From positions 38,604-102,603 of the forward strand of contig JAPOQZ010000254.1 in the NCBI GenBank assembly GCA_026710435.1: DNA of 64,000 nucleotides, written 5' to 3'. Below the pieces are notes generated by a model. That model worked only from the letters and a program-made list of their open reading frames with translations, did no database searches and was not told where the DNA came from. Below, in pieces: positions 1-64,000 of the stretch (positions are counted from its first letter, which is position 1; each line of letters begins with the position of its first letter). This DNA comes from a bacterium (GTDB lineage: Bacteria; Actinomycetota; Acidimicrobiia; Spongiisociales; Spongiisociaceae). The position numbers and the translations under genes were made by a program.

Positions 1-2
1 AA

Positions 3-1193
3 GGGTTTCTGGGTGCGTTCGTAGTGCTCACGCTGCTGAGCTATCCGTTCGTCTATCTGCCGGTACTGACTCGCCTGCACACCACCGATCCCAGTCTGGA
101 GGAGGCCGCCCGGCTTCTGGGTAACAAACCGGTACGTATCGTCGCGAGGGTGGTACTCCCACGGATACGGAACACGATGGCGGCCGGAACGATGCTCGTA
201 TTCCTGTACGGACTGAGTGACTTCGGCGCCGTTTCCCTGATGCGATACGACACCATCACCAGGGCGATCTACTCGGCACGACTCTTCGACCGGTCAACAT
301 CCTTCACGCTCGGGCTGGTTCTTGCCGTGCTCGCGCTGAGCGTGGTAGCACTGGAGCGAAGTTTCGGTCGCGACCCGCGTCCCGGACGATCCGGGGGGGA
401 AGAGCAGGTCAGTTATCGGTTGGGAGCCGCTGTTCTTCCCGCTATGGGCTTGGTTATCGGAGTTGCCGGAGCGGGTCTCGTCGCACCGTTAGGGGTTTTC
501 GTTTTCTGGGTCTTGCGCGGCTCTTCGACCGTCGGCAGCGGCTACGCGGGTATCGGTGAGGGATTGGGGTTCCTGCTCCGGCCGGTCGTGGGTTCCGGGC
601 TCGCTGCTGTGGCGGCGGCGGTCTGTGCGGCGGCGGTCACGCTTCCCGTCGCCTACAAGGCCGCCCGGCATCGCAGCCGGGTATCGGGCTTGGCCGCAAC
701 CACCGTAACCTCGCTGTTCGCTCTTCCGGGACTGGTTGTGGCGCTGGCGATCGTCTTCTGGGCAATCCGGGCCCCGGGTCCCCTGGCAGCCCTCTACCAG
801 AGCTTCCCCCTGCTGGTGGCAGCTTACGTGCTTCACTTCGGCGCTCAGTCGATGCGCGCTTCCAGAGTGGCGATCGCAGACGTATCCCGGCGTTACGACG
901 ACGCCGCCCGGACCCTCGGTGTGAAGGCCTACCGGCGGTTCTTCGCGGTCGACCTGCCGCTCATTCTGCCCGGGGTGGTGGCCGGCGCAGGATTGGTGCT
1001 GCTGTCAACCCTCAAGGAGTTGCCAGCGACCCTCTTGCTTGCGCCTATCGGGTTCGACACGCTGGCCACACGGATATGGAACGCCGCCGAGGATGGTTTC
1101 TTCGCAGAGGTCGGAATAGCGTCGCTCGTCCTTATCCTGCTATCGGGCATCCTGACCTGGGGACTGGTGCTACGTCGCGAACTGAGATTGTGA
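3..1193 (+). CDS. ABC transporter permease, iron(III)-type (5' partial)
   Basis: Integral membrane subunit of an importer of the FbpB/SfuB type, which has two fused permease halves. The frame is open to the left edge, so the start lies outside the window. The first visible half ends with an EAA-like loop (EEAARLLGNKP, followed by VVLPRI). The second half has about six hydrophobic segments and a second EAA loop (DDAARTLGVKAYRRFF). Two EAA loops in one chain are typical of iron(III) and some thiamine or phosphonate importers. The binding protein and ATPase are not visible, so the substrate is inferred only from family resemblance. The gene converges on the next gene, leaving 12 bp between their stop codons. 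Confidence 0.8.
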   Translation, partial: GFLGAFVVLTLLSYPFVYLPVLTRLHTTDPSLEEAARLLGNKPVRIVARVVLPRIRNTMAAGTMLVFLYGLSDFGAVSLMRYDTITRAIYSARLFDRSTSFTLGLVLAVLALSVVALERSFGRDPRPGRSGGEEQVSYRLGAAVLPAMGLVIGVAGAGLVAPLGVFVFWVLRGSSTVGSGYAGIGEGLGFLLRPVVGSGLAAVAAAVCAAAVTLPVAYKAARHRSRVSGLAATTVTSLFALPGLVVALAIVFWAIRAPGPLAALYQSFPLLVAAYVLHFGAQSMRASRVAIADVSRRYDDAARTLGVKAYRRFFAVDLPLILPGVVAGAGLVLLSTLKELPATLLLAPIGFDTLATRIWNAAEDGFFAEVGIASLVLILLSGILTWGLVLRRELRL

Positions 1194-1205
1194 GGGTTGC
1201 GGATC

Positions 1206-4031
1206 TCAGTTGGCGCCCGGTGTGGGATCGGAGTGTTCCTGGTCCGCTTGGGGCTCGGTTTCCCCGCTTTGCGTCAGAGCCGACGGGGGCACCGGGGCCA
1301 GGTACCCGACGATAAGGAGCAGGACACCCACTCCCAGGAACGACACCACCCGCTCGAGCGTTCCGGTGTTGGCCAGGTCGAAGAGGAACAGCTTGATGAC
1401 CACCAGGCCCATGAGCGAGGCGCCACCCACCCAGACCATCCGCCGGGCCAGCCGCACGCCCACCACCATACCGCTGAGGCCGCCCAGGCCCCACACGATC
1501 GACAGCGAAGCCTGGAGGGTGGTGGATTCGACCATGGAGTCGAACTCGAACGGAACTCCCGACCAATGGTGGACTGTCCTGGCGACCACCATGGCAATCA
1601 GCACGATGCCCACGATGGTCAGAGGCGGTGCCCAGTTCCCTCCCAGGATTCCCTTGCCCGCAATGTCGGGCTCCTCGTCGGCCAGCTTCTTCCAGGCGAG
1701 AACTCCCACCGCAACCAGGATGGTGACCAGTTCCAGCGGGTTGAGCAGCGGCAGGTAGGTCAGCGGCGGGGTATGGCCGTCCGACGAGAGGTTGGTGGAC
1801 AGTGCCAGCAACGCCAGAGCGAGAAAGACCGGGCCCGAGCATGCCACCACGTAGGTCCGCCAATGGACGACCAGCGGCCACCGCAACGCCAGACGGGATA
1901 GCAGGGTACCGCCCGCCGGCGCCAGCACCGCCAGCAGGGCCATGCTGATCGGCCAAGCCCCTGAGGAGACCCGCTCGACCTGCCAGTGGACCTCGGTCCC
2001 GAGCAGGATCGCTACCACCCAGTAACCCGCTGTGTGCATGATCGGTGTCGCCCGGGGGAAGGCACCCTCGCATACTCTCAACACCGAGTAGTAGGTCACC
2101 AACGCGACGATCCAGGCCGCCCATCCATTCCTCCCGAGGGGGTGGTCCTGTGACGTGAGCGCCAGGATCACGAACACCACCAGGGCCGGCAGCAGCGCAA
2201 CTCCTACCGTCTTCAGTCGCGGCCAGTCGAGTGCCGGCGATGCCAGGGCCAGACCGCCAAGGGAGACCGTGACGAACACGATCGCGACGCTCAGCCTGCG
2301 ATCCACCTGCACATGGAGCATCGTCTCAGCGAGCCCACCGAAGATCCACCATCCGACACCCCAGACAAGAGCCAGCCAGGTAAGGGTGACGGTGTCCTCC
2401 TGCCGGTCGCCCTTGCGGTCGAGCAACCGGCCTGAGAACAGACCCACTACCGCAAGCAGCATTGCTCCGAGGAAGAGTCCGTTGAGAACGGGCGTCAGAT
2501 CGCCTGCTTCGGAGGCCGGTCTGTCTATGAGGTAGGCGATGAATGACAGGCCGCCCATGGCCTGCAGGATGGTCCCGCCGTAGGTGGCGAGCCGGCGTTG
2601 AAGACGAACTCCGAACCAGACGAGAACGCCACCTTGGATTACCCAGGCCACCGAGGTGTACTGAGCGCCGAGCGCGAGCGGAACCGTGAGTGCCACGAAC
2701 GCAACGGAGAGCGCCACGTACGCATCTCGAAGAGAGCGGGATCCGTCGCCGAGCCGGTGGGCCAAGAAGGCGAACCCCCCGAGGATCACCGCGATCACAC
2801 CGGAACTGATCGCCGGACCGTACTCGAAGTGGTCGGTCAGGATCCACTGCAGACCGAGACCTGCGAACGGGAGACCGAAGACAAACGGGCTGGTCGTCCA
2901 ATCCCTCACGTCTAGGCGCTGCCGAACGGCGAACAGTAGAGGGATGGTCAGGTAAAGGAAGACCAGGAGAGCGATCAGTGGCTGAGTGGTTGCCCAGTCA
3001 ACTTCCCGATACCGGCTGAACAGCCAGAAAGCCGATACACCCAGGGTGAAGCCAAGACCGAGCAGGTTGAGTTCGGGCCAGGTCTTGAACCAGGCGACGG
3101 CGACAACGGCGGCGCTGAGAATCAGGTAGAAGCCGAATACGAGTACATGATCTCTTGCGTTGGAATAGGCGAGGACCGGTGCGATAAAACCACCGACGAT
3201 GCCTAGCACCGCCATGGAGCGCGCATCTTCGAGCACCGCCAGCACGCCTGCACCGACGGTGATCACCACGACCGCAACTGCCGCAAAGGATGCAGGCACC
3301 AAGTCGTACACCGCGTGCGCCACGTATGTGGTCAAGTAGAGGACCGCGATCCCACCTCCTTGGAGGCTCAGCCCGTAGGCCGGGTTGCGACCCCGGACAC
3401 GCCAACCAACTACCAGCAGCAACACACCGAAGAGGGCGACCAGTATGTGCCTCACCTGGATGGTCAGGGTTATCCATCCCTGCTCGAGCGCCACGCCCAG
3501 CAGGAAGCCGAGCCCGATCAGCGAGATCAGGACTCCCATCTTGACCGGTACGTTGCCGGTGGTGGCCCACGTCTTGGCGAGGTCGAGAGCTCGTGCGCCC
3601 ACCGACGGTCCGGGCGCGGCAAGCGTTGGTGTTGTAGCCGGGACCACAGCGCCGGATGGGGCCGGCCGTTCGACAACTGCCGGTTCAGCGGCACGAACCG
3701 GCTCGGGTCGGGTCTGGTCGGGATCCGGGAAGACCTTGCGGAGGGTCGGCCCCACCTTGTCATCCTCGAAGAGTTCCGGGGGTACTGGCGGCAAGGCAGG
3801 CTCGTCAGCCTTCGCCGACTCATCGGGGAGGCGGCGGAGATCCTCCAGTTTCTCGGAAGATAGAGGCGTGACCGATGGTCCGCGCTCGACGGCCTCAAGC
3901 CGCTCCTCAAGCCGTCGGATCCGCCCGGCGAGGACGAGACAGTAGAAGAAGGCGAATATCCCGGCGCCGAAGACTGCGACAGCGAGGAAAACAAGGAACC
4001 CCAGGGCTTCTCCCGGTTGTGTGCCCGACAT
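1206..4031 (-). CDS. DUF2339 family multi-spanning membrane protein
   Basis: Large membrane protein of about 941 residues, matching the DUF2339 family ('predicted membrane protein') in length and layout. One N-terminal hydrophobic segment is followed by a short charged coiled-coil-like stretch (RRLEERLEAVE) and a Pro/Ala-rich linker to about residue 145. More than twenty hydrophobic helices then run to the C-terminus. I chose the ATG at 4031 because translation from it begins MSGTQPGEALGFLVF, directly before the first helix; the longer open frame to 4175 adds a sequence unlike the family. The function of the family is unknown. It is transcribed alone, facing the ABC permease. Confidence 0.8.
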   Translation of the reverse strand: MSGTQPGEALGFLVFLAVAVFGAGIFAFFYCLVLAGRIRRLEERLEAVERGPSVTPLSSEKLEDLRRLPDESAKADEPALPPVPPELFEDDKVGPTLRKVFPDPDQTRPEPVRAAEPAVVERPAPSGAVVPATTPTLAAPGPSVGARALDLAKTWATTGNVPVKMGVLISLIGLGFLLGVALEQGWITLTIQVRHILVALFGVLLLVVGWRVRGRNPAYGLSLQGGGIAVLYLTTYVAHAVYDLVPASFAAVAVVVITVGAGVLAVLEDARSMAVLGIVGGFIAPVLAYSNARDHVLVFGFYLILSAAVVAVAWFKTWPELNLLGLGFTLGVSAFWLFSRYREVDWATTQPLIALLVFLYLTIPLLFAVRQRLDVRDWTTSPFVFGLPFAGLGLQWILTDHFEYGPAISSGVIAVILGGFAFLAHRLGDGSRSLRDAYVALSVAFVALTVPLALGAQYTSVAWVIQGGVLVWFGVRLQRRLATYGGTILQAMGGLSFIAYLIDRPASEAGDLTPVLNGLFLGAMLLAVVGLFSGRLLDRKGDRQEDTVTLTWLALVWGVGWWIFGGLAETMLHVQVDRRLSVAIVFVTVSLGGLALASPALDWPRLKTVGVALLPALVVFVILALTSQDHPLGRNGWAAWIVALVTYYSVLRVCEGAFPRATPIMHTAGYWVVAILLGTEVHWQVERVSSGAWPISMALLAVLAPAGGTLLSRLALRWPLVVHWRTYVVACSGPVFLALALLALSTNLSSDGHTPPLTYLPLLNPLELVTILVAVGVLAWKKLADEEPDIAGKGILGGNWAPPLTIVGIVLIAMVVARTVHHWSGVPFEFDSMVESTTLQASLSIVWGLGGLSGMVVGVRLARRMVWVGGASLMGLVVIKLFLFDLANTGTLERVVSFLGVGVLLLIVGYLAPVPPSALTQSGETEPQADQEHSDPTPGAN

Positions 4032-4187
4032 GGTAGCAACCACATCCCCGTGAGGGGCTGAGCAGCAGGTCATTCCTAATGAAGCTACGTGGACATCCAC
4101 GAGGAAGGCCCGAGCCCCGCGGCCCGCTTGCTCGCATCGGAACGCCTTGACACGGCTACAGGTAGATGGCAGCATCGTCCATCGCGA

Positions 4188-4317
4188 ACGCGCTTATCAA
4201 GAGTGGTGAAGGGACAGGCCCAGCGAAGCCACGGCAACCGATCCGTTCGGTGCCAATGCCTGATCGATGAGGCAGCCCACGGCGGACTCCGCTGTCGGCG
4301 CTCACTGTGGAGCGCGT
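4188..4317 (+). ncRNA. SAM-I (S-box) type riboswitch aptamer
   Basis: The core reads CTTATCAAGAGTGG (4193-4206), then GGGACAGGCCC (4211-4221), GAAGCC and CGGCAACC (4225-4239), then CGGTGCCAATGCC (4248-4260). These match the conserved blocks of the S-box SAM aptamer in order and spacing. The closing helix appears to be ACGCGCT (4188-4194) with AGCGCGT (4311-4317), seven perfect pairs. The usual GATAAG 3' strand of P1 is absent, so P1 is shifted outward compared with textbook members. The aptamer ends seven bases before a good Shine-Dalgarno (AAAGGAG) of a short leader ORF upstream of the OsmC gene. SAM control of a sulfur or redox gene would fit. Confidence 0.75.
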
Positions 4318-4340
4318 ACCGACAAAGGAGAACGCCGACT

Positions 4341-4460
4341 ATGAGCCTGCACAGAGCCGCCTGCGTCCGTTCGATACCGGGAGCCTTCCGCCTGTCACTT
4401 GCGCCTGCGTGTCCGCGCTCTCGGGTGACAAGCCCCGGGCAACCCCGGTTGCCCTTCTGA
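4341..4460 (+). CDS. short leader ORF between SAM riboswitch and osmC
   Basis: A 39-residue frame beginning MSLHRAACVRS, with the strong ribosome binding site AAAGGAG at 4324-4330. It contains two Cys and several Arg. Its last codons lie inside a hairpin (4437-4454), and it stops four bases after that hairpin. Placement between a SAM aptamer and a coding gene, with a ribosome binding site better than most in this window, suggests a regulatory leader peptide rather than a functional protein. I do not recognise a family. It could also be chance, since no homologue can be checked here. Confidence 0.45.
   Translation: MSLHRAACVRSIPGAFRLSLAPACPRSRVTSPGQPRLPF
4437..4454 (+). terminator. hairpin at the end of the leader ORF, possible attenuator
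   Basis: GGGCAAC and GTTGCCC form a perfect 7-bp stem around the loop CCCG, followed by TTCT and the leader ORF stop codon. It has the shape of a weak intrinsic terminator, or a structure that a translating ribosome would melt. It lies about 100 bases before the OsmC start. Confidence 0.45.
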
Positions 4461-4554
4461 TCGCCGGCACCCGAGAGCTGGATCCGGCGCAGCAAACCCA
4501 ACAGCCCAGGGCGCTAGCCGTGTCCGGGGACACCTACACGAGGAAGGAACACGG

Positions 4555-5076
4555 ATGACAACGCAGACCGAACAGAAACTCAACGACGTAGACATCGGGG
4601 CCGTCGGAGCCCTCGTCACCGCGGTGGCGGAGGATCCGGATAAGGGTCAGACCGAGTGGCAAGCGACCGTGAACTGGACGGGCGCCTTCCGGTCAGAGGC
4701 TTCGATCCGGGATTTCGACCCGATCCCGTCGGACGAACCGGCCGGGCTCGGTGGGACCGACACCGCCCCCAATCCGGTAGAACAGGTGCTCGCAGCGCTG
4801 GGCAACTGCCTGGCGGTGGGGTACGCGGCGAACGCCACTGCGGTCGGAGTCGAGATCAACGACCTGAGGATCGAACTCAGTGGGGACGTAGACCTGCAGA
4901 CTTTCTTGGGCCTGAAGCCCGGCCATGCCGGCTACGGTGGCCTGTCGGTGAAGGTCCACCTTGACTCCGACGCCACGGACGAGCAACTGGCCGCCCTCCA
5001 CGACAAGGTCGTCAACAGTTCCCCGGTCGGGCACACGCTGAGCAACCCGGTACCGCTGAACATCGAACTGGCCTGA
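4555..5076 (+). CDS. OsmC family protein (Cys2 replaced by Ser)
   Basis: OsmC/Ohr-fold protein of 173 residues. The family contains peroxidatic thiol peroxidases and sulfur-related relatives. The ALGNCLAVGYA segment carries the first conserved Cys on the central helix. At the position of the second, resolving Cys the sequence is NSSPVGHTL instead of the usual CPV. A classical two-Cys peroxide cycle is therefore unlikely, and a sulfur-metabolism OsmC subtype seems more probable. A ribosome binding site (GAGGAAGGA) precedes the ATG. The gene sits alone behind the SAM-type riboswitch and leader ORF, which suggests regulation by methionine/SAM status. Confidence 0.82.
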   Translation: MTTQTEQKLNDVDIGAVGALVTAVAEDPDKGQTEWQATVNWTGAFRSEASIRDFDPIPSDEPAGLGGTDTAPNPVEQVLAALGNCLAVGYAANATAVGVEINDLRIELSGDVDLQTFLGLKPGHAGYGGLSVKVHLDSDATDEQLAALHDKVVNSSPVGHTLSNPVPLNIELA

Positions 5077-5252
5077 TCGGACGGACCCGCTCGCGGCCGA
5101 TTCGCCTCTTGTTACCGCGAATACCGGGGTCTTCGCGACCACTCCCGACCAGGGGTAATGGTAGGGGTCCCAGGAGTCTGTCTCCTCCTCAACCGGAATC
5201 TGTCTCCCTCTTCTCAGCTTCCTTCCGATTCTGGAGACCGCAGCAACCATCG

Positions 5253-5292
5253 GGGTTAGACAACAACACAACTCCCGCTGGCTGTCTAACCC
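5253..5292. repeat. 10-bp inverted repeat
   Basis: GGGTTAGACA (5253-5262) and TGTCTAACCC (5283-5292) are exact inverted repeats around a 20-base centre. They lie in the 266-base gap between the OsmC gene and the next reading frame. This may be an operator, a terminator-like stem or the relic of an insertion element. I see no second copy in the window. Confidence 0.5.
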
Positions 5293-5304
5293 AGGAGGGA
5301 ACGG

Positions 5305-5335
5305 GTGACAGCCCGCCGGCCTTTTCGGGTATCCT
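5305..5335 (+). promoter_or_regulatory. possible leaderless promoter of the 5343 gene
   Basis: TATCCT at 5330-5335 lies seven bases before the ATG, with GTGACA at 5305-5310 as a possible -35 (19-base spacing). No Shine-Dalgarno precedes the ATG. This arrangement is usual for leaderless actinobacterial transcripts. Confidence 0.35.
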
Positions 5336-5342
5336 TCGGGAC

Positions 5343-5897
5343 ATGTCCGTTCCTGCGGTTCCAACAATCCGCGGTGGTATCGAAGTTGAGATCAACGACG
5401 ACGATAGCAACTGGGTTCAGAAACGGTATCGGGCTGCTGAACTGCCCGAAGTGCTCGCCCGGGACCGTGACGTGCCCCGCGCCGAGGTGGTGATCATCAC
5501 CCAGTTCTGCCGTGACTGGCGGACCTGGCCAGAAGACCGCGAATGGATGCTCGAAGGCGAACCCGACCCGGCCGGCGACCCGTACGACCTCGCCAAGGTC
5601 GCAGCGATCGTCCGCGGCCTGTGCGAACGCTGGGATCATCCGACACCTGCCTGGATCGAAGGCGTCCGAGCCCCAACCTAAATACTCCTATTCCTAGACA
5701 AGGGCCGCCCGGTCAACCCGGGGTACGAGGCGACCCGTCGGGCCCTTGCGCCCTCCGCCTGCGCGAAGCATGGCGTCTACTACGAAGCCGAAATGCTGGA
5801 GTACAAAAATGACGTGTTCGCACGGATCCGCGCTGTGTCACACACCGCCAGAGAACAGAACTCTCAAAGGAGCCGACGCACTGGCACAGACCTTTGA
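5343..5897 (+). pseudogene. hypothetical protein split by an in-frame stop
   Basis: The frame from the ATG at 5343 encodes 112 residues and ends at TAA 5679-5681. The same frame then stays open to 5897, beginning ILLFLDKGRPVNPGYE and containing a Cys/His-bearing stretch (ACAKHGVYYEAEML). Both parts have protein-like composition and GC-rich codons, so I read this as one gene of about 184 codons broken by a nonsense codon. Alternatively, the 112-residue product could be complete and the tail decayed. The first part is acidic, with a WPEDREWMLEG motif that I cannot assign to a family. The right end meets the truncated VOC gene on the other strand. Confidence 0.5.
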
Positions 5898-6109
5898 TCT
5901 ACGTACCCTATGTCGTCGCACATGAACGAGATGACGTGGTTCGTCGCGCCGTCCGAAGGGTGGACGGCGAGTTCGGCTGACGGGAGCCGGAAGAGCAGCC
6001 CACCGTCTCCGACATCGATGTTTTCGAAACCGAACGCATCGGCGAGGACCGAGCGCACGTCTTCGGGCTCGGGTGTGTTGATGAGAAGATGGACCCCGAT
6101 GATGGCCAC
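5864..6109 (-). pseudogene. VOC (glyoxalase-fold) protein, 3' truncated
   Basis: From a GTG at 6109 with a good ribosome binding site (GGAGGAGG), the frame gives VAIIGVHLLINTPEPEDV, then LAVHPSDG and FMCDDI. This is the first betaalphabetabetabeta module of a vicinal-oxygen-chelate protein of the small glyoxalase-like class. After FMCDDI the similarity stops and an unrelated 14-residue tail follows. Intact relatives continue for about 45 more residues. The break lies near 5910, where the plus-strand hypothetical gene also ends, which suggests a deletion or recombination joint. Probably not functional. Confidence 0.6.
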
Positions 6110-6341
6110 ACTGCCTCCTCCCCCGGCGGATCGATCCTCACCCGGCATCAAGTGCGTGGCATCGTAACCGCTCGGGACGGCAGCCTCTATCCCCGATAGA
6201 CTCAGCCCGTTGTCGCCAGCCGGTCGCGAGGGCGCGTTCACACTACGCGCAGTCGTTACGGTACCCGCGGGTCCCACGATCAAACTAGCCTGAGCGTCTA
6301 CACGCGAGTTCGCGGCGGCGCGAATTCCGGTGGAGGAGCCC

Positions 6342-7394
6342 ATGGCGCATGTAATGACGGTGCAAGGTCCTATCAACCCGGCAGACCTAGGCCCCACCAT
6401 GACCCACGAGCACATCTTCGTGGACTCCCGGCATGCATGGAGCCCGTCCCCGGAGATCCTCGATCCCGAAGCCGCCACTCGGCCATTCGAGGTACGTCTG
6501 GCCGGGGTCAGCCGATGGAACCAGTCGGCCTACCGGCAGAACCTCGTCCAGAGTCCCGACGACGACTACGACTTGATCTCCGAAGAGGTCGGAGAGTACG
6601 TGCGGGCGGGTGGTGGCACGATCGTGGAGCTGACCACCATCGGTCTGAACCCTGCGCCGCTGGCGCTGGCCCGGCTCTCTGCCGATCTGCATCTCCACAT
6701 CGTGGCCGGAACAGGCTTCTATGTCCAGGCGTTGCATCCACCGTGGGTGGAAGGTATGAGCGTCTCGGATCTGACCGGGTTTCTCCGGCGGGAGGTCACC
6801 GAGGGAATGGGCGGGACGTCGGTCCGTCCGGGAATAATCGGAGAGATAGGGACGTCGGAGACACTGTTCGACGTGGAAGAGAGGATCCTGCGAGCTTCGG
6901 CACGGGTCGCGGTCGAGACCGACACGGCGATCAACGTGCACTGCCATCCTCCTGCCCTAGAGGTGGTGCAGCGCATCCTCGACATACTCGAAGAGGAGGG
7001 CCACCCGCTCGATCGGACATCTCTGTCCCATCTCGATGAGATCACCGATCTGGTCTATCACCGGGCTGTCTTGGAGCGGGGACCCCTGGTGGGGTTCGAC
7101 AGCTTCGGCCAGGACGGCTACTTCGAACCCACATGGAAGTCCAAGAGCGACCAGGCCAAGCTCGAGACCATGCTCGCACTCGTCGAGGACGGGTTCGAGG
7201 ATCAGTTGCTCATGGCCCAAGACATGCACAAGAAGCATTACCTTCTCCGCTACGGCGGCTTCGGCTACAACCACGTCCTCGCTCGGGTCGTACCGAGGAT
7301 GAAGGTCACCTACGGCGTCGACGATCGGCTGGTTGACAAACTGCTGGTCACCAACCCGGCTCACCTCCTGACCAGGAAATCTGGCGCGGCATAG
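6342..7394 (+). CDS. phosphotriesterase-family metal-dependent hydrolase
   Basis: TIM-barrel amidohydrolase-superfamily protein of 350 residues, of the phosphotriesterase/lactonase-like group. Metal-site motifs are visible in order: MTHEHIF (His22, His24), a Glu in IIGEIGTSE where classical phosphotriesterases have the carboxylated Lys, NVHCHP, LSHLDE, and the late Asp in MAQDMHKK. A Glu in place of Lys is known in PHP-type homologues. The substrate could be a lactone, an amide or a phosphoester. The ATG at 6342 follows GGAGGAG closely; GTG 6330 and ATG 6354 are alternatives. It begins a plus-strand run with the dimethylformamidase-like and phosphodiesterase genes. Confidence 0.8.
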   Translation: MAHVMTVQGPINPADLGPTMTHEHIFVDSRHAWSPSPEILDPEAATRPFEVRLAGVSRWNQSAYRQNLVQSPDDDYDLISEEVGEYVRAGGGTIVELTTIGLNPAPLALARLSADLHLHIVAGTGFYVQALHPPWVEGMSVSDLTGFLRREVTEGMGGTSVRPGIIGEIGTSETLFDVEERILRASARVAVETDTAINVHCHPPALEVVQRILDILEEEGHPLDRTSLSHLDEITDLVYHRAVLERGPLVGFDSFGQDGYFEPTWKSKSDQAKLETMLALVEDGFEDQLLMAQDMHKKHYLLRYGGFGYNHVLARVVPRMKVTYGVDDRLVDKLLVTNPAHLLTRKSGAA

Positions 7395-7487
7395 GAATTG
7401 CCTGACGTTCCGGGCGGGCTGGTCGGAGCACTGCGCGCCATAATGGGACGGCTTGGCAGTACCCCGATTGGGGAGCCTCGGAGGTAG

Positions 7488-9077
7488 ATGGTGCTGGTCG
7501 GATACGTGAGCGACGAGTTCTACGTCGCCATCCCGGATGTCGAGATCGAGTTCACGAGCGGAACGACCTCGGTCCGGTCCCGATCCCGCGCATCCGGGTC
7601 GGTTCATGCCGCCGTCGATCCGGGCGCCTACCGTGTCTACCTGACCCGCGGGGGCTTCACGCCCAAGTGGGTCGACATGGAGGTTGAGGAGGGCCGGATT
7701 CACCACTTCCGGCTGCTGTCGGACAATCTCAGCGGCTATGTGTGGCCTAAGTGGACCAGGTCCGGCGAGGTTGGACAGGTCCGCCTCCACTCACCGCACG
7801 ACTCGGTCGTGACCCTCTGGCGGTACGGATGGGAACGCGAGTTCATCTCAAAGCTGGGTCACTTCGACGACGAGCCGCGCGGGGCATACGCTCAGATACT
7901 CCCGGACGGTGACGTGACCCGGTCAGGCGTTAAGTGGAGCGACCACGGTTACTCGTTCCCCGAGGTCGATCCGAGGGTCTACGTGACGGCGCCCGAGCGA
8001 TCAGGGCTCTACTATTTCCACGCCAAGGACACGACCGGGGCTTTCTTCTCCTTCCCGTGGATCGTTGCGCCCCGGAAACCGCATCAGCGGTTGGCCGTCC
8101 TTGCGTCCAACATCAACTGGAACTGCTACAACCATTACGGGGGACGCAGCAACTACGTCTCCGCCATCACGCTCTCCCCCATACCCCACTTCAACTTCCG
8201 CCAGGAGGAGGTCTACTACACGGACCCGGCTCTCCAGCCTTGGATAGCGGACGAGTACGACCCGCTGTCGTTCGACCGTCCCGAACCCCTCAACATGACG
8301 GAAGAGAACGGGAAGATCATCGATCCGATGGAACGCCGCGGCGAGGAACACGTCGCGCCGGCCGAATGGCGGCTGCTCGGATGGCTCGAGCGGGAGGGGT
8401 TCGGCTACGACTATTACGCCGAGACCCAGTTGCACTTCGACGAGATGCCCCTCGAGGACTACGAGGTGTTGATCATCAGCACCCATCCCGAGTACTGGTC
8501 GGCCAAGATGTACTACCAGGTCAAGTCGTGGGTGTTCGACGGGGGTGGCAAGCTCATGGTGCTAGGAGGCAACAGCCTCAACTGCGAAGTGGAGTTCTTG
8601 GATACTACGACGATCACCGTGCGGAACAACGACCACCGTAAGCGCCCTCGGGGCTACGAGAGCCGGTTCGGGACCCGGCACGAATCCGAGGCGCATCTGA
8701 CCGGAGTGGTAACGACCCACACCGGCTACGAGACCGGCGCCCCCTACCGGGTGATCGACCCTTCCCATTGGGCTCTGGCAGGAACCGGCCTATCCGAAGG
8801 TGACCTCTTCGGCACGGAGTCGCTTGACCGGCGGGCGCCGGGCGGCGCCTCCGGGCACGAGACCGACAAACGGACTCCATCGTCCCCACCTGGAATCAGC
8901 CTGATCGCCAAGGGAACAAATCCCGACGACGGCGGCGCGGAGATGGTCCATCACCGGACCCCGAGCGGCGGCGAGGTGTTCTCGGTCGCTTCCATCTCCT
9001 ACACCTGCTCGATCGCGGTCGACGACCAGATCTCGAAGGTGACCCGTAACGTTCTCGAACGGTTCCTGGGCTCGTGA
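7488..9077 (+). CDS. N,N-dimethylformamidase large-subunit-like protein
   Basis: 529 residues. Residues 1-80 look like a carboxypeptidase-regulatory or Ig-like beta domain. The rest matches the C-terminal catalytic region of the N,N-dimethylformamidase beta subunit, with NWNCYNHYGGRSNY, YWSAKMYYQVKSWV and STHPEYW segments and a glutamine-amidotransferase-like fold. In the characterised enzyme a mononuclear iron is bound by two Tyr and one Glu, and Tyr-rich segments are present here. No small alpha subunit is adjacent. The actual substrate, perhaps another N-alkyl amide, is not deducible. It lies 31 bp before the phosphodiesterase, probably in the same transcript. Confidence 0.75.
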   Translation: MVLVGYVSDEFYVAIPDVEIEFTSGTTSVRSRSRASGSVHAAVDPGAYRVYLTRGGFTPKWVDMEVEEGRIHHFRLLSDNLSGYVWPKWTRSGEVGQVRLHSPHDSVVTLWRYGWEREFISKLGHFDDEPRGAYAQILPDGDVTRSGVKWSDHGYSFPEVDPRVYVTAPERSGLYYFHAKDTTGAFFSFPWIVAPRKPHQRLAVLASNINWNCYNHYGGRSNYVSAITLSPIPHFNFRQEEVYYTDPALQPWIADEYDPLSFDRPEPLNMTEENGKIIDPMERRGEEHVAPAEWRLLGWLEREGFGYDYYAETQLHFDEMPLEDYEVLIISTHPEYWSAKMYYQVKSWVFDGGGKLMVLGGNSLNCEVEFLDTTTITVRNNDHRKRPRGYESRFGTRHESEAHLTGVVTTHTGYETGAPYRVIDPSHWALAGTGLSEGDLFGTESLDRRAPGGASGHETDKRTPSSPPGISLIAKGTNPDDGGAEMVHHRTPSGGEVFSVASISYTCSIAVDDQISKVTRNVLERFLGS

Positions 9078-9108
9078 CTCCACTCCCCCACATCCGCCGG
9101 ACCGTTCC

Positions 9109-11127
9109 ATGAACCGGGTACTCCTGTTCGGGATCGACCAGATGATCCTGCCCCTAACCGAGCAACTGATGCAGCAGCGGACCTACGCGAACCTGGAACG
9201 GGTCCTCCATGGCGAGGGTGCGGTGTCGGAAGCCATTCCGTGCTGGCCTGCCTGGACCCCGACCAATTGGGCAACCATCGCTACCGGGGCGGATCCCGGG
9301 GCGCACGGGGTAATAAGCTGGGAGGTGTCCCTGCCCGATGGCCGCTGGCTGACCAGCTTCCACTCCTCGGCAGTGCGCGCCGAGACTCTATGGGAGGCCG
9401 CCGACCGAGCCGGGTTGAAGGTCGGGCTGGTGCACTACCCTGCGTCGTGGCCATCACGCTTGGAGAACGGCTTCGTGATCGACGGCTGCGCCCTGCCCGA
9501 CTACGGCCAGACCCCCTTCGAACTGGTGTCGGGTCAGGGGTACTGCACCGACACCAACCTTCCCATCTCGCAGCGGGTCTCCTTCGATTCCGAGTCCCGG
9601 TGGACCAATCTCGGCGGGGGATTGCAACCCAGAACCGGCACGCTCGAGGTAGTCGCCAAGGTGGGCGGGGCCGTCACCCGGGTGCCGTTCGCGGTCACCG
9701 GCGACAACCGGTACGACCGTATCGTCCTCAGCCTGTCGAGGGACGGGCACGACCTACTGGCCACGGTGCAGGTAGCGGAGTGGAGCGATTGGTTCGTAGT
9801 CCCGGTAGGTGGGATCGAGGGGCGCACCCGGATACGGCTGATCCGCTGCGACCCGCAGAGGGGAGACTTCCACCTCTGGCGTAGCCAGATACTTCCGGTC
9901 AACGGTCCATCCGAACCCGGTTGGATCCTCGATGACCTCACGCGGCGGCTCGGGCCCTACCAGGAACACGTCAGCGAGATCGCCGCGCTGGGCGGAGCGG
10001 CCGACTACGAGAGCCTCGCCGATGAAGCCCGCTATCAGATCCGCTGGTTCGCCCGCGCCATGCTGGAGTTGCTGGACCGATACGGATGCTCGCTGGTCGG
10101 GTTCCACTGGCACTGGCTGGACTGGGTCAACCATTTACATCTCGGGCATGTGGACCCCGACTGGGCCCACTACCGAGCGGACGGAGCAGAAGAACACCTC
10201 GAAGTGATCCACGACGCGGTTGCCATGATCGACGAGGCGCTCGGCATCGTCCTCGACGGTCTCCGGGACGACGACCTCCTCATCCTCGTGGCGGACCACG
10301 GCAACCTGCCCGTGGACCGGATGATCAACTTCCGGCGCTACTTCGTGGAGACCGGGCGGACCGTGCTCGTCGACCCGGGGGGTTCCATCGACGAGGCGAA
10401 CACGGATTGGGACCGGACCCAGGTGTACGTTCCCGACCGTCTCAACGCCCCGGAGATACGCCTCAACCCGGCGCTAGACCCCGGACAGGCCGGGGAAGTG
10501 ATGACAGAGGTGATACGGGATCTTCGCACTCTGGTCGATCCCGACACCGGTAAGACGCCTATCGCCCTGGCCTTGCCCAAGCGCGAGGCGGCACTGCTCG
10601 GCTGGTACGGCCCGGACGCCGGTGACATCCTCGTCATCCTCGAATCCGGGTACGTGTGGGACACCGAGGCCCATATCGACGCCGAGATCATCGATGCGGC
10701 GATAGAAAGCGACGTGGCTCCGCACTGGCATGGCGCCGTTCCGTCTCCGGTGTTCTCGGACCATCCCCCACCCGAGACAGCCGCCCACGGCCATGTACTT
10801 CCCACAGCCGCAACCTCGCTGTCGTCCAATATGGCCATCCTCGCCATGGTCGGCGGTCCGGCCAGCCGCGGGTACCGGAGGGATCCGGAACGGTTGGGTC
10901 CGGTATGGCTCAAGGACATCGCGCCGACCATCGCCCATGTGCTCGGTATCCCACCACCCCGCCACAGCTCGGGTGGCGTTCTGCACGACTTCCTGGGTCG
11001 GGATCCCGGAACCCTGGAGCGGGACACGGACCCGCCTTCCCACTACCGGATACCGAGAGATGTCAAGGATGCCCAAGTCGGCATGTACGACTTCTCGATC
11101 CTTGACACGCCTGCCGCCGATAGCTGA
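9109..11127 (+). CDS. alkaline phosphatase superfamily / type I phosphodiesterase
   Basis: 672 residues. The N-terminus MNRVLLFGIDQM supplies the first metal-binding Asp (Asp10). TPTNWATIATGADPGAHGV carries the nucleophile Thr (about residue 52) and the conserved G-x-x-P-x-x-HG stretch. LLILVADHGN supplies further metal ligands near the middle, and a late AAHGHVLPT contains another His. This is the nucleotide pyrophosphatase/phosphodiesterase branch, unusually long because of a beta-rich insertion at about residues 140-270. No signal peptide is seen, so it is probably cytoplasmic. Clustering with amide and ester hydrolases suggests a role in a catabolic pathway, not in phosphate starvation. 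Confidence 0.75.
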   Translation: MNRVLLFGIDQMILPLTEQLMQQRTYANLERVLHGEGAVSEAIPCWPAWTPTNWATIATGADPGAHGVISWEVSLPDGRWLTSFHSSAVRAETLWEAADRAGLKVGLVHYPASWPSRLENGFVIDGCALPDYGQTPFELVSGQGYCTDTNLPISQRVSFDSESRWTNLGGGLQPRTGTLEVVAKVGGAVTRVPFAVTGDNRYDRIVLSLSRDGHDLLATVQVAEWSDWFVVPVGGIEGRTRIRLIRCDPQRGDFHLWRSQILPVNGPSEPGWILDDLTRRLGPYQEHVSEIAALGGAADYESLADEARYQIRWFARAMLELLDRYGCSLVGFHWHWLDWVNHLHLGHVDPDWAHYRADGAEEHLEVIHDAVAMIDEALGIVLDGLRDDDLLILVADHGNLPVDRMINFRRYFVETGRTVLVDPGGSIDEANTDWDRTQVYVPDRLNAPEIRLNPALDPGQAGEVMTEVIRDLRTLVDPDTGKTPIALALPKREAALLGWYGPDAGDILVILESGYVWDTEAHIDAEIIDAAIESDVAPHWHGAVPSPVFSDHPPPETAAHGHVLPTAATSLSSNMAILAMVGGPASRGYRRDPERLGPVWLKDIAPTIAHVLGIPPPRHSSGGVLHDFLGRDPGTLERDTDPPSHYRIPRDVKDAQVGMYDFSILDTPAADS

Positions 11128-11145
11128 ACGCTGCCGAGACCCCGC

Positions 11146-12036
11146 TCACTCCCAATCCGGGAAGGGCTGCTTCCAGTTCTCGTAGATGATCGCGTCTTGT
11201 ATCTCCCTGGGAATGGTCGGCAGCCTCGTACCTTCGACGATGTCGTTGATACGTCTCAGGCCGCTGATCACATTGGTGATGGTCCCTGACGGGTAGTCGG
11301 AGGCCAGCAGCAGCTTGTGGTCGACCCCGTATTCCATGGCGGTGACCATCGCCTGCCAGTAGCGCCACGGCCGGTAGTGGACAGCCGATATGTCCGCGTA
11401 CATGTTGGGCGATTTTCGGACCAGGGCGACGAGATCCTCTTCCCAGGGGTGACCGAGATGCGCGACGATCATCCTCAACTCGGGGAACTCCATGGCTATG
11501 TCCTCCAACTGGAGAGGCAGAGCCCAGCGCAGCCGGGCGCGGCTGGGGAAGGTGGTGCCCTGGTGCCAGATGATGGGGATGCCATATCCGGCACACTTGC
11601 GGAAGAAGTCCCAGTAGGCCCTGTCGGTCGGATCGAAGTGCTGGTAGGTGGGCCCGAGCTTTAGCCCATGTAGACCGAGGTCCTCCACGCAGTGGGTCAG
11701 CTGGTCGATCGCGTCGGATGCCGTCGGGTTCACGGACGCCCAGCCGATCAGCTTCTCCGGATGGGTAGCCACGTATTCGGCAATGAGCTGGTTGGGCACC
11801 ACGATGCCTGTGGGCTCCGCCTGTATCCCGAACACCACGACCTTGTCCGCCGGCGTAGAAGCCTCCCAATGGTCCTCCGGCCGTGAATCGTAGGAGTGCA
11901 GATCGAGATGGGCGCTGTGCACCTCGCCCCCGGACTGCTTCATCTTGACCAGCTTGGACGCCAGGGCTTCCTGGGCGGCCTCCTCCGACCAATGATCCGG
12001 GTACCAGCCTATGTGGGTGTGGATATCGACGATCAC
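11146..12036 (-). CDS. amidohydrolase (Amidohydrolase_2 type)
   Basis: 296-residue metal-dependent hydrolase that begins VIVDIHTHIGWYPDH, with the HxH metal motif at the extreme N-terminus. It continues with GLKLGPTYQHFDP, IIWHQGTTF, MIVAHLGHPWEED and LLASDYP (late Asp). I start at GTG 12036 because AGGAG lies eight bases upstream and the HTH motif follows directly; the longer frame to 12306 adds an Arg/Ser-rich shadow of the next gene. It is a paralogue of the gene at 17094, sharing the YQHFDP and HQGTTF segments. It converges on the phosphodiesterase and follows the metallo-beta-lactamase-like gene. Confidence 0.82.
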   Translation of the reverse strand: MIVDIHTHIGWYPDHWSEEAAQEALASKLVKMKQSGGEVHSAHLDLHSYDSRPEDHWEASTPADKVVVFGIQAEPTGIVVPNQLIAEYVATHPEKLIGWASVNPTASDAIDQLTHCVEDLGLHGLKLGPTYQHFDPTDRAYWDFFRKCAGYGIPIIWHQGTTFPSRARLRWALPLQLEDIAMEFPELRMIVAHLGHPWEEDLVALVRKSPNMYADISAVHYRPWRYWQAMVTAMEYGVDHKLLLASDYPSGTITNVISGLRRINDIVEGTRLPTIPREIQDAIIYENWKQPFPDWE

Positions 12037-12100
12037 GCTTACAGCTCCTCTCCAGGCCGGCCCCTGCCCCGACGGTGGGCCGGATGGGATGTCGGCGGGA

Positions 12101-12886
12101 TCATGGGGCGATGATCCCGTCCGGATACCGGTCGAAGACCTTGACGTCGTGGATCGGGACGATGTGCCGGGCCGTTGCCCGCACCCGCGCGTAGCAGTCG
12201 AGCGCCTCGTACATGTTCTCGCAGAGACCGAGCATCTCACCGTCCTCCACGTTCTCGTAGAAGAAGTACGAGTCGGAGATGGCGACCGTTCCGACCGCGG
12301 TGTCAACCTCCACGACGATCGACTCCCGGTGGTGAGCCCCCGACCACCATGTCCGGAGGCCCGGAGCGACCTCGTCCTCGTCCTCCAGCAGGGCGACCCG
12401 ATCCCAGCTGTCGGTGACGAGATCCACCAGGGTGTCCCGGGGAATCGACCGCCAGCGGTCGTCGTGGGGGTGGTCGTGCGTGGTGTGGAAGTGGATCCAG
12501 CCCCGTCTGGCGATGCAGATCCGGGCAGATCTGAACTTGTGGAGCGTCCCGGTGGTGTACAGCTCCAGCGGGGTCAGCAAGATATGGGTGATGTCATCGG
12601 GTGTGAGGCCAACAGTCTCCAGGGCGCCGGTCATGTAGTGCTCCGGCTGCCTCTTCAGGTCGCCCTTCGGGGCGTCGTGGAGGTAACGCATCTTCGGCCA
12701 GCCTTCCTCGACCATGGCGGTGTCATCCGGGGGGGAGGTGTTTACGAGAGCCGTTATCCCTCCTCCCTGTATCAGGGTCACGTTGAACCCCAGCGGGTAC
12801 ATCTTGTCCCAGTGGCTCATCCAGAAGACCTCCGGTCCCGCGATCAGCGACTCGCCGACGCTCAGGACTCTCACCGAGTACTCCAT
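12101..12886 (-). CDS. metallo-beta-lactamase fold protein lacking the HxHxDH motif
   Basis: 261 residues. The layout follows lactonase-like metallo-beta-lactamases, with the start MEYSVRVLSVG and the lead-in DDITHILLTPLELYTTG. At that point active members have THxHxDH, but here the text is TPLELYTTGTLHKF. Other motif positions survive in part: GAHHRES, AISDSYF and the C-terminal HIVPIHD. Zinc binding of the usual kind is therefore unlikely, and it may be a non-catalytic or re-purposed member. ATG 12886 has AAGGAG seven bases upstream. It lies 28 bp after the Gfo/Idh gene in the same minus-strand transcript. Confidence 0.65.
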   Translation of the reverse strand: MEYSVRVLSVGESLIAGPEVFWMSHWDKMYPLGFNVTLIQGGGITALVNTSPPDDTAMVEEGWPKMRYLHDAPKGDLKRQPEHYMTGALETVGLTPDDITHILLTPLELYTTGTLHKFRSARICIARRGWIHFHTTHDHPHDDRWRSIPRDTLVDLVTDSWDRVALLEDEDEVAPGLRTWWSGAHHRESIVVEVDTAVGTVAISDSYFFYENVEDGEMLGLCENMYEALDCYARVRATARHIVPIHDVKVFDRYPDGIIAP

Positions 12887-12914
12887 TACTTTGCTCCTTT
12901 TCAGAGGTGACCAT

Positions 12915-13910
12915 TCATCGAGAGAGATCCACCGGCCTGCCCGTCCATGACGATTCGTCCAATGCCAGAGCAACCTCCAGCGCCGCCCGGGCGTCCTCCA
13001 AGGACACCGGCCAATCGCGTATGCCCCGAACCCAGCCCAGGAAGTGGCGGTCCTCGATGGCGACCGAACCTGCCGCGGTGCCTCCGACGTCGAACGAACC
13101 GTGAGTCCTGAGCCACTTGTTCTCCTCGAGCGAGTAGACCCTCGTCGCCGGATCGCGCATCTCGACGTATCCGGCGCCGCGAGTACCGAAGACGGCAAGC
13201 CGGTAGTCCCCCGCCAGCCTCGACCGGTCGTTCATGACCCAGTTGAACTCCACCAACCCGACCGCTCCGCTCGCAAAGCGCAGGGTCGCCACGACTGCGT
13301 CCACCGCGCCGTCTCCCACCGAGGCGGTGGACGCCGGCATGGACTGGACCCGGACGATATCGCCCGCCAGCCAGCGGAGCAGGTCGAGGTCGTGGACGCC
13401 CACCTCGACGGGTAGGGTCGTCCGGTGTGCCAGGAGGCGTCCCTCGAACGCCGGCACGTTGCGGCGAGCACTCAGGCTGACCGGATCACCGATATCACCG
13501 CCCTGCACGCTCCTCGCCAAGGCCAGGTAGTCGGGCTCGAAGCGCATGGTGTGACCCACCGCTAGCCGGCCACCTGTTTGCCGGGTGATCGCGATGATGG
13601 CATCGGCGTCGTCGAGGTCGTGGGCGATCGGCTTCTCGCAGAATACGGGAAGGCCAGCTTCGAGGCAGCGGGCCACTACCGGAAGATGCTGCTCTTGCGG
13701 GGTGCAGACGAAGACCGCTTCGAGCTTACGGCTTGCCAGTAACCGGTCCACATCGGCGAAGAAGCCGACCCCGGAGGGCAAGCTAGCGGCCACGCCCGGG
13801 TCCAGGTCGCAACATGCAACCAGGTCCGCTTCGGGAAGCGCGTCCAGGACCCGGACATGCACCGAGCCCATCATCCCGATACCCACTACCGCGCAGCGGA
13901 CTGGATTCAC
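12915..13910 (-). CDS. Gfo/Idh/MocA family oxidoreductase
   Basis: 331-residue NAD(P)-dependent oxidoreductase. The N-terminal Rossmann motif is AVVGIGMMGSVH, and VFCEKPIAHDL carries the family's EKP catalytic Lys. The C-terminal half has the alpha/beta substrate domain with HDLDLLRWL. Members oxidise sugars, inositols or related polyols. The GTG start at 13910 is preceded by AGGAGG. It heads a minus-strand operon with the metallo-beta-lactamase-like and amidohydrolase genes. It is divergent from the 14071 gene across a gap carrying CGCAA/TTGCG palindromes. A paralogue is at 27888. Confidence 0.87.
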   Translation of the reverse strand: MNPVRCAVVGIGMMGSVHVRVLDALPEADLVACCDLDPGVAASLPSGVGFFADVDRLLASRKLEAVFVCTPQEQHLPVVARCLEAGLPVFCEKPIAHDLDDADAIIAITRQTGGRLAVGHTMRFEPDYLALARSVQGGDIGDPVSLSARRNVPAFEGRLLAHRTTLPVEVGVHDLDLLRWLAGDIVRVQSMPASTASVGDGAVDAVVATLRFASGAVGLVEFNWVMNDRSRLAGDYRLAVFGTRGAGYVEMRDPATRVYSLEENKWLRTHGSFDVGGTAAGSVAIEDRHFLGWVRGIRDWPVSLEDARAALEVALALDESSWTGRPVDLSR

Positions 13911-14029
13911 GCTTGCCTCCTTCCGGCGGTGCCACCGACAGCCGGCACGCTATCGGCTGTTCGGGACCGGTGCTCCATCGGCCGGTATCTTGGTTGACGC
14001 GGCCGGGCAATTACCCAATAATCATGCCA

Positions 14030-14055
14030 CGCAACACCGTTGCGATGCGCGCAAC
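14030..14055. promoter_or_regulatory. palindromic operator candidate CGCAA-N5-TTGCG
   Basis: CGCAACACCGTTGCG (14030-14044) is a palindrome with perfect 6-base arms. A further inverted half-site, CGCAAC, follows at 14050-14055. It lies 27 bases before the ATG at 14071, in the divergent gap with the Gfo/Idh gene. The same 15-base pattern occurs at 21104-21118 beside the IclR regulator, so the IclR protein may bind both. Confidence 0.5.
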
Positions 14056-14070
14056 GCCGGGGAGGGTCGG

Positions 14071-14994
14071 ATGAAGATACAGGAAGCGCTCCGCCGGCAG
14101 GGCCTGGTCAATGCGGTGACGCCGGCGGATAGCGACCGCCGATTTCCCGACGGCGCCGAGTTCCGGATCGAGATCCCGAGCGTCGAGGGTCCCACTGTGC
14201 TGGCCGCGGTGGTAGAACAGGCGGATCGGTACGACCTCACCGTCAACCGCATCTCTCAGGGCAGCGGGGGCATGCTACTCGAGGAGGGCGAACTCCGGGA
14301 GATGGCCGCCATCGGCGCAGAGACGGGTCTCGAGGTGTGCCTGTTCACCGGGCCCAAGGCCGGTTACGACATCGGCGCGTTCAGCCGGTCGGAAGACGGG
14401 CGCAGCCAGTTCGCCCAGATAAGAGGTATGCGCCAGCTGCGGTACGCTGCGGCAGACATCGCCAGGGCTACCGAGGCAGGGATCCGCAGCTTTCTGGTGG
14501 GTGACCTCGGCCTGCTGGCGGTCCTGACCCGGATGCAGGCCGACGGCGACCTCCCCGGCGAGACCGTATGGAAGATCTCGGCCTACATGGGGGTCTCGAA
14601 TCCGGCCTCCGTCCGGCTGCTGGAGGAGATGGGCGCCGGATCGGTCAACATTCCGGCAGACGTGACCCTGGAACAACTCTGGGAGATCAGGTCGGCCGCA
14701 TCCATTCCCATCGACCTATACCTGGAGACTCCCGACAGTATGGGTCCCGTCGTCAGGGGCCACGAGATCGCCGACTTCGTGGCGGTCGGGGCACCGCTGC
14801 ACGCGAAGATGGGCCTTGCCAACGCGGGTGGCGTCTACCCTTCCGGTGGCCAGACGGTCGACACCGCCATTGCCAATGCCCGCGAGAAGGTGCGCCGGGC
14901 TGCCCTCGCTCTGGAATGGCTGAAGAGGGAAAGACCGGCCTCGGTCCAGTCGAAGCCACACGCTGCGGGGCTCGGCATCCCGGTTGTCCCCTAA
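14071..14994 (+). CDS. U32 peptidase-like TIM-barrel protein
   Basis: 307 residues with a start at ATG 14071 behind GGGGAGGG. The pattern of short beta strands and helices, and segments such as SAYMGVSNPASVRLLEEMGAGSVN and SIPIDLYLET, resembles the peptidase U32 family barrel. That family is used in ubiquinone and tRNA hydroxylation and in collagenase-like proteins. The four Cys that bind an FeS cluster in UbiU/UbiV-type members are absent; only one Cys is seen. The assignment is tentative, and another sugar-lyase or epimerase barrel is possible. It is first in a plus-strand operon with creatininase, M20, amidohydrolase and two enolase-superfamily genes. Confidence 0.5.
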   Translation: MKIQEALRRQGLVNAVTPADSDRRFPDGAEFRIEIPSVEGPTVLAAVVEQADRYDLTVNRISQGSGGMLLEEGELREMAAIGAETGLEVCLFTGPKAGYDIGAFSRSEDGRSQFAQIRGMRQLRYAAADIARATEAGIRSFLVGDLGLLAVLTRMQADGDLPGETVWKISAYMGVSNPASVRLLEEMGAGSVNIPADVTLEQLWEIRSAASIPIDLYLETPDSMGPVVRGHEIADFVAVGAPLHAKMGLANAGGVYPSGGQTVDTAIANAREKVRRAALALEWLKRERPASVQSKPHAAGLGIPVVP

Positions 14995-15095
14995 GGGAGT
15001 GTGATCCGCGTCATGAGCAATCCGGTGTCATGTTCCGCGACCTCACCCAGCCTGCACGGTCACGTTCATCCATCCGGCGCGGTGTGGGTTCCTCG

Positions 15096-15887
15096 GTGAG
15101 GCTTCTCTTCGCCGAGTTGACTCGTGATGAGTCCCGAACGATAGCCAGGGACGGCCTGCTGGTCCTACCTGTCGGTGCTACCGAACAGCACGGGCCTCAT
15201 TTGCCGGTCGGGACGGACTCGATCGGCGCCGAACACGTGGCACGGTCAGCGGCGGCGACCGTGGCCGACCGGTTCCCGGTAGCGGTGGCCCCGACCCTCT
15301 GGTACGGGTCGTCTCCCCACCACATACCATTCGGGGGCACAATGTCGCTGACCGCCGGAACATTCCTGTCAGTTCTGATGGACCTCGGGCGGTCGATCGC
15401 CCGCGCTTCCTTCCGGCGGCTCTTCATCGTCAACGGTCACGGCGGGAACCACGAGTTGATCGGTCTCGCCGCACGTGACCTGGCGCTGGAGGAAGGCATG
15501 GATGTGGCGGCATGCTCGTGGTGGCATCTGGCTGCCGAAGGGCTTGCAGCCGCCGGAGCCCGCGAGATCGGTCGGCTTCCCGGCCATGCTGGTGCATTCG
15601 AGACGTCGGTGGTGCTGGCGTTGGAGCCTTCGCTGGTACGAAACCCTCGACCCCATCGACCGGGATGGGTTTCATCCGTCGGCTCCATCGACGTGCCGGT
15701 GAGGGTCGAACGTCCGGGAAGCTGGGAGGCGACCGATGGGTTCACCGACAGCCCTGCTGCCGCATCCGAGGAGTTGGGCCAAACCTTTCTGAAGATCGGC
15801 ATCGAATCGGTGGCTGCTGCCATGATCGACTTCCACGAGGGTTCACCGAGCGCGGAGGGCACTCCTGACGAAAGGAAGAGGACATGA
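15096..15887 (+). CDS. creatininase family amidohydrolase
   Basis: About 263 residues. LPVGATEQHGPHLPVGTD contains the metal-binding Glu, His and Asp of the creatininase/MftE family. FIVNGHGGNHE and GHAGAFETS supply the remaining ligands (His and Glu). Family members open cyclic amides such as creatinine, or cleave formamides and peptides. The start is uncertain: GTG 15096 gives VRLLFAELT as in relatives, but it has a poor ribosome binding site, and an ATG at 15030 is in frame. It overlaps the M20 gene by four bases (ATGA), so the two are translationally coupled. Confidence 0.82.
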   Translation: MRLLFAELTRDESRTIARDGLLVLPVGATEQHGPHLPVGTDSIGAEHVARSAAATVADRFPVAVAPTLWYGSSPHHIPFGGTMSLTAGTFLSVLMDLGRSIARASFRRLFIVNGHGGNHELIGLAARDLALEEGMDVAACSWWHLAAEGLAAAGAREIGRLPGHAGAFETSVVLALEPSLVRNPRPHRPGWVSSVGSIDVPVRVERPGSWEATDGFTDSPAAASEELGQTFLKIGIESVAAAMIDFHEGSPSAEGTPDERKRT

Positions 15888-17056
15888 GCGACTTGTTCGA
15901 ACGGGCCGCCACGGCCATCGACACCAGACGCGTGGTCGACCTGGCCCGAGCCTTGTGCAGCATCTCGTCGGATGATCCCCGAGCGGAGGGTCCACGGGCG
16001 GAAATCATCGCGGATGCCTTGGACCGCGCCGGGGCGGAGGTTCATATAGCGGACGTAGTCGAAGGCCGCCCGAACGTCATAGCGAGGGTGAAGGGTGACG
16101 GCCGGAGAGCGCCGCTGGTGCTGCAGGGACACATCGACGCCGGCGTGTACCAGACTGGCTGGACCCGACCTGCCCACAGCCCCTGGGAGTCAGGCGGGCG
16201 GCTGTACGGCGGAGGTGTCACAGACATGCTCGGAGGGGTAGCGGCAATGGCTGCGGCTGTCGAGGCTGCGACCGGATTCGGACCCCTTCCCGGTGACCTC
16301 GTACTCCACGCGACGATGTATCACGATGGCATCGGGCTCGGCTCGAAGTATGCACTGATGACCGAAGGACCCGACGAGGGCTACGGGATCTGCGGAGAGC
16401 CCTCGGATCTGAACATCCATACGGGCAACGGGGGGGCATTCAAGTTCGAGATCACGCTTACCGGGTCTCCCGCGCACGTATCGCGCATGGAGTCTGCCGT
16501 AGACACCCTCCGCCCGGCGGTGGCGGTCTACGACAGGCTCGTAGACCACGAGTTCTCGCACCGACCCGAGCCCCGGCTCCCCGACCTGCCGCGGCTGCTG
16601 GTCGGGGAACTCAAGGCCGGCGACTCACCTGCGGCCGTGGCAGAGTCGGCGACCATCCGTGGTGATCTGCGTTACGTCCCCGGGATGGACAGGGTCACAG
16701 TCAGGCAGGAGATCCTGGATATTGTCGACGGCGTGGTGCCGGACGAGGTAGCCCGCAGGGTGCGCATCATCGGTGTCCATCAGCCCTTCCTGGGGGCGAC
16801 TTCGGGTCCGTTGATCGATGCCATATCGGCCGCCCAGGCCGCCATCGTCGGCCATGTTCCGCGAGTGACCCATGAGTTACCCGGCCAAGCCTTCGTCACC
16901 GACGCCGCGGACCTGGCGGCGGCCGGACTGGAGACCGTTGTGTACGGCGTCGGGGCCTGGTACTACGCCCCGGACGAGTGGGTCTGGATCGACCATCTGG
17001 CCGGGTCTGCACGTGTGTACCTGGCTGTGGCGGCCATGCTCGGCGCCGATTCGTGA
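15884..17056 (+). CDS. M20 family metallohydrolase with altered catalytic dyad
   Basis: 390 residues of the ArgE/DapE/ACY1 family. LQGHIDAG provides the first His and the catalytic Asp, and GGGVTDMLGG the bridging Asp. An inserted dimerisation domain lies at about residues 185-290. Near the C-terminus, THELPGQAFVTDAADL resembles the family's G-x-D-x-x-x-F region. Where active members have the Glu-Glu pair, the sequence is MYHDGIGLG, so the general-base Glu is not evident. It is coupled to the creatininase gene upstream, and the 17094 amidohydrolase follows 37 bp later. Together they could form a stepwise hydrolysis route for a cyclic amide. Confidence 0.75.
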   Translation: MSDLFERAATAIDTRRVVDLARALCSISSDDPRAEGPRAEIIADALDRAGAEVHIADVVEGRPNVIARVKGDGRRAPLVLQGHIDAGVYQTGWTRPAHSPWESGGRLYGGGVTDMLGGVAAMAAAVEAATGFGPLPGDLVLHATMYHDGIGLGSKYALMTEGPDEGYGICGEPSDLNIHTGNGGAFKFEITLTGSPAHVSRMESAVDTLRPAVAVYDRLVDHEFSHRPEPRLPDLPRLLVGELKAGDSPAAVAESATIRGDLRYVPGMDRVTVRQEILDIVDGVVPDEVARRVRIIGVHQPFLGATSGPLIDAISAAQAAIVGHVPRVTHELPGQAFVTDAADLAAAGLETVVYGVGAWYYAPDEWVWIDHLAGSARVYLAVAAMLGADS

Positions 17057-17093
17057 CCGACCGAGCGGGGCGACCTTCCGGATCCCGGACGGC

Positions 17094-17957
17094 ATGATCG
17101 TCGACGCCCATACCCATGTCGGCTCCCGCGAGCACTTCAGCCCCCGGTTCGTGGCGGAGATGGTCCGAGCGTGGGGCGAGATGAACTGGCCGGAGGACGA
17201 TCTCGCCGCCCACCGGGAGGCCATGGAAGAGGTCGACCGGGCGATAGTGGTGGCGATGGACGCCCCGGCGGTCGGGATGGTGGTGCCTGATCGGTACGTC
17301 AGCGAGTACGTGGCATCCCAGCCGGACAAACTGGTGGGGTTCGCGAGCGTCGATCCCAACCGGCCCGACGCGTTGGAGCGCCTTACCTTTGCGGTGGAGG
17401 AACTCGGTCTCACGGGCCTCAAGGTAGGGCCCATCTACCAGCACTTCGACCCGACCTCCCCTCCTGCGATCGCCTTGTTCCGGCGGGCCGAAAAGCTGGG
17501 CCTACCCGTGCTGTGCCACCAGGGCACCACCTTCGTCTCGGACGCGCCGCTGCGCTGGGCCAGACCCTTCCTGATCGACGATGTCGCCCGTGCGTGCCCG
17601 GATCTGCGACTGTTCATCGCCCACCTCGGGCACCCCTGGTGCGAGGAGACGATGGCGGTCATCCGCAAGCACCCCAACCTGTACGCGGATGTCTCTGCCC
17701 TCCACACCAGGCCGGTCCAGTTGTATATGGCGCTGCGGTCCGCAATCGAGTATCGGGCCACCGAGAAACTCCTGTTCGGAAGCGACTTCCCTTTCGCCAC
17801 ACCTGCCGGCACCGCCGAAGCCTTGCGGTCCGTCAACGACTCGGTAGGCGTGGGCTGGCCGCCGATTCCCACCGAGATCATCGAACAGATCATCCGGAGT
17901 CCCGCGCTACGGGTACTGGGGCTCGAAGATGAAGTAGCCCAGGAGGGTGTTGTATGA
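17094..17957 (+). CDS. amidohydrolase (Amidohydrolase_2 type), paralogue
   Basis: 287 residues starting MIVDAHTHVGSREHF, with the HxH motif at positions 6-8. LKVGPIYQHFDP, VLCHQGTTF, LFIAHLGHPW and LLFGSDFPF follow in the order expected for ACMSD-like decarboxylase/hydrolases. It is closely related to the gene at 11146, about half identical by eye over the second half. The longer open frame begins inside the M20 gene and is a shadow. The stop overlaps the start of the following enolase-superfamily gene (ATGA), indicating one operon. Confidence 0.85.
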   Translation: MIVDAHTHVGSREHFSPRFVAEMVRAWGEMNWPEDDLAAHREAMEEVDRAIVVAMDAPAVGMVVPDRYVSEYVASQPDKLVGFASVDPNRPDALERLTFAVEELGLTGLKVGPIYQHFDPTSPPAIALFRRAEKLGLPVLCHQGTTFVSDAPLRWARPFLIDDVARACPDLRLFIAHLGHPWCEETMAVIRKHPNLYADVSALHTRPVQLYMALRSAIEYRATEKLLFGSDFPFATPAGTAEALRSVNDSVGVGWPPIPTEIIEQIIRSPALRVLGLEDEVAQEGVV

Positions 17958-19072
17958 GAGTCGAGCGGATACGTACCACGGCGGTGGCTGTGCCCATGAT
18001 CGAGGAACGGATCATCGCCGGAGCCAGGGGAACCCACAGCCGTTCGCCTTTCCTGATCGTCGAAGTGGACACCGACGAGGGTCTGGTGGGTCTCGGCGAG
18101 GTGTCCTGTACACCTCTATGGAGCGGCGAGGACTCTGCCACGGCCCGGCATGTGATCAGCGCCTACATTGAGCCGGCGGTCTCCGGCCTCGATCCCCGGT
18201 CCCCCGAAGCGCTCCAGCCGATGATCAACGGAGCCATCGCCGGTCACTACTTCACCAAGGCCGGGGTGGAGATGGCGCTGTGGGACATCGCAGGCAAGGC
18301 GGCTGGGCTTCCCGTTCATCGGCTGCTTGGAGGGCCGGTCATGCCACGTATCCCCACCAAGTTCTCAGTGACCGGTCGGGAACCGGAACGTGCCGCGGAG
18401 GTCGCCTCCTGGGCAGTGGAGCAGGGCTTCGGAGCGATGAAAGTGAAAGTCGGCAGGGGCGGGGTCAAGGCCGATGTCGCCAGGGTGGCAGCGGTAAGGG
18501 CAGCGATCGGTGACGATGTGGTCCTCGGAGTGGATGCGAACGGCGGATGGAACCGGGGTGAAGCGATCCAGGCCGGCGGACAGATCGCCCCGCTGGGTGT
18601 TTCGTTCATGGAACAGCCGGTACCGGCCCGGGACCTGGCGGGAATGGCCGAGGTGAGGCGCCAGGTCAGGATGCCGGTGGTCGCCGACGAGTCAGCCGGT
18701 ACACCCGAAGACGCGGCCCTGCTCGCCGTGAACGAGTCATGCGACATCCTGTCGATATATGTCGGAATGGCCGGCGGGATAGCCTCCGCTCGGAGGGTGG
18801 CGGCCGTGGCCACCTCCTTCGGGCTGGGATGGACCATCGGATCCAACCTGGAACTCGGAATAGCGCTGGCGGCGCATATCCACATCGCAGCCTCGACCCC
18901 CGGCTTCGATAGGCGTGTCCCAGCCGACATCCTCAGCCCCTTCTACTACGAGGGAGACGTGATCGCCGAGCCTCTCGACGTGAGAGCGGGCGAAGCCATA
19001 GCCCCTGAAGGTCCCGGGCTGGGCGTGAGTCTCGACCGGGATGCCCTGGAACGCTACCGGGACACCGGTTGA
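17954..19072 (+). CDS. mandelate racemase / muconate lactonizing enzyme family protein A
   Basis: 372-residue enolase-superfamily enzyme. The N-terminal capping domain covers residues 1-125. The barrel shows KVKVG (KxK-type bases), VDANGGW and MEQPV (metal Asp and Glu), ADESAG (third metal ligand) and GSNLELG near the end. This combination is typical of racemases, epimerases and dehydratases acting on carboxylates. Betaine or amino-acid epimerases belong to the same subgroup, but the substrate cannot be read from sequence. The ATGA overlap with the upstream amidohydrolase shows coupling. Its neighbour at 19104 is a paralogue. Confidence 0.85.
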   Translation: MRVERIRTTAVAVPMIEERIIAGARGTHSRSPFLIVEVDTDEGLVGLGEVSCTPLWSGEDSATARHVISAYIEPAVSGLDPRSPEALQPMINGAIAGHYFTKAGVEMALWDIAGKAAGLPVHRLLGGPVMPRIPTKFSVTGREPERAAEVASWAVEQGFGAMKVKVGRGGVKADVARVAAVRAAIGDDVVLGVDANGGWNRGEAIQAGGQIAPLGVSFMEQPVPARDLAGMAEVRRQVRMPVVADESAGTPEDAALLAVNESCDILSIYVGMAGGIASARRVAAVATSFGLGWTIGSNLELGIALAAHIHIAASTPGFDRRVPADILSPFYYEGDVIAEPLDVRAGEAIAPEGPGLGVSLDRDALERYRDTG

Positions 19073-19103
19073 AGCGGCCTGAACTGGTCGCACGGATGCT
19101 GAT

Positions 19104-20228
19104 TTGCGGATAACCGGGGTTGCCGCCACCCCAGTCGAGGTTCCGCGGCTGGCCCGCTTCCAACCCAAGACTGCGCACGGCGCGGTGCGGGCGAGTCGCT
19201 ACGTCGTGCTCGAGATCGAGAGCGGTCCGGGAAAGGTGGGAATCGGGGAGATCACCTGCGATCCACTTTGGAACGGCGAGGAAGCCACGGAAACGTCCAG
19301 GCTGCTGAACGGTCCTCTCGGGAACGTCCTGCTCGGGGCCGATCCTCTCCAGTGGGCCGATGTGTCTGCCCGGATCGACCGAGCGATTACGGGACGGCCG
19401 TTCCTCCGGGCGGCTGTCGAGATGGCCTGCCTGGATGTTGTGGGGCGACACTTCGGGGAACCGGCCCATGCGTTCTTGGGGGGCGCCTACCGAACGGAGA
19501 TCGACACCAAGCTCGTGCTTCCCGCTCGGGATGTGGACACTGTGCGAGCCATGGCTGCGGACGCTGTCGGGCTAGGAGCGACCACCTTGAAGGTAAAGGT
19601 AGGGCTCGGGGTTGAAGAGGACCTTGCCCGCGTCGCCGCGGTCCGCAGCGTTGCCGGACCGGATGTCCGGATCACCGTCGATGCGAACGAGGGCTGGACC
19701 CCGGAGGAGGCGACCGCGGCGTTCGGCGGCTTGGCCCCTCTCGGCGTGGTTGCGGTCGAGCAGCCGCTGGCGAGAGGATCCGCCGGCGCGTCCGCCGCTC
19801 TCGTCCGGAAGACGTCGATGGCTGTGATGGGTGACGAGTCGATCTGGACGGAGCAGGACGTGGTCGAGGCAGCCCGGAATGGTTCCTTCGATACCATCAA
19901 CGTCTATCCGGGCAAGTGCGGAGGGCTCAGGCGAACGATCCGGATGGCGAGCCTGGCCCGAACGCTCGGGCTGGCGGTCTCCTACGGCTCCAATCTCGAG
20001 CTCGGTATCGGGGCCGCGGCATTGGCCCACACGGTGGCGGCTACGAAGGTTCTGAGCCCGGTCGTGCCTGCTGATCTCATCGGACCGCTCTACTTCGAGG
20101 AAACCATGGTCGAGAACCCGGGCTTCGTGGGATGGCGATCAGCCAGTGTTCCGGCCGGGTCCGGCCTCGGAGTGAGGCTCGACCATGCCGCGGTGGACGC
20201 TTACCGGATCCGTGAGGGTGCAACTTGA
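19104..20228 (+). CDS. mandelate racemase / muconate lactonizing enzyme family protein B
   Basis: 374 residues, paralogous to the preceding gene. It shares GEITCDPLWNGE (compare GEVSCTPLWSGE), LKVKVG, VDANEGW, VEQPL, GDES and GSNLELG. A tandem pair of enolase-superfamily enzymes in one operon suggests two successive epimerase/dehydratase steps or two related substrates. The start is probably TTG 19104; no in-frame ATG or GTG lies before the family N-terminus, and there is no clear ribosome binding site. The 3' end overlaps the convergent IclR gene by 28 bases. Confidence 0.83.
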   Translation: MRITGVAATPVEVPRLARFQPKTAHGAVRASRYVVLEIESGPGKVGIGEITCDPLWNGEEATETSRLLNGPLGNVLLGADPLQWADVSARIDRAITGRPFLRAAVEMACLDVVGRHFGEPAHAFLGGAYRTEIDTKLVLPARDVDTVRAMAADAVGLGATTLKVKVGLGVEEDLARVAAVRSVAGPDVRITVDANEGWTPEEATAAFGGLAPLGVVAVEQPLARGSAGASAALVRKTSMAVMGDESIWTEQDVVEAARNGSFDTINVYPGKCGGLRRTIRMASLARTLGLAVSYGSNLELGIGAAALAHTVAATKVLSPVVPADLIGPLYFEETMVENPGFVGWRSASVPAGSGLGVRLDHAAVDAYRIREGAT

Positions 20229-20983
20229 TCCGTCGCGCTCCGAACGATAGGGACGGCTTTGAGTGCTCGGACCTGCTCCAGCAGTACTGGCTCGAGTTCA
20301 CCCATCGTGTCCTTGTTCCATCGACCGGACGGTCCGGTGATAGAGACGGCTACCGGGTCCAGGTTGCTCCCGAGGCGGAAGCCGAACCCCATACAGCAGA
20401 CACCTAGGCGGCCCTCCTCGAAGTCGAGGCTGTAGCCGCGTCCCCGGGTGCGAGCCACTTCAGCCATAAGTACCCCGGCCGAGGTGATCGAAAAGGGTGT
20501 CAGCCCCACCAGGTCGAGTTCCCCCAGCAGTGAACCCAACTCGGGTTCGGAGAGAACCGAAAGGTAAGCCTTGCCGAGCGCGGAGGTATGCATAGCGTCC
20601 CTGCTTCCCAGCTGGCAGGCAACCCGGAGGGGGTTGGGACTGTCCGCTCTCCCTACGATCAGCATTCGTTGGCCATGGGGCACTGCGACATGCACCGTTT
20701 CCCCTGACATGTCGCGGAGTGTCTCAGCGAGTTGCAAAGCCTGCTGGATCGAGGTTCCTCCAGCTGCGGCCTGCCCGACCGCGCACAGATGCGGGCTGAC
20801 CATGTACGATCCTCGATCGTCGAGCACGATCCAGTCGAGTTCGCGCAGCGTATTCAGCAGGCGCAGGGCGTTCGACTTGTGGACCCCGATTTCCGACGCC
20901 ACATCGTCGAGCCTCACCCTTCCCTCCCTAGCCACGTACTCGACCGTACGAACGGCCCGGGCCACAGTCTCGATCAAGACCAC
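20201..20983 (-). CDS. IclR family transcriptional regulator
   Basis: 260 residues. An N-terminal winged helix-turn-helix (VRLDDVASEIGVHKSNALRLL, residues about 22-42) is followed by the IclR effector domain with HTSALGKAYLS and RGRGYSLDFEEGRLGVCCMG. I chose GTG 20983 because GGAGG lies close upstream and the HTH then sits at the usual position; the longer frame to 21094 adds Cys/Arg-rich sequence. It is divergent from the ABC operon starting at 21175. It probably controls that operon, and possibly the 14071 operon, since both upstream gaps carry the same palindrome. Confidence 0.87.
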   Translation of the reverse strand: MVLIETVARAVRTVEYVAREGRVRLDDVASEIGVHKSNALRLLNTLRELDWIVLDDRGSYMVSPHLCAVGQAAAGGTSIQQALQLAETLRDMSGETVHVAVPHGQRMLIVGRADSPNPLRVACQLGSRDAMHTSALGKAYLSVLSEPELGSLLGELDLVGLTPFSITSAGVLMAEVARTRGRGYSLDFEEGRLGVCCMGFGFRLGSNLDPVAVSITGPSGRWNKDTMGELEPVLLEQVRALKAVPIVRSATDQVAPSRIR

Positions 20984-21103
20984 TGTTCCTCCCCAACGGC
21001 GGCAACAGCACAGTACCCGATCGAGTCGCGGAGAAAAACCTTCGTACGAGTGCTCGCTCATGATCACTTGACACGTTCGAGAGCCGGGCACCACAATGAC
21101 TAA

Positions 21104-21128
21104 CGCAAACCGGTTGCGCAGAGCGCAA
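21104..21128. promoter_or_regulatory. palindromic operator candidate beside iclR
   Basis: CGCAAACCGGTTGCG (21104-21118) is a perfect 5-5-5 inverted repeat. A further CGCAA half-site lies at 21124-21128. It sits in the 191-base divergent gap between the IclR gene and the binding-protein gene and matches the pattern at 14030. Confidence 0.55.
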
Positions 21129-21174
21129 TCACGTTGACCATGTGGAGATAGAACCCTTCACGGAGGAGGACTCG

Positions 21175-22386
21175 ATGACGATTCGAGGACGCGTTGTTAT
21201 CACGCTTATGGCGCTCGCTCTCGTGGTGGCGGCCTGCGGTGAGGACGAGCCTGCACCGACGACGGCGGCTGCCACAACAGCTGCACCCACAACAGCCGCC
21301 GCAACTACTGCGGCACCTACGACCACCGAGGCGATGGTCGAAGCCATGGGCGCATGTGAAGGAGCAACTCTGAGCTTCATCGGGCTTGACGGCGAAGCCG
21401 GAGAGGTCGAGCTCGAGGCATGGCGCGGCGAGCACGGCGTCGCCTTGGAGACCAACTGGCCCGGCAGCTGGCCGCAGTTCGTGGCGGCCATCAAGGTTGG
21501 TGACGTTTATGACCTGGCAACGATCGCCTACCATGTCGGTCCCCGGCACATCGAGGCAGGCCTCTTCCAGCCGATCGACACTTCCAGGCTGGAGAACTGG
21601 GACAAGATGTTCCCCGGGCTCAGGGAGAACTCGTCTCTGCGGGGTGCGGATGGTCAGGTGTACGGCGTGCCGATCGCGTGGGGCGACGGGCCTTTCATTT
21701 ACCATCCCGGACGGGTACCCAATCCTCCCACCTCGATCACCGAATTGATGGAGCCTGAGTGGGAAGGGCGCTTCACGATCTTCGACTCTCCGACCCTCAT
21801 CTTCTCGATGCTGGCGGTGGCGAACGGGTTCGACGACGGCGTGGGTGATCGCACCAACATCACCGGAGACCAGCTTGAGGTTGTGAAGGACCAGGCACTG
21901 CAGATCGTTCGTAACGCCTCCGCATTCGCCAATGGCTATCGCGACGCGACCGATGTCATGGTTGCGGGCGACTCCGACCTCAATGTCAACGGCTGGGAGG
22001 CCATGCTGACATGGGCAGAAGAGCAGGGCGAGACCTTGGACTTTGCCTTCTTCGAAGAGTCCGGTGGCGGCGGTTGGTGGGACGGGCTCGCCATTCCCGT
22101 CACAGCAGACGACGTGGACTGTGCCTACGAGTACATCGACCTGATGATCTCCGATGAGATCAACGCCCAGGTGGGCGAGAACCTGGTGTCCGGTGTGGTC
22201 AATGCCAACTCGGCAGAAATCGCCGGTCCGGGAGCTCAGATATACGACTACGACCTTGTGCGGACCGACACTTCGTCCGTTTCCTTCCGGAACGCTCAGC
22301 CGCCTGAGGACGAGGAGGCACCCGAGGGCATCTCGACGATCTCCGACTGGCTGGACGCTTGGGAGGAGATCAAAGCCGAGGCGTAG
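21175..22386 (+). CDS. spermidine/putrescine-type solute-binding lipoprotein
   Basis: 403 residues. The signal peptide ends at a lipobox (LVVAACG). It is followed by a Thr/Ala-rich linker with near-repeats of TTAAPTTAAA at about residues 26-50, then a PotD-like periplasmic binding fold. It would deliver an amine, a quaternary ammonium compound or a similar small organic solute to the membrane complex encoded next. ATG 21175 is chosen for the strong GGAGGAGGA four bases upstream and the signal peptide. It is the first gene of the operon 21175-26213, read divergently from IclR. Confidence 0.85.
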   Translation: MTIRGRVVITLMALALVVAACGEDEPAPTTAAATTAAPTTAAATTAAPTTTEAMVEAMGACEGATLSFIGLDGEAGEVELEAWRGEHGVALETNWPGSWPQFVAAIKVGDVYDLATIAYHVGPRHIEAGLFQPIDTSRLENWDKMFPGLRENSSLRGADGQVYGVPIAWGDGPFIYHPGRVPNPPTSITELMEPEWEGRFTIFDSPTLIFSMLAVANGFDDGVGDRTNITGDQLEVVKDQALQIVRNASAFANGYRDATDVMVAGDSDLNVNGWEAMLTWAEEQGETLDFAFFEESGGGGWWDGLAIPVTADDVDCAYEYIDLMISDEINAQVGENLVSGVVNANSAEIAGPGAQIYDYDLVRTDTSSVSFRNAQPPEDEEAPEGISTISDWLDAWEEIKAEA

Positions 22387-22421
22387 GGACTACGCCTGAC
22401 GGTGTCACCCTTCGACGTAGG

Positions 22422-23351
22422 ATGACCGACAGAGTCTCAACAAGGCGAGGACCTCGCAGGCGGCGTTCCGGAGCGGGAACACCCAGCGAGGTCCTCGCTG
22501 TGTTTGATCGCCGTCGGAGACTGGTTGCGTGGTTGCAGTTGTTCCCCGGCTCGGTGTACTTCACGCTGCTGTTCCTCGTACCCCTGGCCGGTCTGCTGGC
22601 CATGAGCTTCTTCCGGCTGGTCGACTTCGATCCCGTTCCGGCTTTCGTGCTCTCGAACTACGTCGAGGTATTGACAACTTCGATCCATGTCCGGCTGGGT
22701 CTCCGGACCATCCAGGTGGCGGGGATCCTGACGGTCATCGTCCTGCTCGTCAGCTTCCCTTGTGCCTACGTCCTGAACTTCGTGTTCCGGGCCAAGCGCC
22801 AGCTTCTCTATTTCCTGATCCTTGTCAGCCTGTTCGGCGGCTACATCGTCCGGATCTACGCCTGGCGGAGCATCCTGGGCCGCCAGGGAGTCATCAACCA
22901 GACCCTCCTCGGGATGGGCTTCATCGATGAACCGATCCGCTACCTGCTGAACAGCATGTTCGCTGTCGGGGCTTCCCTCGTGAACTTCCTGATCCCGCTG
23001 GGAGTACTCCCGATCTATGCAGCGATGCAGAACGTCTCGCCCCATGTCATCGAGGCGGCGCGCGACCTCGGCGCCTCGCGTATCAGGGCAGCGCGCCAGA
23101 TCGTCCTTCCTCTCTCGATGCGGGGAGTGCGGGCGGCCACGGCTTTCGTGTTCATAGCGACGCTGGGTGAATGGGTGACTCCGCGCCTCCTTGGTGGAAC
23201 CAATGACTTGTTGATAGGTAACCGCATCGAGTTCTACTTCGGCCAGAGCCTGGAATGGCCACAAGGAGCGGCCCTGGCCATGACCTTGATGGTGGCGATG
23301 GGCGTCTTCGCTTACATCATCATCTCACTGATGAAACGGCTCACCCGATGA
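22422..23351 (+). CDS. ABC transporter permease, PotB-like
   Basis: 309 residues. A basic N-terminus (TRRGPRRRRSG) precedes about six transmembrane helices. The EAA loop reads EAARDLGASRIRAARQIVLPL near residue 226, the contact site for the ATPase. This is one of two membrane subunits of the amine/polyamine-type importer. Its stop overlaps the next start (ATGA at 23348). The ATG at 22422 replaces a longer frame that begins inside the binding-protein gene. Confidence 0.85.
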   Translation: MTDRVSTRRGPRRRRSGAGTPSEVLAVFDRRRRLVAWLQLFPGSVYFTLLFLVPLAGLLAMSFFRLVDFDPVPAFVLSNYVEVLTTSIHVRLGLRTIQVAGILTVIVLLVSFPCAYVLNFVFRAKRQLLYFLILVSLFGGYIVRIYAWRSILGRQGVINQTLLGMGFIDEPIRYLLNSMFAVGASLVNFLIPLGVLPIYAAMQNVSPHVIEAARDLGASRIRAARQIVLPLSMRGVRAATAFVFIATLGEWVTPRLLGGTNDLLIGNRIEFYFGQSLEWPQGAALAMTLMVAMGVFAYIIISLMKRLTR

Positions 23352-24160
23352 CCGCGCCGGATTGGCGACGAACGATGGTGCGCATGCAGCGGCGCCCCGT
23401 CGGATCGGCGGCCTTCCTGGTCCTGGTGTTCGTATTCCTGTTCGCTCCCCTGGTAGTCATGGTCGCATTCTCCTTCAACTCATCTCCTCGCCTCAGCTTT
23501 CCGTTCGCAGGGGTTTCGATTCGCTGGTACCAGGAGATCTTCACCGACACGCTGGTGTTGAGGGCTTTCCGGCGCAGCGTTCAAGCGGCGGTGGTCACCG
23601 CCGGCATAACCGGTGTTCTCGGACTGCTTGCTGCGTTGGGGATACTGAAGGTGGCTGCCCGTTGGAGGACGGTCTTCCTAACCACCGCCCTCGGTCCGCT
23701 CGCCATCCCAGGACTGCTCTACGCGATCGGGCTGGCGGTCTTCTACCGGCAGATCGGTGTGGGACGTTCAATCTGGAGCGCCAACCTCGGCCACGCCCTC
23801 GTCGCGTTGCCGTTCGTATTCTTGATCATCGGCGCCTCTCTCGAACGCTTCCGGTTCGGTCTCCTGGAGGCGGCCCAGGATCTTGGCGCGACACGCTGGT
23901 ACGCCTTCCGGACCATCACGCTCCCCCTGATCCTGCCGGCCGTCATCGGCGCCATGCTCTTGGCGGCGGCGATCTCGGTGGATGACTTCGTGATCGCCTT
24001 CTTCACAGCCGGGCAGGACAAGACTCTGCCGCTCGTGATGTACGGAAGGGTCCTCAAAGGCATTGATCCGACCCTGAACGCGATAGGTACAGTGATGCTG
24101 ATACTCACGACCGGTTTGGCTTTCATGGCCGCCAGTAGAACCACGATCGGCGAACGATGA
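23348..24160 (+). CDS. ABC transporter permease, PotC-like
   Basis: 270 residues, six predicted helices, with the EAA loop EAAQDLGATRWYAFRTITLPL near residue 183. FSFNSSPRLSFPFAGVSIRWY after the first helix is characteristic of PotC-type subunits. It pairs with the PotB-like permease and overlaps both neighbours by ATGA, so the permeases and the ATPase are translated together. Confidence 0.86.
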   Translation: MTAPDWRRTMVRMQRRPVGSAAFLVLVFVFLFAPLVVMVAFSFNSSPRLSFPFAGVSIRWYQEIFTDTLVLRAFRRSVQAAVVTAGITGVLGLLAALGILKVAARWRTVFLTTALGPLAIPGLLYAIGLAVFYRQIGVGRSIWSANLGHALVALPFVFLIIGASLERFRFGLLEAAQDLGATRWYAFRTITLPLILPAVIGAMLLAAAISVDDFVIAFFTAGQDKTLPLVMYGRVLKGIDPTLNAIGTVMLILTTGLAFMAASRTTIGER

Positions 24161-25299
24161 CCAACGCTCCCGGACAACCCGTTCATCCGGCGATCCTGCT
24201 GGAAGGTGTCACGAAGCGCTTCGGCAGTGTTGTAGCCGTCGACAACGTGACGCTAGCCGTGGAGGAAGGGGAATTCTTCTCCCTCCTCGGACCGAGCGGT
24301 TGCGGGAAGACCACCCTGCTGAGGATGCTGGCCGGGTTCGAAACACCCGACGAGGGGTCTGTATACCTCCGTGGAGAGGATGTGACACTGGTCCAGCCCA
24401 ACAAGCGGGCCACCAACATGGTGTTCCAGAACTACGAACTTTTCCCGCACATGACCGTGTTCAACAACGTGGCGTACGGTCTCAAGCTGAGGAGAACTCC
24501 CAAAGGCGAGATCAAGCAACGGGTTAGCGAGATGCTCGAGGTCGTGGGCGTAGGTGGTCTGGGCGCCCGGGCGGCTGATCAGCTGTCCGGGGGCCAGCAG
24601 CAGCGGGTGGCCCTGGCCCGGGCGCTCATCAACAGGCCCGCGGTGCTCCTTCTCGACGAACCGCTCAGTGCTCTGGACGTCAAGCTCCGAAAACGCATGC
24701 AGCTCGAACTCAAATCCATCCAGGACTCCCTCGGGACCACATTCGTCTACGTGACCCACGATCAGGAGGAAGCGCTATTGATGTCGGATCGTGTGGGAAT
24801 CATGGACCACGGACGCCTCCTGCAGATCGGCGCGCCTCGCTCTATCTACGAACATCCGAGGAACGAGTTCGTGGCTGACTTCGTGGGAACCCTCAACGAC
24901 TTCGCCATCACCGTGACCCGCACGGATGGTGATCTGGCGGTGGCGGAACATGGCGAGGGCGACCGGATCGTCGTGATGGCCGGAGAGGCCGGTAGTCGGG
25001 GCGACACCCTCCGGATCGCGGTGAGGCCGGAGCGGATCGTCGTGGCGCCGGTGGGAGAGGAGTCCGACTCCGGGAAACTCGGGAACCGGCTATCGGGGCG
25101 GGTACAGGATGTGATCTACATGGGTCCGATAACCCAGTACCTGGTCGATACCGGAATGCTGGGGCGCGTTGTCAGCCAGAGGGTTAGCAACGAGGAGGCC
25201 ACCTCCATCACGCCCGGTCTGGAAGTCACGGTCACGTGGGCAGTGGACGCGGCCTTCCCGCTCAGCGAACGGGACTCGTTCGATCCCGCGATCGCTTAA
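24157..25299 (+). CDS. ABC transporter ATP-binding protein, PotA-like
   Basis: 380 residues. Walker A is GPSGCGKTT (45-53), the signature is LSGGQQQR, Walker B is LLLDEPLSALD, and the H-loop is VTHDQEEA. A C-terminal TOBE/OB regulatory domain starts near residue 240, with AVRPERIVV. This is the energising subunit of the polyamine/quaternary-amine-type importer. It overlaps the PotC-like gene and lies eight bases before the acetamidase gene. Confidence 0.9.
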   Translation: MTNAPGQPVHPAILLEGVTKRFGSVVAVDNVTLAVEEGEFFSLLGPSGCGKTTLLRMLAGFETPDEGSVYLRGEDVTLVQPNKRATNMVFQNYELFPHMTVFNNVAYGLKLRRTPKGEIKQRVSEMLEVVGVGGLGARAADQLSGGQQQRVALARALINRPAVLLLDEPLSALDVKLRKRMQLELKSIQDSLGTTFVYVTHDQEEALLMSDRVGIMDHGRLLQIGAPRSIYEHPRNEFVADFVGTLNDFAITVTRTDGDLAVAEHGEGDRIVVMAGEAGSRGDTLRIAVRPERIVVAPVGEESDSGKLGNRLSGRVQDVIYMGPITQYLVDTGMLGRVVSQRVSNEEATSITPGLEVTVTWAVDAAFPLSERDSFDPAIA

Positions 25300-25307
25300 C
25301 AGATCCG

Positions 25308-26213
25308 ATGAACCGTATCACCCGTGACATCGTGTCCTACTTCTACGAGGTCACGGATTCTCCACGGCTCGAGATCTCACCCGGCGAGAAGGTGGTCTTC
25401 GAGACTTGGGATGCCCGAGCAGGTGCCTTACTCGATCGCCCGCCGGGCATTCCCTTCGAGCTGCCCCTGCCGACTCCGGGTCGTGGCAATCCGCTGACCG
25501 GACCACTTGCCGTGCGGGGAGCTGAGCCGGACGACGCCCTCGTGATCCGTATCGACCATATCAAGTGCATATCCCCCGGCTGGTGTGGCGGTCACGCTCA
25601 TGTCGGACCGTTCCCCAAGGGCCGGGTTTCCCGTCCGGTAGGCCGGGTATGTGCGATCGAGGCAGGTCTCATCCGATACTCGGACGACATCCTCCTACCG
25701 GTCGAACCGATGGTCGGATGTATCGGCACGGCCGTTCGGGGTGACGCTCCCCAAGCCGGCATACCCGGACGGCACGGCGGCAATCTCGACCATCCGGTGG
25801 TGGCCGAAGGCACCACCGTTTTCCTTCCGGTCTTTGCACCTGGCGGTCTGCTCTATGTGGGAGATGTGCACGCCACCCAGGGTGACGGGGAGTTGTCAGG
25901 TGTAGCCGTGGAAATCCCGGCTGAGGTGACCGTGACGGTCGACATCTGGGAAGGTTCCGGGCTCCGATGGCCTTGGGCAGTTACCGAAGATGCGACCATG
26001 GTCATGACCTCGGATCTCGACTTCGCCCACGCCCGCGAGGAAGCGGTCGAAGCGATGCTGCGGGTGCTGGAGTCTCAACTGGGCTTGGAGGCGGGGGACG
26101 CGATAGCCCTGATCTCGGTGGCCGGAAACCTGAGGATCGGTCAAGCGTTCGGAGCGATGGAGTTGACCCTGCGGCTTGAGATGCCGCGCTCACTCGGGAT
26201 CGTTCCGGCTTAG
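25308..26213 (+). CDS. acetamidase/formamidase family protein
   Basis: 301 residues of the FmdA/AmdA family, which hydrolyses formamide or short amides to ammonia and the acid. Recognisable blocks are GGHAHVGPF, RHGGNLDHP, and GDVHATQGDGE, which carries the conserved acidic and His residues. Its place at the end of the amine-type ABC operon suggests the imported solute or a breakdown product is an amide. ATG 25308 is used; the upstream frame runs into the ATPase gene. Confidence 0.85.
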   Translation: MNRITRDIVSYFYEVTDSPRLEISPGEKVVFETWDARAGALLDRPPGIPFELPLPTPGRGNPLTGPLAVRGAEPDDALVIRIDHIKCISPGWCGGHAHVGPFPKGRVSRPVGRVCAIEAGLIRYSDDILLPVEPMVGCIGTAVRGDAPQAGIPGRHGGNLDHPVVAEGTTVFLPVFAPGGLLYVGDVHATQGDGELSGVAVEIPAEVTVTVDIWEGSGLRWPWAVTEDATMVMTSDLDFAHAREEAVEAMLRVLESQLGLEAGDAIALISVAGNLRIGQAFGAMELTLRLEMPRSLGIVPA

Positions 26214-26229
26214 AGATTCCGAACCGAGC

Positions 26230-26256
26230 AATCGTCATTGTTCAGCACCCCTTCTG
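26230..26256 (-). repeat. solo end of the ~106-bp inverted-repeat element (family 1)
   Basis: The minus strand reads GGGTGCTGAACAATGACG and continues to ATTGCTCGG, identical to the first part of the full copies at 52767 and 59971. The outermost TAGGA is lost. It ends the LLM-like remnant, whose last codons and stop (GGT GCT GAA CAA TGA) come from the element. Confidence 0.7.
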
Positions 26257-26438
26257 GTGGCAGATGTCACACCGGCGAGGAGAACGAAGGATTCGAGGAG
26301 TGGCGCTCGACGGTTCGGTTCCTCGGGAGTCAGGTGATCGTTGACCCAGACCGATTCGAATCCGAGTTCCTCGGCCCGGCTCGTCACATCGATGGCACGC
26401 TGGAAGGCTTTCGGTGTACCCCACCCGGCACACTCCCC
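26235..26438 (-). pseudogene. LLM-class flavin-dependent oxidoreductase remnant
   Basis: The minus-strand frame contains WGTPKAFQRAIDV, then RAEELGFESVWVNDHL and LLESFVLLAGVTSATRR. This matches the first 60-70 residues of a luciferase-like monooxygenase barrel (strand 1 to helix 2). The rest, about 250 residues, is missing. Both sides abut inverted-repeat elements: 26439-26543 upstream and 26230-26256 downstream, the latter providing the stop. It is a dead fragment. Confidence 0.65.
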
Positions 26439-26543
26439 TAGGAGGGTGGATGGAAACCGGGTTCTTGGTCGGCCGGCCGTCCGCTGACCAGGTAGTTTAC
26501 CATCGGACAACTGGCCGGCAGGGAGTTTCCCACCACCCTCCTA
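26439..26543. mobile_element. 105-bp inverted-repeat element, divergent relative of family 1
   Basis: It starts TAGGAGGGTGGATGGAAAC and ends with the inverted repeat (reverse complement TAGGAGGGTGGTGGGAAAC), 17 of 19 matched. The terminal TAGGAGGGTG and the 105-base length equal those of the copies at 52767 and 59971, but the interior is different. It has no coding capacity and looks like a non-autonomous miniature element sharing the same transposase-recognised ends. Confidence 0.6.
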
Positions 26544-26602
26544 CCCACCCGTGAGGGATCAACACCCCTGCCTTCATCGCGGTCCTTCCTCCCGGTGGCA
26601 TC

Positions 26603-26764
26603 TCATCCGAGCCTCGTTACGGTGTGCCTAGCGATGTCCGTGTCAGTCCGCATCCGCACCACCCCGTACCGGAGCCGGCCGCCGATAGAGCGACGTCCGT
26701 CGACTACCGGGATCGTCGGCACATCCCACTCGACTATGTCCACGATCAGGTCAAGGATCTGCAT
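26603..26764 (-). pseudogene. possible enolase-superfamily N-terminal remnant
   Basis: A 53-codon frame begins MQILDLIVDIVEWDVPTIP and includes RYGVVRMRTD. It resembles the first strands of the capping domain in mandelate racemase-like enzymes. It ends after 53 residues, and no barrel follows. It lies in a 650-base stretch (26214-26863) of element copies and fragments. The identification is tentative. Confidence 0.3.
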
Positions 26765-26863
26765 CTGTTACCCCTTGCATCATCCGCTTGGATGAGGTCC
26801 GACCCAAGACCTGCAATCCCGCCGGCGAGTCCGGAGGCCGAGCGAATGTTCACCGGAGGGCGA

Positions 26864-27775
26864 CTACGAGACCGGGTCGCCGACCGCTTCCCGGAGAAGG
26901 CCGAAGCGACGGTCCACCTCGTACTTCGTTTCAGGGTCGAGCCGGTAGCCGACCGGCCCGCGTACTCTGGCGCTCCTGAAAACCCGTTGCCGTACCAGCA
27001 GATGCTTCTCGACCGCGATGAAGCCATCGAGCCCGGTCTGCAACGAGATCAGGGCCGTGAGCGGGCCGTTGATCACGTCGATCCGCCGCTGGTCGCCACG
27101 CTCGAGCGCAGCCCAGAGGGCAACAAGTGCCCAGCAGACCTCCGCTCCCGGCATGGTCCCGACGATGCCCCGGAGGTAGCTGTCGACCAGGGCAATCCCT
27201 CCCGAACCCTCGAACACGCGTGCCGTTCCTCCGGTGGCCTCCCGGAGCTCCGTCAACCGCGGTCCGATCGGTACAGCCTCCGGCTTGAACAGGACCCGTC
27301 CCGGGAATTCCTCGAGGAGTTCCGCCTGGAGGCCGATCGACATCGGCGTCCCGACGTAACCACTGGCATCCTGGATCACGACCGGGACCGACGTGACATC
27401 GAGCAGACCGCGGTAGTAGGCGGCGAGCTCGTCCCCCAGGCTCGGCACCGTGGTAGGCGGTATCGCCATCAGGGCAGAAGCCCCGATGCTCTCGGCATGG
27501 CGTGCGTAGTCGACAGCCACCTTCGTGCTCTCGGCTCCGACGCTGATGATTACCGGCCCGTACGCGAGGCCGATCTCGCAAGCCGCCTCCGCGAGTCCCC
27601 GCCGCTCCTCGCCGGAAAGCCGAAGCGTTTCGGAAACCATGGCCATGACGATGCCGTCCACGCCATGATCGTGCATCCAGCGGATCTCGTATGCGAGACC
27701 GTGCCAATCGATCGTGTCGTCGTCCAGAAAGGGGGTCTGGAATACGGGAAAGACCCCGGAGAGTTCTTCTGGCAT
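26864..27775 (-). CDS. dihydrodipicolinate synthase (DapA) family protein
   Basis: 303 residues, a TIM-barrel class I aldolase/lyase. The Schiff-base Lys is in VLFKPEAVP. The usual Tyr motif (YNxP) is replaced by IQDASGYVG. GVDGIVMAMVSETLRLS corresponds to the phosphate/carboxylate-binding G-T-x-E loop but lacks the common GTTGE text. This argues for an aldolase or dehydratase on another substrate, not lysine synthesis. It is the last gene of a minus-strand catabolic block. The intergenic gap upstream contains a half copy of the family 1 element. Confidence 0.8.
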   Translation of the reverse strand: MPEELSGVFPVFQTPFLDDDTIDWHGLAYEIRWMHDHGVDGIVMAMVSETLRLSGEERRGLAEAACEIGLAYGPVIISVGAESTKVAVDYARHAESIGASALMAIPPTTVPSLGDELAAYYRGLLDVTSVPVVIQDASGYVGTPMSIGLQAELLEEFPGRVLFKPEAVPIGPRLTELREATGGTARVFEGSGGIALVDSYLRGIVGTMPGAEVCWALVALWAALERGDQRRIDVINGPLTALISLQTGLDGFIAVEKHLLVRQRVFRSARVRGPVGYRLDPETKYEVDRRFGLLREAVGDPVS

Positions 27776-27839
27776 GACCGAATCGTACCGGCTCGGGGCC
27801 GGCGGCGAGGGCCTACATCCAACGGGGCCGATCCGCGGC

Positions 27840-27886
27840 TAGGAGGGGACTGAGCAATACAGCAGCGGCCTGCCAATCGGCGGTTC
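27840..27886 (+). repeat. half copy of inverted-repeat element family 1
   Basis: TAGGAGGGGACTGAGCAAT followed by a GCGGCCTGCCAA block matches one end of the full copies at 52767 and 59971 over about 45 bases with a few mismatches. The other half is missing. It lies between the DapA-like gene and the end of the Gfo/Idh gene. Confidence 0.6.
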
Positions 27887-27887
27887 G

Positions 27888-28889
27888 TCAGCCTCCGATC
27901 TCAGCAATCGAGACGACGCGGCCTTCCGCTATAGACCTGTCCATTGCGAGGGCGGCAACCAGGGCGGCTCTGGCGTCGTCGAGTGTCAGCGGCCAGGCGC
28001 GCCCGTCGCGTACGCGGCCCAGGAAGAAAGCATCCTCGGAGGGTATGGCGCCGAAGGGCACGTCATTCGGGTAGGAGTAGTAGCCCGAATGGACATGTTC
28101 GAGACCGTCGACACTGAAGACAACCGCCGGCGAATCGCGGGTCTCGATATAGGCGCTCCCCCGAGTCCCGAATACGGCCAACCGGTGATCGGAGCGCAGT
28201 CCGGATTCGTAGGGCAGGATCCAGTTGTGATCCAGAGCTCCCACCGCACCGGAACGGAACCGCACGGTGGCGACCGTTGCGTCCGGCCCCGGTCCTACCA
28301 CCGCGTGCGCGGCAGCCTCCGCGTAGACGCGGTCGATGTCCCCCACCAGCCAGCGCATCACGTCGAGGTCATGGATCGCCATCTCCTGGGGAACGGTGGT
28401 ACGGCCGGAGATGATCCTTCCTTCGTAGTCCGGTGCGTTCCACCGGGCAGAAATGTGGACGATATCGCCCAATCTTCCTTCCGCCACGGCCTGGTGTATG
28501 GCGACGTAGTTCGGGTCGAACCGCAGCGTGTGGCCGATTACCAGATTGCCCGTGGTCGAGCTGTCGAGTTCGATCATGCGGTCGGCGTGCTCGAGCGAGG
28601 ATGCGAAAGGTTTCTCACAGAAAACATGAAGGCCACGATCCAGCCCGGCCTCGACCACCGGCAGGTGGACTTGTTGCGGAGTGCAGACCCATAGCGCTTC
28701 GAGGTCGTCCATATCCAGCGCATTTTCCAGGCCGGTCGTGAAGACAGTTCCCTCCGGGACGGTGGTACCGGCACCGGGGTCGGTATCGCAGACGACAACC
28801 AGATCAGCCGCCGGATGCGCGGCAATGATCCGGGCATGTTCCCTGCCGATCATGCCGTGTCCGACCAGGGCGCAACGGATCGGCTTCAT
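27888..28889 (-). CDS. Gfo/Idh/MocA family oxidoreductase
   Basis: 333 residues. The Rossmann start is CALVGHGMIGREH, with VFCEKPFASSL (catalytic Lys) and MAIHDLDVMRWLVGDID in the substrate domain. It is clearly paralogous to the gene at 12915, with similar C-terminal text such as VYAEAAAHA and SIEGRVVSI-type endings. ATG 28889 has GAGAGGGG upstream. Context with a carbohydrate importer and kinase suggests oxidation of a sugar or polyol. Confidence 0.87.
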   Translation of the reverse strand: MKPIRCALVGHGMIGREHARIIAAHPAADLVVVCDTDPGAGTTVPEGTVFTTGLENALDMDDLEALWVCTPQQVHLPVVEAGLDRGLHVFCEKPFASSLEHADRMIELDSSTTGNLVIGHTLRFDPNYVAIHQAVAEGRLGDIVHISARWNAPDYEGRIISGRTTVPQEMAIHDLDVMRWLVGDIDRVYAEAAAHAVVGPGPDATVATVRFRSGAVGALDHNWILPYESGLRSDHRLAVFGTRGSAYIETRDSPAVVFSVDGLEHVHSGYYSYPNDVPFGAIPSEDAFFLGRVRDGRAWPLTLDDARAALVAALAMDRSIAEGRVVSIAEIGG

Positions 28890-29046
28890 GGTCGTCCCCT
28901 CTCTTCACTCTGATTGGGCCGCGTGCGACCGCTCAGGGCCTTAGTGACCTGGTGGGTAACCTGCACGGACGGCCCCACATTGTACCGGTCGGACCAACTC
29001 CGCACGCCGACCAGGTCCGGCCAGTGTGGTGCAAATGATTCGATAC

Positions 29047-29760
29047 CTACACAACCGAAGGGTTGAATCCGGGATCCTCCGGTGACAGCAGGCCCACACT
29101 GACCTGCGCGTCGGGCTGGTATCTCCTGAGCAACTCGACAAGATCACTCGCAGCCGAGGCCACATCGGCTTCTGCTCTGACGTGATGGCCTTCCACTGTG
29201 AACAGGGCCTCGACTGTCTTGGGACCGGTCGCGCTCTGGGCGCTCTGGCGCCAGCACCAGCGACGGGCGCTCACGACGCCGACCTGGTCGACGAAGACGA
29301 CCTCCCCTGGTGCGGGCGGAACCAACCGGCGGCTTCCGAGATCCGTGAAGCTCTCCGCGCCATCAGCGAAGCGCACGGCGGTAGCTCCGGACACGTGAGC
29401 CTGGTCGAAGGCGGCTGCCGGGAGCCGGTACCGGATCGACACCAGATTTGCGATGTCAACCAAGAGGTTGATGGAAGGAATGCTGCCCTGCTTCAAAAGG
29501 CGCCGAAGCAGGGCCTCCGCCGCGTTGCGGTACTGCGTGGGCTTGACGCCGAAACTCGAGAAAGCCCGTCTCCACGCCACGAGTGACGGGATAGCGGACA
29601 GTGCGCGGGTGCCGATCTCGGTACGTGTTGCGTCCTGCTGGGCGCGGAACTCCTCTTGCAGTTGGGCGGGACTGGGACCGTTGGACAGCCCGGTGGCTAG
29701 GAGCACTCCTGCCCGAATGGTGGGGTAACGCTCGGTGACGAGGGGGTCGTAGGAAAACAT
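29047..29760 (-). CDS. B3/B4 (tRNA-binding-type) domain protein
   Basis: 237 residues. The pattern SYDPLVTERYPTIRAGVLLATGL, RAFSSFGVKPTQYRNAAEALLRRL, and later INLLVDIANLVSIRYRLPAAAFD matches stand-alone B3/B4 domain proteins. These are related to the editing domain of the phenylalanyl-tRNA synthetase beta chain and may hydrolyse misacylated tRNA or bind amino acids. The ATG at 29760 gives the family start; the longer frame adds a Cys-rich shadow. It lies directly downstream of the permease genes, an odd companion for a transporter. Confidence 0.78.
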   Translation of the reverse strand: MFSYDPLVTERYPTIRAGVLLATGLSNGPSPAQLQEEFRAQQDATRTEIGTRALSAIPSLVAWRRAFSSFGVKPTQYRNAAEALLRRLLKQGSIPSINLLVDIANLVSIRYRLPAAAFDQAHVSGATAVRFADGAESFTDLGSRRLVPPAPGEVVFVDQVGVVSARRWCWRQSAQSATGPKTVEALFTVEGHHVRAEADVASAASDLVELLRRYQPDAQVSVGLLSPEDPGFNPSVV

Positions 29761-29797
29761 CCGTGCGAATGTTATCGGAGCGCGGCCGTGGTGCGGA

Positions 29798-30733
29798 TCA
29801 GCGCAGGCCGCGCACGAACGGCCGGGCGAGGGCTGCAGGCTGGCGGAAGCGCTTAGTGATGAAGTACATGACACCGAGGGTCAGCACGTACGGGAGGGCG
29901 GCCAGCAGTTGGGCATTGATCTGGTATCCGAGCACCGGGACCGCAAGGCGGAAGGCATCGGCCAGGCCGAACAGGAGAGCACCCAGGAGCGTTCCCCGGA
30001 GGGTCCACCCGCCGAAGTAGACGGCGGCAATGGCGATGAAGCCCCGGCCTCCGACCGCTCCCGGGTCAAAGCTGCCGACCTGTCCGAGGACCAGAAAGGC
30101 ACCACCGAGCCCGGCAAGTATGCCTCCGTAGTAGATGGACTGCCGTCGTCGCTTGTTGACGTGCACACCCGAGACATCCGCCGCCTGGGGATTCTCACCG
30201 ACCGAGCGCACCTCAAGACCCCACCGAGTCCGGTAGAGCAGCCACCAGGTGAGTGGGATCAGCGGGTAGAGGAGGTAGGTCGGCCAGGTCTGCCCGAAGA
30301 GGGCCGGCCCGAGGAGGGGTAGGTCGGAAAGGAGCGGTATCTCGAGGACCGCGGCCCGGTCGGGGACCGGATCGACGATCGCATTAAGGTAGCCGACCAG
30401 GCCGAGAGCCAGCACGTTGACCGTGATTCCCACAACGAACTGGTCGGCCGGCAGGCGATGGCTCATGTTCGCCTGGACCAGGGCAACCACTACCCCGGTA
30501 GTGGCGCCTGCCGCGAGGCCGACCCAGACCGAACCGGTGAGGCTGGAGGCGATCGCTCCCCCGAAGGCGCCGGCAAGCAACGATCCCTCGACCGAGATGT
30601 TGATGGTGCCGGCCTTCTCGGCTACGAGTTCCCCCAACGCAGCGAAGGCCAGGAACGCCCCGAGGCGGACGGCGCTGCCGTACATGGTCGGGTTGCTGAA
30701 GATGTCCGCCAGGGCCCCCAGGAAGTCACCCAT
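29798..30733 (-). CDS. ABC transporter permease, BMP/nucleoside type (second subunit)
   Basis: 311 residues, about nine hydrophobic helices, BPD_transp_2 family. GELVAEKAGTINISVEGSLLAG is the conserved cytoplasmic-loop motif, and EVRSVGENPQAADVSGVHV the second. ATG 30733 overlaps the stop of the upstream permease by eight bases. It forms the membrane channel with the gene at 30726-31859, for a sugar or nucleoside imported via the BMP lipoprotein at 33831. Confidence 0.86.
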   Translation of the reverse strand: MGDFLGALADIFSNPTMYGSAVRLGAFLAFAALGELVAEKAGTINISVEGSLLAGAFGGAIASSLTGSVWVGLAAGATTGVVVALVQANMSHRLPADQFVVGITVNVLALGLVGYLNAIVDPVPDRAAVLEIPLLSDLPLLGPALFGQTWPTYLLYPLIPLTWWLLYRTRWGLEVRSVGENPQAADVSGVHVNKRRRQSIYYGGILAGLGGAFLVLGQVGSFDPGAVGGRGFIAIAAVYFGGWTLRGTLLGALLFGLADAFRLAVPVLGYQINAQLLAALPYVLTLGVMYFITKRFRQPAALARPFVRGLR

Positions 30734-31859
30734 CGTGGGACCCTCCAACCACTCCTGCCATCGCCCTGCGCCGCTCCAGCACGAACCGGACCGCCGGAGG
30801 CATGAGGAGGGCGAGCACCAGCAGGGCCTGGATCACGTCAACGACCTTCCGGTCGACTCCGGTAGCGGCCAGGAATCCCGACCCGGTCCTGAGCGCGGCG
30901 AACACGAGCGCTACCGGAATACACACCAGCGGTCTGTTCCGGGCCACGAGTGCTACCAGTAGGCCTTGCCAGCCGATCTCGGTGGAAAACCCGGCGGTGA
31001 GCCGGGCGCTCGATGCTCCTCCGGACAGCATCAGGGCGCCTGCCAACCCGGCGAAGGCACCTGACAGGAACAGAGCCGTGCTTCCGGCTCTGGCCACCGC
31101 AACCCCTGCCTGCTGGGCGACGTTCGGGCTGTAGCCCAGCAGCCGGAGCTTGAACCCCGGCACGCTCCTGAGCAGGAGGAACGCCACGATACCGGCCGCG
31201 CCAAGCGCTACGACCAACCCGATGTGGAACTCGTTGCCCAGCACCGTGATCACCGGCAGCCGGACCGACTCCGGAAGAGCGGCGCTCGAAACGGCCTGGC
31301 TGGGCCGGCTGGGGTCGAGGTCGCGCAGCAACCAATCCGTGGTGATGGCGAACCCCACTACCTGGAAGGCGACGAACACCAGTAACAGGGTCGAGATGAC
31401 CTCCGGCACGCCGCGGCGGAACCGCATGGCCGCGGCTATCGCCGCGTAGCCTCCTCCGGCGGCCGCCCCGAGCACCAGTCCGGCTAACAACAGCAAGGGA
31501 CCGGGACCGCCCAGCCTCGTACCTATGAAGGACATCACCAAGGCTCCCATCAACAGTTGGCCCTCCTGACCAATGTTGAAGAAGCCGGCCTTGACGCCTA
31601 TGACCATGCCCAGCGCCACCAGCAGCATCGGGGTGGCGACGGTCAGAGTATTGCCCCAGCGCCCGGGAGCGAGGAAAGCGCCGTCGAGGAGCGCGCCCAG
31701 CACGCGGGTCCAGGAGTTTCCGGTGACCGCCACCAAGCCGGCGGAGATGACCAACGTCCCGGTGATGCTGAACATGTACAGGAGGGTGCTCTCCCGTAGC
31801 CCGCTCCGGCCCGGTCGGATCGCGGGGCACTCCGGCGCCGTCGCCCGGCGCGACCTCAT
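30726..31859 (-). CDS. ABC transporter permease, BMP/nucleoside type (first subunit)
   Basis: 377 residues with about ten helices. VIGVKAGFFNIGQEGQLLMGAL is the family motif shared with the other permease. FKLRLLGYSPNVAQQAGVAV is the second conserved loop. The start overlaps the ATPase stop (ATGA at 31859-31856). It works with the neighbouring permease and ATPase in an importer. Confidence 0.87.
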   Translation of the reverse strand: MRSRRATAPECPAIRPGRSGLRESTLLYMFSITGTLVISAGLVAVTGNSWTRVLGALLDGAFLAPGRWGNTLTVATPMLLVALGMVIGVKAGFFNIGQEGQLLMGALVMSFIGTRLGGPGPLLLLAGLVLGAAAGGGYAAIAAAMRFRRGVPEVISTLLLVFVAFQVVGFAITTDWLLRDLDPSRPSQAVSSAALPESVRLPVITVLGNEFHIGLVVALGAAGIVAFLLLRSVPGFKLRLLGYSPNVAQQAGVAVARAGSTALFLSGAFAGLAGALMLSGGASSARLTAGFSTEIGWQGLLVALVARNRPLVCIPVALVFAALRTGSGFLAATGVDRKVVDVIQALLVLALLMPPAVRFVLERRRAMAGVVGGSHDG

Positions 31860-33439
31860 GAGAGGCTCTCCGGCTGACCCGTACCCCCCATCAGCAGGCC
31901 GAGATGCTCCATGTCGAGATCGTGACGGGCCATCTCTCCGACGATCGTACCCCGGTGGATTACCACGACCCGGTCAGCGAGGGCCATGATCTCGCGCAGA
32001 TCCGTGGACAGCAGGAGGATCGCCAAGCCCTCCTCGGCTGCGCGACGGAGCCGGTCCGCCACGTACTCGATAGCACCGACGTCCAGGCCCCTGGTCGGCT
32101 GGTGCGCCACCACGACCCTGGGCGCCGCGGCAAGAGCGCGAGCCACTACCACCCGTTGCTGGTTGCCGCCCGACAGTTGCTCCAACGGTGCGTGCCGGCC
32201 GGAGGCTACGATCCCGTACTCGTCCATTAGCTGCCTTGCGTTGCGGTTTATCGCCTCACGCCTCAGAAACCCGTGCCGTCTCATCCGGTCCAGTAGGGGG
32301 ATCATCAGGTTCTCGGCGACCGTCATCTCGAGCACGCATCCCGAACGGTGCCGATCCGCCGGGATGACGGCCACCCCCGCTGCGGCCATGGCGCCTGCGA
32401 CGCCGGTCGGAACGGCTTCCCCGTCCACCAGTACCTCGCCCTGATCAAGCTGCAGCAGGCTGGCCAGCACGTCGGATAGAGCGGTCTGACCGTTCCCCTC
32501 GACACCGGCCACTCCCACAATCTCTCCGGCCCGCACTCGGACGGAGAGGTCATCCAGGAGGACGCCCTCATCCTCCCCTCGCGTGGACGCATGCCTCACG
32601 CGCAGCATCGCCGGCTCAGTTGCCGGCCCTGAAGCGCCACCATGTTCGGCTTCCTGTCCCTGGAGTCCACGGGATTGCAGCGTGGCGGTCACCGTCCGCA
32701 GGGACACCGGTCGACCTACCATCGCCCTCGCCAGCGAGGGAACATCGGCCTCGCCGGTGATCTTCCTGTCGACCACGCGGCCGGCGCGCATCACGCTGAT
32801 CCGGTCGGTGGCTCGGAGTATCTCGTCGAGTTTATGGCTGACCAGTGCCACCGCCCATGACTCTGAACGGGCTCCCTCGGCAAGCACCTCGAACAACTGC
32901 TCGGACTCGTGCGGTGTAAGGGCGGAGGTGGGCTCGTCCAGCAGGATGATCCGAGGGTCATGACACAGGCACTTGATTATCTCGACGCGCTGGCGGATCC
33001 CAGCCGGCAGGTTTCTAACCGGTGCGTCCGGATCCACGGCGAGCCCGTACCGTTCGGATATCTCACGGATACGACCGCGGGTCGTTTCGGGGTCGAGCCG
33101 ACCGGCCTCTCCCAGAGCGACGTTCTCCCACACGGTGAGAGCATCCACCAGGCTGTAGTGCTGATGGACCATTCCTATGCCCCACTTCGAAGCCTCGATC
33201 GGATCGGAGATCTCCCTCGGCGTTCCGTCGATCTTCACCGTCCCGGAGTCGGGTGAAGCGAGGCCGAAGGCCAGCCGCATCAGGGTGGACTTTCCCGCGC
33301 CGTTCTCTCCCAGGATCCCGTGAATCTCGCCGGCGTACAGCAACAGGTCGACGCGGTCGCAGGCGACGACGTCTCCATACCGCTTGGTCAGTCCGACTAG
33401 TTCGAGAACGGGTGGCCCGGTTCCACCCTGGCCGGTCAT
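31856..33439 (-). CDS. ABC transporter ATP-binding protein, duplicated NBD, BMP-type
   Basis: 527 residues with two nucleotide-binding domains. The first has GENGAGKST, HQHYSLVDAL and IILLDEPTSALTPHE. The second has the usual degenerate Walker A (GVEGNGQTA), then LSGGNQQRVVVARAL and VVVAHQPTRGLD. This is the RbsA/MglA-like layout used with BMP binding proteins. It is separated from the upstream BMP gene by 391 bases that contain an inverted-repeat element. Polar effects are possible, but a hairpin inside the element is the only terminator-like structure seen. Confidence 0.88.
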   Translation of the reverse strand: MTGQGGTGPPVLELVGLTKRYGDVVACDRVDLLLYAGEIHGILGENGAGKSTLMRLAFGLASPDSGTVKIDGTPREISDPIEASKWGIGMVHQHYSLVDALTVWENVALGEAGRLDPETTRGRIREISERYGLAVDPDAPVRNLPAGIRQRVEIIKCLCHDPRIILLDEPTSALTPHESEQLFEVLAEGARSESWAVALVSHKLDEILRATDRISVMRAGRVVDRKITGEADVPSLARAMVGRPVSLRTVTATLQSRGLQGQEAEHGGASGPATEPAMLRVRHASTRGEDEGVLLDDLSVRVRAGEIVGVAGVEGNGQTALSDVLASLLQLDQGEVLVDGEAVPTGVAGAMAAAGVAVIPADRHRSGCVLEMTVAENLMIPLLDRMRRHGFLRREAINRNARQLMDEYGIVASGRHAPLEQLSGGNQQRVVVARALAAAPRVVVAHQPTRGLDVGAIEYVADRLRRAAEEGLAILLLSTDLREIMALADRVVVIHRGTIVGEMARHDLDMEHLGLLMGGTGQPESLS

Positions 33440-33625
33440 CCGCCAGAACGGGGACTTGCAGGGACGGTCCTTTGGTTCCGAGTCCCTTCACCTCCCCCGA
33501 CCCCGGTCATCGGCCCGGCAATCCATCGAGACACTGGAGGACCATTTGCCGGTTCGGCCCTGGATTGACAGCCACCGCGTACGCCGGGGACGGGCACTCT
33601 ATCGTCACCGTTCGGGATCTCTCCG

Positions 33626-33834
33626 CCGGCCCCGGTTTTCCGTTCGGGGTCCTGTACCGGGCGAACAGGGTCTGTCCTGTGAGCTTTTGGCCGGGGATCA
33701 CGGCCGTTTCGACAGTCCGGTCTGGGCCCGGCAAGGCGTTCACCCTTCGGGTGAAGCCCGGCCTGGTCGCGATCATGTGGTTGATGTGGCATGTTGCCGT
33801 GGGCACGTCTGGAAACATGAAGAATCGGGGCTAG
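33626..33834. mobile_element. ~208-bp inverted-repeat element, family 2, copy 1
   Basis: It matches the copy at 56164-56370 along its whole length, best over the right 150 bases, including GATCATGTGGTTGATGTGGC (33771-33790). Its outer end reads CTAGCCCCGATTC on the minus strand. The left end, GGCCCCGGTTTTC, is a weaker inverted repeat. An internal hairpin TTCACCC-TTC-GGGTGAA is present in both copies. It has no coding capacity. The right end supplies the TAG stop codon of the BMP lipoprotein gene. The rest of the 391-base gap (33440-33625) shows nothing recognisable. Confidence 0.65.
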
Positions 33835-34940
33835 AAGCCGTAGGCCTCGGACAGGACCTCGTAGATCTGGTCACCGAAGTCGCCGGCGCCGATCCGAGCG
33901 TTCAGTTCGGCCAGAGACTGTTCCTGTTCTGGGGTCGGGTTGCAGATCCGGGCACCGACCTCCGGGTCCACGCCGACCGTGAACTTGCGCGCGCCCCCCT
34001 CCTCCGCCGTTCCACCCAGGATCTCGTCGAAGATCGGCACCAGGTAGTCGCCCGCGTCGAACATCACCTCGATGTCGTAGGTCAAGTCATCCCGTTCGCA
34101 GCCCCTGGATGATCCGGCCGTCATGACGATGAGACCATCGTCGTTGGCAAGACGGACAATCGGCTCGTGGGCGCCGCCCAGGAACGGATAGACGGCCGCC
34201 ATGCCTTCTGCCACGGCGGCGTTGTAAGCCTCGGTGGCGCCTGCGGTGTTGTTGAAATCGAATGGGAAGTTGCCGGTCGGAGCGTAGATGACCTCGAAGG
34301 ACTCGTCTACCAGTCCCAAGCCGAACCGGAAAGCCAGCAGGGACTCGACTTCGAAGTTCAGGTCGCAACAGCCGAGAAACACCGCCTGGCTGCCGCCACG
34401 GTCCTGGAGCAGCAGTCCGGTCGCGTATCCGGCCGAGATGCCGAGTTCGGCGCCACTGTCAGTACTCCGCAGCAGTCCGGGAGCGTCCTGGTAACCGGAT
34501 CCGCAGTTGCAGTACCAGAAGACCTGGTCGTGTTCGAGGAACAGGTCTTCGTTCCCGTCGGCCAGGTTGCTGGAACCGATGGCGATTATGTCAGCGCCTT
34601 GCGCGACGACGTCCTCCAGTTCGGTCCGCGCGTTGGCAGGGTCGACCAGGTCGACGATGAGAGGCGATTCGTAACCGGCTTCCTCCGAGATGGACTGGAC
34701 CTGGTCCACCAAGGCCTGATAGTAGGCGCCGTCGTCCCGGGCGCCCTCGGTGACTACCGCTATCCTGACCTCACCGTCCCCATTGAAGTCAGCCGACTCC
34801 CTGGTGCCCGTAGTGTCGGTCGTGCGGGGCAGAGTCGTGACTGTCGTATCGGTTACCGCGTCCTCTTGCTCGCCACAGGATGCTCCCACCAGCGCCAGCA
34901 CCGCCAACCCCGTCGCGAGCCGCTTCCCTAGAACTCTCAT
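33831..34940 (-). CDS. BMP family substrate-binding lipoprotein
   Basis: 369 residues. The signal peptide ends at a lipobox (LALVGASC, Cys22), followed by a Thr-rich linker and a BMP/PnrA-like binding domain with IAVVTEGARDDGAYYQALVD and GADIIAIGSS. Family members bind nucleosides or sugars and feed RbsA/RbsC-like ABC complexes such as the one encoded downstream. The stop codon TAG comes from the tip of the inverted-repeat element that follows, so the last residues (EAYGF) may have been altered by the insertion. A 313-base gap upstream (34941-35253) shows no gene or clear motif. Confidence 0.85.
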   Translation of the reverse strand: MRVLGKRLATGLAVLALVGASCGEQEDAVTDTTVTTLPRTTDTTGTRESADFNGDGEVRIAVVTEGARDDGAYYQALVDQVQSISEEAGYESPLIVDLVDPANARTELEDVVAQGADIIAIGSSNLADGNEDLFLEHDQVFWYCNCGSGYQDAPGLLRSTDSGAELGISAGYATGLLLQDRGGSQAVFLGCCDLNFEVESLLAFRFGLGLVDESFEVIYAPTGNFPFDFNNTAGATEAYNAAVAEGMAAVYPFLGGAHEPIVRLANDDGLIVMTAGSSRGCERDDLTYDIEVMFDAGDYLVPIFDEILGGTAEEGGARKFTVGVDPEVGARICNPTPEQEQSLAELNARIGAGDFGDQIYEVLSEAYGF

Positions 34941-35253
34941 GGTTCCGTACTCCCGTCAACGTCCGAGATGGGTCTTTCGGGATGATCATCTCGTTCGGTG
35001 TCCGGCACGGTCGAACGCCGCTGCCAGAACCCGGCGGTCCTCACGAACCGCCCGGCAGAACGGCAGCATCGAGTGCCGAACGAAATTCCTCCGTCAAGGA
35101 TAACCGTGGAGATCGGCTCGTTCTCCACACGGGTAGCCCGGTAAACGTCGGATGGGACCTGCCCGACCCGGGATCCTGGCGACATCGGTGACCGGAGGAC
35201 GTCAGGCAGATTACCGACCCGGCTCGCCGTTTACGGTTGCGGGTGCCGGTCCG

Positions 35254-36039
35254 TCACCGGATTCGCGGGTGCCCGTGCACAGCTTCGTAGAGTCGTCGGA
35301 CCATTGAAGTCGGATCCCCGGCGCTCCACACGTTCCGACCGAACACTATCCCCGACGCTCCGGCCTCCACCACCCGGCGGGCGTAGCCAACCGCCTCGTC
35401 CTCGGTCTCCCGCTTCGGGCCCCCCAGGACGAACAGCGGTACCTCGCAGTTTTCGACGACTTCGGACAGGTCGGACGGATCGGACGGGGCCATCGTCTTG
35501 ATCGCATCGGCGCCGATCTCGACGCAGATCCGGGCGGCCCGGCCGATGTGTTCGGCGTCCCAAGGTACCTCCTGCCGCCAACCCCCGGGAATGGACTCGG
35601 CGACCACCGGCATTCCGATCCTCTCGCACTCCCCCACCAGGGTCGCCAGTCGTTGCAGGGATGGGGCGCCGCCCTCCATGCCGGGATAGGCCATGACCAC
35701 CACCGCGTCAGCTCCGATCACGGCGGCCTGCTCCGCCCGGTACATGAGGCTCAGTTCGTCGCCCCTTCCCGAAGGCCCGAGCAGGGTGCCGGCCCCGTCC
35801 ACCCTCAGTAGCAAACCGCAGTAGGCGAATGCCTCCGGATAGCGCCGTGCTATCTGCCAGGTGACCAGGATCCCGTTCGGTTCACCAGTTTCGACTTGGC
35901 GTACCACGTCGGGCGCCGGCCCGGAGCCCGCGGCGGATTGCATGTCGATGGCCACCAGCATGGCCCGTCCACACCCGCCGATGAATCTTGACGTACGGCG
36001 CAGCTTCCCGGCTCCCACCGCTGATGAGACGAATTCCAT
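35254..36039 (-). CDS. DhnA/LsrF-type class I aldolase
   Basis: 261 residues. MLVAIDMQSAAGSGP opens the barrel. IGADAIKTMAPSD holds the Schiff-base Lys, VPLFVLGGPKRETE the phosphate-binding loop, and GASGIVFGRNVWS the last strand. This is the archaeal-type fructose-bisphosphate aldolase family, which includes LsrF and deoxyribose-phosphate-type aldolases. It lies 14 bp after the FGGY kinase and would cleave the phosphorylated product of the dehydrogenase and kinase. Confidence 0.83.
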   Translation of the reverse strand: MEFVSSAVGAGKLRRTSRFIGGCGRAMLVAIDMQSAAGSGPAPDVVRQVETGEPNGILVTWQIARRYPEAFAYCGLLLRVDGAGTLLGPSGRGDELSLMYRAEQAAVIGADAVVVMAYPGMEGGAPSLQRLATLVGECERIGMPVVAESIPGGWRQEVPWDAEHIGRAARICVEIGADAIKTMAPSDPSDLSEVVENCEVPLFVLGGPKRETEDEAVGYARRVVEAGASGIVFGRNVWSAGDPTSMVRRLYEAVHGHPRIR

Positions 36040-36053
36040 GATTGGTACCCCCT

Positions 36054-37397
36054 TTACTGGACCAAACGGCCTGCTTCCCGATCCGCTCTCGAATACTCGC
36101 CGAGTCTTGCCGCCGCCGCGTCACCCAGGGAAATGAATCTGCGCAGTCCTTCCTCGTACACAGGCGACGGTGAGGGATCGAGCGTCCGGACCCCGGGTGT
36201 CGGCCAATCACCGGCCCTGCCTTCCCCGGGCAGCGGCCACCAGCCCAGGGACGAGCCGGCGCCCAGGGCGGCGCCGTAGGCCGCCATGTGCGTGCATTCC
36301 GGTACGTCGATGGGAACCCCGAGGACGGACGCCTTGATGGATGTCCACAGGTCGCTCCGCGAAGGACTCCCTGAGCAGACCACCCGGTCGAGTTCCACAC
36401 CCTGATCGGCAAGGGAAGCAGCGATGTGAGCCAACCCGTAGGCGGTCGACTCGAGCAGGGCACGTGTCACGACAGCCGTATCGGTGTCCGGACCGAGCCC
36501 CGTCATTTCGGCCCGCAGCCCCGGTTCCCAGCGAGGGGCGCGCTCCCCCTCCAGGAATGGGAGCACGATCACCCCATGCGATCCCGGTGGCACTGCGGCC
36601 GCGGAGTCGATCAGATCGGGGATCCTCCGCCCCGCAACACCGGCCCACCATTCGAGCATCGCGCCGTGCGAGGCTACCGGGCCTCCGACGATCTGGACTC
36701 CGGGCACGTGGCTCGGGAGGGAGTACTCGGTTGGTACCCGGTGTGCCCCGGTAGCCACGGCGACTCCCAAGCCGCCGCTCCGCCCTCCCGGGTCGAAGCC
36801 GAGTCCTGGGGTATCGATGGCACAGCCCCATAAGGTGAGGAAGGCGTCGTTGGCGCCCGGCACGAGCGTGATGCCGGGCGGGATGCCGTGAACGCCCGAT
36901 GACACTCCCACACTGGCGCCGACCGGTACCGGTGTACCGAATCCTGGCATCGGGTCCATAGTCGGCCACACGCTCTGCACTCCCGAAGCGCCTCCCAGCC
37001 TGGAGAGAAGGAAGTCCCACATCAACCGGGGCTGTGCCTGCTCCCCGAAGCGGCCGAGTAGAACCTCGGCTTGGGCGGCATGCTGGAGGACCGGAATGTC
37101 GTGGGCGCCGGCCGGATACCGGTAGGTGAGCGCGCGCTCACCGGAAGCGGCTACGGTGGTCGGGCCCTGTCCGCCTATGCAGAGTGCCCGGACCGTCAAG
37201 TTGTCACCCAGATCCGCCAGGACGCCGCCGAGTCGCCGAAGCCACACGGCGGGGTCGATCTCGGCCGATGCTGCGGAGTTGCCCTCTGTCTGTGGAATGC
37301 TGGTTGATGTCGCTACGACGTGGCCGTCACGATCTATGGCAGCGGCTCGAATAGCGCTGCTTCCGATGTCCACACCGGCGACGACGCTGGTTCGCAT
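36054..37397 (-). CDS. FGGY-family carbohydrate kinase
   Basis: 447 residues. The N-terminal ATPase fold begins VVAGVDIGSSAIRAAAIDRDG (phosphate 1 loop). LGFDPGGRSGGLGVAVATG lies near the domain junction, and the C-terminal FGGY signature region reads LDRVVCSGSPSRSDLWTSIKASVLGVPIDVPE. These are features of xylulokinase-like sugar kinases. The start overlaps the dehydrogenase stop by one base (TGATG), so the two are coupled. The probable role is phosphorylation of the keto-sugar made by the dehydrogenase. Confidence 0.85.
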   Translation of the reverse strand: MRTSVVAGVDIGSSAIRAAAIDRDGHVVATSTSIPQTEGNSAASAEIDPAVWLRRLGGVLADLGDNLTVRALCIGGQGPTTVAASGERALTYRYPAGAHDIPVLQHAAQAEVLLGRFGEQAQPRLMWDFLLSRLGGASGVQSVWPTMDPMPGFGTPVPVGASVGVSSGVHGIPPGITLVPGANDAFLTLWGCAIDTPGLGFDPGGRSGGLGVAVATGAHRVPTEYSLPSHVPGVQIVGGPVASHGAMLEWWAGVAGRRIPDLIDSAAAVPPGSHGVIVLPFLEGERAPRWEPGLRAEMTGLGPDTDTAVVTRALLESTAYGLAHIAASLADQGVELDRVVCSGSPSRSDLWTSIKASVLGVPIDVPECTHMAAYGAALGAGSSLGWWPLPGEGRAGDWPTPGVRTLDPSPSPVYEEGLRRFISLGDAAAARLGEYSRADREAGRLVQ

Positions 37398-38419
37398 CAG
37401 CCTCGATCGGGCTCGACGAACACCCGGTAGGTCGGTTCGGAGACCACGAGACTCAGGGCGTCGCCGATCCTACTCAGGGGATACCTACTCGTGATCAAGC
37501 GGTCCAGGTCCGTAGTGATCAGGCCGGATCGAAGGATGGTCGAGGTCTCCTTCCAATCCTCGGGTTCCTGGTTGTACACACCTACGATCGACACCTCGTC
37601 CCTGTGCACCCGGTGTGCGCCGATCCGGATTTCCAGTTCGGGATCGAACGAACTGTAGAGGACCACGGTGCCGCCGGCGTCGGCCAGTTCCACCGCGATG
37701 TCCACCCCGCCCATCGCGGCTACGAACACCACGTCCTGACGTCCGCCGACCCGGACTGCGTCCTCCGGCGCTGCTACCCAGTCAGCGCCCGCTCGTGCCG
37801 CGTCCGTCCGGCGTTCGGTGGAGGGATCGATAATGCCGGTACTCGCTGCTCCCCCGATCCTGGTGAGAGCCATGTGGAGCCTCCCCATGAAGCCACCACC
37901 GATGATGGCCACGCGGTCGCCAGGCGCGAAGCCGCCCCGACGGAGCGAATGCACGCAGCAGGCTATCGGCTCTCCCATTGCGGCATGGGCCATTGCGGCT
38001 TCACCCACCGGATAGGCCGACTTGGCGTCGATGGCGATCGACTCGGTCAAACCGCCCATGCTGAAGGTTCCGTCCGAGAGGGTCCTCCCCTGCCGGTACC
38101 GGCATAGCGCGGTCCGGCCCCTCCGGCAGGGTCCGCAAGTCATGCAACGGGTCATCAGATCGAGAGTTACCCGGTCACCGGCCTGTGGAGAGCCTGGTAG
38201 ACCATTCACGCCCGCACCGGCGGCGGCGACGACCCCGGCAACCTCGTGACCCGGTGCTACCGGATACCAGGGCTTGTCTCCCGAGAAGAGCCGTCTCTCG
38301 AAGGTACACACGCCGCAGGCAGCAACATCGACCAGGAGTTGGTCCTCCCCCGGGATGGGGTATGGTTCCTGGCGTAGCTCGACCTGTCCCGGTCCCGTGA
38401 TGACGGCCGCTTTCACCAT
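37397..38419 (-). CDS. zinc-dependent alcohol/polyol dehydrogenase
   Basis: 340 residues, medium-chain dehydrogenase/reductase. AACGVCTFERRLF holds the catalytic zinc Cys. Then APGHEVAGVV, a four-Cys structural zinc cluster (CMTCGPCRRGRTALC), and VAIIGGGFMGRLHMALTRIGG as the NAD-binding loop. Sorbitol- or threonine-dehydrogenase-like members have this layout. ATG 38419 (or GTG 38416) follows GGGAGAA; the longer frame to 38494 is unlikely. It heads the dehydrogenase-kinase-aldolase set. Confidence 0.87.
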   Translation of the reverse strand: MVKAAVITGPGQVELRQEPYPIPGEDQLLVDVAACGVCTFERRLFSGDKPWYPVAPGHEVAGVVAAAGAGVNGLPGSPQAGDRVTLDLMTRCMTCGPCRRGRTALCRYRQGRTLSDGTFSMGGLTESIAIDAKSAYPVGEAAMAHAAMGEPIACCVHSLRRGGFAPGDRVAIIGGGFMGRLHMALTRIGGAASTGIIDPSTERRTDAARAGADWVAAPEDAVRVGGRQDVVFVAAMGGVDIAVELADAGGTVVLYSSFDPELEIRIGAHRVHRDEVSIVGVYNQEPEDWKETSTILRSGLITTDLDRLITSRYPLSRIGDALSLVVSEPTYRVFVEPDRG

Positions 38420-38513
38420 TTCTCCCGCATGATGGATAGTCGTGTTCAAGACTGGAATGACCGTAGCAGTCGCCTGCGGCCAGGCGCTGCCCACCCTTGG
38501 TGGTTCTTGTGCT

Positions 38514-39431
38514 TCAGCCTGCCTGCTGTCTGGCCTCCCTGGATCGAAGAAGATCGTTCGTCACGACGGCGGCGACCACCAGTGCTCCCCCGAGAAGGAT
38601 GCCGGGTTGCAACTGCTCGTCCAACACGGCGACGCCGGTGAATATGGCGACGACAGGGACGATGTAGGAGATGACCGTGGAGTACGTGACGGTGACGTGA
38701 CGGATCAGGAAGTAGTAGAGACCGAGAGGAACCAGCGACCCGATCGAACCTACGTAGAGGAGGCTCAGGGCGCCCACCCTGGTGAGTACGTCCGGGACTC
38801 CTTCCATGATCAACGCTGACGCGGTCAACCCGACCGCGCCGAGTCCGAGTTGAACGCCGGTCACCCCGAGAACCGAGTACTGGCCGGAATACCGCTTGGC
38901 CAAAACCGAGGCGATAGCAATCGAAACCACCCTGATGAAGGAGAAGAATCCGGCCAGCTGAGGGTTGCCTCCCTCCGCGATCCCGGAGTCACCCCCCAGA
39001 ACGAGTATCCCGGCACCTCCCAGGCCGAGAAGCAACCCGACGACCGTGCTGGGCCTGATCCGTTCATCCGACAGCATGAAGTGAGCGAACAGGACCGTGA
39101 CGATGGGGATCAGAACGTTGACCAGGATGACGAAGCCGGCGGAGGCGTTCTGGAGCGCCAGGTTGCGAGTCTGGGACGGGATCAGCACGCTCACCACCGA
39201 CAGCACGGCGCCGACGCGGAGTTCGCTACGACCGATGAGGTTGGGGCGCCGCAGCACGAGCATCATGATGACCACACCTATGGCCGCAATGATGGATGCG
39301 GCGGCGCCTATGGTGAACGGTCCGAGCCCCTCGCGGAGCGCGATCCGCACCACCACCGGGGATGTACCCCAGCCGAGACTGATGAGCAGCACCACCGCCC
39401 AGATACGACGGTCCGTCATCTGCACGGCCAT
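38514..39431 (-). CDS. EamA/DMT family transporter
   Basis: About 305 residues with ten hydrophobic helices in two EamA repeats. The first repeat begins WAVVLLISLGWGTSPVVVRIALREGLGP and the second near residue 160. The C-terminal helix pair ends in a basic tail. It is probably an exporter of metabolites or amino-acid-like compounds. ATG 39431 has GGAAGGA upstream. A close paralogue at 55134 flanks the other side of the selenoprotein cluster. Confidence 0.83.
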   Translation of the reverse strand: MAVQMTDRRIWAVVLLISLGWGTSPVVVRIALREGLGPFTIGAAASIIAAIGVVIMMLVLRRPNLIGRSELRVGAVLSVVSVLIPSQTRNLALQNASAGFVILVNVLIPIVTVLFAHFMLSDERIRPSTVVGLLLGLGGAGILVLGGDSGIAEGGNPQLAGFFSFIRVVSIAIASVLAKRYSGQYSVLGVTGVQLGLGAVGLTASALIMEGVPDVLTRVGALSLLYVGSIGSLVPLGLYYFLIRHVTVTYSTVISYIVPVVAIFTGVAVLDEQLQPGILLGGALVVAAVVTNDLLRSREARQQAG

Positions 39432-39529
39432 GTCATCCTTCCCGATCGCCGGAGGCGGAGTACTTCCGGATGCCACATCCCGTTTGGCGCTTCCGGCTCA
39501 TCCCGTCCGCTAGCCTGTATGCAGACCAC

Positions 39530-40504
39530 ATGATCGACCTTCACGCCCATTACCTCTCACCGTCGGTGCTTGCGGCGGCCTCGAAGGGTCTCCTCCCCGC
39601 CTCGTGGGACGAGAACCGGCGGGTCATCGAGTTCCCTTCCGGCCCATCGGATCCTGTCCTTCCCGGTCTGAGCGATCTCGAGGAGAGGATCCGGTGGAAC
39701 TCCGAACGTGGTATCGACATCCAGGTGCTGGCACCGTGGATGGACATCACCGGAGATGACCTCGATCCTGGCCAGGCCCGGATCTGGTGCGAAGCCATGA
39801 ACGACGGGCTCGCCCACGATATCGACGGAAATGCGCAATTCAGAGCTCTGGCGGCACTTCCTCTGGTGAACGGCGGGACGGCGGCCGGAGAGTTGAGGCG
39901 CTGCGTGGGAGAGTTCGGGTTCTCCGGTGGAGCCATTCCATCCCAGGTAAACGGCCAAGACCTCGACGAAGCCGGCCTCGAACCGCTCTGGGAGGCTGCC
40001 GAGGACCTCGGCGTGCTGCTCTTCATGCACCCCTACCGCGTCATGGGTGGCCGCCGCATGGGACGTGACCACCTCGGGAATGTCTGTGGTTTCCCTTTCG
40101 ATACCACCCTGGCGGCTATGAGGCTCTACTTCAGCGAGGTGTTCACGACCTGGCCCCGGTTGAAGATCCTGCTCGCGCATGGTGGCGGCACTCTTCCCTA
40201 CCTGGCCGGCCGGGCCGCGCACGCATCCCGGTACGTGCCCACGGTGACCAGGCGCGTGGACCACCCCGACGAGATTCTCCAGATGTTCTACTACGACACC
40301 ATGCTTCACGATCCGCGAGCCTTGGTCTCTTTGATCCGGACGGTCGGTACGGAGCGGGTGGTGGGCGGAACGGACGCACCCTTTCCGATGTGGGTCGACG
40401 ACCCGGTCGAGCACATCGAGGGAGCTTGCCGACGGGCAGGTGTCGGACGGGACGCCTTGGAGAGAGTCCTGCATGGAACCGCTGCCGGCCTTCTCACCCG
40501 CTGA
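39530..40504 (+). CDS. amidohydrolase, ACMSD-like
   Basis: 324 residues. MIDLHAHYLSP gives the HxH motif at the extreme N-terminus. VLLFMHPYRV, KILLAHGGGTLPYLAGR and VVGGTDAPFP complete the metal site in the order seen in 2-amino-3-carboxymuconate semialdehyde decarboxylase-like enzymes. No ribosome binding site precedes the ATG, so a leaderless transcript is possible. It is the only plus-strand gene between 26.6 and 57.5 kb and converges on the grdE-like gene, with a 24-base gap. Confidence 0.83.
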   Translation: MIDLHAHYLSPSVLAAASKGLLPASWDENRRVIEFPSGPSDPVLPGLSDLEERIRWNSERGIDIQVLAPWMDITGDDLDPGQARIWCEAMNDGLAHDIDGNAQFRALAALPLVNGGTAAGELRRCVGEFGFSGGAIPSQVNGQDLDEAGLEPLWEAAEDLGVLLFMHPYRVMGGRRMGRDHLGNVCGFPFDTTLAAMRLYFSEVFTTWPRLKILLAHGGGTLPYLAGRAAHASRYVPTVTRRVDHPDEILQMFYYDTMLHDPRALVSLIRTVGTERVVGGTDAPFPMWVDDPVEHIEGACRRAGVGRDALERVLHGTAAGLLTR

Positions 40505-40528
40505 CTCGAGCACTCGGCCGCTCCGTTG

Positions 40529-41815
40529 TCACGCGTCGATGGCGGTGAGGGTGTGAGCTCCCACCTGGTTCGTGCTGCACAGGTACGACCGGAGAGATAG
40601 GCGCAAGGGTCCTTTGGTGGGCCTTCCGTCTCGCAACCGGTCCGGACCCAGCGTCCGGGCTACTCCGGGCAGGTCGACGAGCTGGTCCCGGTTCCCCGAA
40701 CTGACCATGAGGTCGGCCTCGGGAACCGAGTCGACCAAGCCGGGGTCGGCACCGTCGTCTCCTGCCATCTCCTGCAGTACGAGAGCTGTGGGGATACGTG
40801 CCTTCTCGCACTCGCGGACGATGTCGAGAGCGTCGATGTGTGCGTTGCCGCCCACCGCCGGATGGGTCACGACGGCTTGGACGCCACGCTCCCGGAGCAT
40901 CTCGACTATCCGGGTGGCAGCCTTGTGCTTCTCGGAGTGGGATCCGTAGCGGAGGGTCAGGATGACACCCTCGAGAACCAGCCCCGACTTCTTCCTGATC
41001 GCTTCCACGACGGGGTTGCGCTGGTACAGCACCGTGGGCGTCCGCTGGCAGGAGAAGTGAAAGTCGGAACTGACCAGGGCGCCGTCCACGAGTTCCGGCA
41101 CGCTGATCCAGCGGGGCCGGAGTCGTTCGGTCGACTCGCCGTACAGCAACGTGTCGTGCAGCGGACCCTCAGAGATCACGGAGCATACGTAGGCGACACG
41201 GACGGCTTCCCTCTGGTCGTGGCGAGGATCACGGCTCACGAACTCCTCCACATCCTTCGACCCGGTCTCACTCGCTCGCTGCGCGAGGAATCGGGCTACT
41301 CGGATCGCCGCAAGACGCCTCACAGCCACTGGTTCCCGGACCCTCCGGTCGGAAGCCCGCCCGAACTCGACGACCAACTGGACGCCGCGAGAGAACGGCG
41401 AGTAGCGCGCACCGGGCCCCGCCATGTCCACGAGACAGTCCTCCTGCACGAACGTCTCGCCGCCTTCGGGTAGGCGGCCGACCGGTAAGACGGTGATCCC
41501 CTGCAGCGCATGGGTACGGCCCGACCTGACGGGATCCGGAGCGGTCCCGATGCCGGGAAAGGTGACCTGGGGGCTGCCCCGTCCCTTGGAACGCGGCTGG
41601 ATCACGTCGAGTATCCCGTTGATACGGACGCTCTCGCCGGGTCGGACGATGTGAAATCGCACGTCGGGAAGGCCCGGGTCGGTCCTCAGGAGGTCGAGCA
41701 GCTCGGTTCGGGAGACGATGAGAACCCCACCCGATGCCCCGGTTCTGTCCCCGAATCGGGCATCGTTCACATGATGGCTGACCAGGTCGACACCGTTCAA
41801 GCGGGTGAGTCCCAC
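40529..41815 (-). CDS. grdE: GrdE-like reductase component B subunit, paralogue 1
   Basis: 428 residues, the usual GrdE length. Conserved blocks are VRPGESVRINGILDVIQPRSK, TFPG, THALQGITVLPVGR, LVDMAGPGARYSPFS, and the C-terminal GGNAHIDALDIVRECE and SVPEADLMVSSGNRDQ. GrdE is the proprotein of the substrate-binding component of glycine, sarcosine or betaine reductase, cleaved at a Cys to create a pyruvoyl group. Here HFSCQRTPTVLYQRNP has Cys256, while paralogue 2 has Gly there. It overlaps the ABC ATPase by 19 bases, so it is the last gene of the minus-strand cluster. It has no GrdB partner of its own. Confidence 0.75.
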   Translation of the reverse strand: MGLTRLNGVDLVSHHVNDARFGDRTGASGGVLIVSRTELLDLLRTDPGLPDVRFHIVRPGESVRINGILDVIQPRSKGRGSPQVTFPGIGTAPDPVRSGRTHALQGITVLPVGRLPEGGETFVQEDCLVDMAGPGARYSPFSRGVQLVVEFGRASDRRVREPVAVRRLAAIRVARFLAQRASETGSKDVEEFVSRDPRHDQREAVRVAYVCSVISEGPLHDTLLYGESTERLRPRWISVPELVDGALVSSDFHFSCQRTPTVLYQRNPVVEAIRKKSGLVLEGVILTLRYGSHSEKHKAATRIVEMLRERGVQAVVTHPAVGGNAHIDALDIVRECEKARIPTALVLQEMAGDDGADPGLVDSVPEADLMVSSGNRDQLVDLPGVARTLGPDRLRDGRPTKGPLRLSLRSYLCSTNQVGAHTLTAIDA

Positions 41816-42825
41816 GCCTCGCCGATCCGTTCCCAAACCGACCGTGCGGACCCCCGGAGCCGCAATTCGTCATGTTCTTCGTGTCTGATACAGCGAACGC
41901 CGTGAGCATGCCCGATCAAAGTCCACGGGATCGGATCCTCGCAGCCTGCGGTTGCGAAGGGACAGCGGGCCCGGAACCGGCAGCCTGCAGGCCACTCGCC
42001 GGCGCCCGGGGGATGCCCGGGAATCGACACCGCTTCGATCTCGGCGCCGGTCTTCGGGATGGCGTTCACGAGCCCGATCGTGTACGGATGTGCAGGGCTG
42101 GCGAAGACATCCTCTACAGTCCCGGTTTCGACGATCTCCCCGGCGTACATGACCGCCACGTCGTCGCAGGACTCGACAATGATGCCCATGTCGTGGGAGA
42201 TCAGGATCATCGAGTTGCCGGCCGATCGCTGCAGGTCGACCAACTGGCCGAGGACTACATCCTGGGTTATCACGTCCAGCGCGGTCGTGGGTTCGTCGGC
42301 TATCACCAGATCGGGTTCCAAAGCGATCGCCATAGCGATTCCAACCCGCTGCTTCATTCCCCCGCTCAACTCGTGCGGGTAGCTTCTTGCCCGGTCGGCC
42401 TCGATACCCACCTTCCCCAGAAGTATCCGGGCGGTGGACCATGCCTCGCGCCTGGAAACAGGCCGGTGCCAGCGGATTGCCTCGGCGATCTGCGCCCCGA
42501 TCCGGTAGACGGGATCCAGGACGTTCATTGCTCCTTGGAACACCATGGACACGCGTTCCCACCGGTATCTCCTCAGGTCGGCGTCCTTGAGGGCCAGCAG
42601 GTCCACTCCGTCGAGTACCACCCGGCCGCGAGTGATCCGGCCGTTCTCGGGCAGCAGGCGGATCAGCCCCCGGGCAAGCGTGCTCTTCCCGCAGCCGGAT
42701 TCTCCGACTATTCCCAGGATCCTCCCCCGCTGCACCGTGAAGGTGGCATCGGAGACCGCTGTGAGCCACTCCCCATCGGAGCGGTAGTCGATCGACAGAT
42801 CGCTCACGGCTAGAAGTTCGGTCAT
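41797..42825 (-). CDS. oligopeptide-type ABC transporter ATP-binding protein (DppD-like)
   Basis: 342 residues. GESGCGKST, LSGGMKQRVGIAMA, LVIADEPTTALD and HDMGIIVESC mark the ATPase. The C-terminal oligo_HPY extension has the Cys-rich FeS-type motif (CRFRARCPFATAGC, later VRCI). It is one of the pair of ATPases, the partner being at 51061. It overlaps the DppC-like permease by ATGA at 42825. The longer frame to 43866 is a shadow of the permease gene. Confidence 0.88.
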   Translation of the reverse strand: MTELLAVSDLSIDYRSDGEWLTAVSDATFTVQRGRILGIVGESGCGKSTLARGLIRLLPENGRITRGRVVLDGVDLLALKDADLRRYRWERVSMVFQGAMNVLDPVYRIGAQIAEAIRWHRPVSRREAWSTARILLGKVGIEADRARSYPHELSGGMKQRVGIAMAIALEPDLVIADEPTTALDVITQDVVLGQLVDLQRSAGNSMILISHDMGIIVESCDDVAVMYAGEIVETGTVEDVFASPAHPYTIGLVNAIPKTGAEIEAVSIPGHPPGAGEWPAGCRFRARCPFATAGCEDPIPWTLIGHAHGVRCIRHEEHDELRLRGSARSVWERIGEAWDSPA

Positions 42826-43697
42826 GCCTTCTCCTTGGGGAGTTCCCTGGCGAGGCGGGGGTTGAGAACCTCCTCGAAGGGGCGGGTCAGAAAGAACATG
42901 GACGAGGTCACGACCGTGATCGCCAGTCCCGGAGCGATCATCCACCACCAACCCAGGTCGAGTGCGCCGCCGTCGAACGCCTTGCGGAGAATCGATCCCC
43001 AGCTCTGGGAGAGGGGATCTCCGAAACCCAGGAAGCTGATCGAAGCCTCGGCCAGGATGGCGTTTCCGAAAGCCACCGGTATGTAGACGAACGCCAGGGG
43101 AAGAACGAGCGGTATCAGGTGCCGGAACATGATCCGGCGGCTCGATGCGCCCGCCACCCGGGCAGCTTTGATGAAGGCGGTGTCGCGCAGCGTCAGCACC
43201 TGATTCCTGATGACGCGTGTCGGGCGTCGCCAGTACAGGAGGGAGATCGCCAGGATGAGGGTCCATCGGCTCGGACTTATGAGGGAGATGAGAACGATCG
43301 CCACCGGCTCGAATGGCAGGGAGTAGGCGATTTCCACGAACCGGGAGACGATGGTGTCGGTCGCTCCTGACCTGTAGCCGGCCACCACGCCCAGCAACAA
43401 TCCGAAGACGGTCGGGATCAAGGCTGCCCAGAAGCCGACGATCAGTACCGGGCGGGCGCCGGTGAGTATCTGGGAGAAGACGTCGCGAGCCAGGTCGGTT
43501 GTCCCGAACGGGTGACTCCAAGACGGGAACCTGAGCACGAGTGCGTCTCCGCCCTCGTCCCTGAGTATCTCTTGGGGGTCGTACGGAGCAAGTCCGGGGC
43601 CCAGAAGCGCCATCGCCACGAACAGCACGAGGACTGCCGCCGCCGTCAGCGCAACCTTGTCCCGCTGGAGCGCTCTCACGATTTGAGCCCAATACAT
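42822..43697 (-). CDS. oligopeptide-type ABC transporter permease (DppC-like)
   Basis: About 291 residues with an N-terminal cytoplasmic helix and six transmembrane segments. HPFGTTDLARDVFSQILTGAR is the typical DppC motif after the first helix. IKAARVAGASSRRIMFRHLIPL is the EAA loop. ATG 43697 follows GGGGGAT; a TTG at 43715 overlapping the upstream stop is an alternative. It is coupled to both the DppB-like and DppD-like genes. Confidence 0.87.
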   Translation of the reverse strand: MYWAQIVRALQRDKVALTAAAVLVLFVAMALLGPGLAPYDPQEILRDEGGDALVLRFPSWSHPFGTTDLARDVFSQILTGARPVLIVGFWAALIPTVFGLLLGVVAGYRSGATDTIVSRFVEIAYSLPFEPVAIVLISLISPSRWTLILAISLLYWRRPTRVIRNQVLTLRDTAFIKAARVAGASSRRIMFRHLIPLVLPLAFVYIPVAFGNAILAEASISFLGFGDPLSQSWGSILRKAFDGGALDLGWWWMIAPGLAITVVTSSMFFLTRPFEEVLNPRLARELPKEKA

Positions 43698-43711
43698 GCC
43701 GGATCCCCCGC

Positions 43712-44698
43712 TCAATCGGTCGAGGACCGACGACGGACGCGTGGATCGAGCAGGCTGGCCAGGAGGTCCGCAGCGAAATACACCACCAGCACGAGGACGG
43801 CGATGAAGAGAAAGGCTCCCTGGGCAACGGGATAGTCCCGAGCGTCGAGCGCGTGGACGATCTCACGACCGAGTCCCGGCCATGAGAACACGAACTCGAT
43901 GGCTACCAGTCCGCCGACAGCCCACCCGAGGAACTGCGAGCCTTCGGCGATCAGCGGCATCAGAGCGTTGCGGACTCCGTGCCGGAGCATCACAGCCCGC
44001 TCGGACAATCCCTTTGCCCGGGCGAGGTCGAGAAAATCCGCATGCTTCAGGTAGATCATCGTGTTCCGCATTATCAAGGCCGGGACGACATGCGCGTAGA
44101 GCGACCCGGTGATGACCGGCAGGATCAGATGCCTGAGGAAGTCGGCACTGGTGTAGATACGGAAAAGGTTCGTCTCCTCGAAGCCGCCGCTCCGCATTCC
44201 CGTAGACGGCAACCAGTCCAGGTTTATCGAGAAGATCAGGATCAGGATGACCCCCACGAAGAAGGTGGGTGCCCCTCTAACCAGGAGTTCCAGCGCACCG
44301 CCGACCCGCTCCACCCAGGTACCCCGCTTCCAGCCGAGCAGGGCGCCGACGAGGCCCCCGACCGTGAACGAGACCACGAAGATGCCGAGCACCAGAACCA
44401 GAGTGTTGGAGAAGGATCTGAAGATGACCTCGTTGACCGGACGGTTGGTCATCAACGAGGAACCGAGGTCGCTGGTTACCAGAGAACGCATGTACTTCAG
44501 GTACTGGAGCGGTAAGGGATCGTCCAGACCGTAGCGGTCGATGATCGTCTGCCGGAGTTCGTCGCTGGCGAGTGAGCCCACCATGATGTCGGCCGGGTTG
44601 CCGGGAATAAGCCTGAACAGGAAGAAGGCGATCGTAACGATCACGAACAGGTTGAGGGTCACGTATCCCAGCCGCCGCAGCATGTAGCCGGGTGTCAT
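43712..44698 (-). CDS. oligopeptide-type ABC transporter permease (DppB-like)
   Basis: 328 residues. MLRRLGYVTLNLFVIVTIAFFLFRLIPGNPADIM is the hallmark N-terminus of DppB. LDLARAKGLSERAVMLRHGVRNALMPL is the EAA loop, and the C-terminus has DPRVRRRSSTD. It lies 138 bases downstream of the RidA-fusion gene, with a hairpin between, and begins the permease-ATPase part of the cluster. Confidence 0.88.
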   Translation of the reverse strand: MTPGYMLRRLGYVTLNLFVIVTIAFFLFRLIPGNPADIMVGSLASDELRQTIIDRYGLDDPLPLQYLKYMRSLVTSDLGSSLMTNRPVNEVIFRSFSNTLVLVLGIFVVSFTVGGLVGALLGWKRGTWVERVGGALELLVRGAPTFFVGVILILIFSINLDWLPSTGMRSGGFEETNLFRIYTSADFLRHLILPVITGSLYAHVVPALIMRNTMIYLKHADFLDLARAKGLSERAVMLRHGVRNALMPLIAEGSQFLGWAVGGLVAIEFVFSWPGLGREIVHALDARDYPVAQGAFLFIAVLVLVVYFAADLLASLLDPRVRRRSSTD

Positions 44699-44761
44699 GT
44701 GCTCGATCCGAAGCCGGGGCAGTCGATTGCGCTCAAAGCACCGATTGTGTCTTCCTGAGGG

Positions 44762-44781
44762 CCCGCACGTTCAGGTGCGGG
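44762..44781 (-). terminator. hairpin between the RidA fusion gene and dppB-like gene
   Basis: CCCGCAC and GTGCGGG form a perfect 7-bp stem around a six-base loop. There is no T-run after it on the minus strand, so it may be a processing site or a weak terminator within the operon. Confidence 0.4.
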
Positions 44782-44836
44782 TACCCTGCGTAAGCCTCGA
44801 CCGTGCCCGAGCGAGTAGGCCACTGGGGACCCGATG

Positions 44837-46132
44837 TCACGGCGCGTACGCAACGGCATCCATCATGACCGTACACCCCGGCACCTGTAGCGGCCCGGGT
44901 ACCCCCGCCACTACGACACATGGAGGGTCAGATGGAATGTGCTCCCTGAGTCCCTTGTAGACGGCGTACCCGTCCTTTGGATCGGAGACGTAGGCCCTCA
45001 GCCGGAGAAGCTGGTCCAGGGTCGTCCCACCTGCGTGGCAAATGTCGCGAATCCGCCGGAAGAGGAAGTCCACCTGGCTGGACGCATCGGGCGCTGTCAC
45101 GAGACCTTGGGCTCCCCCGGCGAACTGGCCGGATATCCAGAGGAGATTCCCCGCCTTGACAGCAGCAGGGTCGATCCCGAGCTGGCCGTCCTCCAACTCG
45201 ATGATCTCCTTGACCGCCCCGTGACCCGGCCGGATCGACCTGAACTGGATCTCCATTTTCATAGCGCCTTCTTTGTGGTGCTTGGCGCCTTCCCAGCGCG
45301 GCGCACCCAACCCGCGTACCGGGGTGACGGTGCGGGCGGGTGGGTTGTCGCCGAACGCCTCCCCCCACACAAGGTCCAGTTCGTAGAGATCCTCGATCTC
45401 GACGAGTAGCACCGTGCAATGGACTGCGTTCTCTATAGACGTTCCGCCTGTTTCGAGCTTGCGGCGCAGGGCATCCATACCCCATAGCGCTTCGTTGCGG
45501 ATCTCCTGGCCCCACCAAACCCAATCCGGGAGTATCACGTCGGGATGGACTCCCGTTTCGTAGTCGGAGGCCCAGATTGTGCAGAAGACGTACGGCCCGG
45601 CAAGGACTACCTCGCTGAACGGAGCTTCGTGGGTGTAGCTGGGCCCGAACTCCGGGTACTTGCGAGCGTACGAAAGGCCCGTCGAGCGGATCTCCTTCTC
45701 CTCGAGGCCCGGGCGTGGCACGAACCCGAAGGCGCTCGGGGCCACCACCATCCCCTCTGGGATGAAGTCACCGGTCTCCATCAGAGCGCTGCTGGGACGG
45801 TTCCAATCCAGGAAGCCAGACCCGCGGCTGACCTCGAGATAGCCGTCGGCATGGGACTTCCACTGGATGTACTGCTCAACCTGAGAAACGTGCTGGAAGG
45901 TGGCGCCCAGGCCTTCGAGCAGTTCGCCATACCGCTCGAACACGTATCTCGTCTGGTTCCGAACATGCGCCGACGGGCTGAGGGTGTAGGGCGCCGGGAC
46001 CTGGACCTCGGGTGGCATCCGCCCGTGCTCGTCCACCGGCGGGCTCGCCATGAAGAACCAGTCACCTCCGCGCGCCATGCGCGACTGGTAGAGCCCGTTA
46101 CCGTCGATTGGTCCTGCCACATGCCGGCTCAT
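44837..46132 (-). CDS. triple RidA-domain fusion protein
   Basis: 431 residues. Three RidA/YjgF-like units can be seen in series: residues about 15-140 (WFFMASPPVDEHG, VFERYGELLEGLGATFQHVSQVEQYI), about 165-300 (VVLAGPYVFCTIWASD, LRRKLETGGTSIENAVHCTVLLVEIEDL, NPPARTVTPV) and about 305-431 (LLWISGQFAGGAQG, IRDICHAGGTTLDQLLRLRAYVSD). RidA proteins are normally homotrimers that hydrolyse reactive imines and enamines; this chain could be a pseudo-trimer by itself. The third unit is the most canonical, while the first two are diverged. It follows grdB by 128 bases, so a role in clearing imines from amine reduction is plausible. Confidence 0.75.
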   Translation of the reverse strand: MSRHVAGPIDGNGLYQSRMARGGDWFFMASPPVDEHGRMPPEVQVPAPYTLSPSAHVRNQTRYVFERYGELLEGLGATFQHVSQVEQYIQWKSHADGYLEVSRGSGFLDWNRPSSALMETGDFIPEGMVVAPSAFGFVPRPGLEEKEIRSTGLSYARKYPEFGPSYTHEAPFSEVVLAGPYVFCTIWASDYETGVHPDVILPDWVWWGQEIRNEALWGMDALRRKLETGGTSIENAVHCTVLLVEIEDLYELDLVWGEAFGDNPPARTVTPVRGLGAPRWEGAKHHKEGAMKMEIQFRSIRPGHGAVKEIIELEDGQLGIDPAAVKAGNLLWISGQFAGGAQGLVTAPDASSQVDFLFRRIRDICHAGGTTLDQLLRLRAYVSDPKDGYAVYKGLREHIPSDPPCVVVAGVPGPLQVPGCTVMMDAVAYAP

Positions 46133-46260
46133 CCTGTCTCCCTATCTGTTCCTCTGCCGATAGAAACGGTACAGGCCGGAGTTCTTCCCCGGACGTTCGA
46201 CCGATGCGCGCAGTCGAAGCAGCGAACCCCGTACCACTCCCGTAGCCGTGCCCCGTCGCT

Positions 46261-47583
46261 TCACGAAGCCTGGCGCACCGTCTGGCTCGCGATTCTCTCG
46301 GCGAGAACCTCCAGCGCCCGCGCCACCATCTGCCTGCGTATCTCCCTCTCCTGTTCGCGTTCCATTTCGGGTGCGCCCAGCGGGTGGGCAATGGCTCTAC
46401 CGACCACGATCCGGTTCGCTCCGATGTTGCCCGCTACAGAGGGCATCGGGGTGATGAGCACGGTCGGTATCCCGGCCGCATCGATTTCCCGTGCCAGCGT
46501 TGCCCCGCAACGCGTTCCCGTCCCTCAGGTGGCCGTGAGGATGGCCGCCTGGATCTGGTTTCCGATGAGGTCCGCGGCAATCTCCCGACCGATCCTCTCG
46601 GCGTCGGCGATCGCCATGGTCATACCGGTCGTGATGTAGTACCGCTCGTGGAGGCGGCCGAACAGCCCGGCCCGCTCGAACTCGCGGAGCACGTCCAAGG
46701 GAATGGCCCGGTTCGGATCCGCGGAGATGGGGGTGTTGTCGAACCCCCCGTGGATGGTCTCGTAGCCGTTGCCCGACAACTCGTCGAGATCGTCGAGAGG
46801 GTACGTGAGCCACCTCCGGCTCCGGGCTGACTCGAGACGGTCGGGATTGCCCTTGGGAACCACGCCGGCCTCCGAGACTATCGCAAGCGTCAGGTCTCCC
46901 AGCGGAGCGGGCAGCTGCGACGGAGGAACCCGGTGGTAGACCGGTAGAGGTATCTCGGTCTCGAACGGCTCGCCACGTAGCTTCCGCACCAACAACTCCA
47001 CTGCCCTCTCCGCGGCGTTCCGTTCGGAGAACGTGTTCTGGCGGATCCCGCGCGGGATGAATCCCTCGTCTGCCGCGGTTCCGAGCCGACAACCACGGAC
47101 CATGCGTTCACCCAGACGGACCATGCGTCCCATCGCGTCTCGCATCCCGGCCGCGCTCGGGCCGGTCGGCACCGCGTAGACCTTCGTGCGCTCCACGTCG
47201 ACTCCAGGGTTCTCTGGATGCAGGCCGGTTACTGCTGCAACACCCGCGCCGGACAGCGACGCACATATGCCGGCACTGGCGACACCGTACCGCCCGGCCT
47301 GAAACGCCGGCCCGACCACCACCAGGTCCGGTCGGTGGTCCAGGATGAGTCGGGTGACATCCTCAACCGCGACGTCATGGTCCGCCATGTGGTCGTCGCC
47401 GGCGATGACGGTGGCCACGACCCTGCCCCGATCGCCCAGCAGTTGCTGGAGGAGCCTGCCCGCTCCTACCGGGCCTTCGGCCACGTAGGGCGGAGTGGAG
47501 GCGGCCTCCTCCCCGCCGCGGCCACCGAAGAACTGGTTCAGGTAACTGACGACTCTGATCTTGTCGTTCGTGACTGTGTTCAT
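46261..47583 (-). CDS. grdB: GrdB-like selenoprotein (component B, selenocysteine by UGA)
   Basis: 440 codons including an in-frame TGA at 46525-46527 (codon 353). Upstream the product reads VVSYLNQFFGGRGGEE, VVVGPAFQAGRYG and GNQIQAAILTAT. After the TGA the same frame continues GTGTRCGATLAREIDAAGIP, then GANRIV and AIAHPLG to 46261. This is the GrdB active site, with selenocysteine at the known position in a protein of the usual 435-440 residues. GrdB with GrdE removes ammonia or an amine from the substrate and passes a carboxymethyl group to GrdA. The Cys three residues after Sec in well-known members is Gly here; the one six residues after is kept. The start overlaps the grdE stop (ATGA). 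A SECIS-type hairpin follows the UGA. Confidence 0.88.
46497..46513 (-). promoter_or_regulatory. SECIS-like hairpin for grdB
   Basis: On the minus strand GCGTTGC-GGG-GCAACGC forms a perfect 7-bp stem with a three-base loop. The loop begins 18 bases after the UGA at 46527-46525. This meets the usual bacterial SECIS pattern: a stem just after the UGA, and a small apical loop with G in its first two positions. It lies within the coding frame. Confidence 0.7.
46525..46527 (-). other. grdB: selenocysteine UGA codon of grdB
   Basis: TGA in frame within ILTAT-U-GTGTRCGATL. The family position, the continuing homology for 87 codons after it and the following hairpin all favour read-through as selenocysteine over termination. 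Confidence 0.85.
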
Positions 47584-48884
47584 GACAGGGTTGCTCCTAT
47601 CCGCCATGCCCCCATCTGGTTGTTCGACCCCACGATCGTTCGGAGCGGCACCCGCAATTCGCCGCCGGCGTCCATCCCTCCACTCTCGTCCTCGGGTCCG
47701 TCGAGCAGCCGGACCCCTCCGAGGACGGTTCCGGTTGGGGCTAGCAGGATCAGTTCCTCTCGGTTTCCAGTCGAGACCATCAGATCCGCCTCCGGGACCG
47801 TGTCGACCATACCCGGATCGGCTCCGGTGGAGCCGGCCATCTCGACAATGGAGAGCACGGTCGGGATGCCCCTGCGCTCGCATTCACGCACCGCGTACAT
47901 GACATCGAGATGGGCATTCCCGCCTGCCACCGCGGAGACCACGACACCCCCCGCACCGGCAAGCTCCGCGAGTTGGGCCGCGAACGCGGCTCCGGTGGTC
48001 TTCTTCGTGTCATCCCGCCCCACCGGGAGAAGGATCGTCCCGAGGAATTCGAAGCCTCCCGCGTCGACGCTCTCCTCGACCGGATTCGACTGGTAGTAGC
48101 AGGTGTAGTTTCGTTGACCCGCATAGTGGTAGTCCGCCGACACCACCGCACCTCCGGCCAGCGCCAGGGGAGACAGCGTGGTCGGGAGCATGTCACGCGC
48201 CGACCGTCCGGCTATCAGCGTGTCGAACAGTGATCCGAAGGCCGAGACCTCGCAGATATGTATCAGGCGCAGGCGGCGGCTGTGAACCTGTCCCGAATCG
48301 GGTGTGGGTCCACGGTGTCCGGAAAGCTCGTCGAGACCGAGTTGGTGGGCGACCACCTCACCGATGTGTCTGGCCACCCGCAGAGCGGCGGTTCTGTAGG
48401 CCTCGGCCGCCGTCGCCGGCGCCGTCTCAGGGTCTACGGATAGTTCCAGCACTACATGGGGTTCGCGGGTGAGCGGCGACAGCTCGGCGGATTCGTCCCT
48501 CATCTCGAGGACACCTTCCTGCTGGGTGAAGAACGAGTCGACGGCCGGTATCACGCCCAGCACGGTGACTTTCACTCCGTTGACCCGGAGAACAGGCCCG
48601 CGCCCCAACTGTGCGGCCGAGGTGAGAATGCCGGGGAATACGGCCTGGTTCCCGCCGCCCATCCGGGAGACGGGCTGCACAACGTCGAGCACGTGCACGA
48701 GACGGATGTCGTCTCCCGGGTGCACGAGGTGAACACGAGCCTGATCGATGCGGACATCCCTCGTCACCACCCGCGCCAGTTCCAACGGATCGAGGATCAA
48801 CCGGCCATCAACCAGGCGGGTACGTGATCCGGTGTCGACACCGGCGATATCCACATCGACGATGCCGCCGACCCTCCGCATCAT
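47580..48884 (-). CDS. grdE: GrdE-like reductase component B subunit, paralogue 2
   Basis: 434 residues. LVHPGDDIRLVHVLDVVQPVSR, VFPG, VNGVKVTVLG, IHICEVSAFGSLFDTLIAGRS, GGNAHLDVMYAVRECE and TVPEADLMVSTGNREE follow the GrdE pattern. It is coupled to grdB by ATGA, so the two form the component B pair. In the processing region the text is YHYAGQRNYTCYYQSNP. The position aligned with Cys256 of paralogue 1 is Gly256, and a Cys sits at 262. Whether this Cys can yield the pyruvoyl group is open. ATG 48884 is chosen because it opens before the family start; the longer frame to 48947 has no support. Confidence 0.78.
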   Translation of the reverse strand: MMRRVGGIVDVDIAGVDTGSRTRLVDGRLILDPLELARVVTRDVRIDQARVHLVHPGDDIRLVHVLDVVQPVSRMGGGNQAVFPGILTSAAQLGRGPVLRVNGVKVTVLGVIPAVDSFFTQQEGVLEMRDESAELSPLTREPHVVLELSVDPETAPATAAEAYRTAALRVARHIGEVVAHQLGLDELSGHRGPTPDSGQVHSRRLRLIHICEVSAFGSLFDTLIAGRSARDMLPTTLSPLALAGGAVVSADYHYAGQRNYTCYYQSNPVEESVDAGGFEFLGTILLPVGRDDTKKTTGAAFAAQLAELAGAGGVVVSAVAGGNAHLDVMYAVRECERRGIPTVLSIVEMAGSTGADPGMVDTVPEADLMVSTGNREELILLAPTGTVLGGVRLLDGPEDESGGMDAGGELRVPLRTIVGSNNQMGAWRIGATLS

Positions 48885-48971
48885 CTCGCTTCTGCGTCCA
48901 ACGCACCGGCCGGAGTGGCGCAGACTAGGAAACCCTTCGGCGCCCAACCTGCTCGCTCAACGAACAAGAGC

Positions 48972-49001
48972 AAGGGTGGGGACATCAGTGACCCCACCCT
49001 T
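48972..49001 (-). terminator. terminator after the solute-binding protein gene
   Basis: AAGGGTGGGG and CCCCACCCTT form a perfect 10-bp stem with a ten-base loop, 14 bases beyond the binding-protein stop. On the minus strand GCTCTTGTT follows. It would raise the ratio of binding protein to the downstream grdE and grdB products. Confidence 0.65.
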
Positions 49002-49014
49002 CGTTCCTTCGCTC

Positions 49015-50823
49015 CTAGCCATTGTAATGGAGTTGCGGCATGTGGTTCTCCGGATAATGGAGATTGCCTTCGTCATCCCAGCGGTACCCGGCATCCTCCA
49101 GAATCTGCCTAGCCTTTCCTGGATCGTATTGATGCCAGTGAGGCTCGCCGTCGGGTCGCTCCTCGTGCGGGATGTTCGGGTTCTGCCAGAAAGTATTCCC
49201 AGGCCCGATAGTCCCCTGTCCGGGGGCTCCGTAGCCCTGGAGGATGACGTCCACCGTGGTTGCGTAGTCGTACGTGTGGGCCAGAGCATGCCTGAGGTGA
49301 TAGTCCTGGAACGGCGAGTCGTCTCTCATACTGAAAGCAGTCCACCGGTCCGTGATACCCCCTACCTCGCCGAGTTCCAGGTGGGCCTCGTTAGCGGCCT
49401 GCGTAGCGCCCGCCGGGGTGAGGCTCGCCACCTGGTGGAAGTAGATGGTCCCATCCTGGAGCGCCCGGAACACCGCCTGGTTATCGGCCAGGTAGAGGGT
49501 CAGATGACCCTCGGACGCGGGCGGATCGAAATGGTCATCGTTCCTCGTCAACTCCACGGCCTCGCTGGAGACGCTCTTCACCGTGTACGAACCGCTACCG
49601 ATCATGTTGGTCTCGGTCCACTCGGCAGGATGGGTAAGGCCTTGGTCGGCGATGACATTCTCCCAAATGTGCTTCGGCAGAATCGGTACCTGTGACAGTG
49701 CCCCGGAGGTAATGGTGGCCGTAGGGCCGGACAGGTTGATCCTGATGGTGTGGGGGTCGACTACCTCGACCGACTCAACAGGTGCCAGGGCATTCTGGTA
49801 GAGACCCACCTCCCATTCCTTGAGGTAGTCAAAGCTGAACTTCACATCCTCTGCGGTCACCGGCGCCCCATCCGTGAACGTCATGCCCGACCGGATCACG
49901 ACCTCGACGACCGAAGGATCCGGAAAACTCCAACTCTCGGCTGCCCACGGGACGACCTTGCCGGTCGGGTCCGGTTTCGCGAGGCTGTCGTAGATCAGGT
50001 TGTGGATCTCGACGTCGCTGTCGTAGTCGTTGGCCGCTGTGGGGTTGATCGACCGGAAGAATCCCTCGATCGCGATGCGGTAGATCTTGTCATCCCCGAT
50101 GGGTTCGGCGCCCACGAAATTCCAGAAGTTGTACAGACCGGTCCCTACGCCCGGTATCACGTTCGTATACGCATCCTTGTTCCACGTGTACACCTCGGAG
50201 GGGTGATAGGAAACGACGACCGGGATGTCGAGTGCTTGTATCTCCTGCAGTTTCCACACCAGTTCACGTCGTGCCTCTACGTCAAGCTCAACCTTGGAGG
50301 CTTCCAGAAGGGTGTCGTACTCTTCGAAGACCCAGTCTCCGTAGTTGCTGGAGCCGGCGAACTCGCCATAGAGCGGACGGGACAGCAATTGGTCCGGATC
50401 GATCCGGAAGATGTTGCCGACGTAGCCGGCGGCTGCCATGTCCCAGTCACGGAGTTCTGCTGCTGCAGAGAAGCTCCCCCAGTCGGGAACCAGATTCGTC
50501 TCGACCGTGAGCCCGAGCTTTGCCCACTCCTCGAACATGCGGTTGTTGGCTTCGAAGTGTGGGGACTCGTACCCGGCGGACGGGCCCATGAAGCGTATGG
50601 TTGGCACTCTCGTCGCATCGGTGAGTTCGGCTTCCATCGCCATGGCTGCTGTAGTGGTCGGCTCGGCCTCCTGGGCTGCAGCCGTTGTGGCGGCTGCCTG
50701 GGTTGCCGCCGTGGTCTCCTCGGTGTCCTCGGAACCGCACGCCGCGGCCACCAACGCACACACGGCGAACACGATCAACACGCCATGGCGCAGATACGGT
50801 TTGTCGTTGCGGCGAACTGTCAT
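49015..50823 (-). CDS. family-5 solute-binding lipoprotein with circularly permuted order
   Basis: 602 residues. The lipoprotein signal ends at LVAAAC (Cys29), followed by an Ala/Thr-rich linker to about residue 70. Residues 73-240 resemble the C-terminal part of SBP_bac_5 proteins: FEEWAKLGLTVETN (usually before 'G-I-x-V'), RDWDMAAAGY, IDPDQLLSRPL, ARRELVWKLQEIQALDIPVVVSYHP. Residues 246-602 resemble the N-terminal part: IYRIAIEGFFRSINPTAAND, LIYDSLAKPDP, WAAESWSF, GMTFTDGAPVTAEDVKFS, YDPGKARQILEDAGY. The chain ends where a normal protein would continue into residue 73. The halves are therefore in reverse order within one uninterrupted frame. GGAGGGA lies eight bases before the ATG. It probably serves the DppBCDF-like subunits nearby. 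Confidence 0.8.
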   Translation of the reverse strand: MTVRRNDKPYLRHGVLIVFAVCALVAAACGSEDTEETTAATQAAATTAAAQEAEPTTTAAMAMEAELTDATRVPTIRFMGPSAGYESPHFEANNRMFEEWAKLGLTVETNLVPDWGSFSAAAELRDWDMAAAGYVGNIFRIDPDQLLSRPLYGEFAGSSNYGDWVFEEYDTLLEASKVELDVEARRELVWKLQEIQALDIPVVVSYHPSEVYTWNKDAYTNVIPGVGTGLYNFWNFVGAEPIGDDKIYRIAIEGFFRSINPTAANDYDSDVEIHNLIYDSLAKPDPTGKVVPWAAESWSFPDPSVVEVVIRSGMTFTDGAPVTAEDVKFSFDYLKEWEVGLYQNALAPVESVEVVDPHTIRINLSGPTATITSGALSQVPILPKHIWENVIADQGLTHPAEWTETNMIGSGSYTVKSVSSEAVELTRNDDHFDPPASEGHLTLYLADNQAVFRALQDGTIYFHQVASLTPAGATQAANEAHLELGEVGGITDRWTAFSMRDDSPFQDYHLRHALAHTYDYATTVDVILQGYGAPGQGTIGPGNTFWQNPNIPHEERPDGEPHWHQYDPGKARQILEDAGYRWDDEGNLHYPENHMPQLHYNG

Positions 50824-51060
50824 CTCGGGTCCCTCCCTCGGGTACGGGAATCCGATGGTATACCCGCGATGGCTCGCCCGGCTTGACTGGCTGAGGTTTT
50901 CTTGCTAGCTGGAATCGGGATGCCGGTTCGGTTCCGAATCCCCCGAACCGACGCCCCGCGCCGGGTAGTACCGACTACCGCCGATGTGCCCGACTTCCCA
51001 TGGCAGCGTGACCCGAGGCGAATCGAACAAGTGTTGAGACCGGACAGGGACCCGTGCTGC

Positions 51061-52107
51061 CTACATCGAGAGAACGTCTGCCGAGACAGGACTGGCATCC
51101 GGGGTGAAAAGGTGGCAGGCCACCCAGTGATCCTGATCGACGGTCACCGGTTGCGGCCGAACAGAATCGCACACGTCCATCCTCTCGGGGCAGCGTGCGA
51201 CAAACGGGCAGCCGTCCGATAGAGCCGAGCCGGCCTCGTCAATCGAGAGGCGTACCCGTTCTCGCTCGACTCCCGGATCGGCCACCGGGATGGCCGAGGC
51301 CAGGGCTCTCGTGTATGGATGGAACTGCTCGACCATGACCCGGTTGGCGGGGCCGACCTCGACGAGGTGGCCGAGGTACATGATGGCGATCCGGTCGCAC
51401 ACGTAACTGAGAGTCGTGAAATCGTGGGAGATGAAGAGAAGCGACATCTGCATCGACTTCTGCAGGTCCCGGATCAGATTGAGAATCCCGGCCCGGACCG
51501 ACACATCCAGCATGGTGGTCGGCTCATCGGCGATCAGGAGCTCGGGACCGAGGATGAGGGCTCGGGCGATAGCGACCCGTTGGCGTTCCCCGCCGCTCAG
51601 CTCGAACGGGTACTTGCTGACGAATCTATCGGCAGGGACAAGACGAACTCGTTCGAGACTCTCCATCACCCGGCGATGCCTGTCGGAGTCAGTCCCTACC
51701 TTGTGGATCTCCAAAGGCTCCACCACCAACTTCCCGACGCGTTTCTGGGGGTTCAGGGAGTCGAAGGGATCCTGGAACACCATGCTCACCGAACGCCGGA
51801 AGCGGGCGCTCCTGGTACGCGGTACCTGCCCGGTCATGGACTCGCCCTTGAACAGGACGCTCCCCGAAGTCGGCTGCTGCAGACCCGCAACCACTTCGGC
51901 GGTAACGGTCTTGCCCGAACCGCTCTCTCCAGCAAGCCCGAGTGCTTCGCCTGCCCGGATAACGATCGAGACACGGTCGACAGCTTTGAGGTAGTTCCTG
52001 TCGGCCCTCTTAAGGATCTCGACCAGTGTGCGACGGCGCGGGAACCACTTGCTGAGCGAACGGGCCTCAAGAAGGGAACCGGCCGCTTCCGTTGTCGATG
52101 AGAGCAC
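51061..52107 (-). CDS. oligopeptide-type ABC transporter ATP-binding protein (DppF-like)
   Basis: 348 residues. GESGSGKTV, FELSGGERQRVAIARAL, LLIADEPTTMLDVSV and ISHDFTTLSYVCDRIAIMYLG mark the ATPase. The oligo_HPY C-terminal Cys motif reads CPFVARCPERMDVC. It completes the set with the DppB-, DppC- and DppD-like genes at 41.8-44.7 kb, although it is placed between the binding protein and grdA. A 237-base gap (50824-51060) downstream holds no feature apart from the ribosome binding site of the next gene. The start is probably GTG 52107. Confidence 0.86.
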   Translation of the reverse strand: MLSSTTEAAGSLLEARSLSKWFPRRRTLVEILKRADRNYLKAVDRVSIVIRAGEALGLAGESGSGKTVTAEVVAGLQQPTSGSVLFKGESMTGQVPRTRSARFRRSVSMVFQDPFDSLNPQKRVGKLVVEPLEIHKVGTDSDRHRRVMESLERVRLVPADRFVSKYPFELSGGERQRVAIARALILGPELLIADEPTTMLDVSVRAGILNLIRDLQKSMQMSLLFISHDFTTLSYVCDRIAIMYLGHLVEVGPANRVMVEQFHPYTRALASAIPVADPGVERERVRLSIDEAGSALSDGCPFVARCPERMDVCDSVRPQPVTVDQDHWVACHLFTPDASPVSADVLSM

Positions 52108-52260
52108 ACCGCAGTGTACCGGACAGGGTGGCTCGACAGCGTGGATGGTGCAGTCTTAGATCGTTGTGCGCCGATTGCCGGGAGCCGGTACCGGGTGCTG
52201 CGTAGCGCCCGGTGGCGCCGGGGCCGAGTGTTGAGTAGCCGCCAGGTTTCCTCGGCTACA

Positions 52261-52713
52261 TCACTGTCTGTACATCGACACCCACTTGATGATCTCGTCC
52301 ACATCCGCCGAGAGTTCCATGAGCCCGACGTGTTCGTCGTAGAGAACCTCGTCGACCTGTTGCTTTATCTCGGGTTCCAATACGTGATATACAGGAAGTC
52401 CCAACGGGACTCCGGCCAACGGACCTGCCCAACTCGGGTCGCCTCTGGTCACGGTCTCCGCAAAGAGACCGGCACTGTTGGCGTCCGGTTGTCCGAGCAG
52501 CACCACCATGTTGTCGGTGCCGGAGGTCTCTGCCAGGCGATTGACGTTCGCCTGGTCCTCCAGGTCCATGGCGCCTCCCGCTGTTCAGACGAAACACTCG
52601 GTAACGCTGAACACGACGGTGGCGCCGGCCGACTCGGCCAGGAGCTTGAGGCTAGGGCCGTTGACCCCGTCCCGCTCACCGATCGCCACCACCCGTTTAC
52701 CCTCCAGATCCAT
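52261..52713 (-). CDS. grdA: GrdA, selenoprotein A of glycine/sarcosine/betaine reductase
   Basis: 150 codons from ATG 52713, with an in-frame TGA at 52585-52587 (codon 43). The N-terminus reads MDLEGKRVVAIGERDGVNGP and the active site TVVFSVTECFV-U-TAGGAMDLED. Downstream are NMVVLLGQPDANSAGLFAETV, GDPSWAGPLAGVPLGLPVYHVLEP and an acidic C-terminus. This is the full GrdA layout, with the CFVUT motif at the right place. GrdA carries the carboxymethyl group from component B to component C as a selenoether. A conventional call would start at the ATG 52569 after the UGA and lose the redox centre. A SECIS-like hairpin follows. Confidence 0.92.
52551..52564 (-). promoter_or_regulatory. SECIS-like hairpin for grdA
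   Basis: On the minus strand CCTGG-AGGA-CCAGG forms a 5-bp stem with a four-base loop. The loop starts 25 bases after the UGA, and G is its second base. Position and shape fit bacterial SECIS elements, although the stem is short. Confidence 0.55.
52585..52587 (-). other. grdA: selenocysteine UGA codon of grdA
   Basis: TGA in frame between CFV and TAGGAMDLE. It is the invariant selenocysteine position of GrdA, and coding continues for 107 codons after it. Confidence 0.9.
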
Positions 52714-52766
52714 CCAATTCCCTTTCTCGTTTCGCGATAGCGTACGCGTACTCAGCCGCCTACCTC

Positions 52767-52872
52767 TAGGAGGGTGCTGAACAATGACGATTGCTCGGGC
52801 CTGCCGCCCGCCAGCCCAGGCATTTTTGCCGGCGGTTGGCAGGCCGCTGGTGGATTGCTCAGCACCCTCCTA
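52767..52872 (+). mobile_element. 106-bp inverted-repeat element, family 1, copy A
   Basis: The perfect 14-base terminal inverted repeats are TAGGAGGGTGCTGA and TCAGCACCCTCCTA. Between them are blocks such as ACAATGACGATTGCTC and a central palindrome-like region. The reverse complement of the element at 59971-60075 is about 90 percent identical by eye. It has no coding capacity. It lies in the 354-base gap 52714-53067 between grdA and the protease-like gene; the rest of the gap shows nothing else. Confidence 0.8.
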
Positions 52873-53067
52873 ACCACTTCGGTCGTTGCTAACCGGTGAC
52901 ACAGGGTCCGGACCACATTCCTGAGTACCGGCAGGACTGCTATCCCCGCTTCCCTACAAAGGCTCCGGGAAACCCAGGGCGCGTTCACGCCACATGCGGT
53001 CGGTACGGTACTGCGGCATCAAACTCGCTTCCAACTCACGGAGAGGAGCCAGTAGGAGATCAGGCGT

Positions 53068-53484
53068 CTACAGCCTGAGCACCGGCGCGTCCGGCGCTTC
53101 AGGCCGGGGACCCAGAGTCTGGTTACGGCAATCGGCGACCAGGTCGAGCTCCTCCATGACAATCTGGCCGATCAACGCTTCCGTACCGGGCGGCGTCACG
53201 ACGCAGCGAGCGAACGTCCAGCGGTCACCGATATGCACGGTCAGGGGACCGGCGATCGGCAGCTCGCCTCGCCGCCCGTCCGCGTAGGCAACGGGGCCGG
53301 TTCCCACAACCTCGACACCGAGCCGTTGCACGACTTCCTCGGGGAGCGCGAGCATCACCGCGCCCGTATCCGCAACAGCGCTGACCGTGGCCCGGCGGAC
53401 ATCGGCTTCCTGAAGGAATCCCTTGCCAGCCAGCCCGCGGTCTACCGCGTTCTCCAACTCGACATCAACGACGATCTCACCCAC
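53068..53484 (-). CDS. retropepsin-like aspartic protease domain protein
   Basis: 138 residues. ATVSAVADTGAVMLALPEEVVQRLG contains the DTGA catalytic motif of clan AA aspartic proteases. TEALIGQIVMEELDLVAD matches the second conserved block (IG-x-x-x-L-x-x-L). One catalytic Asp per chain implies a homodimer. Similar small proteins occur near toxin-antitoxin or unrelated genes in many bacteria and their substrates are unknown. A role in processing a GrdE proprotein would be speculation, since GrdE processing is thought to be autocatalytic. Confidence 0.72.
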   Translation of the reverse strand: MGEIVVDVELENAVDRGLAGKGFLQEADVRRATVSAVADTGAVMLALPEEVVQRLGVEVVGTGPVAYADGRRGELPIAGPLTVHIGDRWTFARCVVTPPGTEALIGQIVMEELDLVADCRNQTLGPRPEAPDAPVLRL

Positions 53485-53574
53485 GGTTCGACTTCCTCCT
53501 CGGTATACTTACACGCTGAGAGTCTGCTGTTGCCCCAGGTTTAGATGATATAGACACATATAGTGATTTCTAAC

Positions 53575-55020
53575 TCATGCGAATCCGGGCTCGGCCACAA
53601 CGTCGGTGTGGCCTTCCACTATGAAGGACACACCATCGACCAACTGTGTCATTCTCCCCAGAAAGAGGCTGCCTTTGGCGACTATCATCGCCCGAGCCAA
53701 ATCCCCGCGGCGCATCGCCTCTTGTGCATGGCCCAGGTACGGGACTCCGGCCGGAATGTGGCCCTGGGTAGGAGCGAACCCGGGCATCCCGCGCTCCGCC
53801 ACGAACCGGTCCATGTCTCCCCTTCCGATCTCCCCCCGCAGAACCGCCATCGCCGCCAGGGTCCGGTAGTTGGCCCTGGGTACGTCCCCGCTACCACCGG
53901 GTTCGGTGATCTCCGGGTTGTGCATTTCGACCGCGTACCTATCGACATCCGTCAAGCCGAGGCCGGCCTTCGCGAGTGGGTCGACGACAAGCGCCTCGTA
54001 GACAGCCCGGGCCGAGGATCCGGCCCCTATGGGATGCTTGCCCGTCATGTCGAGCCGGAGTTTCATGGCACCCTTCTCGGACGGACCCACCAGAAAGGCC
54101 ATGGAAGCCAGGCAGTCCTCCATGACCGGAACGCCGTTGCGGAGGTGAGCCCGGAACTTCATGCCCAGCTTGGCGAGCGAGCCACCACCCATCACCAGAA
54201 CGTAGTCGTAGAGGCCGGCCGCCACCATCGCTCCGGCCGCGATCAGAGCGTGCACCGGTGCGGAACAGAACGCCTTGAGGTCTGACCCGGTGGCGTTCAC
54301 ACATCCGACCACCTCCCCGACGGCTTTGGACAGGCTGCCGCCACCCCGCTGGTAGCGGTCACCCACTGCTTCCTCCCCGCTGTTGAGCAGGTAGTCGATT
54401 CGACCTGCCGGAAGGCTGTTCCTTCGCAGGAGGTCAGACACTGCCAGAACCGCGGTTGCCTTGCAGGCCAGGTTCTCCAGTAGCACCGAGGCAGCCAGCG
54501 AAGCGTCCTGCTCGTGTGCCGTGCGGATGAAGCCTGCCACCCGGTTCTGGTAGTGGAGGGGTAGGCCGTGCTCATTCGCTACGAGGGACTCGATCTCGGA
54601 AGCCGGGACCCCGGTGATACGCCCCGCCCGGTGATCGAAGTGGTCGAGTTGGGCGGCGGCGACTTCGGCCAACTCCTCGTCGATGGTCAGCAGATCGAAG
54701 TCGTCGCACAGCTTCATGAGGCCGTACAGCGCCGCCTGGGTGACCATGCGTCCGAACGGGCCGTCGGTGTGGGCCGCTTCAAGTCGGTTCTCGTACCAGG
54801 GGCGGGGGATGGAGTCGAGTTCCCGAGGGTCGAGGTTGCCGACGAACACCTGGTTGGGTGGGTAGCCAACGACTTCCCTCCAAGGGCGCAGCGCCCGGTC
54901 GAGGTCCAACAGAAGCGACGGCTCCCTACCGGTCTCACGAACAGGTTTGGATCCGTACCGGACGAGGTCGGGAGCGTGGGCGAGCGCGTAGGAGGTGCTG
55001 AGAATGGCAGGTGTCGGCAT
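53575..55020 (-). CDS. grdC: GrdC, component C beta subunit of glycine reductase-type complex
   Basis: 481 residues. TSYALAHAPDLVRYGSKPVRE, VGYPPNQVFVGNLDP, PRPWYENRLEAAHTDGPFG and LYGLMKLCDDFDLLTIDEEL are GrdC signatures. The core then follows a ketoacyl-synthase-III-like plan, with VGCVNATGSDLKAFCSAP and YVLVMGGGSLAKLGMKFRAHL. Component C releases acetyl phosphate from carboxymethyl-selenoprotein A. The alpha subunit GrdD is not in the window. ATG 55020 gives the family start; the longer frame to 55068 adds 16 unsupported residues. It is the first gene of the minus-strand grd cluster. Confidence 0.85.
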   Translation of the reverse strand: MPTPAILSTSYALAHAPDLVRYGSKPVRETGREPSLLLDLDRALRPWREVVGYPPNQVFVGNLDPRELDSIPRPWYENRLEAAHTDGPFGRMVTQAALYGLMKLCDDFDLLTIDEELAEVAAAQLDHFDHRAGRITGVPASEIESLVANEHGLPLHYQNRVAGFIRTAHEQDASLAASVLLENLACKATAVLAVSDLLRRNSLPAGRIDYLLNSGEEAVGDRYQRGGGSLSKAVGEVVGCVNATGSDLKAFCSAPVHALIAAGAMVAAGLYDYVLVMGGGSLAKLGMKFRAHLRNGVPVMEDCLASMAFLVGPSEKGAMKLRLDMTGKHPIGAGSSARAVYEALVVDPLAKAGLGLTDVDRYAVEMHNPEITEPGGSGDVPRANYRTLAAMAVLRGEIGRGDMDRFVAERGMPGFAPTQGHIPAGVPYLGHAQEAMRRGDLARAMIVAKGSLFLGRMTQLVDGVSFIVEGHTDVVAEPGFA

Positions 55021-55133
55021 CAAGAATATTCTCCCAGTTTCAGCGAATTCGCCAGAACCGCTGGTCAAACGCTCGAAACATCAAGCGTAGCCTCAACCGC
55101 GGGGCTGTTCGGTCGACGTGCCGGATCGCCAGA

Positions 55134-56057
55134 CTACGCAGCAGCTTGCCGGCGGGCGGATCGGATACGTACCAGATCGGTGACCACCAGTCCCAGGAGC
55201 ACCAGCACTCCCCCGACGACGATTCCGGGCTGGATCTGCTCGTCCAGAATCAAGACACCACCATACACGGCGACGAACGGCACGATATAGGCGGTGATTG
55301 ACGAGTACGTCACGGTGACATGGCGGATCAGGACGAAATAGAGCGCCAGCGGTATCAGGTTTCCCATCAGCCCGACGTAAGCCACACTCAACCCACCGGT
55401 CGTCGAGAGTGAATCCGGGATACCTTCGAAGAAGAGGGCCAGCAGGGCCAGGCCCGCGCCGCCGACTGCCAGTTGGACTGCGGTGACGGCCAGGACCGAA
55501 TAGCGACCGGCGTAGCGCTTGGCGTACACGGCTGCGAACGACACAGCTATCACGCTTATCAGGGCGAACACACCGGCAAGCGGAGGGTTGCCACCCTCGG
55601 CGATACCCGAGTCCCCTCCAAGGAGCAGCACCGCTACCCCACCGAGACCCAGCATGAGTCCAAGCAGGATCGGGGCCTTGAGCCGCTCGCTGGACAGCAT
55701 GAAATGAGCCACCACCGCAGTCCCAAGCGGGATGAGGGCACTGACGAGGGCCACGAATCCCGCGGATGCGTTATCGAGAGCCACGTTGCGGGTCTGGTAG
55801 GGAAGCAGGATCGCCAGGATCGAGAGGACCGCTCCCACCCTCCATTCGAGTGGCCCGAGCAGCTTGCCCCTGTGCAGACCTCCGGTCAAGATCACGATCG
55901 CCACTGCCGCGACGAGCGCGGAACCCGACGCGACGGTCAGGGGACCTAGACCCTCCCGGAGGGCGACCCGGATCCCTACCGGCGACGAACCCCATCCGAA
56001 GCTGATGATCAGCAAGAGTCCCCAGATCGTATAGTTCGATGTCAGGAACTTCACCAT
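55134..56057 (-). CDS. EamA/DMT family transporter, paralogue
   Basis: About 307 residues, ten helices in two EamA repeats, beginning near IWGLLLIISFGWGSSPVGIRVALREGLGP. It is strongly similar to the transporter at 38514, with the same LREGLGP and ILDEQIQPGI-like motifs. The two flank the region between 38.5 and 56 kb. The start could be GTG 56093 or ATG 56057; the latter aligns with the paralogue. It lies just upstream of grdC and may export a product of the pathway. Confidence 0.82.
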   Translation of the reverse strand: MVKFLTSNYTIWGLLLIISFGWGSSPVGIRVALREGLGPLTVASGSALVAAVAIVILTGGLHRGKLLGPLEWRVGAVLSILAILLPYQTRNVALDNASAGFVALVSALIPLGTAVVAHFMLSSERLKAPILLGLMLGLGGVAVLLLGGDSGIAEGGNPPLAGVFALISVIAVSFAAVYAKRYAGRYSVLAVTAVQLAVGGAGLALLALFFEGIPDSLSTTGGLSVAYVGLMGNLIPLALYFVLIRHVTVTYSSITAYIVPFVAVYGGVLILDEQIQPGIVVGGVLVLLGLVVTDLVRIRSARRQAAA

Positions 56058-56163
56058 GTGGGACTCGCTGGACCACGGATACTGACGAGTCACGAACCCT
56101 CGACTTGAACGGGATCCATCGACCTGTCGAAGGCACTCTGTTCGCTACTGCTGGTAGTAGTCA

Positions 56164-56370
56164 CTAGCCCCGATTTTTCATGCGGGGGTTTGCACTAGGC
56201 GAGCAGAGTGCGGGATATAAGCTTCTGACCAGGGACTACGGCCATTTCCACAATCCCGTCTGCCCGGCGGGATCTTCACCCGTCGGGTGAAGCCAGGCCC
56301 AGTCACGATCATGTGGTTGATGTGGCCTGTTGCCGTGGGTGTGTCTGGAAACATAAAGAATCAAGGCTAG
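56164..56370. mobile_element. 207-bp inverted-repeat element, family 2, copy 2
   Basis: It starts CTAGCCCCGATTTTTCATG. Its end read inverted is CTAGCCTTGATTCTTTATG, so the terminal inverted repeats match at 15 of 19 positions. The interior matches 33626-33834, with the same hairpin (TTCACCC-GTC-GGGTGAA) and GATCATGTGGTTGATGTGGC. It has no coding capacity. It fills most of the gap 56058-56392. Confidence 0.7.
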
Positions 56371-56392
56371 TAGCAGCCGCTCTCCCGGAGGT

Positions 56393-56761
56393 TCAGCTCG
56401 CCAGCGCCGGGCGGACCGGGTAATCCTCCGGCCTGCCGGTATCGCCTTGCTGGATCACGAAGTCCCGGCGGTCCCGGTAGAGGCGGGCCCGGTTCACCAC
56501 ATAGTTGACGCTCGGTTCGATGTCACGCCAGTGGGTCATCAGCCAATACTTGTAATCGCCTACGAACAGGTAGGTGTTGTTCATGCGGAAGAAGCGCCCG
56601 CGTATGCCTTCCCCGGACCGGAACCGTTCGCATACCGCCTCCAGCAACTCTTGCTGATGGTCCCTCTCGGACAGCACGTACTCGTCGGGCCACGTGTTCC
56701 TGTAGGTGGTGGCCTCTCTCCAGGGAGCGGCGGCGATCAGTCCAGCTAGATCTCTTGGCAT
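56393..56761 (-). CDS. hypothetical protein, conserved-looking
   Basis: 122 residues from ATG 56761 (GAGGGT upstream). The sequence WREATTYRNTWPDEYVLSERD, GRFFRMNNTYLFVGDYKYWLMTHW, then RARLYRDRRDFVIQQGD has the Tyr/Trp/Arg density of a conserved small cytoplasmic domain. I recall similar unnamed proteins but no function. No signal peptide or membrane segment is seen. It lies 28 bases downstream of the macro-domain gene and may be its partner. Confidence 0.6.
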   Translation of the reverse strand: MPRDLAGLIAAAPWREATTYRNTWPDEYVLSERDHQQELLEAVCERFRSGEGIRGRFFRMNNTYLFVGDYKYWLMTHWRDIEPSVNYVVNRARLYRDRRDFVIQQGDTGRPEDYPVRPALAS

Positions 56762-56789
56762 ACCCTCGGTCACTTCTCCTCTACCGGTC

Positions 56790-57302
56790 TCATTGCGGCG
56801 CCTGCTCCAATCCGTGTCGGAAGGCATCCGCGGCCCGGCGGTCATATCCCAGAAGTTGTATCTCGGTCAGTTGGCCCTGACTCTCCTCCATCCACCGGAT
56901 GCACTCCGAAGCGATCAGTTCGGCCCCGGCCACCAGCGGGTAGTCGAAGACGCCGGTCGAGATGGCCGGCATGGCCACCGTCCCGGCCCCTATCGCTACC
57001 GAAGCGCCCAAGGCTGCAAGCACCGCCCCCCGGAGAATCGCCAGATGTTCTGTCCAGCACGGTAGCGGGGCCCTGCGACGTGAACGACCCACTCCGCTCT
57101 CAATCGGCCACCGACGGTGACCGCCATCCGGCCGGTCGGGAGTGGAACATTCTCCGATACCCATCGTTGGGAGTCCTTCACGAACTCCTCCCCGCCCGCT
57201 CTCGCCAGAGCCGCCGCTAACCCACGACCCTGCTGGGGATCCTCGTTGGCGGCGTTGACTATCACAGTCGACACATGACTTCGTGATGTCGCCCCGAACC
57301 AC
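56790..57302 (-). pseudogene. macro-domain protein with two compensating frameshifts
   Basis: From GTG 57302 the product starts VVRGDITKS. At about 57278 one extra base moves the reading to another frame that gives STVIVNAANEDPQQGRGLAAAL, PTGRMAVTVGG and VVHVAGPRYRAGQ. At about 57050 one missing base returns it to the first frame, giving TEHLAILRGAVLAAL, TVAMPAISTGVFDYPL and LTEIQLLGYD. Together these are the complete ADP-ribose-binding macro-domain order. As sequenced, no single frame encodes it, so it is either a pseudogene or carries two sequencing indels. Macro domains remove or read ADP-ribosylation. Confidence 0.65.
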
Positions 57303-57535
57303 AGCCAGGTCGTTCGACCCTCTTCCTCTCTCAGGCGCCTCTCCTCGCTGCGAGGACCGCTGAGATGGGCCTTACCCAGACCGTGTGACACATTCCGTGT
57401 CCCATCCCCGGCTGATTCTGGAACCGCGATCCACTGCCCACTCAATGGTCACTTACGTGGGCGACGGGCACCACCACGCGTATAGCATCCGGGTATCCGG
57501 TTACCGCCCAACAACGATCCGACGGGGAGGTCAGT

Positions 57536-58333
57536 GTGACGGCTGGTACAGATGGTAAAGGCTCGAATCGAAGCCCAGACTACGTCTTGCGGGACGTGTG
57601 CCACGCTACGCTCAAGTGCGGCCAGCTCGACTTCGTGAAGCCCGATGACGAGATCTCGGTAGCCATCACCCGCATGGTGGCCAAGGAGTACTCCCAGATG
57701 CCTGTGCTCGCCGCAAAGAAGACGCTAACCGGAGTAGTGACTTGGCAATCGATCACGGACGCCCTCCTCTCACACCGGTCCCACAACCCAGACGATGGAC
57801 TGCCCAGGTGCCAGGACGCCTGCGACACGCCAGATGCATTGCATCGCTTCCAAGTCGACACGCCGCTCCTCGAAGTCCTCAAGGCGTTGTTCGATCATGA
57901 CTTTATTCTGACCTTCGAAGACGGCCAACTCTTCGGGATCATGACCCCGGCCGACGTGGTGCGCTGGGCGGACGAGCGTGCAATGAGCCTCGTTGAAATA
58001 AGGGGCTTGGAGCTCCGTCTACGAGACCTTTGCCAGCGAGTCGGACGCAAGAAGGGATTGCAGAGTAGCGACATGAGTTTCAAAGATTACTCAGATTGCC
58101 TGCTCGGGGATGGTGGCCACGCCTGGAACACGATGAGCGATATGGGTGGATGGCAGGGTCTGAACCGAAGGGAATTCAAGAAGGCGTTCAAGAAAGCGAT
58201 GCGTGCCCGTAACAAGATCCTCCACTTCAATAAGGAGGACGAGCCGGACCACTACCGGGATGCCCGACTCGACATCGCCAATCTCGTTCGACTAGTGGAC
58301 TTCGCAAACGACCGCACGCGCAACGCGGAATAG
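57536..58333 (+). CDS. CBS-pair protein with HEPN-like C-terminal domain
   Basis: 265 residues. Residues about 20-150 form two CBS repeats (DEISVAITRMVAKEYSQMPVLAAKKTLTGVVTW and later LLEVLKALFDHDFILTFEDGQLFGIMTPADVVRW), expected to bind adenosine nucleotides. Residues 155-265 are helical and contain RARNKILHF, an R-x4-H motif of HEPN ribonuclease domains. The fusion suggests a nucleotide-sensing RNase, perhaps in stress or phage defence. There is no partner antitoxin beside it. It is convergent with the minus-strand macro gene side and 11 bases before the oxidase. Confidence 0.6.
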   Translation: MTAGTDGKGSNRSPDYVLRDVCHATLKCGQLDFVKPDDEISVAITRMVAKEYSQMPVLAAKKTLTGVVTWQSITDALLSHRSHNPDDGLPRCQDACDTPDALHRFQVDTPLLEVLKALFDHDFILTFEDGQLFGIMTPADVVRWADERAMSLVEIRGLELRLRDLCQRVGRKKGLQSSDMSFKDYSDCLLGDGGHAWNTMSDMGGWQGLNRREFKKAFKKAMRARNKILHFNKEDEPDHYRDARLDIANLVRLVDFANDRTRNAE

Positions 58334-58344
58334 CCAGCCTTGTG

Positions 58345-59955
58345 ATGAGGGTGTCGAAACGACTCAAGTACTGGGGGTGGGGATACGAGGGGGACGGGCT
58401 GTCGACGTCGGATCGGGACGCACTGCTCGCCACTCTCGCCGTCGAGTACGGGATCAACGGATCCAGAACAGGAGCGGTACCAACGCTCGACGACATATCG
58501 CTCCCCCGCCCCCGCCTGACGCCGCCGACCGGCCTCGCCCCCCTATGCACACAGGAACCGTACGAGCGGGTCCTGCACAGCTTCGGGCAGTCCCAGCCCG
58601 ACTCGATCCGCATCTTCGCCAGGGAATTCGGGCACGCTCCCGACGTGGTGGCCTACCCGCGGAACGAGGCCGATGTGGTGGCGTTGATGGACTGGGCTGG
58701 CGAAAGGGGGGCGGCGCTGATTCCGTTCGGCGGCGGGTCGTCGGTCGTGGGCGGTGTGACGCCGGACGTAGACGATGGTTTTTCCGGAGTCGCAACGATG
58801 GACATGAGCCGCATGAACCGTGTACTTGAGGTGGACACGCACTCGCGGGCCGCGCGAATCCAGGGCGGTGCGAGGGGACCCGAACTCGAGGCCGCTCTCA
58901 AGCCGCACGGTGTGACGCTCCGTCACTTCCCCCAGTCTTTCCAGCACTCCACCTTGGGCGGTTGGATCGCCACCCGGTCGGGTGGCCACTTCGCGACCTT
59001 GTACACCCACATCGACGACTTGGTCGAGAACGTGACGATGGTGACACCTGCAGGGCGGATGGAGTCGCGGCGTCTGCCGGGATCAGGGGCCGGTCCGAGC
59101 CCTGATCGGCTGGTTGTCGGCTCCGAGGGCTCGCTCGGGGTGATCACAAAAGCATGGGTGAGGGTTCAAGGGCGGGTGAGGTTCAAGGCGACAGCCGGGT
59201 TCCGCTTCTCCGACTTTGTCCAAGCAGCCGGAGCGGTGCGGGCGATCGCGCAGGCCGGACTGTTCCCGGCCAACGTGAGGATCGTGGACGGCGTGGAGTT
59301 GGCAGTGAACGGGGCCGGGGACGGTTCGTTCACCCTGATGGTGGTTTCGTTCGAGTCTGCCGACCGCCCCGTCGAGGCCTGGATGGGTGTCGCCGCGGAG
59401 TGCGTGCTCGATCACGGCGGAGCACCCGATGTCGATTGGCGGTCGACTCCCGACGCCCACCTTCACGGAGCGGCAGGCGCCTGGCGGGATGCGTTCATCA
59501 GGATGCCCTACAACCGAGAGGTCCTAACGCCGCTCGGCATCATCTCCGACACGTTCGAGTCGGCCATCACATGGGACCGTTTCGAGTCTTTCTACCGTTC
59601 GGTCAGGGATGCAACTCGCCAAGCCATCCGAGAAGCAACCGGTCAGGAAGGCGCCGTGTCGTGCCGGTTCAGCCACGCCTACCCGGACGGCCCCGCCCCC
59701 TACTTCGCCTTCCACTGTGCCGCACGACCGGAGTCCATGCTTGAGCAGTGGTCGGAGATCAAGCGGGCTGTCTCGGATGCGGTCATAGCCGGCGGTGGCA
59801 CCATCACGCACCACCATGCGGTTGGCCGCGACCACATGCCCTGGTACGAGCGGCAACGACCCCCACTGTTCGGCAACGTGCTGGCTCGCGCCAAGACACA
59901 CCTCGACCCACACGGGATTCTCAACCCCGGTGTGCTGGTGTCAAGCGGCGAGTAA
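58345..59955 (+). CDS. FAD-linked oxidase, alkyl-DHAP synthase-like
   Basis: 536 residues. The PCMH FAD-binding domain (about residues 95-280) includes VAYPRNEADVVALMDWA, IPFGGGSSVVGGV, STLGGWIATRSGGHFATLYTHIDDLV and VGSEGSLGVIT. The C-terminal cap ends with the His-rich active-site stretch GGTITHHHAVGRDHMPWY, typical of alkyldihydroxyacetonephosphate synthase. The product would be an ether lipid precursor, but related bacterial oxidases act on 2-hydroxyacids. ATG 58345 or GTG 58342 starts the frame. A family 1 element follows 15 bases after the stop. Confidence 0.8.
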   Translation: MRVSKRLKYWGWGYEGDGLSTSDRDALLATLAVEYGINGSRTGAVPTLDDISLPRPRLTPPTGLAPLCTQEPYERVLHSFGQSQPDSIRIFAREFGHAPDVVAYPRNEADVVALMDWAGERGAALIPFGGGSSVVGGVTPDVDDGFSGVATMDMSRMNRVLEVDTHSRAARIQGGARGPELEAALKPHGVTLRHFPQSFQHSTLGGWIATRSGGHFATLYTHIDDLVENVTMVTPAGRMESRRLPGSGAGPSPDRLVVGSEGSLGVITKAWVRVQGRVRFKATAGFRFSDFVQAAGAVRAIAQAGLFPANVRIVDGVELAVNGAGDGSFTLMVVSFESADRPVEAWMGVAAECVLDHGGAPDVDWRSTPDAHLHGAAGAWRDAFIRMPYNREVLTPLGIISDTFESAITWDRFESFYRSVRDATRQAIREATGQEGAVSCRFSHAYPDGPAPYFAFHCAARPESMLEQWSEIKRAVSDAVIAGGGTITHHHAVGRDHMPWYERQRPPLFGNVLARAKTHLDPHGILNPGVLVSSGE

Positions 59956-59970
59956 CGACTAGCGACCACG

Positions 59971-60075
59971 TAGGACGGTGCTGAGCAATCCACCATCGGC
60001 CTGCCAGCCGCAGGCATAATGCCTGGGCTGGCAGGCGGCAGGCCTGAGCAATCGTCATTGTTCAGCACCCTCCTA
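59971..60075 (-). mobile_element. 105-bp inverted-repeat element, family 1, copy B
   Basis: It is in inverse orientation to copy A at 52767 and about 90 percent identical by eye. The terminal inverted repeats are TAGGACGGTGCTGAGCAAT and, inverted, TAGGAGGGTGCTGAACAAT. The centre is a long imperfect palindrome (CAGGCATAATGCCTG). Confidence 0.8.
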
Positions 60076-60103
60076 GACAGTCCCGCGGTCGCAGAGGGAA
60101 GGG

Positions 60104-60289
60104 GTAATCCTGCTGCTCGCACCGCCGGGACTGAAGGGACTCGCTCTAGCCGAGACGGAATTCGGTGCCGTCAGGGGAGAGGAAGGGTCCTCTCACTACC
60201 AGCAACACGACGCAGTTGAATTGGCCCGCCGCCACAGTCTCGAAGAGGTCTGGACCCTCCAGATCGACCGAGTTCTGCCCCCGCGGTAG
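60104..60289 (+). pseudogene. possible C-terminal gene remnant
   Basis: A plus-strand frame without a start codon gives VILLLAPPGLKGLALAET, then EGSSHYQQHDAVELARRHSL and QIDRVLPPR before a TAG. The composition is protein-like and it follows directly after element copy B, so it may be the tail of a gene cut by that insertion. I do not recognise the family. Confidence 0.3.
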
Positions 60290-60332
60290 CGGCTTTCGAG
60301 GGCCGATATGGTTGGTCGGGGCCGGTGCTGTG

Positions 60333-61862
60333 TTATCCCTCTGACACTCCGGCCATGAGGAGACCGAGACGTTGTACCGTCGCTTCCTCCTGATCGAGCG
60401 TACCCATGATCCTGCCCTCGAACATGACGGCGATCCGGTCCGAGAGACCGATCACCTCGTCCAAGTCCTCCGAGATCAGGAGGATGGCGGTTCCGTCGGC
60501 ACGCCGGTCCATCAGCACCGAGTGGATGTACTCGGCGGCCCCGATATCGACCCCGCGGGTGGGTTGGGCAGCGATCAGGACATCGGGATCTCCGGACAGT
60601 TCCCGGGCGATGATGAGTTTCTGTATGTTGCCCCCCGACAGGTTGGCGGTGGGCGTGTCCAGCGTGGGGGTCTTGACGGTGAAACGCCGAACGAGGTCCG
60701 AGCACAGGGATTCGATCTCCTTGAAGTTCAGGAAACCTCGGCGGCTCGTCGGTGGCAGGTCGTGGCTGGTGAGGATCAGGTTCTCGGCGACGCTGAATTC
60801 TCCGATCGTACCGTCCCTCATCCGTTCCTCCGGGATGTAGGCGACCCCGAGCCGGCGGATCTCCTTCGGGGTCTTGGCTGTGGTATCGGCGCCGTTCATG
60901 ACCACGTTGCCGGAGACGCCCGGGCGGAGCCCCGCCAATGCCTCCGCCAACTCACGCTGGCCGTTGCCGGAGACCCCCGCGATACCGAGCACTTCACCGC
61001 TCCGGACCTCCAAGTCGAACCCTTGGACGGCCGGCGTACCTCGATCGCCGAGCACTTCGAGTCCGGTGATGGAGATCCTCGCCTGTCCGGTGTCGGACTC
61101 TCCCCGCTTCGGAGCCAACCTGACCTCCCGGCCGACCATCATGTGGGCGAGTTGCTCGCGGCTCGTCTCCGAAGGCACGGTCCGCCCGGTCACGCGACCG
61201 CCGCGGAGCACGGTTATCCGGTCTGAGAGACTCATGACTTCGTGGAGCTTGTGAGAGATGAACACCAGACCCCGGCCACCCTCGGTCATCTGCCGCAAGG
61301 TTACGAACAGTTCCTGAACCTCGGAGGGCGTCAGTACCGAGGTTGGCTCGTCGAGGATCAGGATCGATACGTCCCGGTAGATCGCTTTCAAGATCTCAAC
61401 CCTCTGGCGTTCCCCGACTGCTAGTTGCCAGATATAGGCCTCCGGGTCGATCTGGAGCCCGTACGTCTCGGACAGTTCCCGGATCCGTTCATGGACTGGG
61501 TCGAGGTCCTGTAGGAGACGGCGTGCGGAGGGAAGGCCCAAGGCCACGTTCTCCGCGACGGTGAGGGTGGGTACCAGCATGAAATGCTGGTGAATCATGC
61601 CTATTCCGTGGTCGATGGCGTCCGAGGGGGAATTGATGGTCACCGGCTCCCCTCGGAGCCGTAGTTCCCCTTCATCGGCGTGGTACAGCCCGTACAGGAT
61701 CTTCATCAGGGTGCTCTTGCCCGCGCCGTTCTCGCCCAGCAGGGTGTGAACCTCGCCTGGCCGTACATCGAAGTCGACCCGCTCGTTGGCGATTACCCCG
61801 GGGAAGCGCTTGGTGATTCCCTCCATCTCGAGGAGCGGCGCGGCAGCCACGCTCGGTTCCAT
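60333..61862 (-). CDS. ABC transporter ATP-binding protein, duplicated NBD, nucleoside/sugar type
   Basis: 509 residues. The first domain has GENGAGKST, HQHFMLVPTLTVAENVALG and ILILDEPTSVLTPSE. The second has GVSGNGQRE, LSGGNIQKLIIAREL and VLIAAQPTRGVD. It has the same organisation as the gene at 31856 and is clearly a paralogue. It follows its permease by two bases (TAG GC ATG). No binding protein is visible in the window. The frame extending to 62315 is a shadow of the permease. Confidence 0.88.
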   Translation of the reverse strand: MEPSVAAAPLLEMEGITKRFPGVIANERVDFDVRPGEVHTLLGENGAGKSTLMKILYGLYHADEGELRLRGEPVTINSPSDAIDHGIGMIHQHFMLVPTLTVAENVALGLPSARRLLQDLDPVHERIRELSETYGLQIDPEAYIWQLAVGERQRVEILKAIYRDVSILILDEPTSVLTPSEVQELFVTLRQMTEGGRGLVFISHKLHEVMSLSDRITVLRGGRVTGRTVPSETSREQLAHMMVGREVRLAPKRGESDTGQARISITGLEVLGDRGTPAVQGFDLEVRSGEVLGIAGVSGNGQRELAEALAGLRPGVSGNVVMNGADTTAKTPKEIRRLGVAYIPEERMRDGTIGEFSVAENLILTSHDLPPTSRRGFLNFKEIESLCSDLVRRFTVKTPTLDTPTANLSGGNIQKLIIARELSGDPDVLIAAQPTRGVDIGAAEYIHSVLMDRRADGTAILLISEDLDEVIGLSDRIAVMFEGRIMGTLDQEEATVQRLGLLMAGVSEG

Positions 61863-61864
61863 GC

Positions 61865-62797
61865 CTAATGCCCCCTTTGGAACGGTCGGGTAAGCGCGGA
61901 CGGCTGTCCGGTGCGACGGGAGACGAGTACGAGTACCAGGATGGTGAGCACCGCCGGGAACATCCCGACGATGCTGGCAGTGGTGCCTACCACGATTCCG
62001 AGGGTCTTCCATTGCAGGACAGTGGCGGACACCAAACCGAACACCATTGCCCCGGCCATGACTCCAATGGGCCGCCAGGCACCGAAGTAGACCAGAGCGA
62101 TGGCGATGAAGCCGTGCCCGTTGGTCAGGTTCTGCTGGAAGATCCCTAACTCGAGGGCCAGAGCGCCGCCGGCCAGACCTGCCATGGCATTGCCCGCGAA
62201 GATCGTGATGTAGCGGGTCCGGTCGACACTCACACCGAGGCTGTCGGCCGCCTCCGGGGTCTCCCCCACCGCGCGAACGTTCAGCCCGAACGGGGTCCGG
62301 TTCATGACGAACCAAAGGGTCGGAACCAGCAGGAACGCGACATAGACGAGGATGTTCTGGTGGAAGAGGACCTCCCCCACCAGTGGAAGGTCTCCTAGTA
62401 GGGGCACGGCGACGTCCCCGAGACCGTCGATGGGCGTGGGTGTTCCGACCTGCTTCTGGAATAGGAGGTCGCTGAGACCGAGCCCGAAGATGAAGATACC
62501 GATGCCGCTGATGCCTTGCTCCGCTTTGAGGGCAAGCGTCACCACCCCGTAGGCGATGCCCATCACCCCGCCCACCACCAGGCTGACCACGATCCCGAGC
62601 AGAACGCTATCAGTGCGGAGGGTTGCGTAGTAGGCACCGTAGGCGCCGAGGAGCATGACTCCCTCCACGCCCAGGTTGAGCACCCCGCTGCGCTGGCCGA
62701 GGGTCTCGCCCAAGGCGGCTAGCAAGAAGGGCGTGGCGAGCCTGATCGCCGAGGCAACGGTCGCCAGCAAGACCGAGACGGTCAGGAAGTCGGTCAC
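61865..62797 (-). CDS. ABC transporter permease, nucleoside/sugar type (second subunit)
   Basis: 310 residues with about nine helices. LGETLGQRSGVLNLGVEGVMLLGAYGAY and LNVRAVGETPEAADSLGVSVDRTRY are the conserved loops, as in the permease at 29798. The GTG start at 62797 overlaps the preceding stop (GTGA). Confidence 0.87.
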   Translation of the reverse strand: MTDFLTVSVLLATVASAIRLATPFLLAALGETLGQRSGVLNLGVEGVMLLGAYGAYYATLRTDSVLLGIVVSLVVGGVMGIAYGVVTLALKAEQGISGIGIFIFGLGLSDLLFQKQVGTPTPIDGLGDVAVPLLGDLPLVGEVLFHQNILVYVAFLLVPTLWFVMNRTPFGLNVRAVGETPEAADSLGVSVDRTRYITIFAGNAMAGLAGGALALELGIFQQNLTNGHGFIAIALVYFGAWRPIGVMAGAMVFGLVSATVLQWKTLGIVVGTTASIVGMFPAVLTILVLVLVSRRTGQPSALTRPFQRGH

Positions 62798-63891
62798 GGG
62801 GGACCTGCCCGCTCCAACGCCGAGTCACTCTCCGCCGCTGCGGCGCCGGGATCATCCTCCTGCTCTGACATCCGGGCAGCTGATCGTGCCAACAGGACCC
62901 GGGCTTGGATGCTGCCCACTACGAACACGACTACCAGACCGTTCAGGGCCAGGATCAATGCAGCGGGGACCTGCACCGCTCGTTGCAGGGCGTTGGCGCC
63001 AACCAGCAGCGCCCCGAACAGGAACGAGGCGGGGATCGTCCAGAGGGGATGCAGGCCGCCGAACAGGGCGGCCACGATCCCATTGAAGCCGGCCGCGCCC
63101 GTGAAGGTGGTCGCTCCGCCATCGGTCGCCAGCCGGTGCCCCTCGCTACCGAACACCAACGTCACGCCGGCAAGCCCGCACATGGCGCCGCTGTACACAA
63201 AGGCCAGCACGACGTTGCGTTTCACCGACATTCCGGCATAGAGCGAGGCGAAGGGATTGTGTCCTGAGGCTCGAAGGCGAAGGCCCTGAGTGGTGCGGAA
63301 CAGGACCACGTAGCAGACGACCACCATCAGCACGGCTACGACCACTCCGAGGTGCAGCCGGGTTCCACCGGGGAGGATCGGAAGGTCGGCGTTGGTGCTG
63401 AGCCGTTCGGTGTGCGGAATCCGGGAACCCTTCTCGATCTCGCCCGGGTCCATCAATGGGCCTCTGAGCAGGAGGTTCAGGATCTGGACAGCGATGATGT
63501 TGAGCATGATGGTGCTCAGTATCTCGTTCACCCCGGCATACGACTTGAGGGCGCCTGCCATCCCACCCCAGATAGCGCCGCCTATCGCTCCGAACAGGAA
63601 AGCCAGCGGCAGCAGCGCAAAGCGCGGTAGATCGGGAACGGCCAGGACCACGAGGGTGGAAAGGATCGCGCCGGCGATGATTTGACCTTCCCCACCGATG
63701 TTGATGACACCCGTCCGGAAGGCCACGCTTATTCCCGCGCCCACCAGAAGCAGCGGCATTGCTTTGAGCGCGCTGTTGGCCAGGTTCTTGGTGCCACCGA
63801 AGGCGCCGTCGAACAGCGCCGCATATCCGGTCAGCGGATTCGCCCCGAGGATCAACAACATGATCGCCCCGACGAGGGCGGCCGCAAGCAC
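62794..63891 (-). CDS. ABC transporter permease, nucleoside/sugar type (first subunit, start uncertain)
   Basis: At least 365 residues. SVAFRTGVINIGGEGQIIAGAI and LRLRASGHNPFASLYAGMSV are the family loops; the C-terminus ends in an acidic Ala/Glu-rich tail. GTG 63891 lies just before the first helix, but the frame stays open to the window edge with coding-like sequence (RNRRLLLARLAGPG). The true start is therefore probably further right and the gene may be 5' partial. It is the first visible gene of the 60.3-64 kb operon. Confidence 0.85.
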   Translation of the reverse strand: MLAAALVGAIMLLILGANPLTGYAALFDGAFGGTKNLANSALKAMPLLLVGAGISVAFRTGVINIGGEGQIIAGAILSTLVVLAVPDLPRFALLPLAFLFGAIGGAIWGGMAGALKSYAGVNEILSTIMLNIIAVQILNLLLRGPLMDPGEIEKGSRIPHTERLSTNADLPILPGGTRLHLGVVVAVLMVVVCYVVLFRTTQGLRLRASGHNPFASLYAGMSVKRNVVLAFVYSGAMCGLAGVTLVFGSEGHRLATDGGATTFTGAAGFNGIVAALFGGLHPLWTIPASFLFGALLVGANALQRAVQVPAALILALNGLVVVFVVGSIQARVLLARSAARMSEQEDDPGAAAAESDSALERAGPP

Positions 63892-64000
63892 CGCCCCTAT
63901 GAGGACCCCGGGTCCGGCGAGCCGCGCCAGCAGCAGCCTGCGGTTCCTATTCAGACACGCCTCCGTAACGGATCGAACCGGCCCCGCAGGACCCCCGCCA

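What the first reader, a model, noticed from the sequence alone, without database searches (positions are those of the whole stretch)
40529..55020. Selenoprotein glycine-reductase-type cluster merged with an oligopeptide ABC transporter
Minus-strand order: grdC, aspartic protease, grdA, DppF-like, binding protein, grdE, grdB, triple RidA, DppB-, DppC- and DppD-like, second grdE. Classical grd clusters are known from anaerobic Clostridia with grdD, thioredoxin and betaine or glycine transporters. Here a complete peptide-type transporter and an imine-handling protein are embedded, and grdD and thioredoxin genes are missing. The substrate may be an unusual N-substituted amino acid, betaine or peptide.
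Basis: partly seen in the sequence, partly recalled or inferred. Interest (0 to 1): 0.9.

Follow-up and report, generated by a model that had tools for sequence, protein, structure and literature searches.

The report
GrdD-less selenoprotein reductase with peptide importer
This bacterial genome carries a glycine-reductase-type cluster with two selenoprotein genes but no detectable gene for GrdD, the usual acetyl-phosphate-forming subunit, as do all 79 other genomes checked that hold a related GrdC; a 12.8-kb block with a peptide-type importer, likely acquired, probably lets it reductively split an unknown nitrogen compound and would hand on the two-carbon product in a new way.

Summary
Minus-strand order is DMT, GrdC, aspartic-protease-like, GrdA (Sec), DppF, binding protein, GrdE1, GrdB (Sec), triple-RidA, DppB-C-D, GrdE2; all frames are intact. 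SelA, SelB and tRNA-Sec are in the genome, so the stated refuters fail. (2) GrdD is found in 0 of 395 class genomes (own included) and 0 of 79 further genomes holding a related GrdC, while two GrdD-bearing records rang at 549-581 bits. Their GrdC keeps a KAS III-like Cys in 86 of 86, with His383 in 80 and His447 in 86; four GrdC with a partner GrdD have Gln and Phe. (3) Both GrdE lack the Asn-Cys pyruvoyl site. (4) The binding protein is circularly permuted, as are 81 of 120 listed homologues. I read it as a variant of the glycine/sarcosine/betaine reductase kind with a plug-in substrate module, whose C2 product probably leaves GrdC as a thioester. Substrate and chemistry are untested.

The parts
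55134..56093 (-). EamA/DMT exporter (DMT2), first gene of the locus
   Evidence: PF00892 100.8 bits; syntenic in L081
53575..55068 (-). GrdC (protein C beta), KAS III-like Cys268, His383, His437, His447 in the 497-aa ORF
   Evidence: NF040746 590.6 bits over cut-off 450; residues; Cys segment aligned to KAS III
53068..53484 (-). clan AA aspartic-protease-like protein between GrdC and GrdA, where many relatives have a thioredoxin
   Evidence: TIGR03698 44.5 bits, below cut-off 57.35; 86% DNA identity in L081; thioredoxins
52261..52713 (-). GrdA selenoprotein, TGA at 52587-52585 (CFVU)
   Evidence: TGA in 83 of 83 other GrdA stretches
39449..52224 (.). 12.8-kb block absent from the otherwise collinear locus L081
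51061..52107 (-). DppF-type ATPase
   Evidence: PF00005, PF08352
49015..50823 (-). SBP_bac_5 binding lipoprotein, circularly permuted (C-terminal lobe first)
47580..48947 (-). GrdE1 (likely start at 48881), no Asn-Cys processing site
   Evidence: PF09338 225 bits; alignment
46261..47583 (-). GrdB selenoprotein, TGA at 46527-46525 (UGTGTRC)
   Evidence: TIGR01918 445.7 bits; TGA in 78 of 78 other GrdB stretches
44837..46132 (-). triple-RidA single-chain protein; Arg267 of the middle domain invariant
43712..44698 (-). DppB-type permease
   Evidence: PF00528 120 bits
42822..43715 (-). DppC-type permease
   Evidence: PF00528, PF12911
41797..42786 (-). DppD-type ATPase (stretch as scanned; true start may lie slightly upstream)
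   Evidence: PF00005, PF08352
40529..41836 (-). GrdE2, second GrdE paralogue without its own GrdB
   Evidence: PF09338 266 bits; sister to the GrdE1 clade, support 0.984
39470..40504 (+). Amidohydrolase_2, opposite strand, at the far edge of the block
   Evidence: PF04909 96.8 bits
38514..39476 (-). second EamA/DMT exporter (DMT1)
   Evidence: syntenic in L081
37397..38494 (-). zinc alcohol dehydrogenase, linked to grdCA in order relatives
36054..37397 (-). FGGY-family sugar kinase, linked to grdCA in order relatives
35254..36039 (-). DeoC/LacD-family aldolase, linked to grdCA in order relatives

Best explanation
The locus encodes a glycine-reductase-type selenoenzyme that has GrdA, GrdB, GrdC and two GrdE paralogues but no detectable GrdD, with a peptide-type importer in the same block; it likely takes up an N-substituted glycine-like compound, would split its C-N bond with the GrdB selenocysteine, and is predicted to leave the two-carbon product as a thioester on GrdC rather than as acetyl phosphate. 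Shown: intact genes, both selenocysteine codons and their conservation, the Sec machinery, no GrdD match here or in any related genome checked, a shared set of GrdC residues that differs from GrdC that has a partner GrdD, no pyruvoyl site in GrdE, and the block nature of importer + RidA + GrdB + GrdE. Inferred: that the Dpp-type importer brings the substrate; that GrdE1, GrdE2 and GrdB form one protein B; that Se-carboxymethyl-GrdA forms as in Clostridia; that GrdC alone releases the acyl group, most simply to CoA; and that the triple-RidA protein hydrolyses an imine or enamine by-product.
For: GrdA, GrdB, GrdC and GrdE families; SelA and SelB on C124, tRNA-Sec on C237. GrdD: none in the own genome, 0 of 395 class genomes (own included) over cut-off, best 37.7 bits against 350, 0 of 79 distinct genomes behind the 80 GrdC loci at E 1e-20 or better, with Acetoanaerobium noterae (581 bits) and Photobacterium DA100 (549 bits) as positive controls. 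GrdC: Cys268 in 86 of 86, His383 in 80 of 86, His447 in 86 of 86, against Gln and Phe in 4 of 4 that have a grdD beside them; Cys segment aligned to KAS III. Many other GrdD-less clusters carry a thioredoxin gene near grdC/grdA (trxA match in 32 of 106 sequences), so they look like working thiol-driven reductases. No Asn-Cys site in GrdE1 or GrdE2, as in betaine GrdI. Dpp-type transporter or binding-protein genes near Grd genes in 9 of 80 GrdC loci. GrdE1, permuted SBP and triple-RidA relatives share contigs by length.
Against: No substrate, product or activity is tested. GrdC could pass its acyl group to a phosphotransacetylase, or an unrelated protein could replace GrdD. Only four GrdC with GrdD (two of them Enterococcus) anchor the residue contrast, and 6 of 86 GrdD-less GrdC lack His383. 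The segment with His383 aligns only weakly to the KAS III catalytic-His segment (E 0.028) and not residue on residue. Six GrdD-less loci keep the GrdE Asn-Cys site. Binding proteins near Grd genes in other phyla are not of the permuted type where checked. The genome has 7.6% contamination; the contigs were tied to the window only by composition, which sister genomes match as well, and by a shared repeat that was not seen on the SelA/SelB contig stretch.
Confidence: 0.47

Rival explanations
1. An ordinary sarcosine- or betaine-type reductase that still ends in acetyl phosphate, with the GrdD role filled by an unrelated or housekeeping enzyme such as phosphotransacetylase.
For: GrdB is nearest to sarcosine GrdF among three references (42.5% identity; 441.8 bits against that model's cut-off of 800); GrdA and GrdC are above their curated cut-offs.
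Against: No GrdD over cut-off in 395 class genomes and none at E 1e-20 in 79 more; GrdC residues changed in step; neither GrdE has the processing site that GrdG has.
Confidence: 0.25
2. The B proteins attack a non-amine alpha-substituted acetate (halo-, sulfonio- or ether type), as fluoroacetate reductase FarBE does; the importer and RidA serve other ends.
For: FarE is the second NCBIfam match of both GrdE; FarE and GrdI are described as lacking the two processing cysteines (PMC10838667, passages).
Against: FarE scores 95.9 and 62.1 against a cut-off of 675; no radical SAM or antiporter family among the scanned genes of the block; peptide-type importer and RidA point to nitrogen chemistry.
Confidence: 0.12
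3. The true unit is the whole locus with ADH, FGGY kinase and DeoC-type aldolase: the substrate is a sugar- or polyol-linked glycine or amine, and the Grd step frees the sugar part for the kinase and aldolase.
For: grdE-grdB-grdC-grdA-ALDH-ADH-FGGY-DeoC is conserved in order relatives (L042, L043, L044, L045, L046, L048; L049 without a detected ALDH) and GrdC-GrdA-DMT-ADH-FGGY-DeoC in L081.
Against: FGGY and DeoC matches lie in only 8 of the 80 GrdC loci, some of which are short; no match to the ALDH in the window; the block brings its own importer.
Confidence: 0.12
4. A decaying or assembly-made assortment without joint function.
For: Block absent from L081 and triple-RidA found in 1 of 395 class genomes, its own; a genome with 7.6% contamination.
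Confidence: 0.04

Closest known systems
Glycine/sarcosine/betaine reductase (Grd) of Acetoanaerobium, Peptoclostridium acidaminophilum and Enterococcus
   Same: GrdA with CxxU, GrdB with Sec, GrdE-family partner, GrdC beta subunit, Sec machinery.
   Different: No GrdD found, no thioredoxin genes in the window, GrdB UxxGxxC instead of UxxCxxC, no Asn-Cys site in GrdE (also missing in betaine GrdI), two GrdE for one GrdB, Dpp importer and triple-RidA in the same block.
Fluoroacetate reductase FarBE (Cloacibacillus)
   Same: Variant protein B without pyruvoyl processing site and with altered CxxC after Sec (PMC10838667, passages).
   Different: Scores far below the FarE cut-off; no radical SAM protein or MFS antiporter among the scanned genes; feeds a GrdD-less A/C pair here.
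Dpp/Opp/Nik peptide ABC importers
   Same: Two permeases, two ATPases with oligo_HPY, SBP_bac_5 lipoprotein.
RidA/YjgF imine deaminases; chorismatases
   Same: RidA fold, PAR-motif arginine in the middle domain (motif role recalled).
   Different: Three RidA domains in one chain; the best fold match is chorismatase, itself longer than a single RidA.

Membership tests
Glycine/sarcosine/betaine reductase complex (Grd) | GrdA selenoprotein with CxxU | tested here: met
   NF040748 205.2 bits, CFVU
Glycine/sarcosine/betaine reductase complex (Grd) | GrdB family with in-frame UGA | tested here: met
   TIGR01918 445.7 bits; U353
Glycine/sarcosine/betaine reductase complex (Grd) | UxxCxxC motif in GrdB | tested here: not met
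   UGTGTRC: first Cys is Gly; references have UGTCTRC
Glycine/sarcosine/betaine reductase complex (Grd) | GrdE/GrdG proprotein with Asn-Cys pyruvoyl site (not a feature of betaine GrdI) | tested here: not met
   SADYHY and SSDFHF where GrdE and GrdG have SGNCVS/SGNCVA
Glycine/sarcosine/betaine reductase complex (Grd) | protein C beta subunit GrdC | tested here: met
   NF040746 590.6 bits, cut-off 450
Glycine/sarcosine/betaine reductase complex (Grd) | protein C alpha subunit GrdD, acetyl-phosphate step | tested here: not met
   0 in own genome, 0 of 395 over cut-off, 0 of 79, controls positive; the genome is 95% complete
Glycine/sarcosine/betaine reductase complex (Grd) | selenocysteine machinery | tested here: met
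   SelA 368.7, SelB 344.9, tRNA-Sec 73.7 bits; SelD not searched
Glycine/sarcosine/betaine reductase complex (Grd) | specific substrate subfamily (GrdB, GrdF or GrdH) | tested here: not met
   403.5, 441.8 and 392.4 bits against cut-offs 602, 800 and 775
Glycine/sarcosine/betaine reductase complex (Grd) | reductive amine release and acetyl transfer | not testable with these tools
   needs biochemistry
Fluoroacetate reductase FarBE | FarE equivalog score | tested here: not met
   95.9 (GrdE2) and 62.1 (GrdE1) bits against 675
Dpp/Opp ABC importer | two permeases, two oligo_HPY ATPases, SBP_bac_5 | tested here: met
   SBP in permuted order
RidA/YjgF | RidA fold and catalytic Arg | tested here: met
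   PF01042 67.4 bits, model, R267 invariant in 45; catalytic role recalled
KAS III (FabH) acyltransferases, for GrdC | active-site Cys segment | tested here: met
   hmmsearch 3il6 E 5.1e-5; hhalign to FabH of relatives E 3.9e-5
KAS III (FabH) acyltransferases, for GrdC | catalytic His in the C-terminal half | tested here: inconclusive
   weak alignment, E 0.028, His383 not placed on FabH His245

The most novel reading that the evidence does not exclude
GrdD-less Grd systems are an unrecognised, multi-phylum branch of selenoprotein reductases in which GrdC itself finishes the reaction as a KAS III-like acyltransferase, turning Se-carboxymethyl-GrdA into an acyl thioester (acetyl-CoA or a new C-C bond) instead of acetyl phosphate. 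Sec-dependent C-N cleavage would then serve carbon and nitrogen assimilation in non-fermenting bacteria, and cassettes such as this 12.8-kb block, with a two-GrdE protein B and a circularly permuted binding protein, would plug new substrates into the shared GrdA-GrdC core.
Probability: 0.35. Interest if true: 0.88.

Novelty: new variant of a known kind. Interest (0 to 1): 0.72.

Why it matters
Glycine reductase is the textbook selenoenzyme of amino-acid fermentation, and its value to the cell is the acetyl phosphate made by GrdC-GrdD. A branch found in records named from about ten phyla that keeps both selenoproteins and GrdC but shows no GrdD asks what else that chemistry is for, and it can be tested by purifying one protein (GrdC). 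The locus also shows how a substrate module with its own importer sits on the core, and it uncovers a circularly permuted family of peptide-type binding proteins.

Tried and rejected
Ordinary grd cluster with grdD elsewhere in the genome: rejected. Decayed frames or stop-codon artefact: rejected. Sequence-only SECIS evidence: weak; RNA folds after both UGA codons do not beat shuffles (z -0.70 and -0.20), so Sec rests on conservation and machinery. GrdE1-type loci in GTDB r220 contigs: 23 stretches matched a pattern, none confirmed. Catalytic His of GrdC as the KAS III His: not established. Permuted SBP near Grd genes in other phyla: five loci match only from residue 273 on (L093, L116, L135, L139, L140) and L097 has the usual lobe order. 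Triple-RidA context in class genomes: only the own genome at E 1e-60, with at most four candidates scored per genome; none on plasmids. GrdC on phages: none. Permuted SBP neighbours for a substrate hint: mixed (tripartite transporter and GntR regulator genes upstream in Nitratireductor, creatininase family and M20 hydrolase in Halalkalicoccus, gamma-glutamylcyclotransferase in Maritalea). Papers: no listing for 'glycine reductase' with 'Acidimicrobiia' or 'SAR202'; of 12 papers listed with grdC, grdD and glycine reductase I saw passages of only two (PMC10838667, PMC9908766); no paper held all four terms for a permuted oligopeptide binding protein, and the 8 papers and the lists were otherwise seen as listings only. 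PMC13188914, PMC9751293, PMC1088965, PMC2398784 and PMC10298544 were seen as passages only; PMC9751293 has no occurrence of GrdC or GrdD in its main text.


Full report
The locus. The window is contig C141:38604-102603 of a 4.91-Mb, 270-contig genome (95.3% complete, 7.6% contamination). On the minus strand lie DMT2, GrdC, an aspartic-protease-like gene, GrdA, DppF, a family-5 binding protein, GrdE1, GrdB, a triple-RidA gene, DppB, DppC, DppD and GrdE2, then (plus strand) an amidohydrolase, then DMT1, alcohol dehydrogenase, FGGY kinase and DeoC-type aldolase. GrdA and GrdC pass their NCBIfam equivalog cut-offs; GrdB passes the general family model but none of the glycine, sarcosine or betaine models.

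Selenocysteine. GrdA has TGA at 52587-52585 and GrdB at 46527-46525. The codon is TGA in 83 of 83 GrdA and 78 of 78 GrdB stretches found in 95 other loci. SelA and SelB lie side by side on C124 and tRNA-Sec on C237. Both contigs match the window in G+C and tetranucleotides (r 0.983 and 0.986), but so do a sister-family-member genome (0.983) and L081 (0.988), so this does not separate near relatives. C237 carries four copies of a palindromic repeat that also sits beside grdA; none was seen on the C124 stretch held.

A block. L081, a locus of MAG RHO1_bin_3, is collinear with window 30784-59939, short spacers aside, except for 39449-52224. In L081 GrdA is followed directly by DMT1. The missing 12.8 kb hold DppF, SBP, GrdE1, GrdB, RidA, DppBCD, GrdE2 and the amidohydrolase. 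G+C of the block (0.640) lies between that of the flanks (0.658, 0.631), so gain is likely but loss in L081 is possible. The triple-RidA gene was found in 1 of 395 class genomes, its own. Relatives of GrdE1, SBP and triple-RidA occur on contigs of the same length in the protein database: 5 GrdE1-SBP, 3 GrdE1-RidA and 9 SBP-RidA pairs, one contig length shared by all three (lengths, not names; part of the SBP and RidA rows used).

The older locus. In six same-order regions grdE-grdB-grdC-grdA is followed by an aldehyde dehydrogenase, alcohol dehydrogenase, FGGY kinase and DeoC aldolase (L042, L043, L044, L045, L046, L048), with a DMT gene upstream in four of them; L049 lacks a detected ALDH (16 regions examined). 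GrdE-family genes were found in 19 of 138 order genomes and 24 of 395 class genomes, own included. Of these 80, 8 carry FGGY and DeoC matches and 9 carry Dpp-type transporter or binding-protein matches near Grd genes (L093, L097, L099, L105, L116, L135, L139, L140, L141); the binding proteins there that I checked are not permuted.

No GrdD. The GrdD model finds nothing in this genome and nothing over its cut-off in 395 class genomes; the best, 37.7 bits against 350, are partial matches that I take to be PlsX relatives (recalled). In the genomes behind all 80 GrdC loci (79 distinct) none reaches E 1e-20; many are MAGs of unstated completeness. The same search rings at 581 and 549 bits in Acetoanaerobium noterae and Photobacterium DA100, and three GrdD proteins match none of 106 sequences (window and 105 loci) at E 1e-3. 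A thioredoxin like that of Acetoanaerobium matched 32 of the 106 sequences, in many of them between or next to grdC and grdA, and a thioredoxin reductase matched 7; the window has neither and carries the aspartic-protease-like gene between grdC and grdA.

GrdC. Cys268, in a segment that aligns with KAS III, is kept in 86 of 86 GrdC without GrdD and in 4 of 4 with GrdD. Position 383 is His in 80, Gln in 4, Glu in 2 of the 86, and Gln in 4 of 4 with GrdD; position 447 is His in 86 of 86 against Phe in 4 of 4 (six duplicate loci and one fragment, L066, were left out). GrdD beside the four references: two by the model, one as annotated, one by BLAST. Two of the four are Enterococcus, so the contrast rests on three lineages. 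That GrdC alone handles the acyl group is inference; equivalence of His383 with the KAS III histidine was not established.

GrdE. Acetoanaerobium GrdE has its cysteine 242 in SGNCVSAC; in C. difficile the pyruvoyl peptide of GrdE spans residues 242-266 (PMC9908766, passages). P. acidaminophilum GrdG has the motif too, betaine GrdI of E. gilvus does not. GrdE1 (SADYHY) and GrdE2 (SSDFHF) lack it, as do 72 of 78 GrdE from other loci in the aligned place. FarE and GrdI are described as lacking the processing cysteines (PMC10838667, passages). GrdE2 with one relative is sister to the GrdE1 clade (support 0.984); the two are 36% identical, which suggests an old pair serving one GrdB.

The binding protein. 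Its residues 95-213 match the C-terminal lobe and 250-590 the N-terminal part of DppA-type proteins. Of the 120 homologues listed (318 found), 81 are collinear with it through the N-terminal lobe; two more start just later and one is a fragment; the other 36 have their best match within 249-601, five of them with the lobe matched near their C-terminus. The model (pLDDT 89.9) puts about 240-595 on roughly residues 1-360 of solved binding proteins. In plasmids, 31 records cover 80% or more of it in one place, the 15 best being alphaproteobacteria and haloarchaea, so the order is no assembly error.

Reading. The block would import a compound, GrdB with GrdE1/GrdE2 would cleave it through selenocysteine, GrdA would carry the carboxymethyl group and GrdC would accept the acyl product; RidA would clear an imine or enamine. 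All these steps are inferred from families, and whether the host is an aerobe was not tested. A 2026 review describes the enzyme as an acetyl-phosphate-forming system of anaerobes and says that aerobic bacteria rarely retain selenoproteins (PMC13188914, passages). A survey of GrdBE names neither GrdC nor GrdD in its main text (PMC9751293, passages). I found no description of GrdD-less systems in the searches listed under Tried and rejected; most subscription papers are not held.

Noticed in passing
52760-52880; 59971-60077: A multi-copy ~107-bp palindromic (REP/MITE-like) element, fold -71.5 kcal/mol (z -6.65); further copies on contigs C237, C202, C265, C241 and C140.
   Followed up: partly
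49015-50823: The binding protein belongs to a circularly permuted branch of SBP_bac_5 that also occurs in named alphaproteobacteria and haloarchaea.
   Followed up: yes
L041:1665-4287 (G000 C265): A second GrdE-GrdB pair (UGTGTRSG, no Cys after Sec) without a grdA or grdC match in the same 16-kb stretch, with like pairs in related genomes L050-L053 and L067-L069.
   Followed up: partly
29798-34940: BMP-type lipoprotein with a dual-domain ABC ATPase and two permeases beside the aldolase (by eye); a similar-looking ABC set follows grdD in Acetoanaerobium (L161).
   Followed up: no
58342-59955: GlcD-like FAD oxidase, syntenic with L081 beside the Grd locus.
   Followed up: no
4191-4273: SAM riboswitch, 63.4 bits.
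   Followed up: no
L103, L112, L123, L136, L138, L160: Six loci keep the GrdE Asn-Cys motif although no GrdD was found in their genomes.
   Followed up: partly
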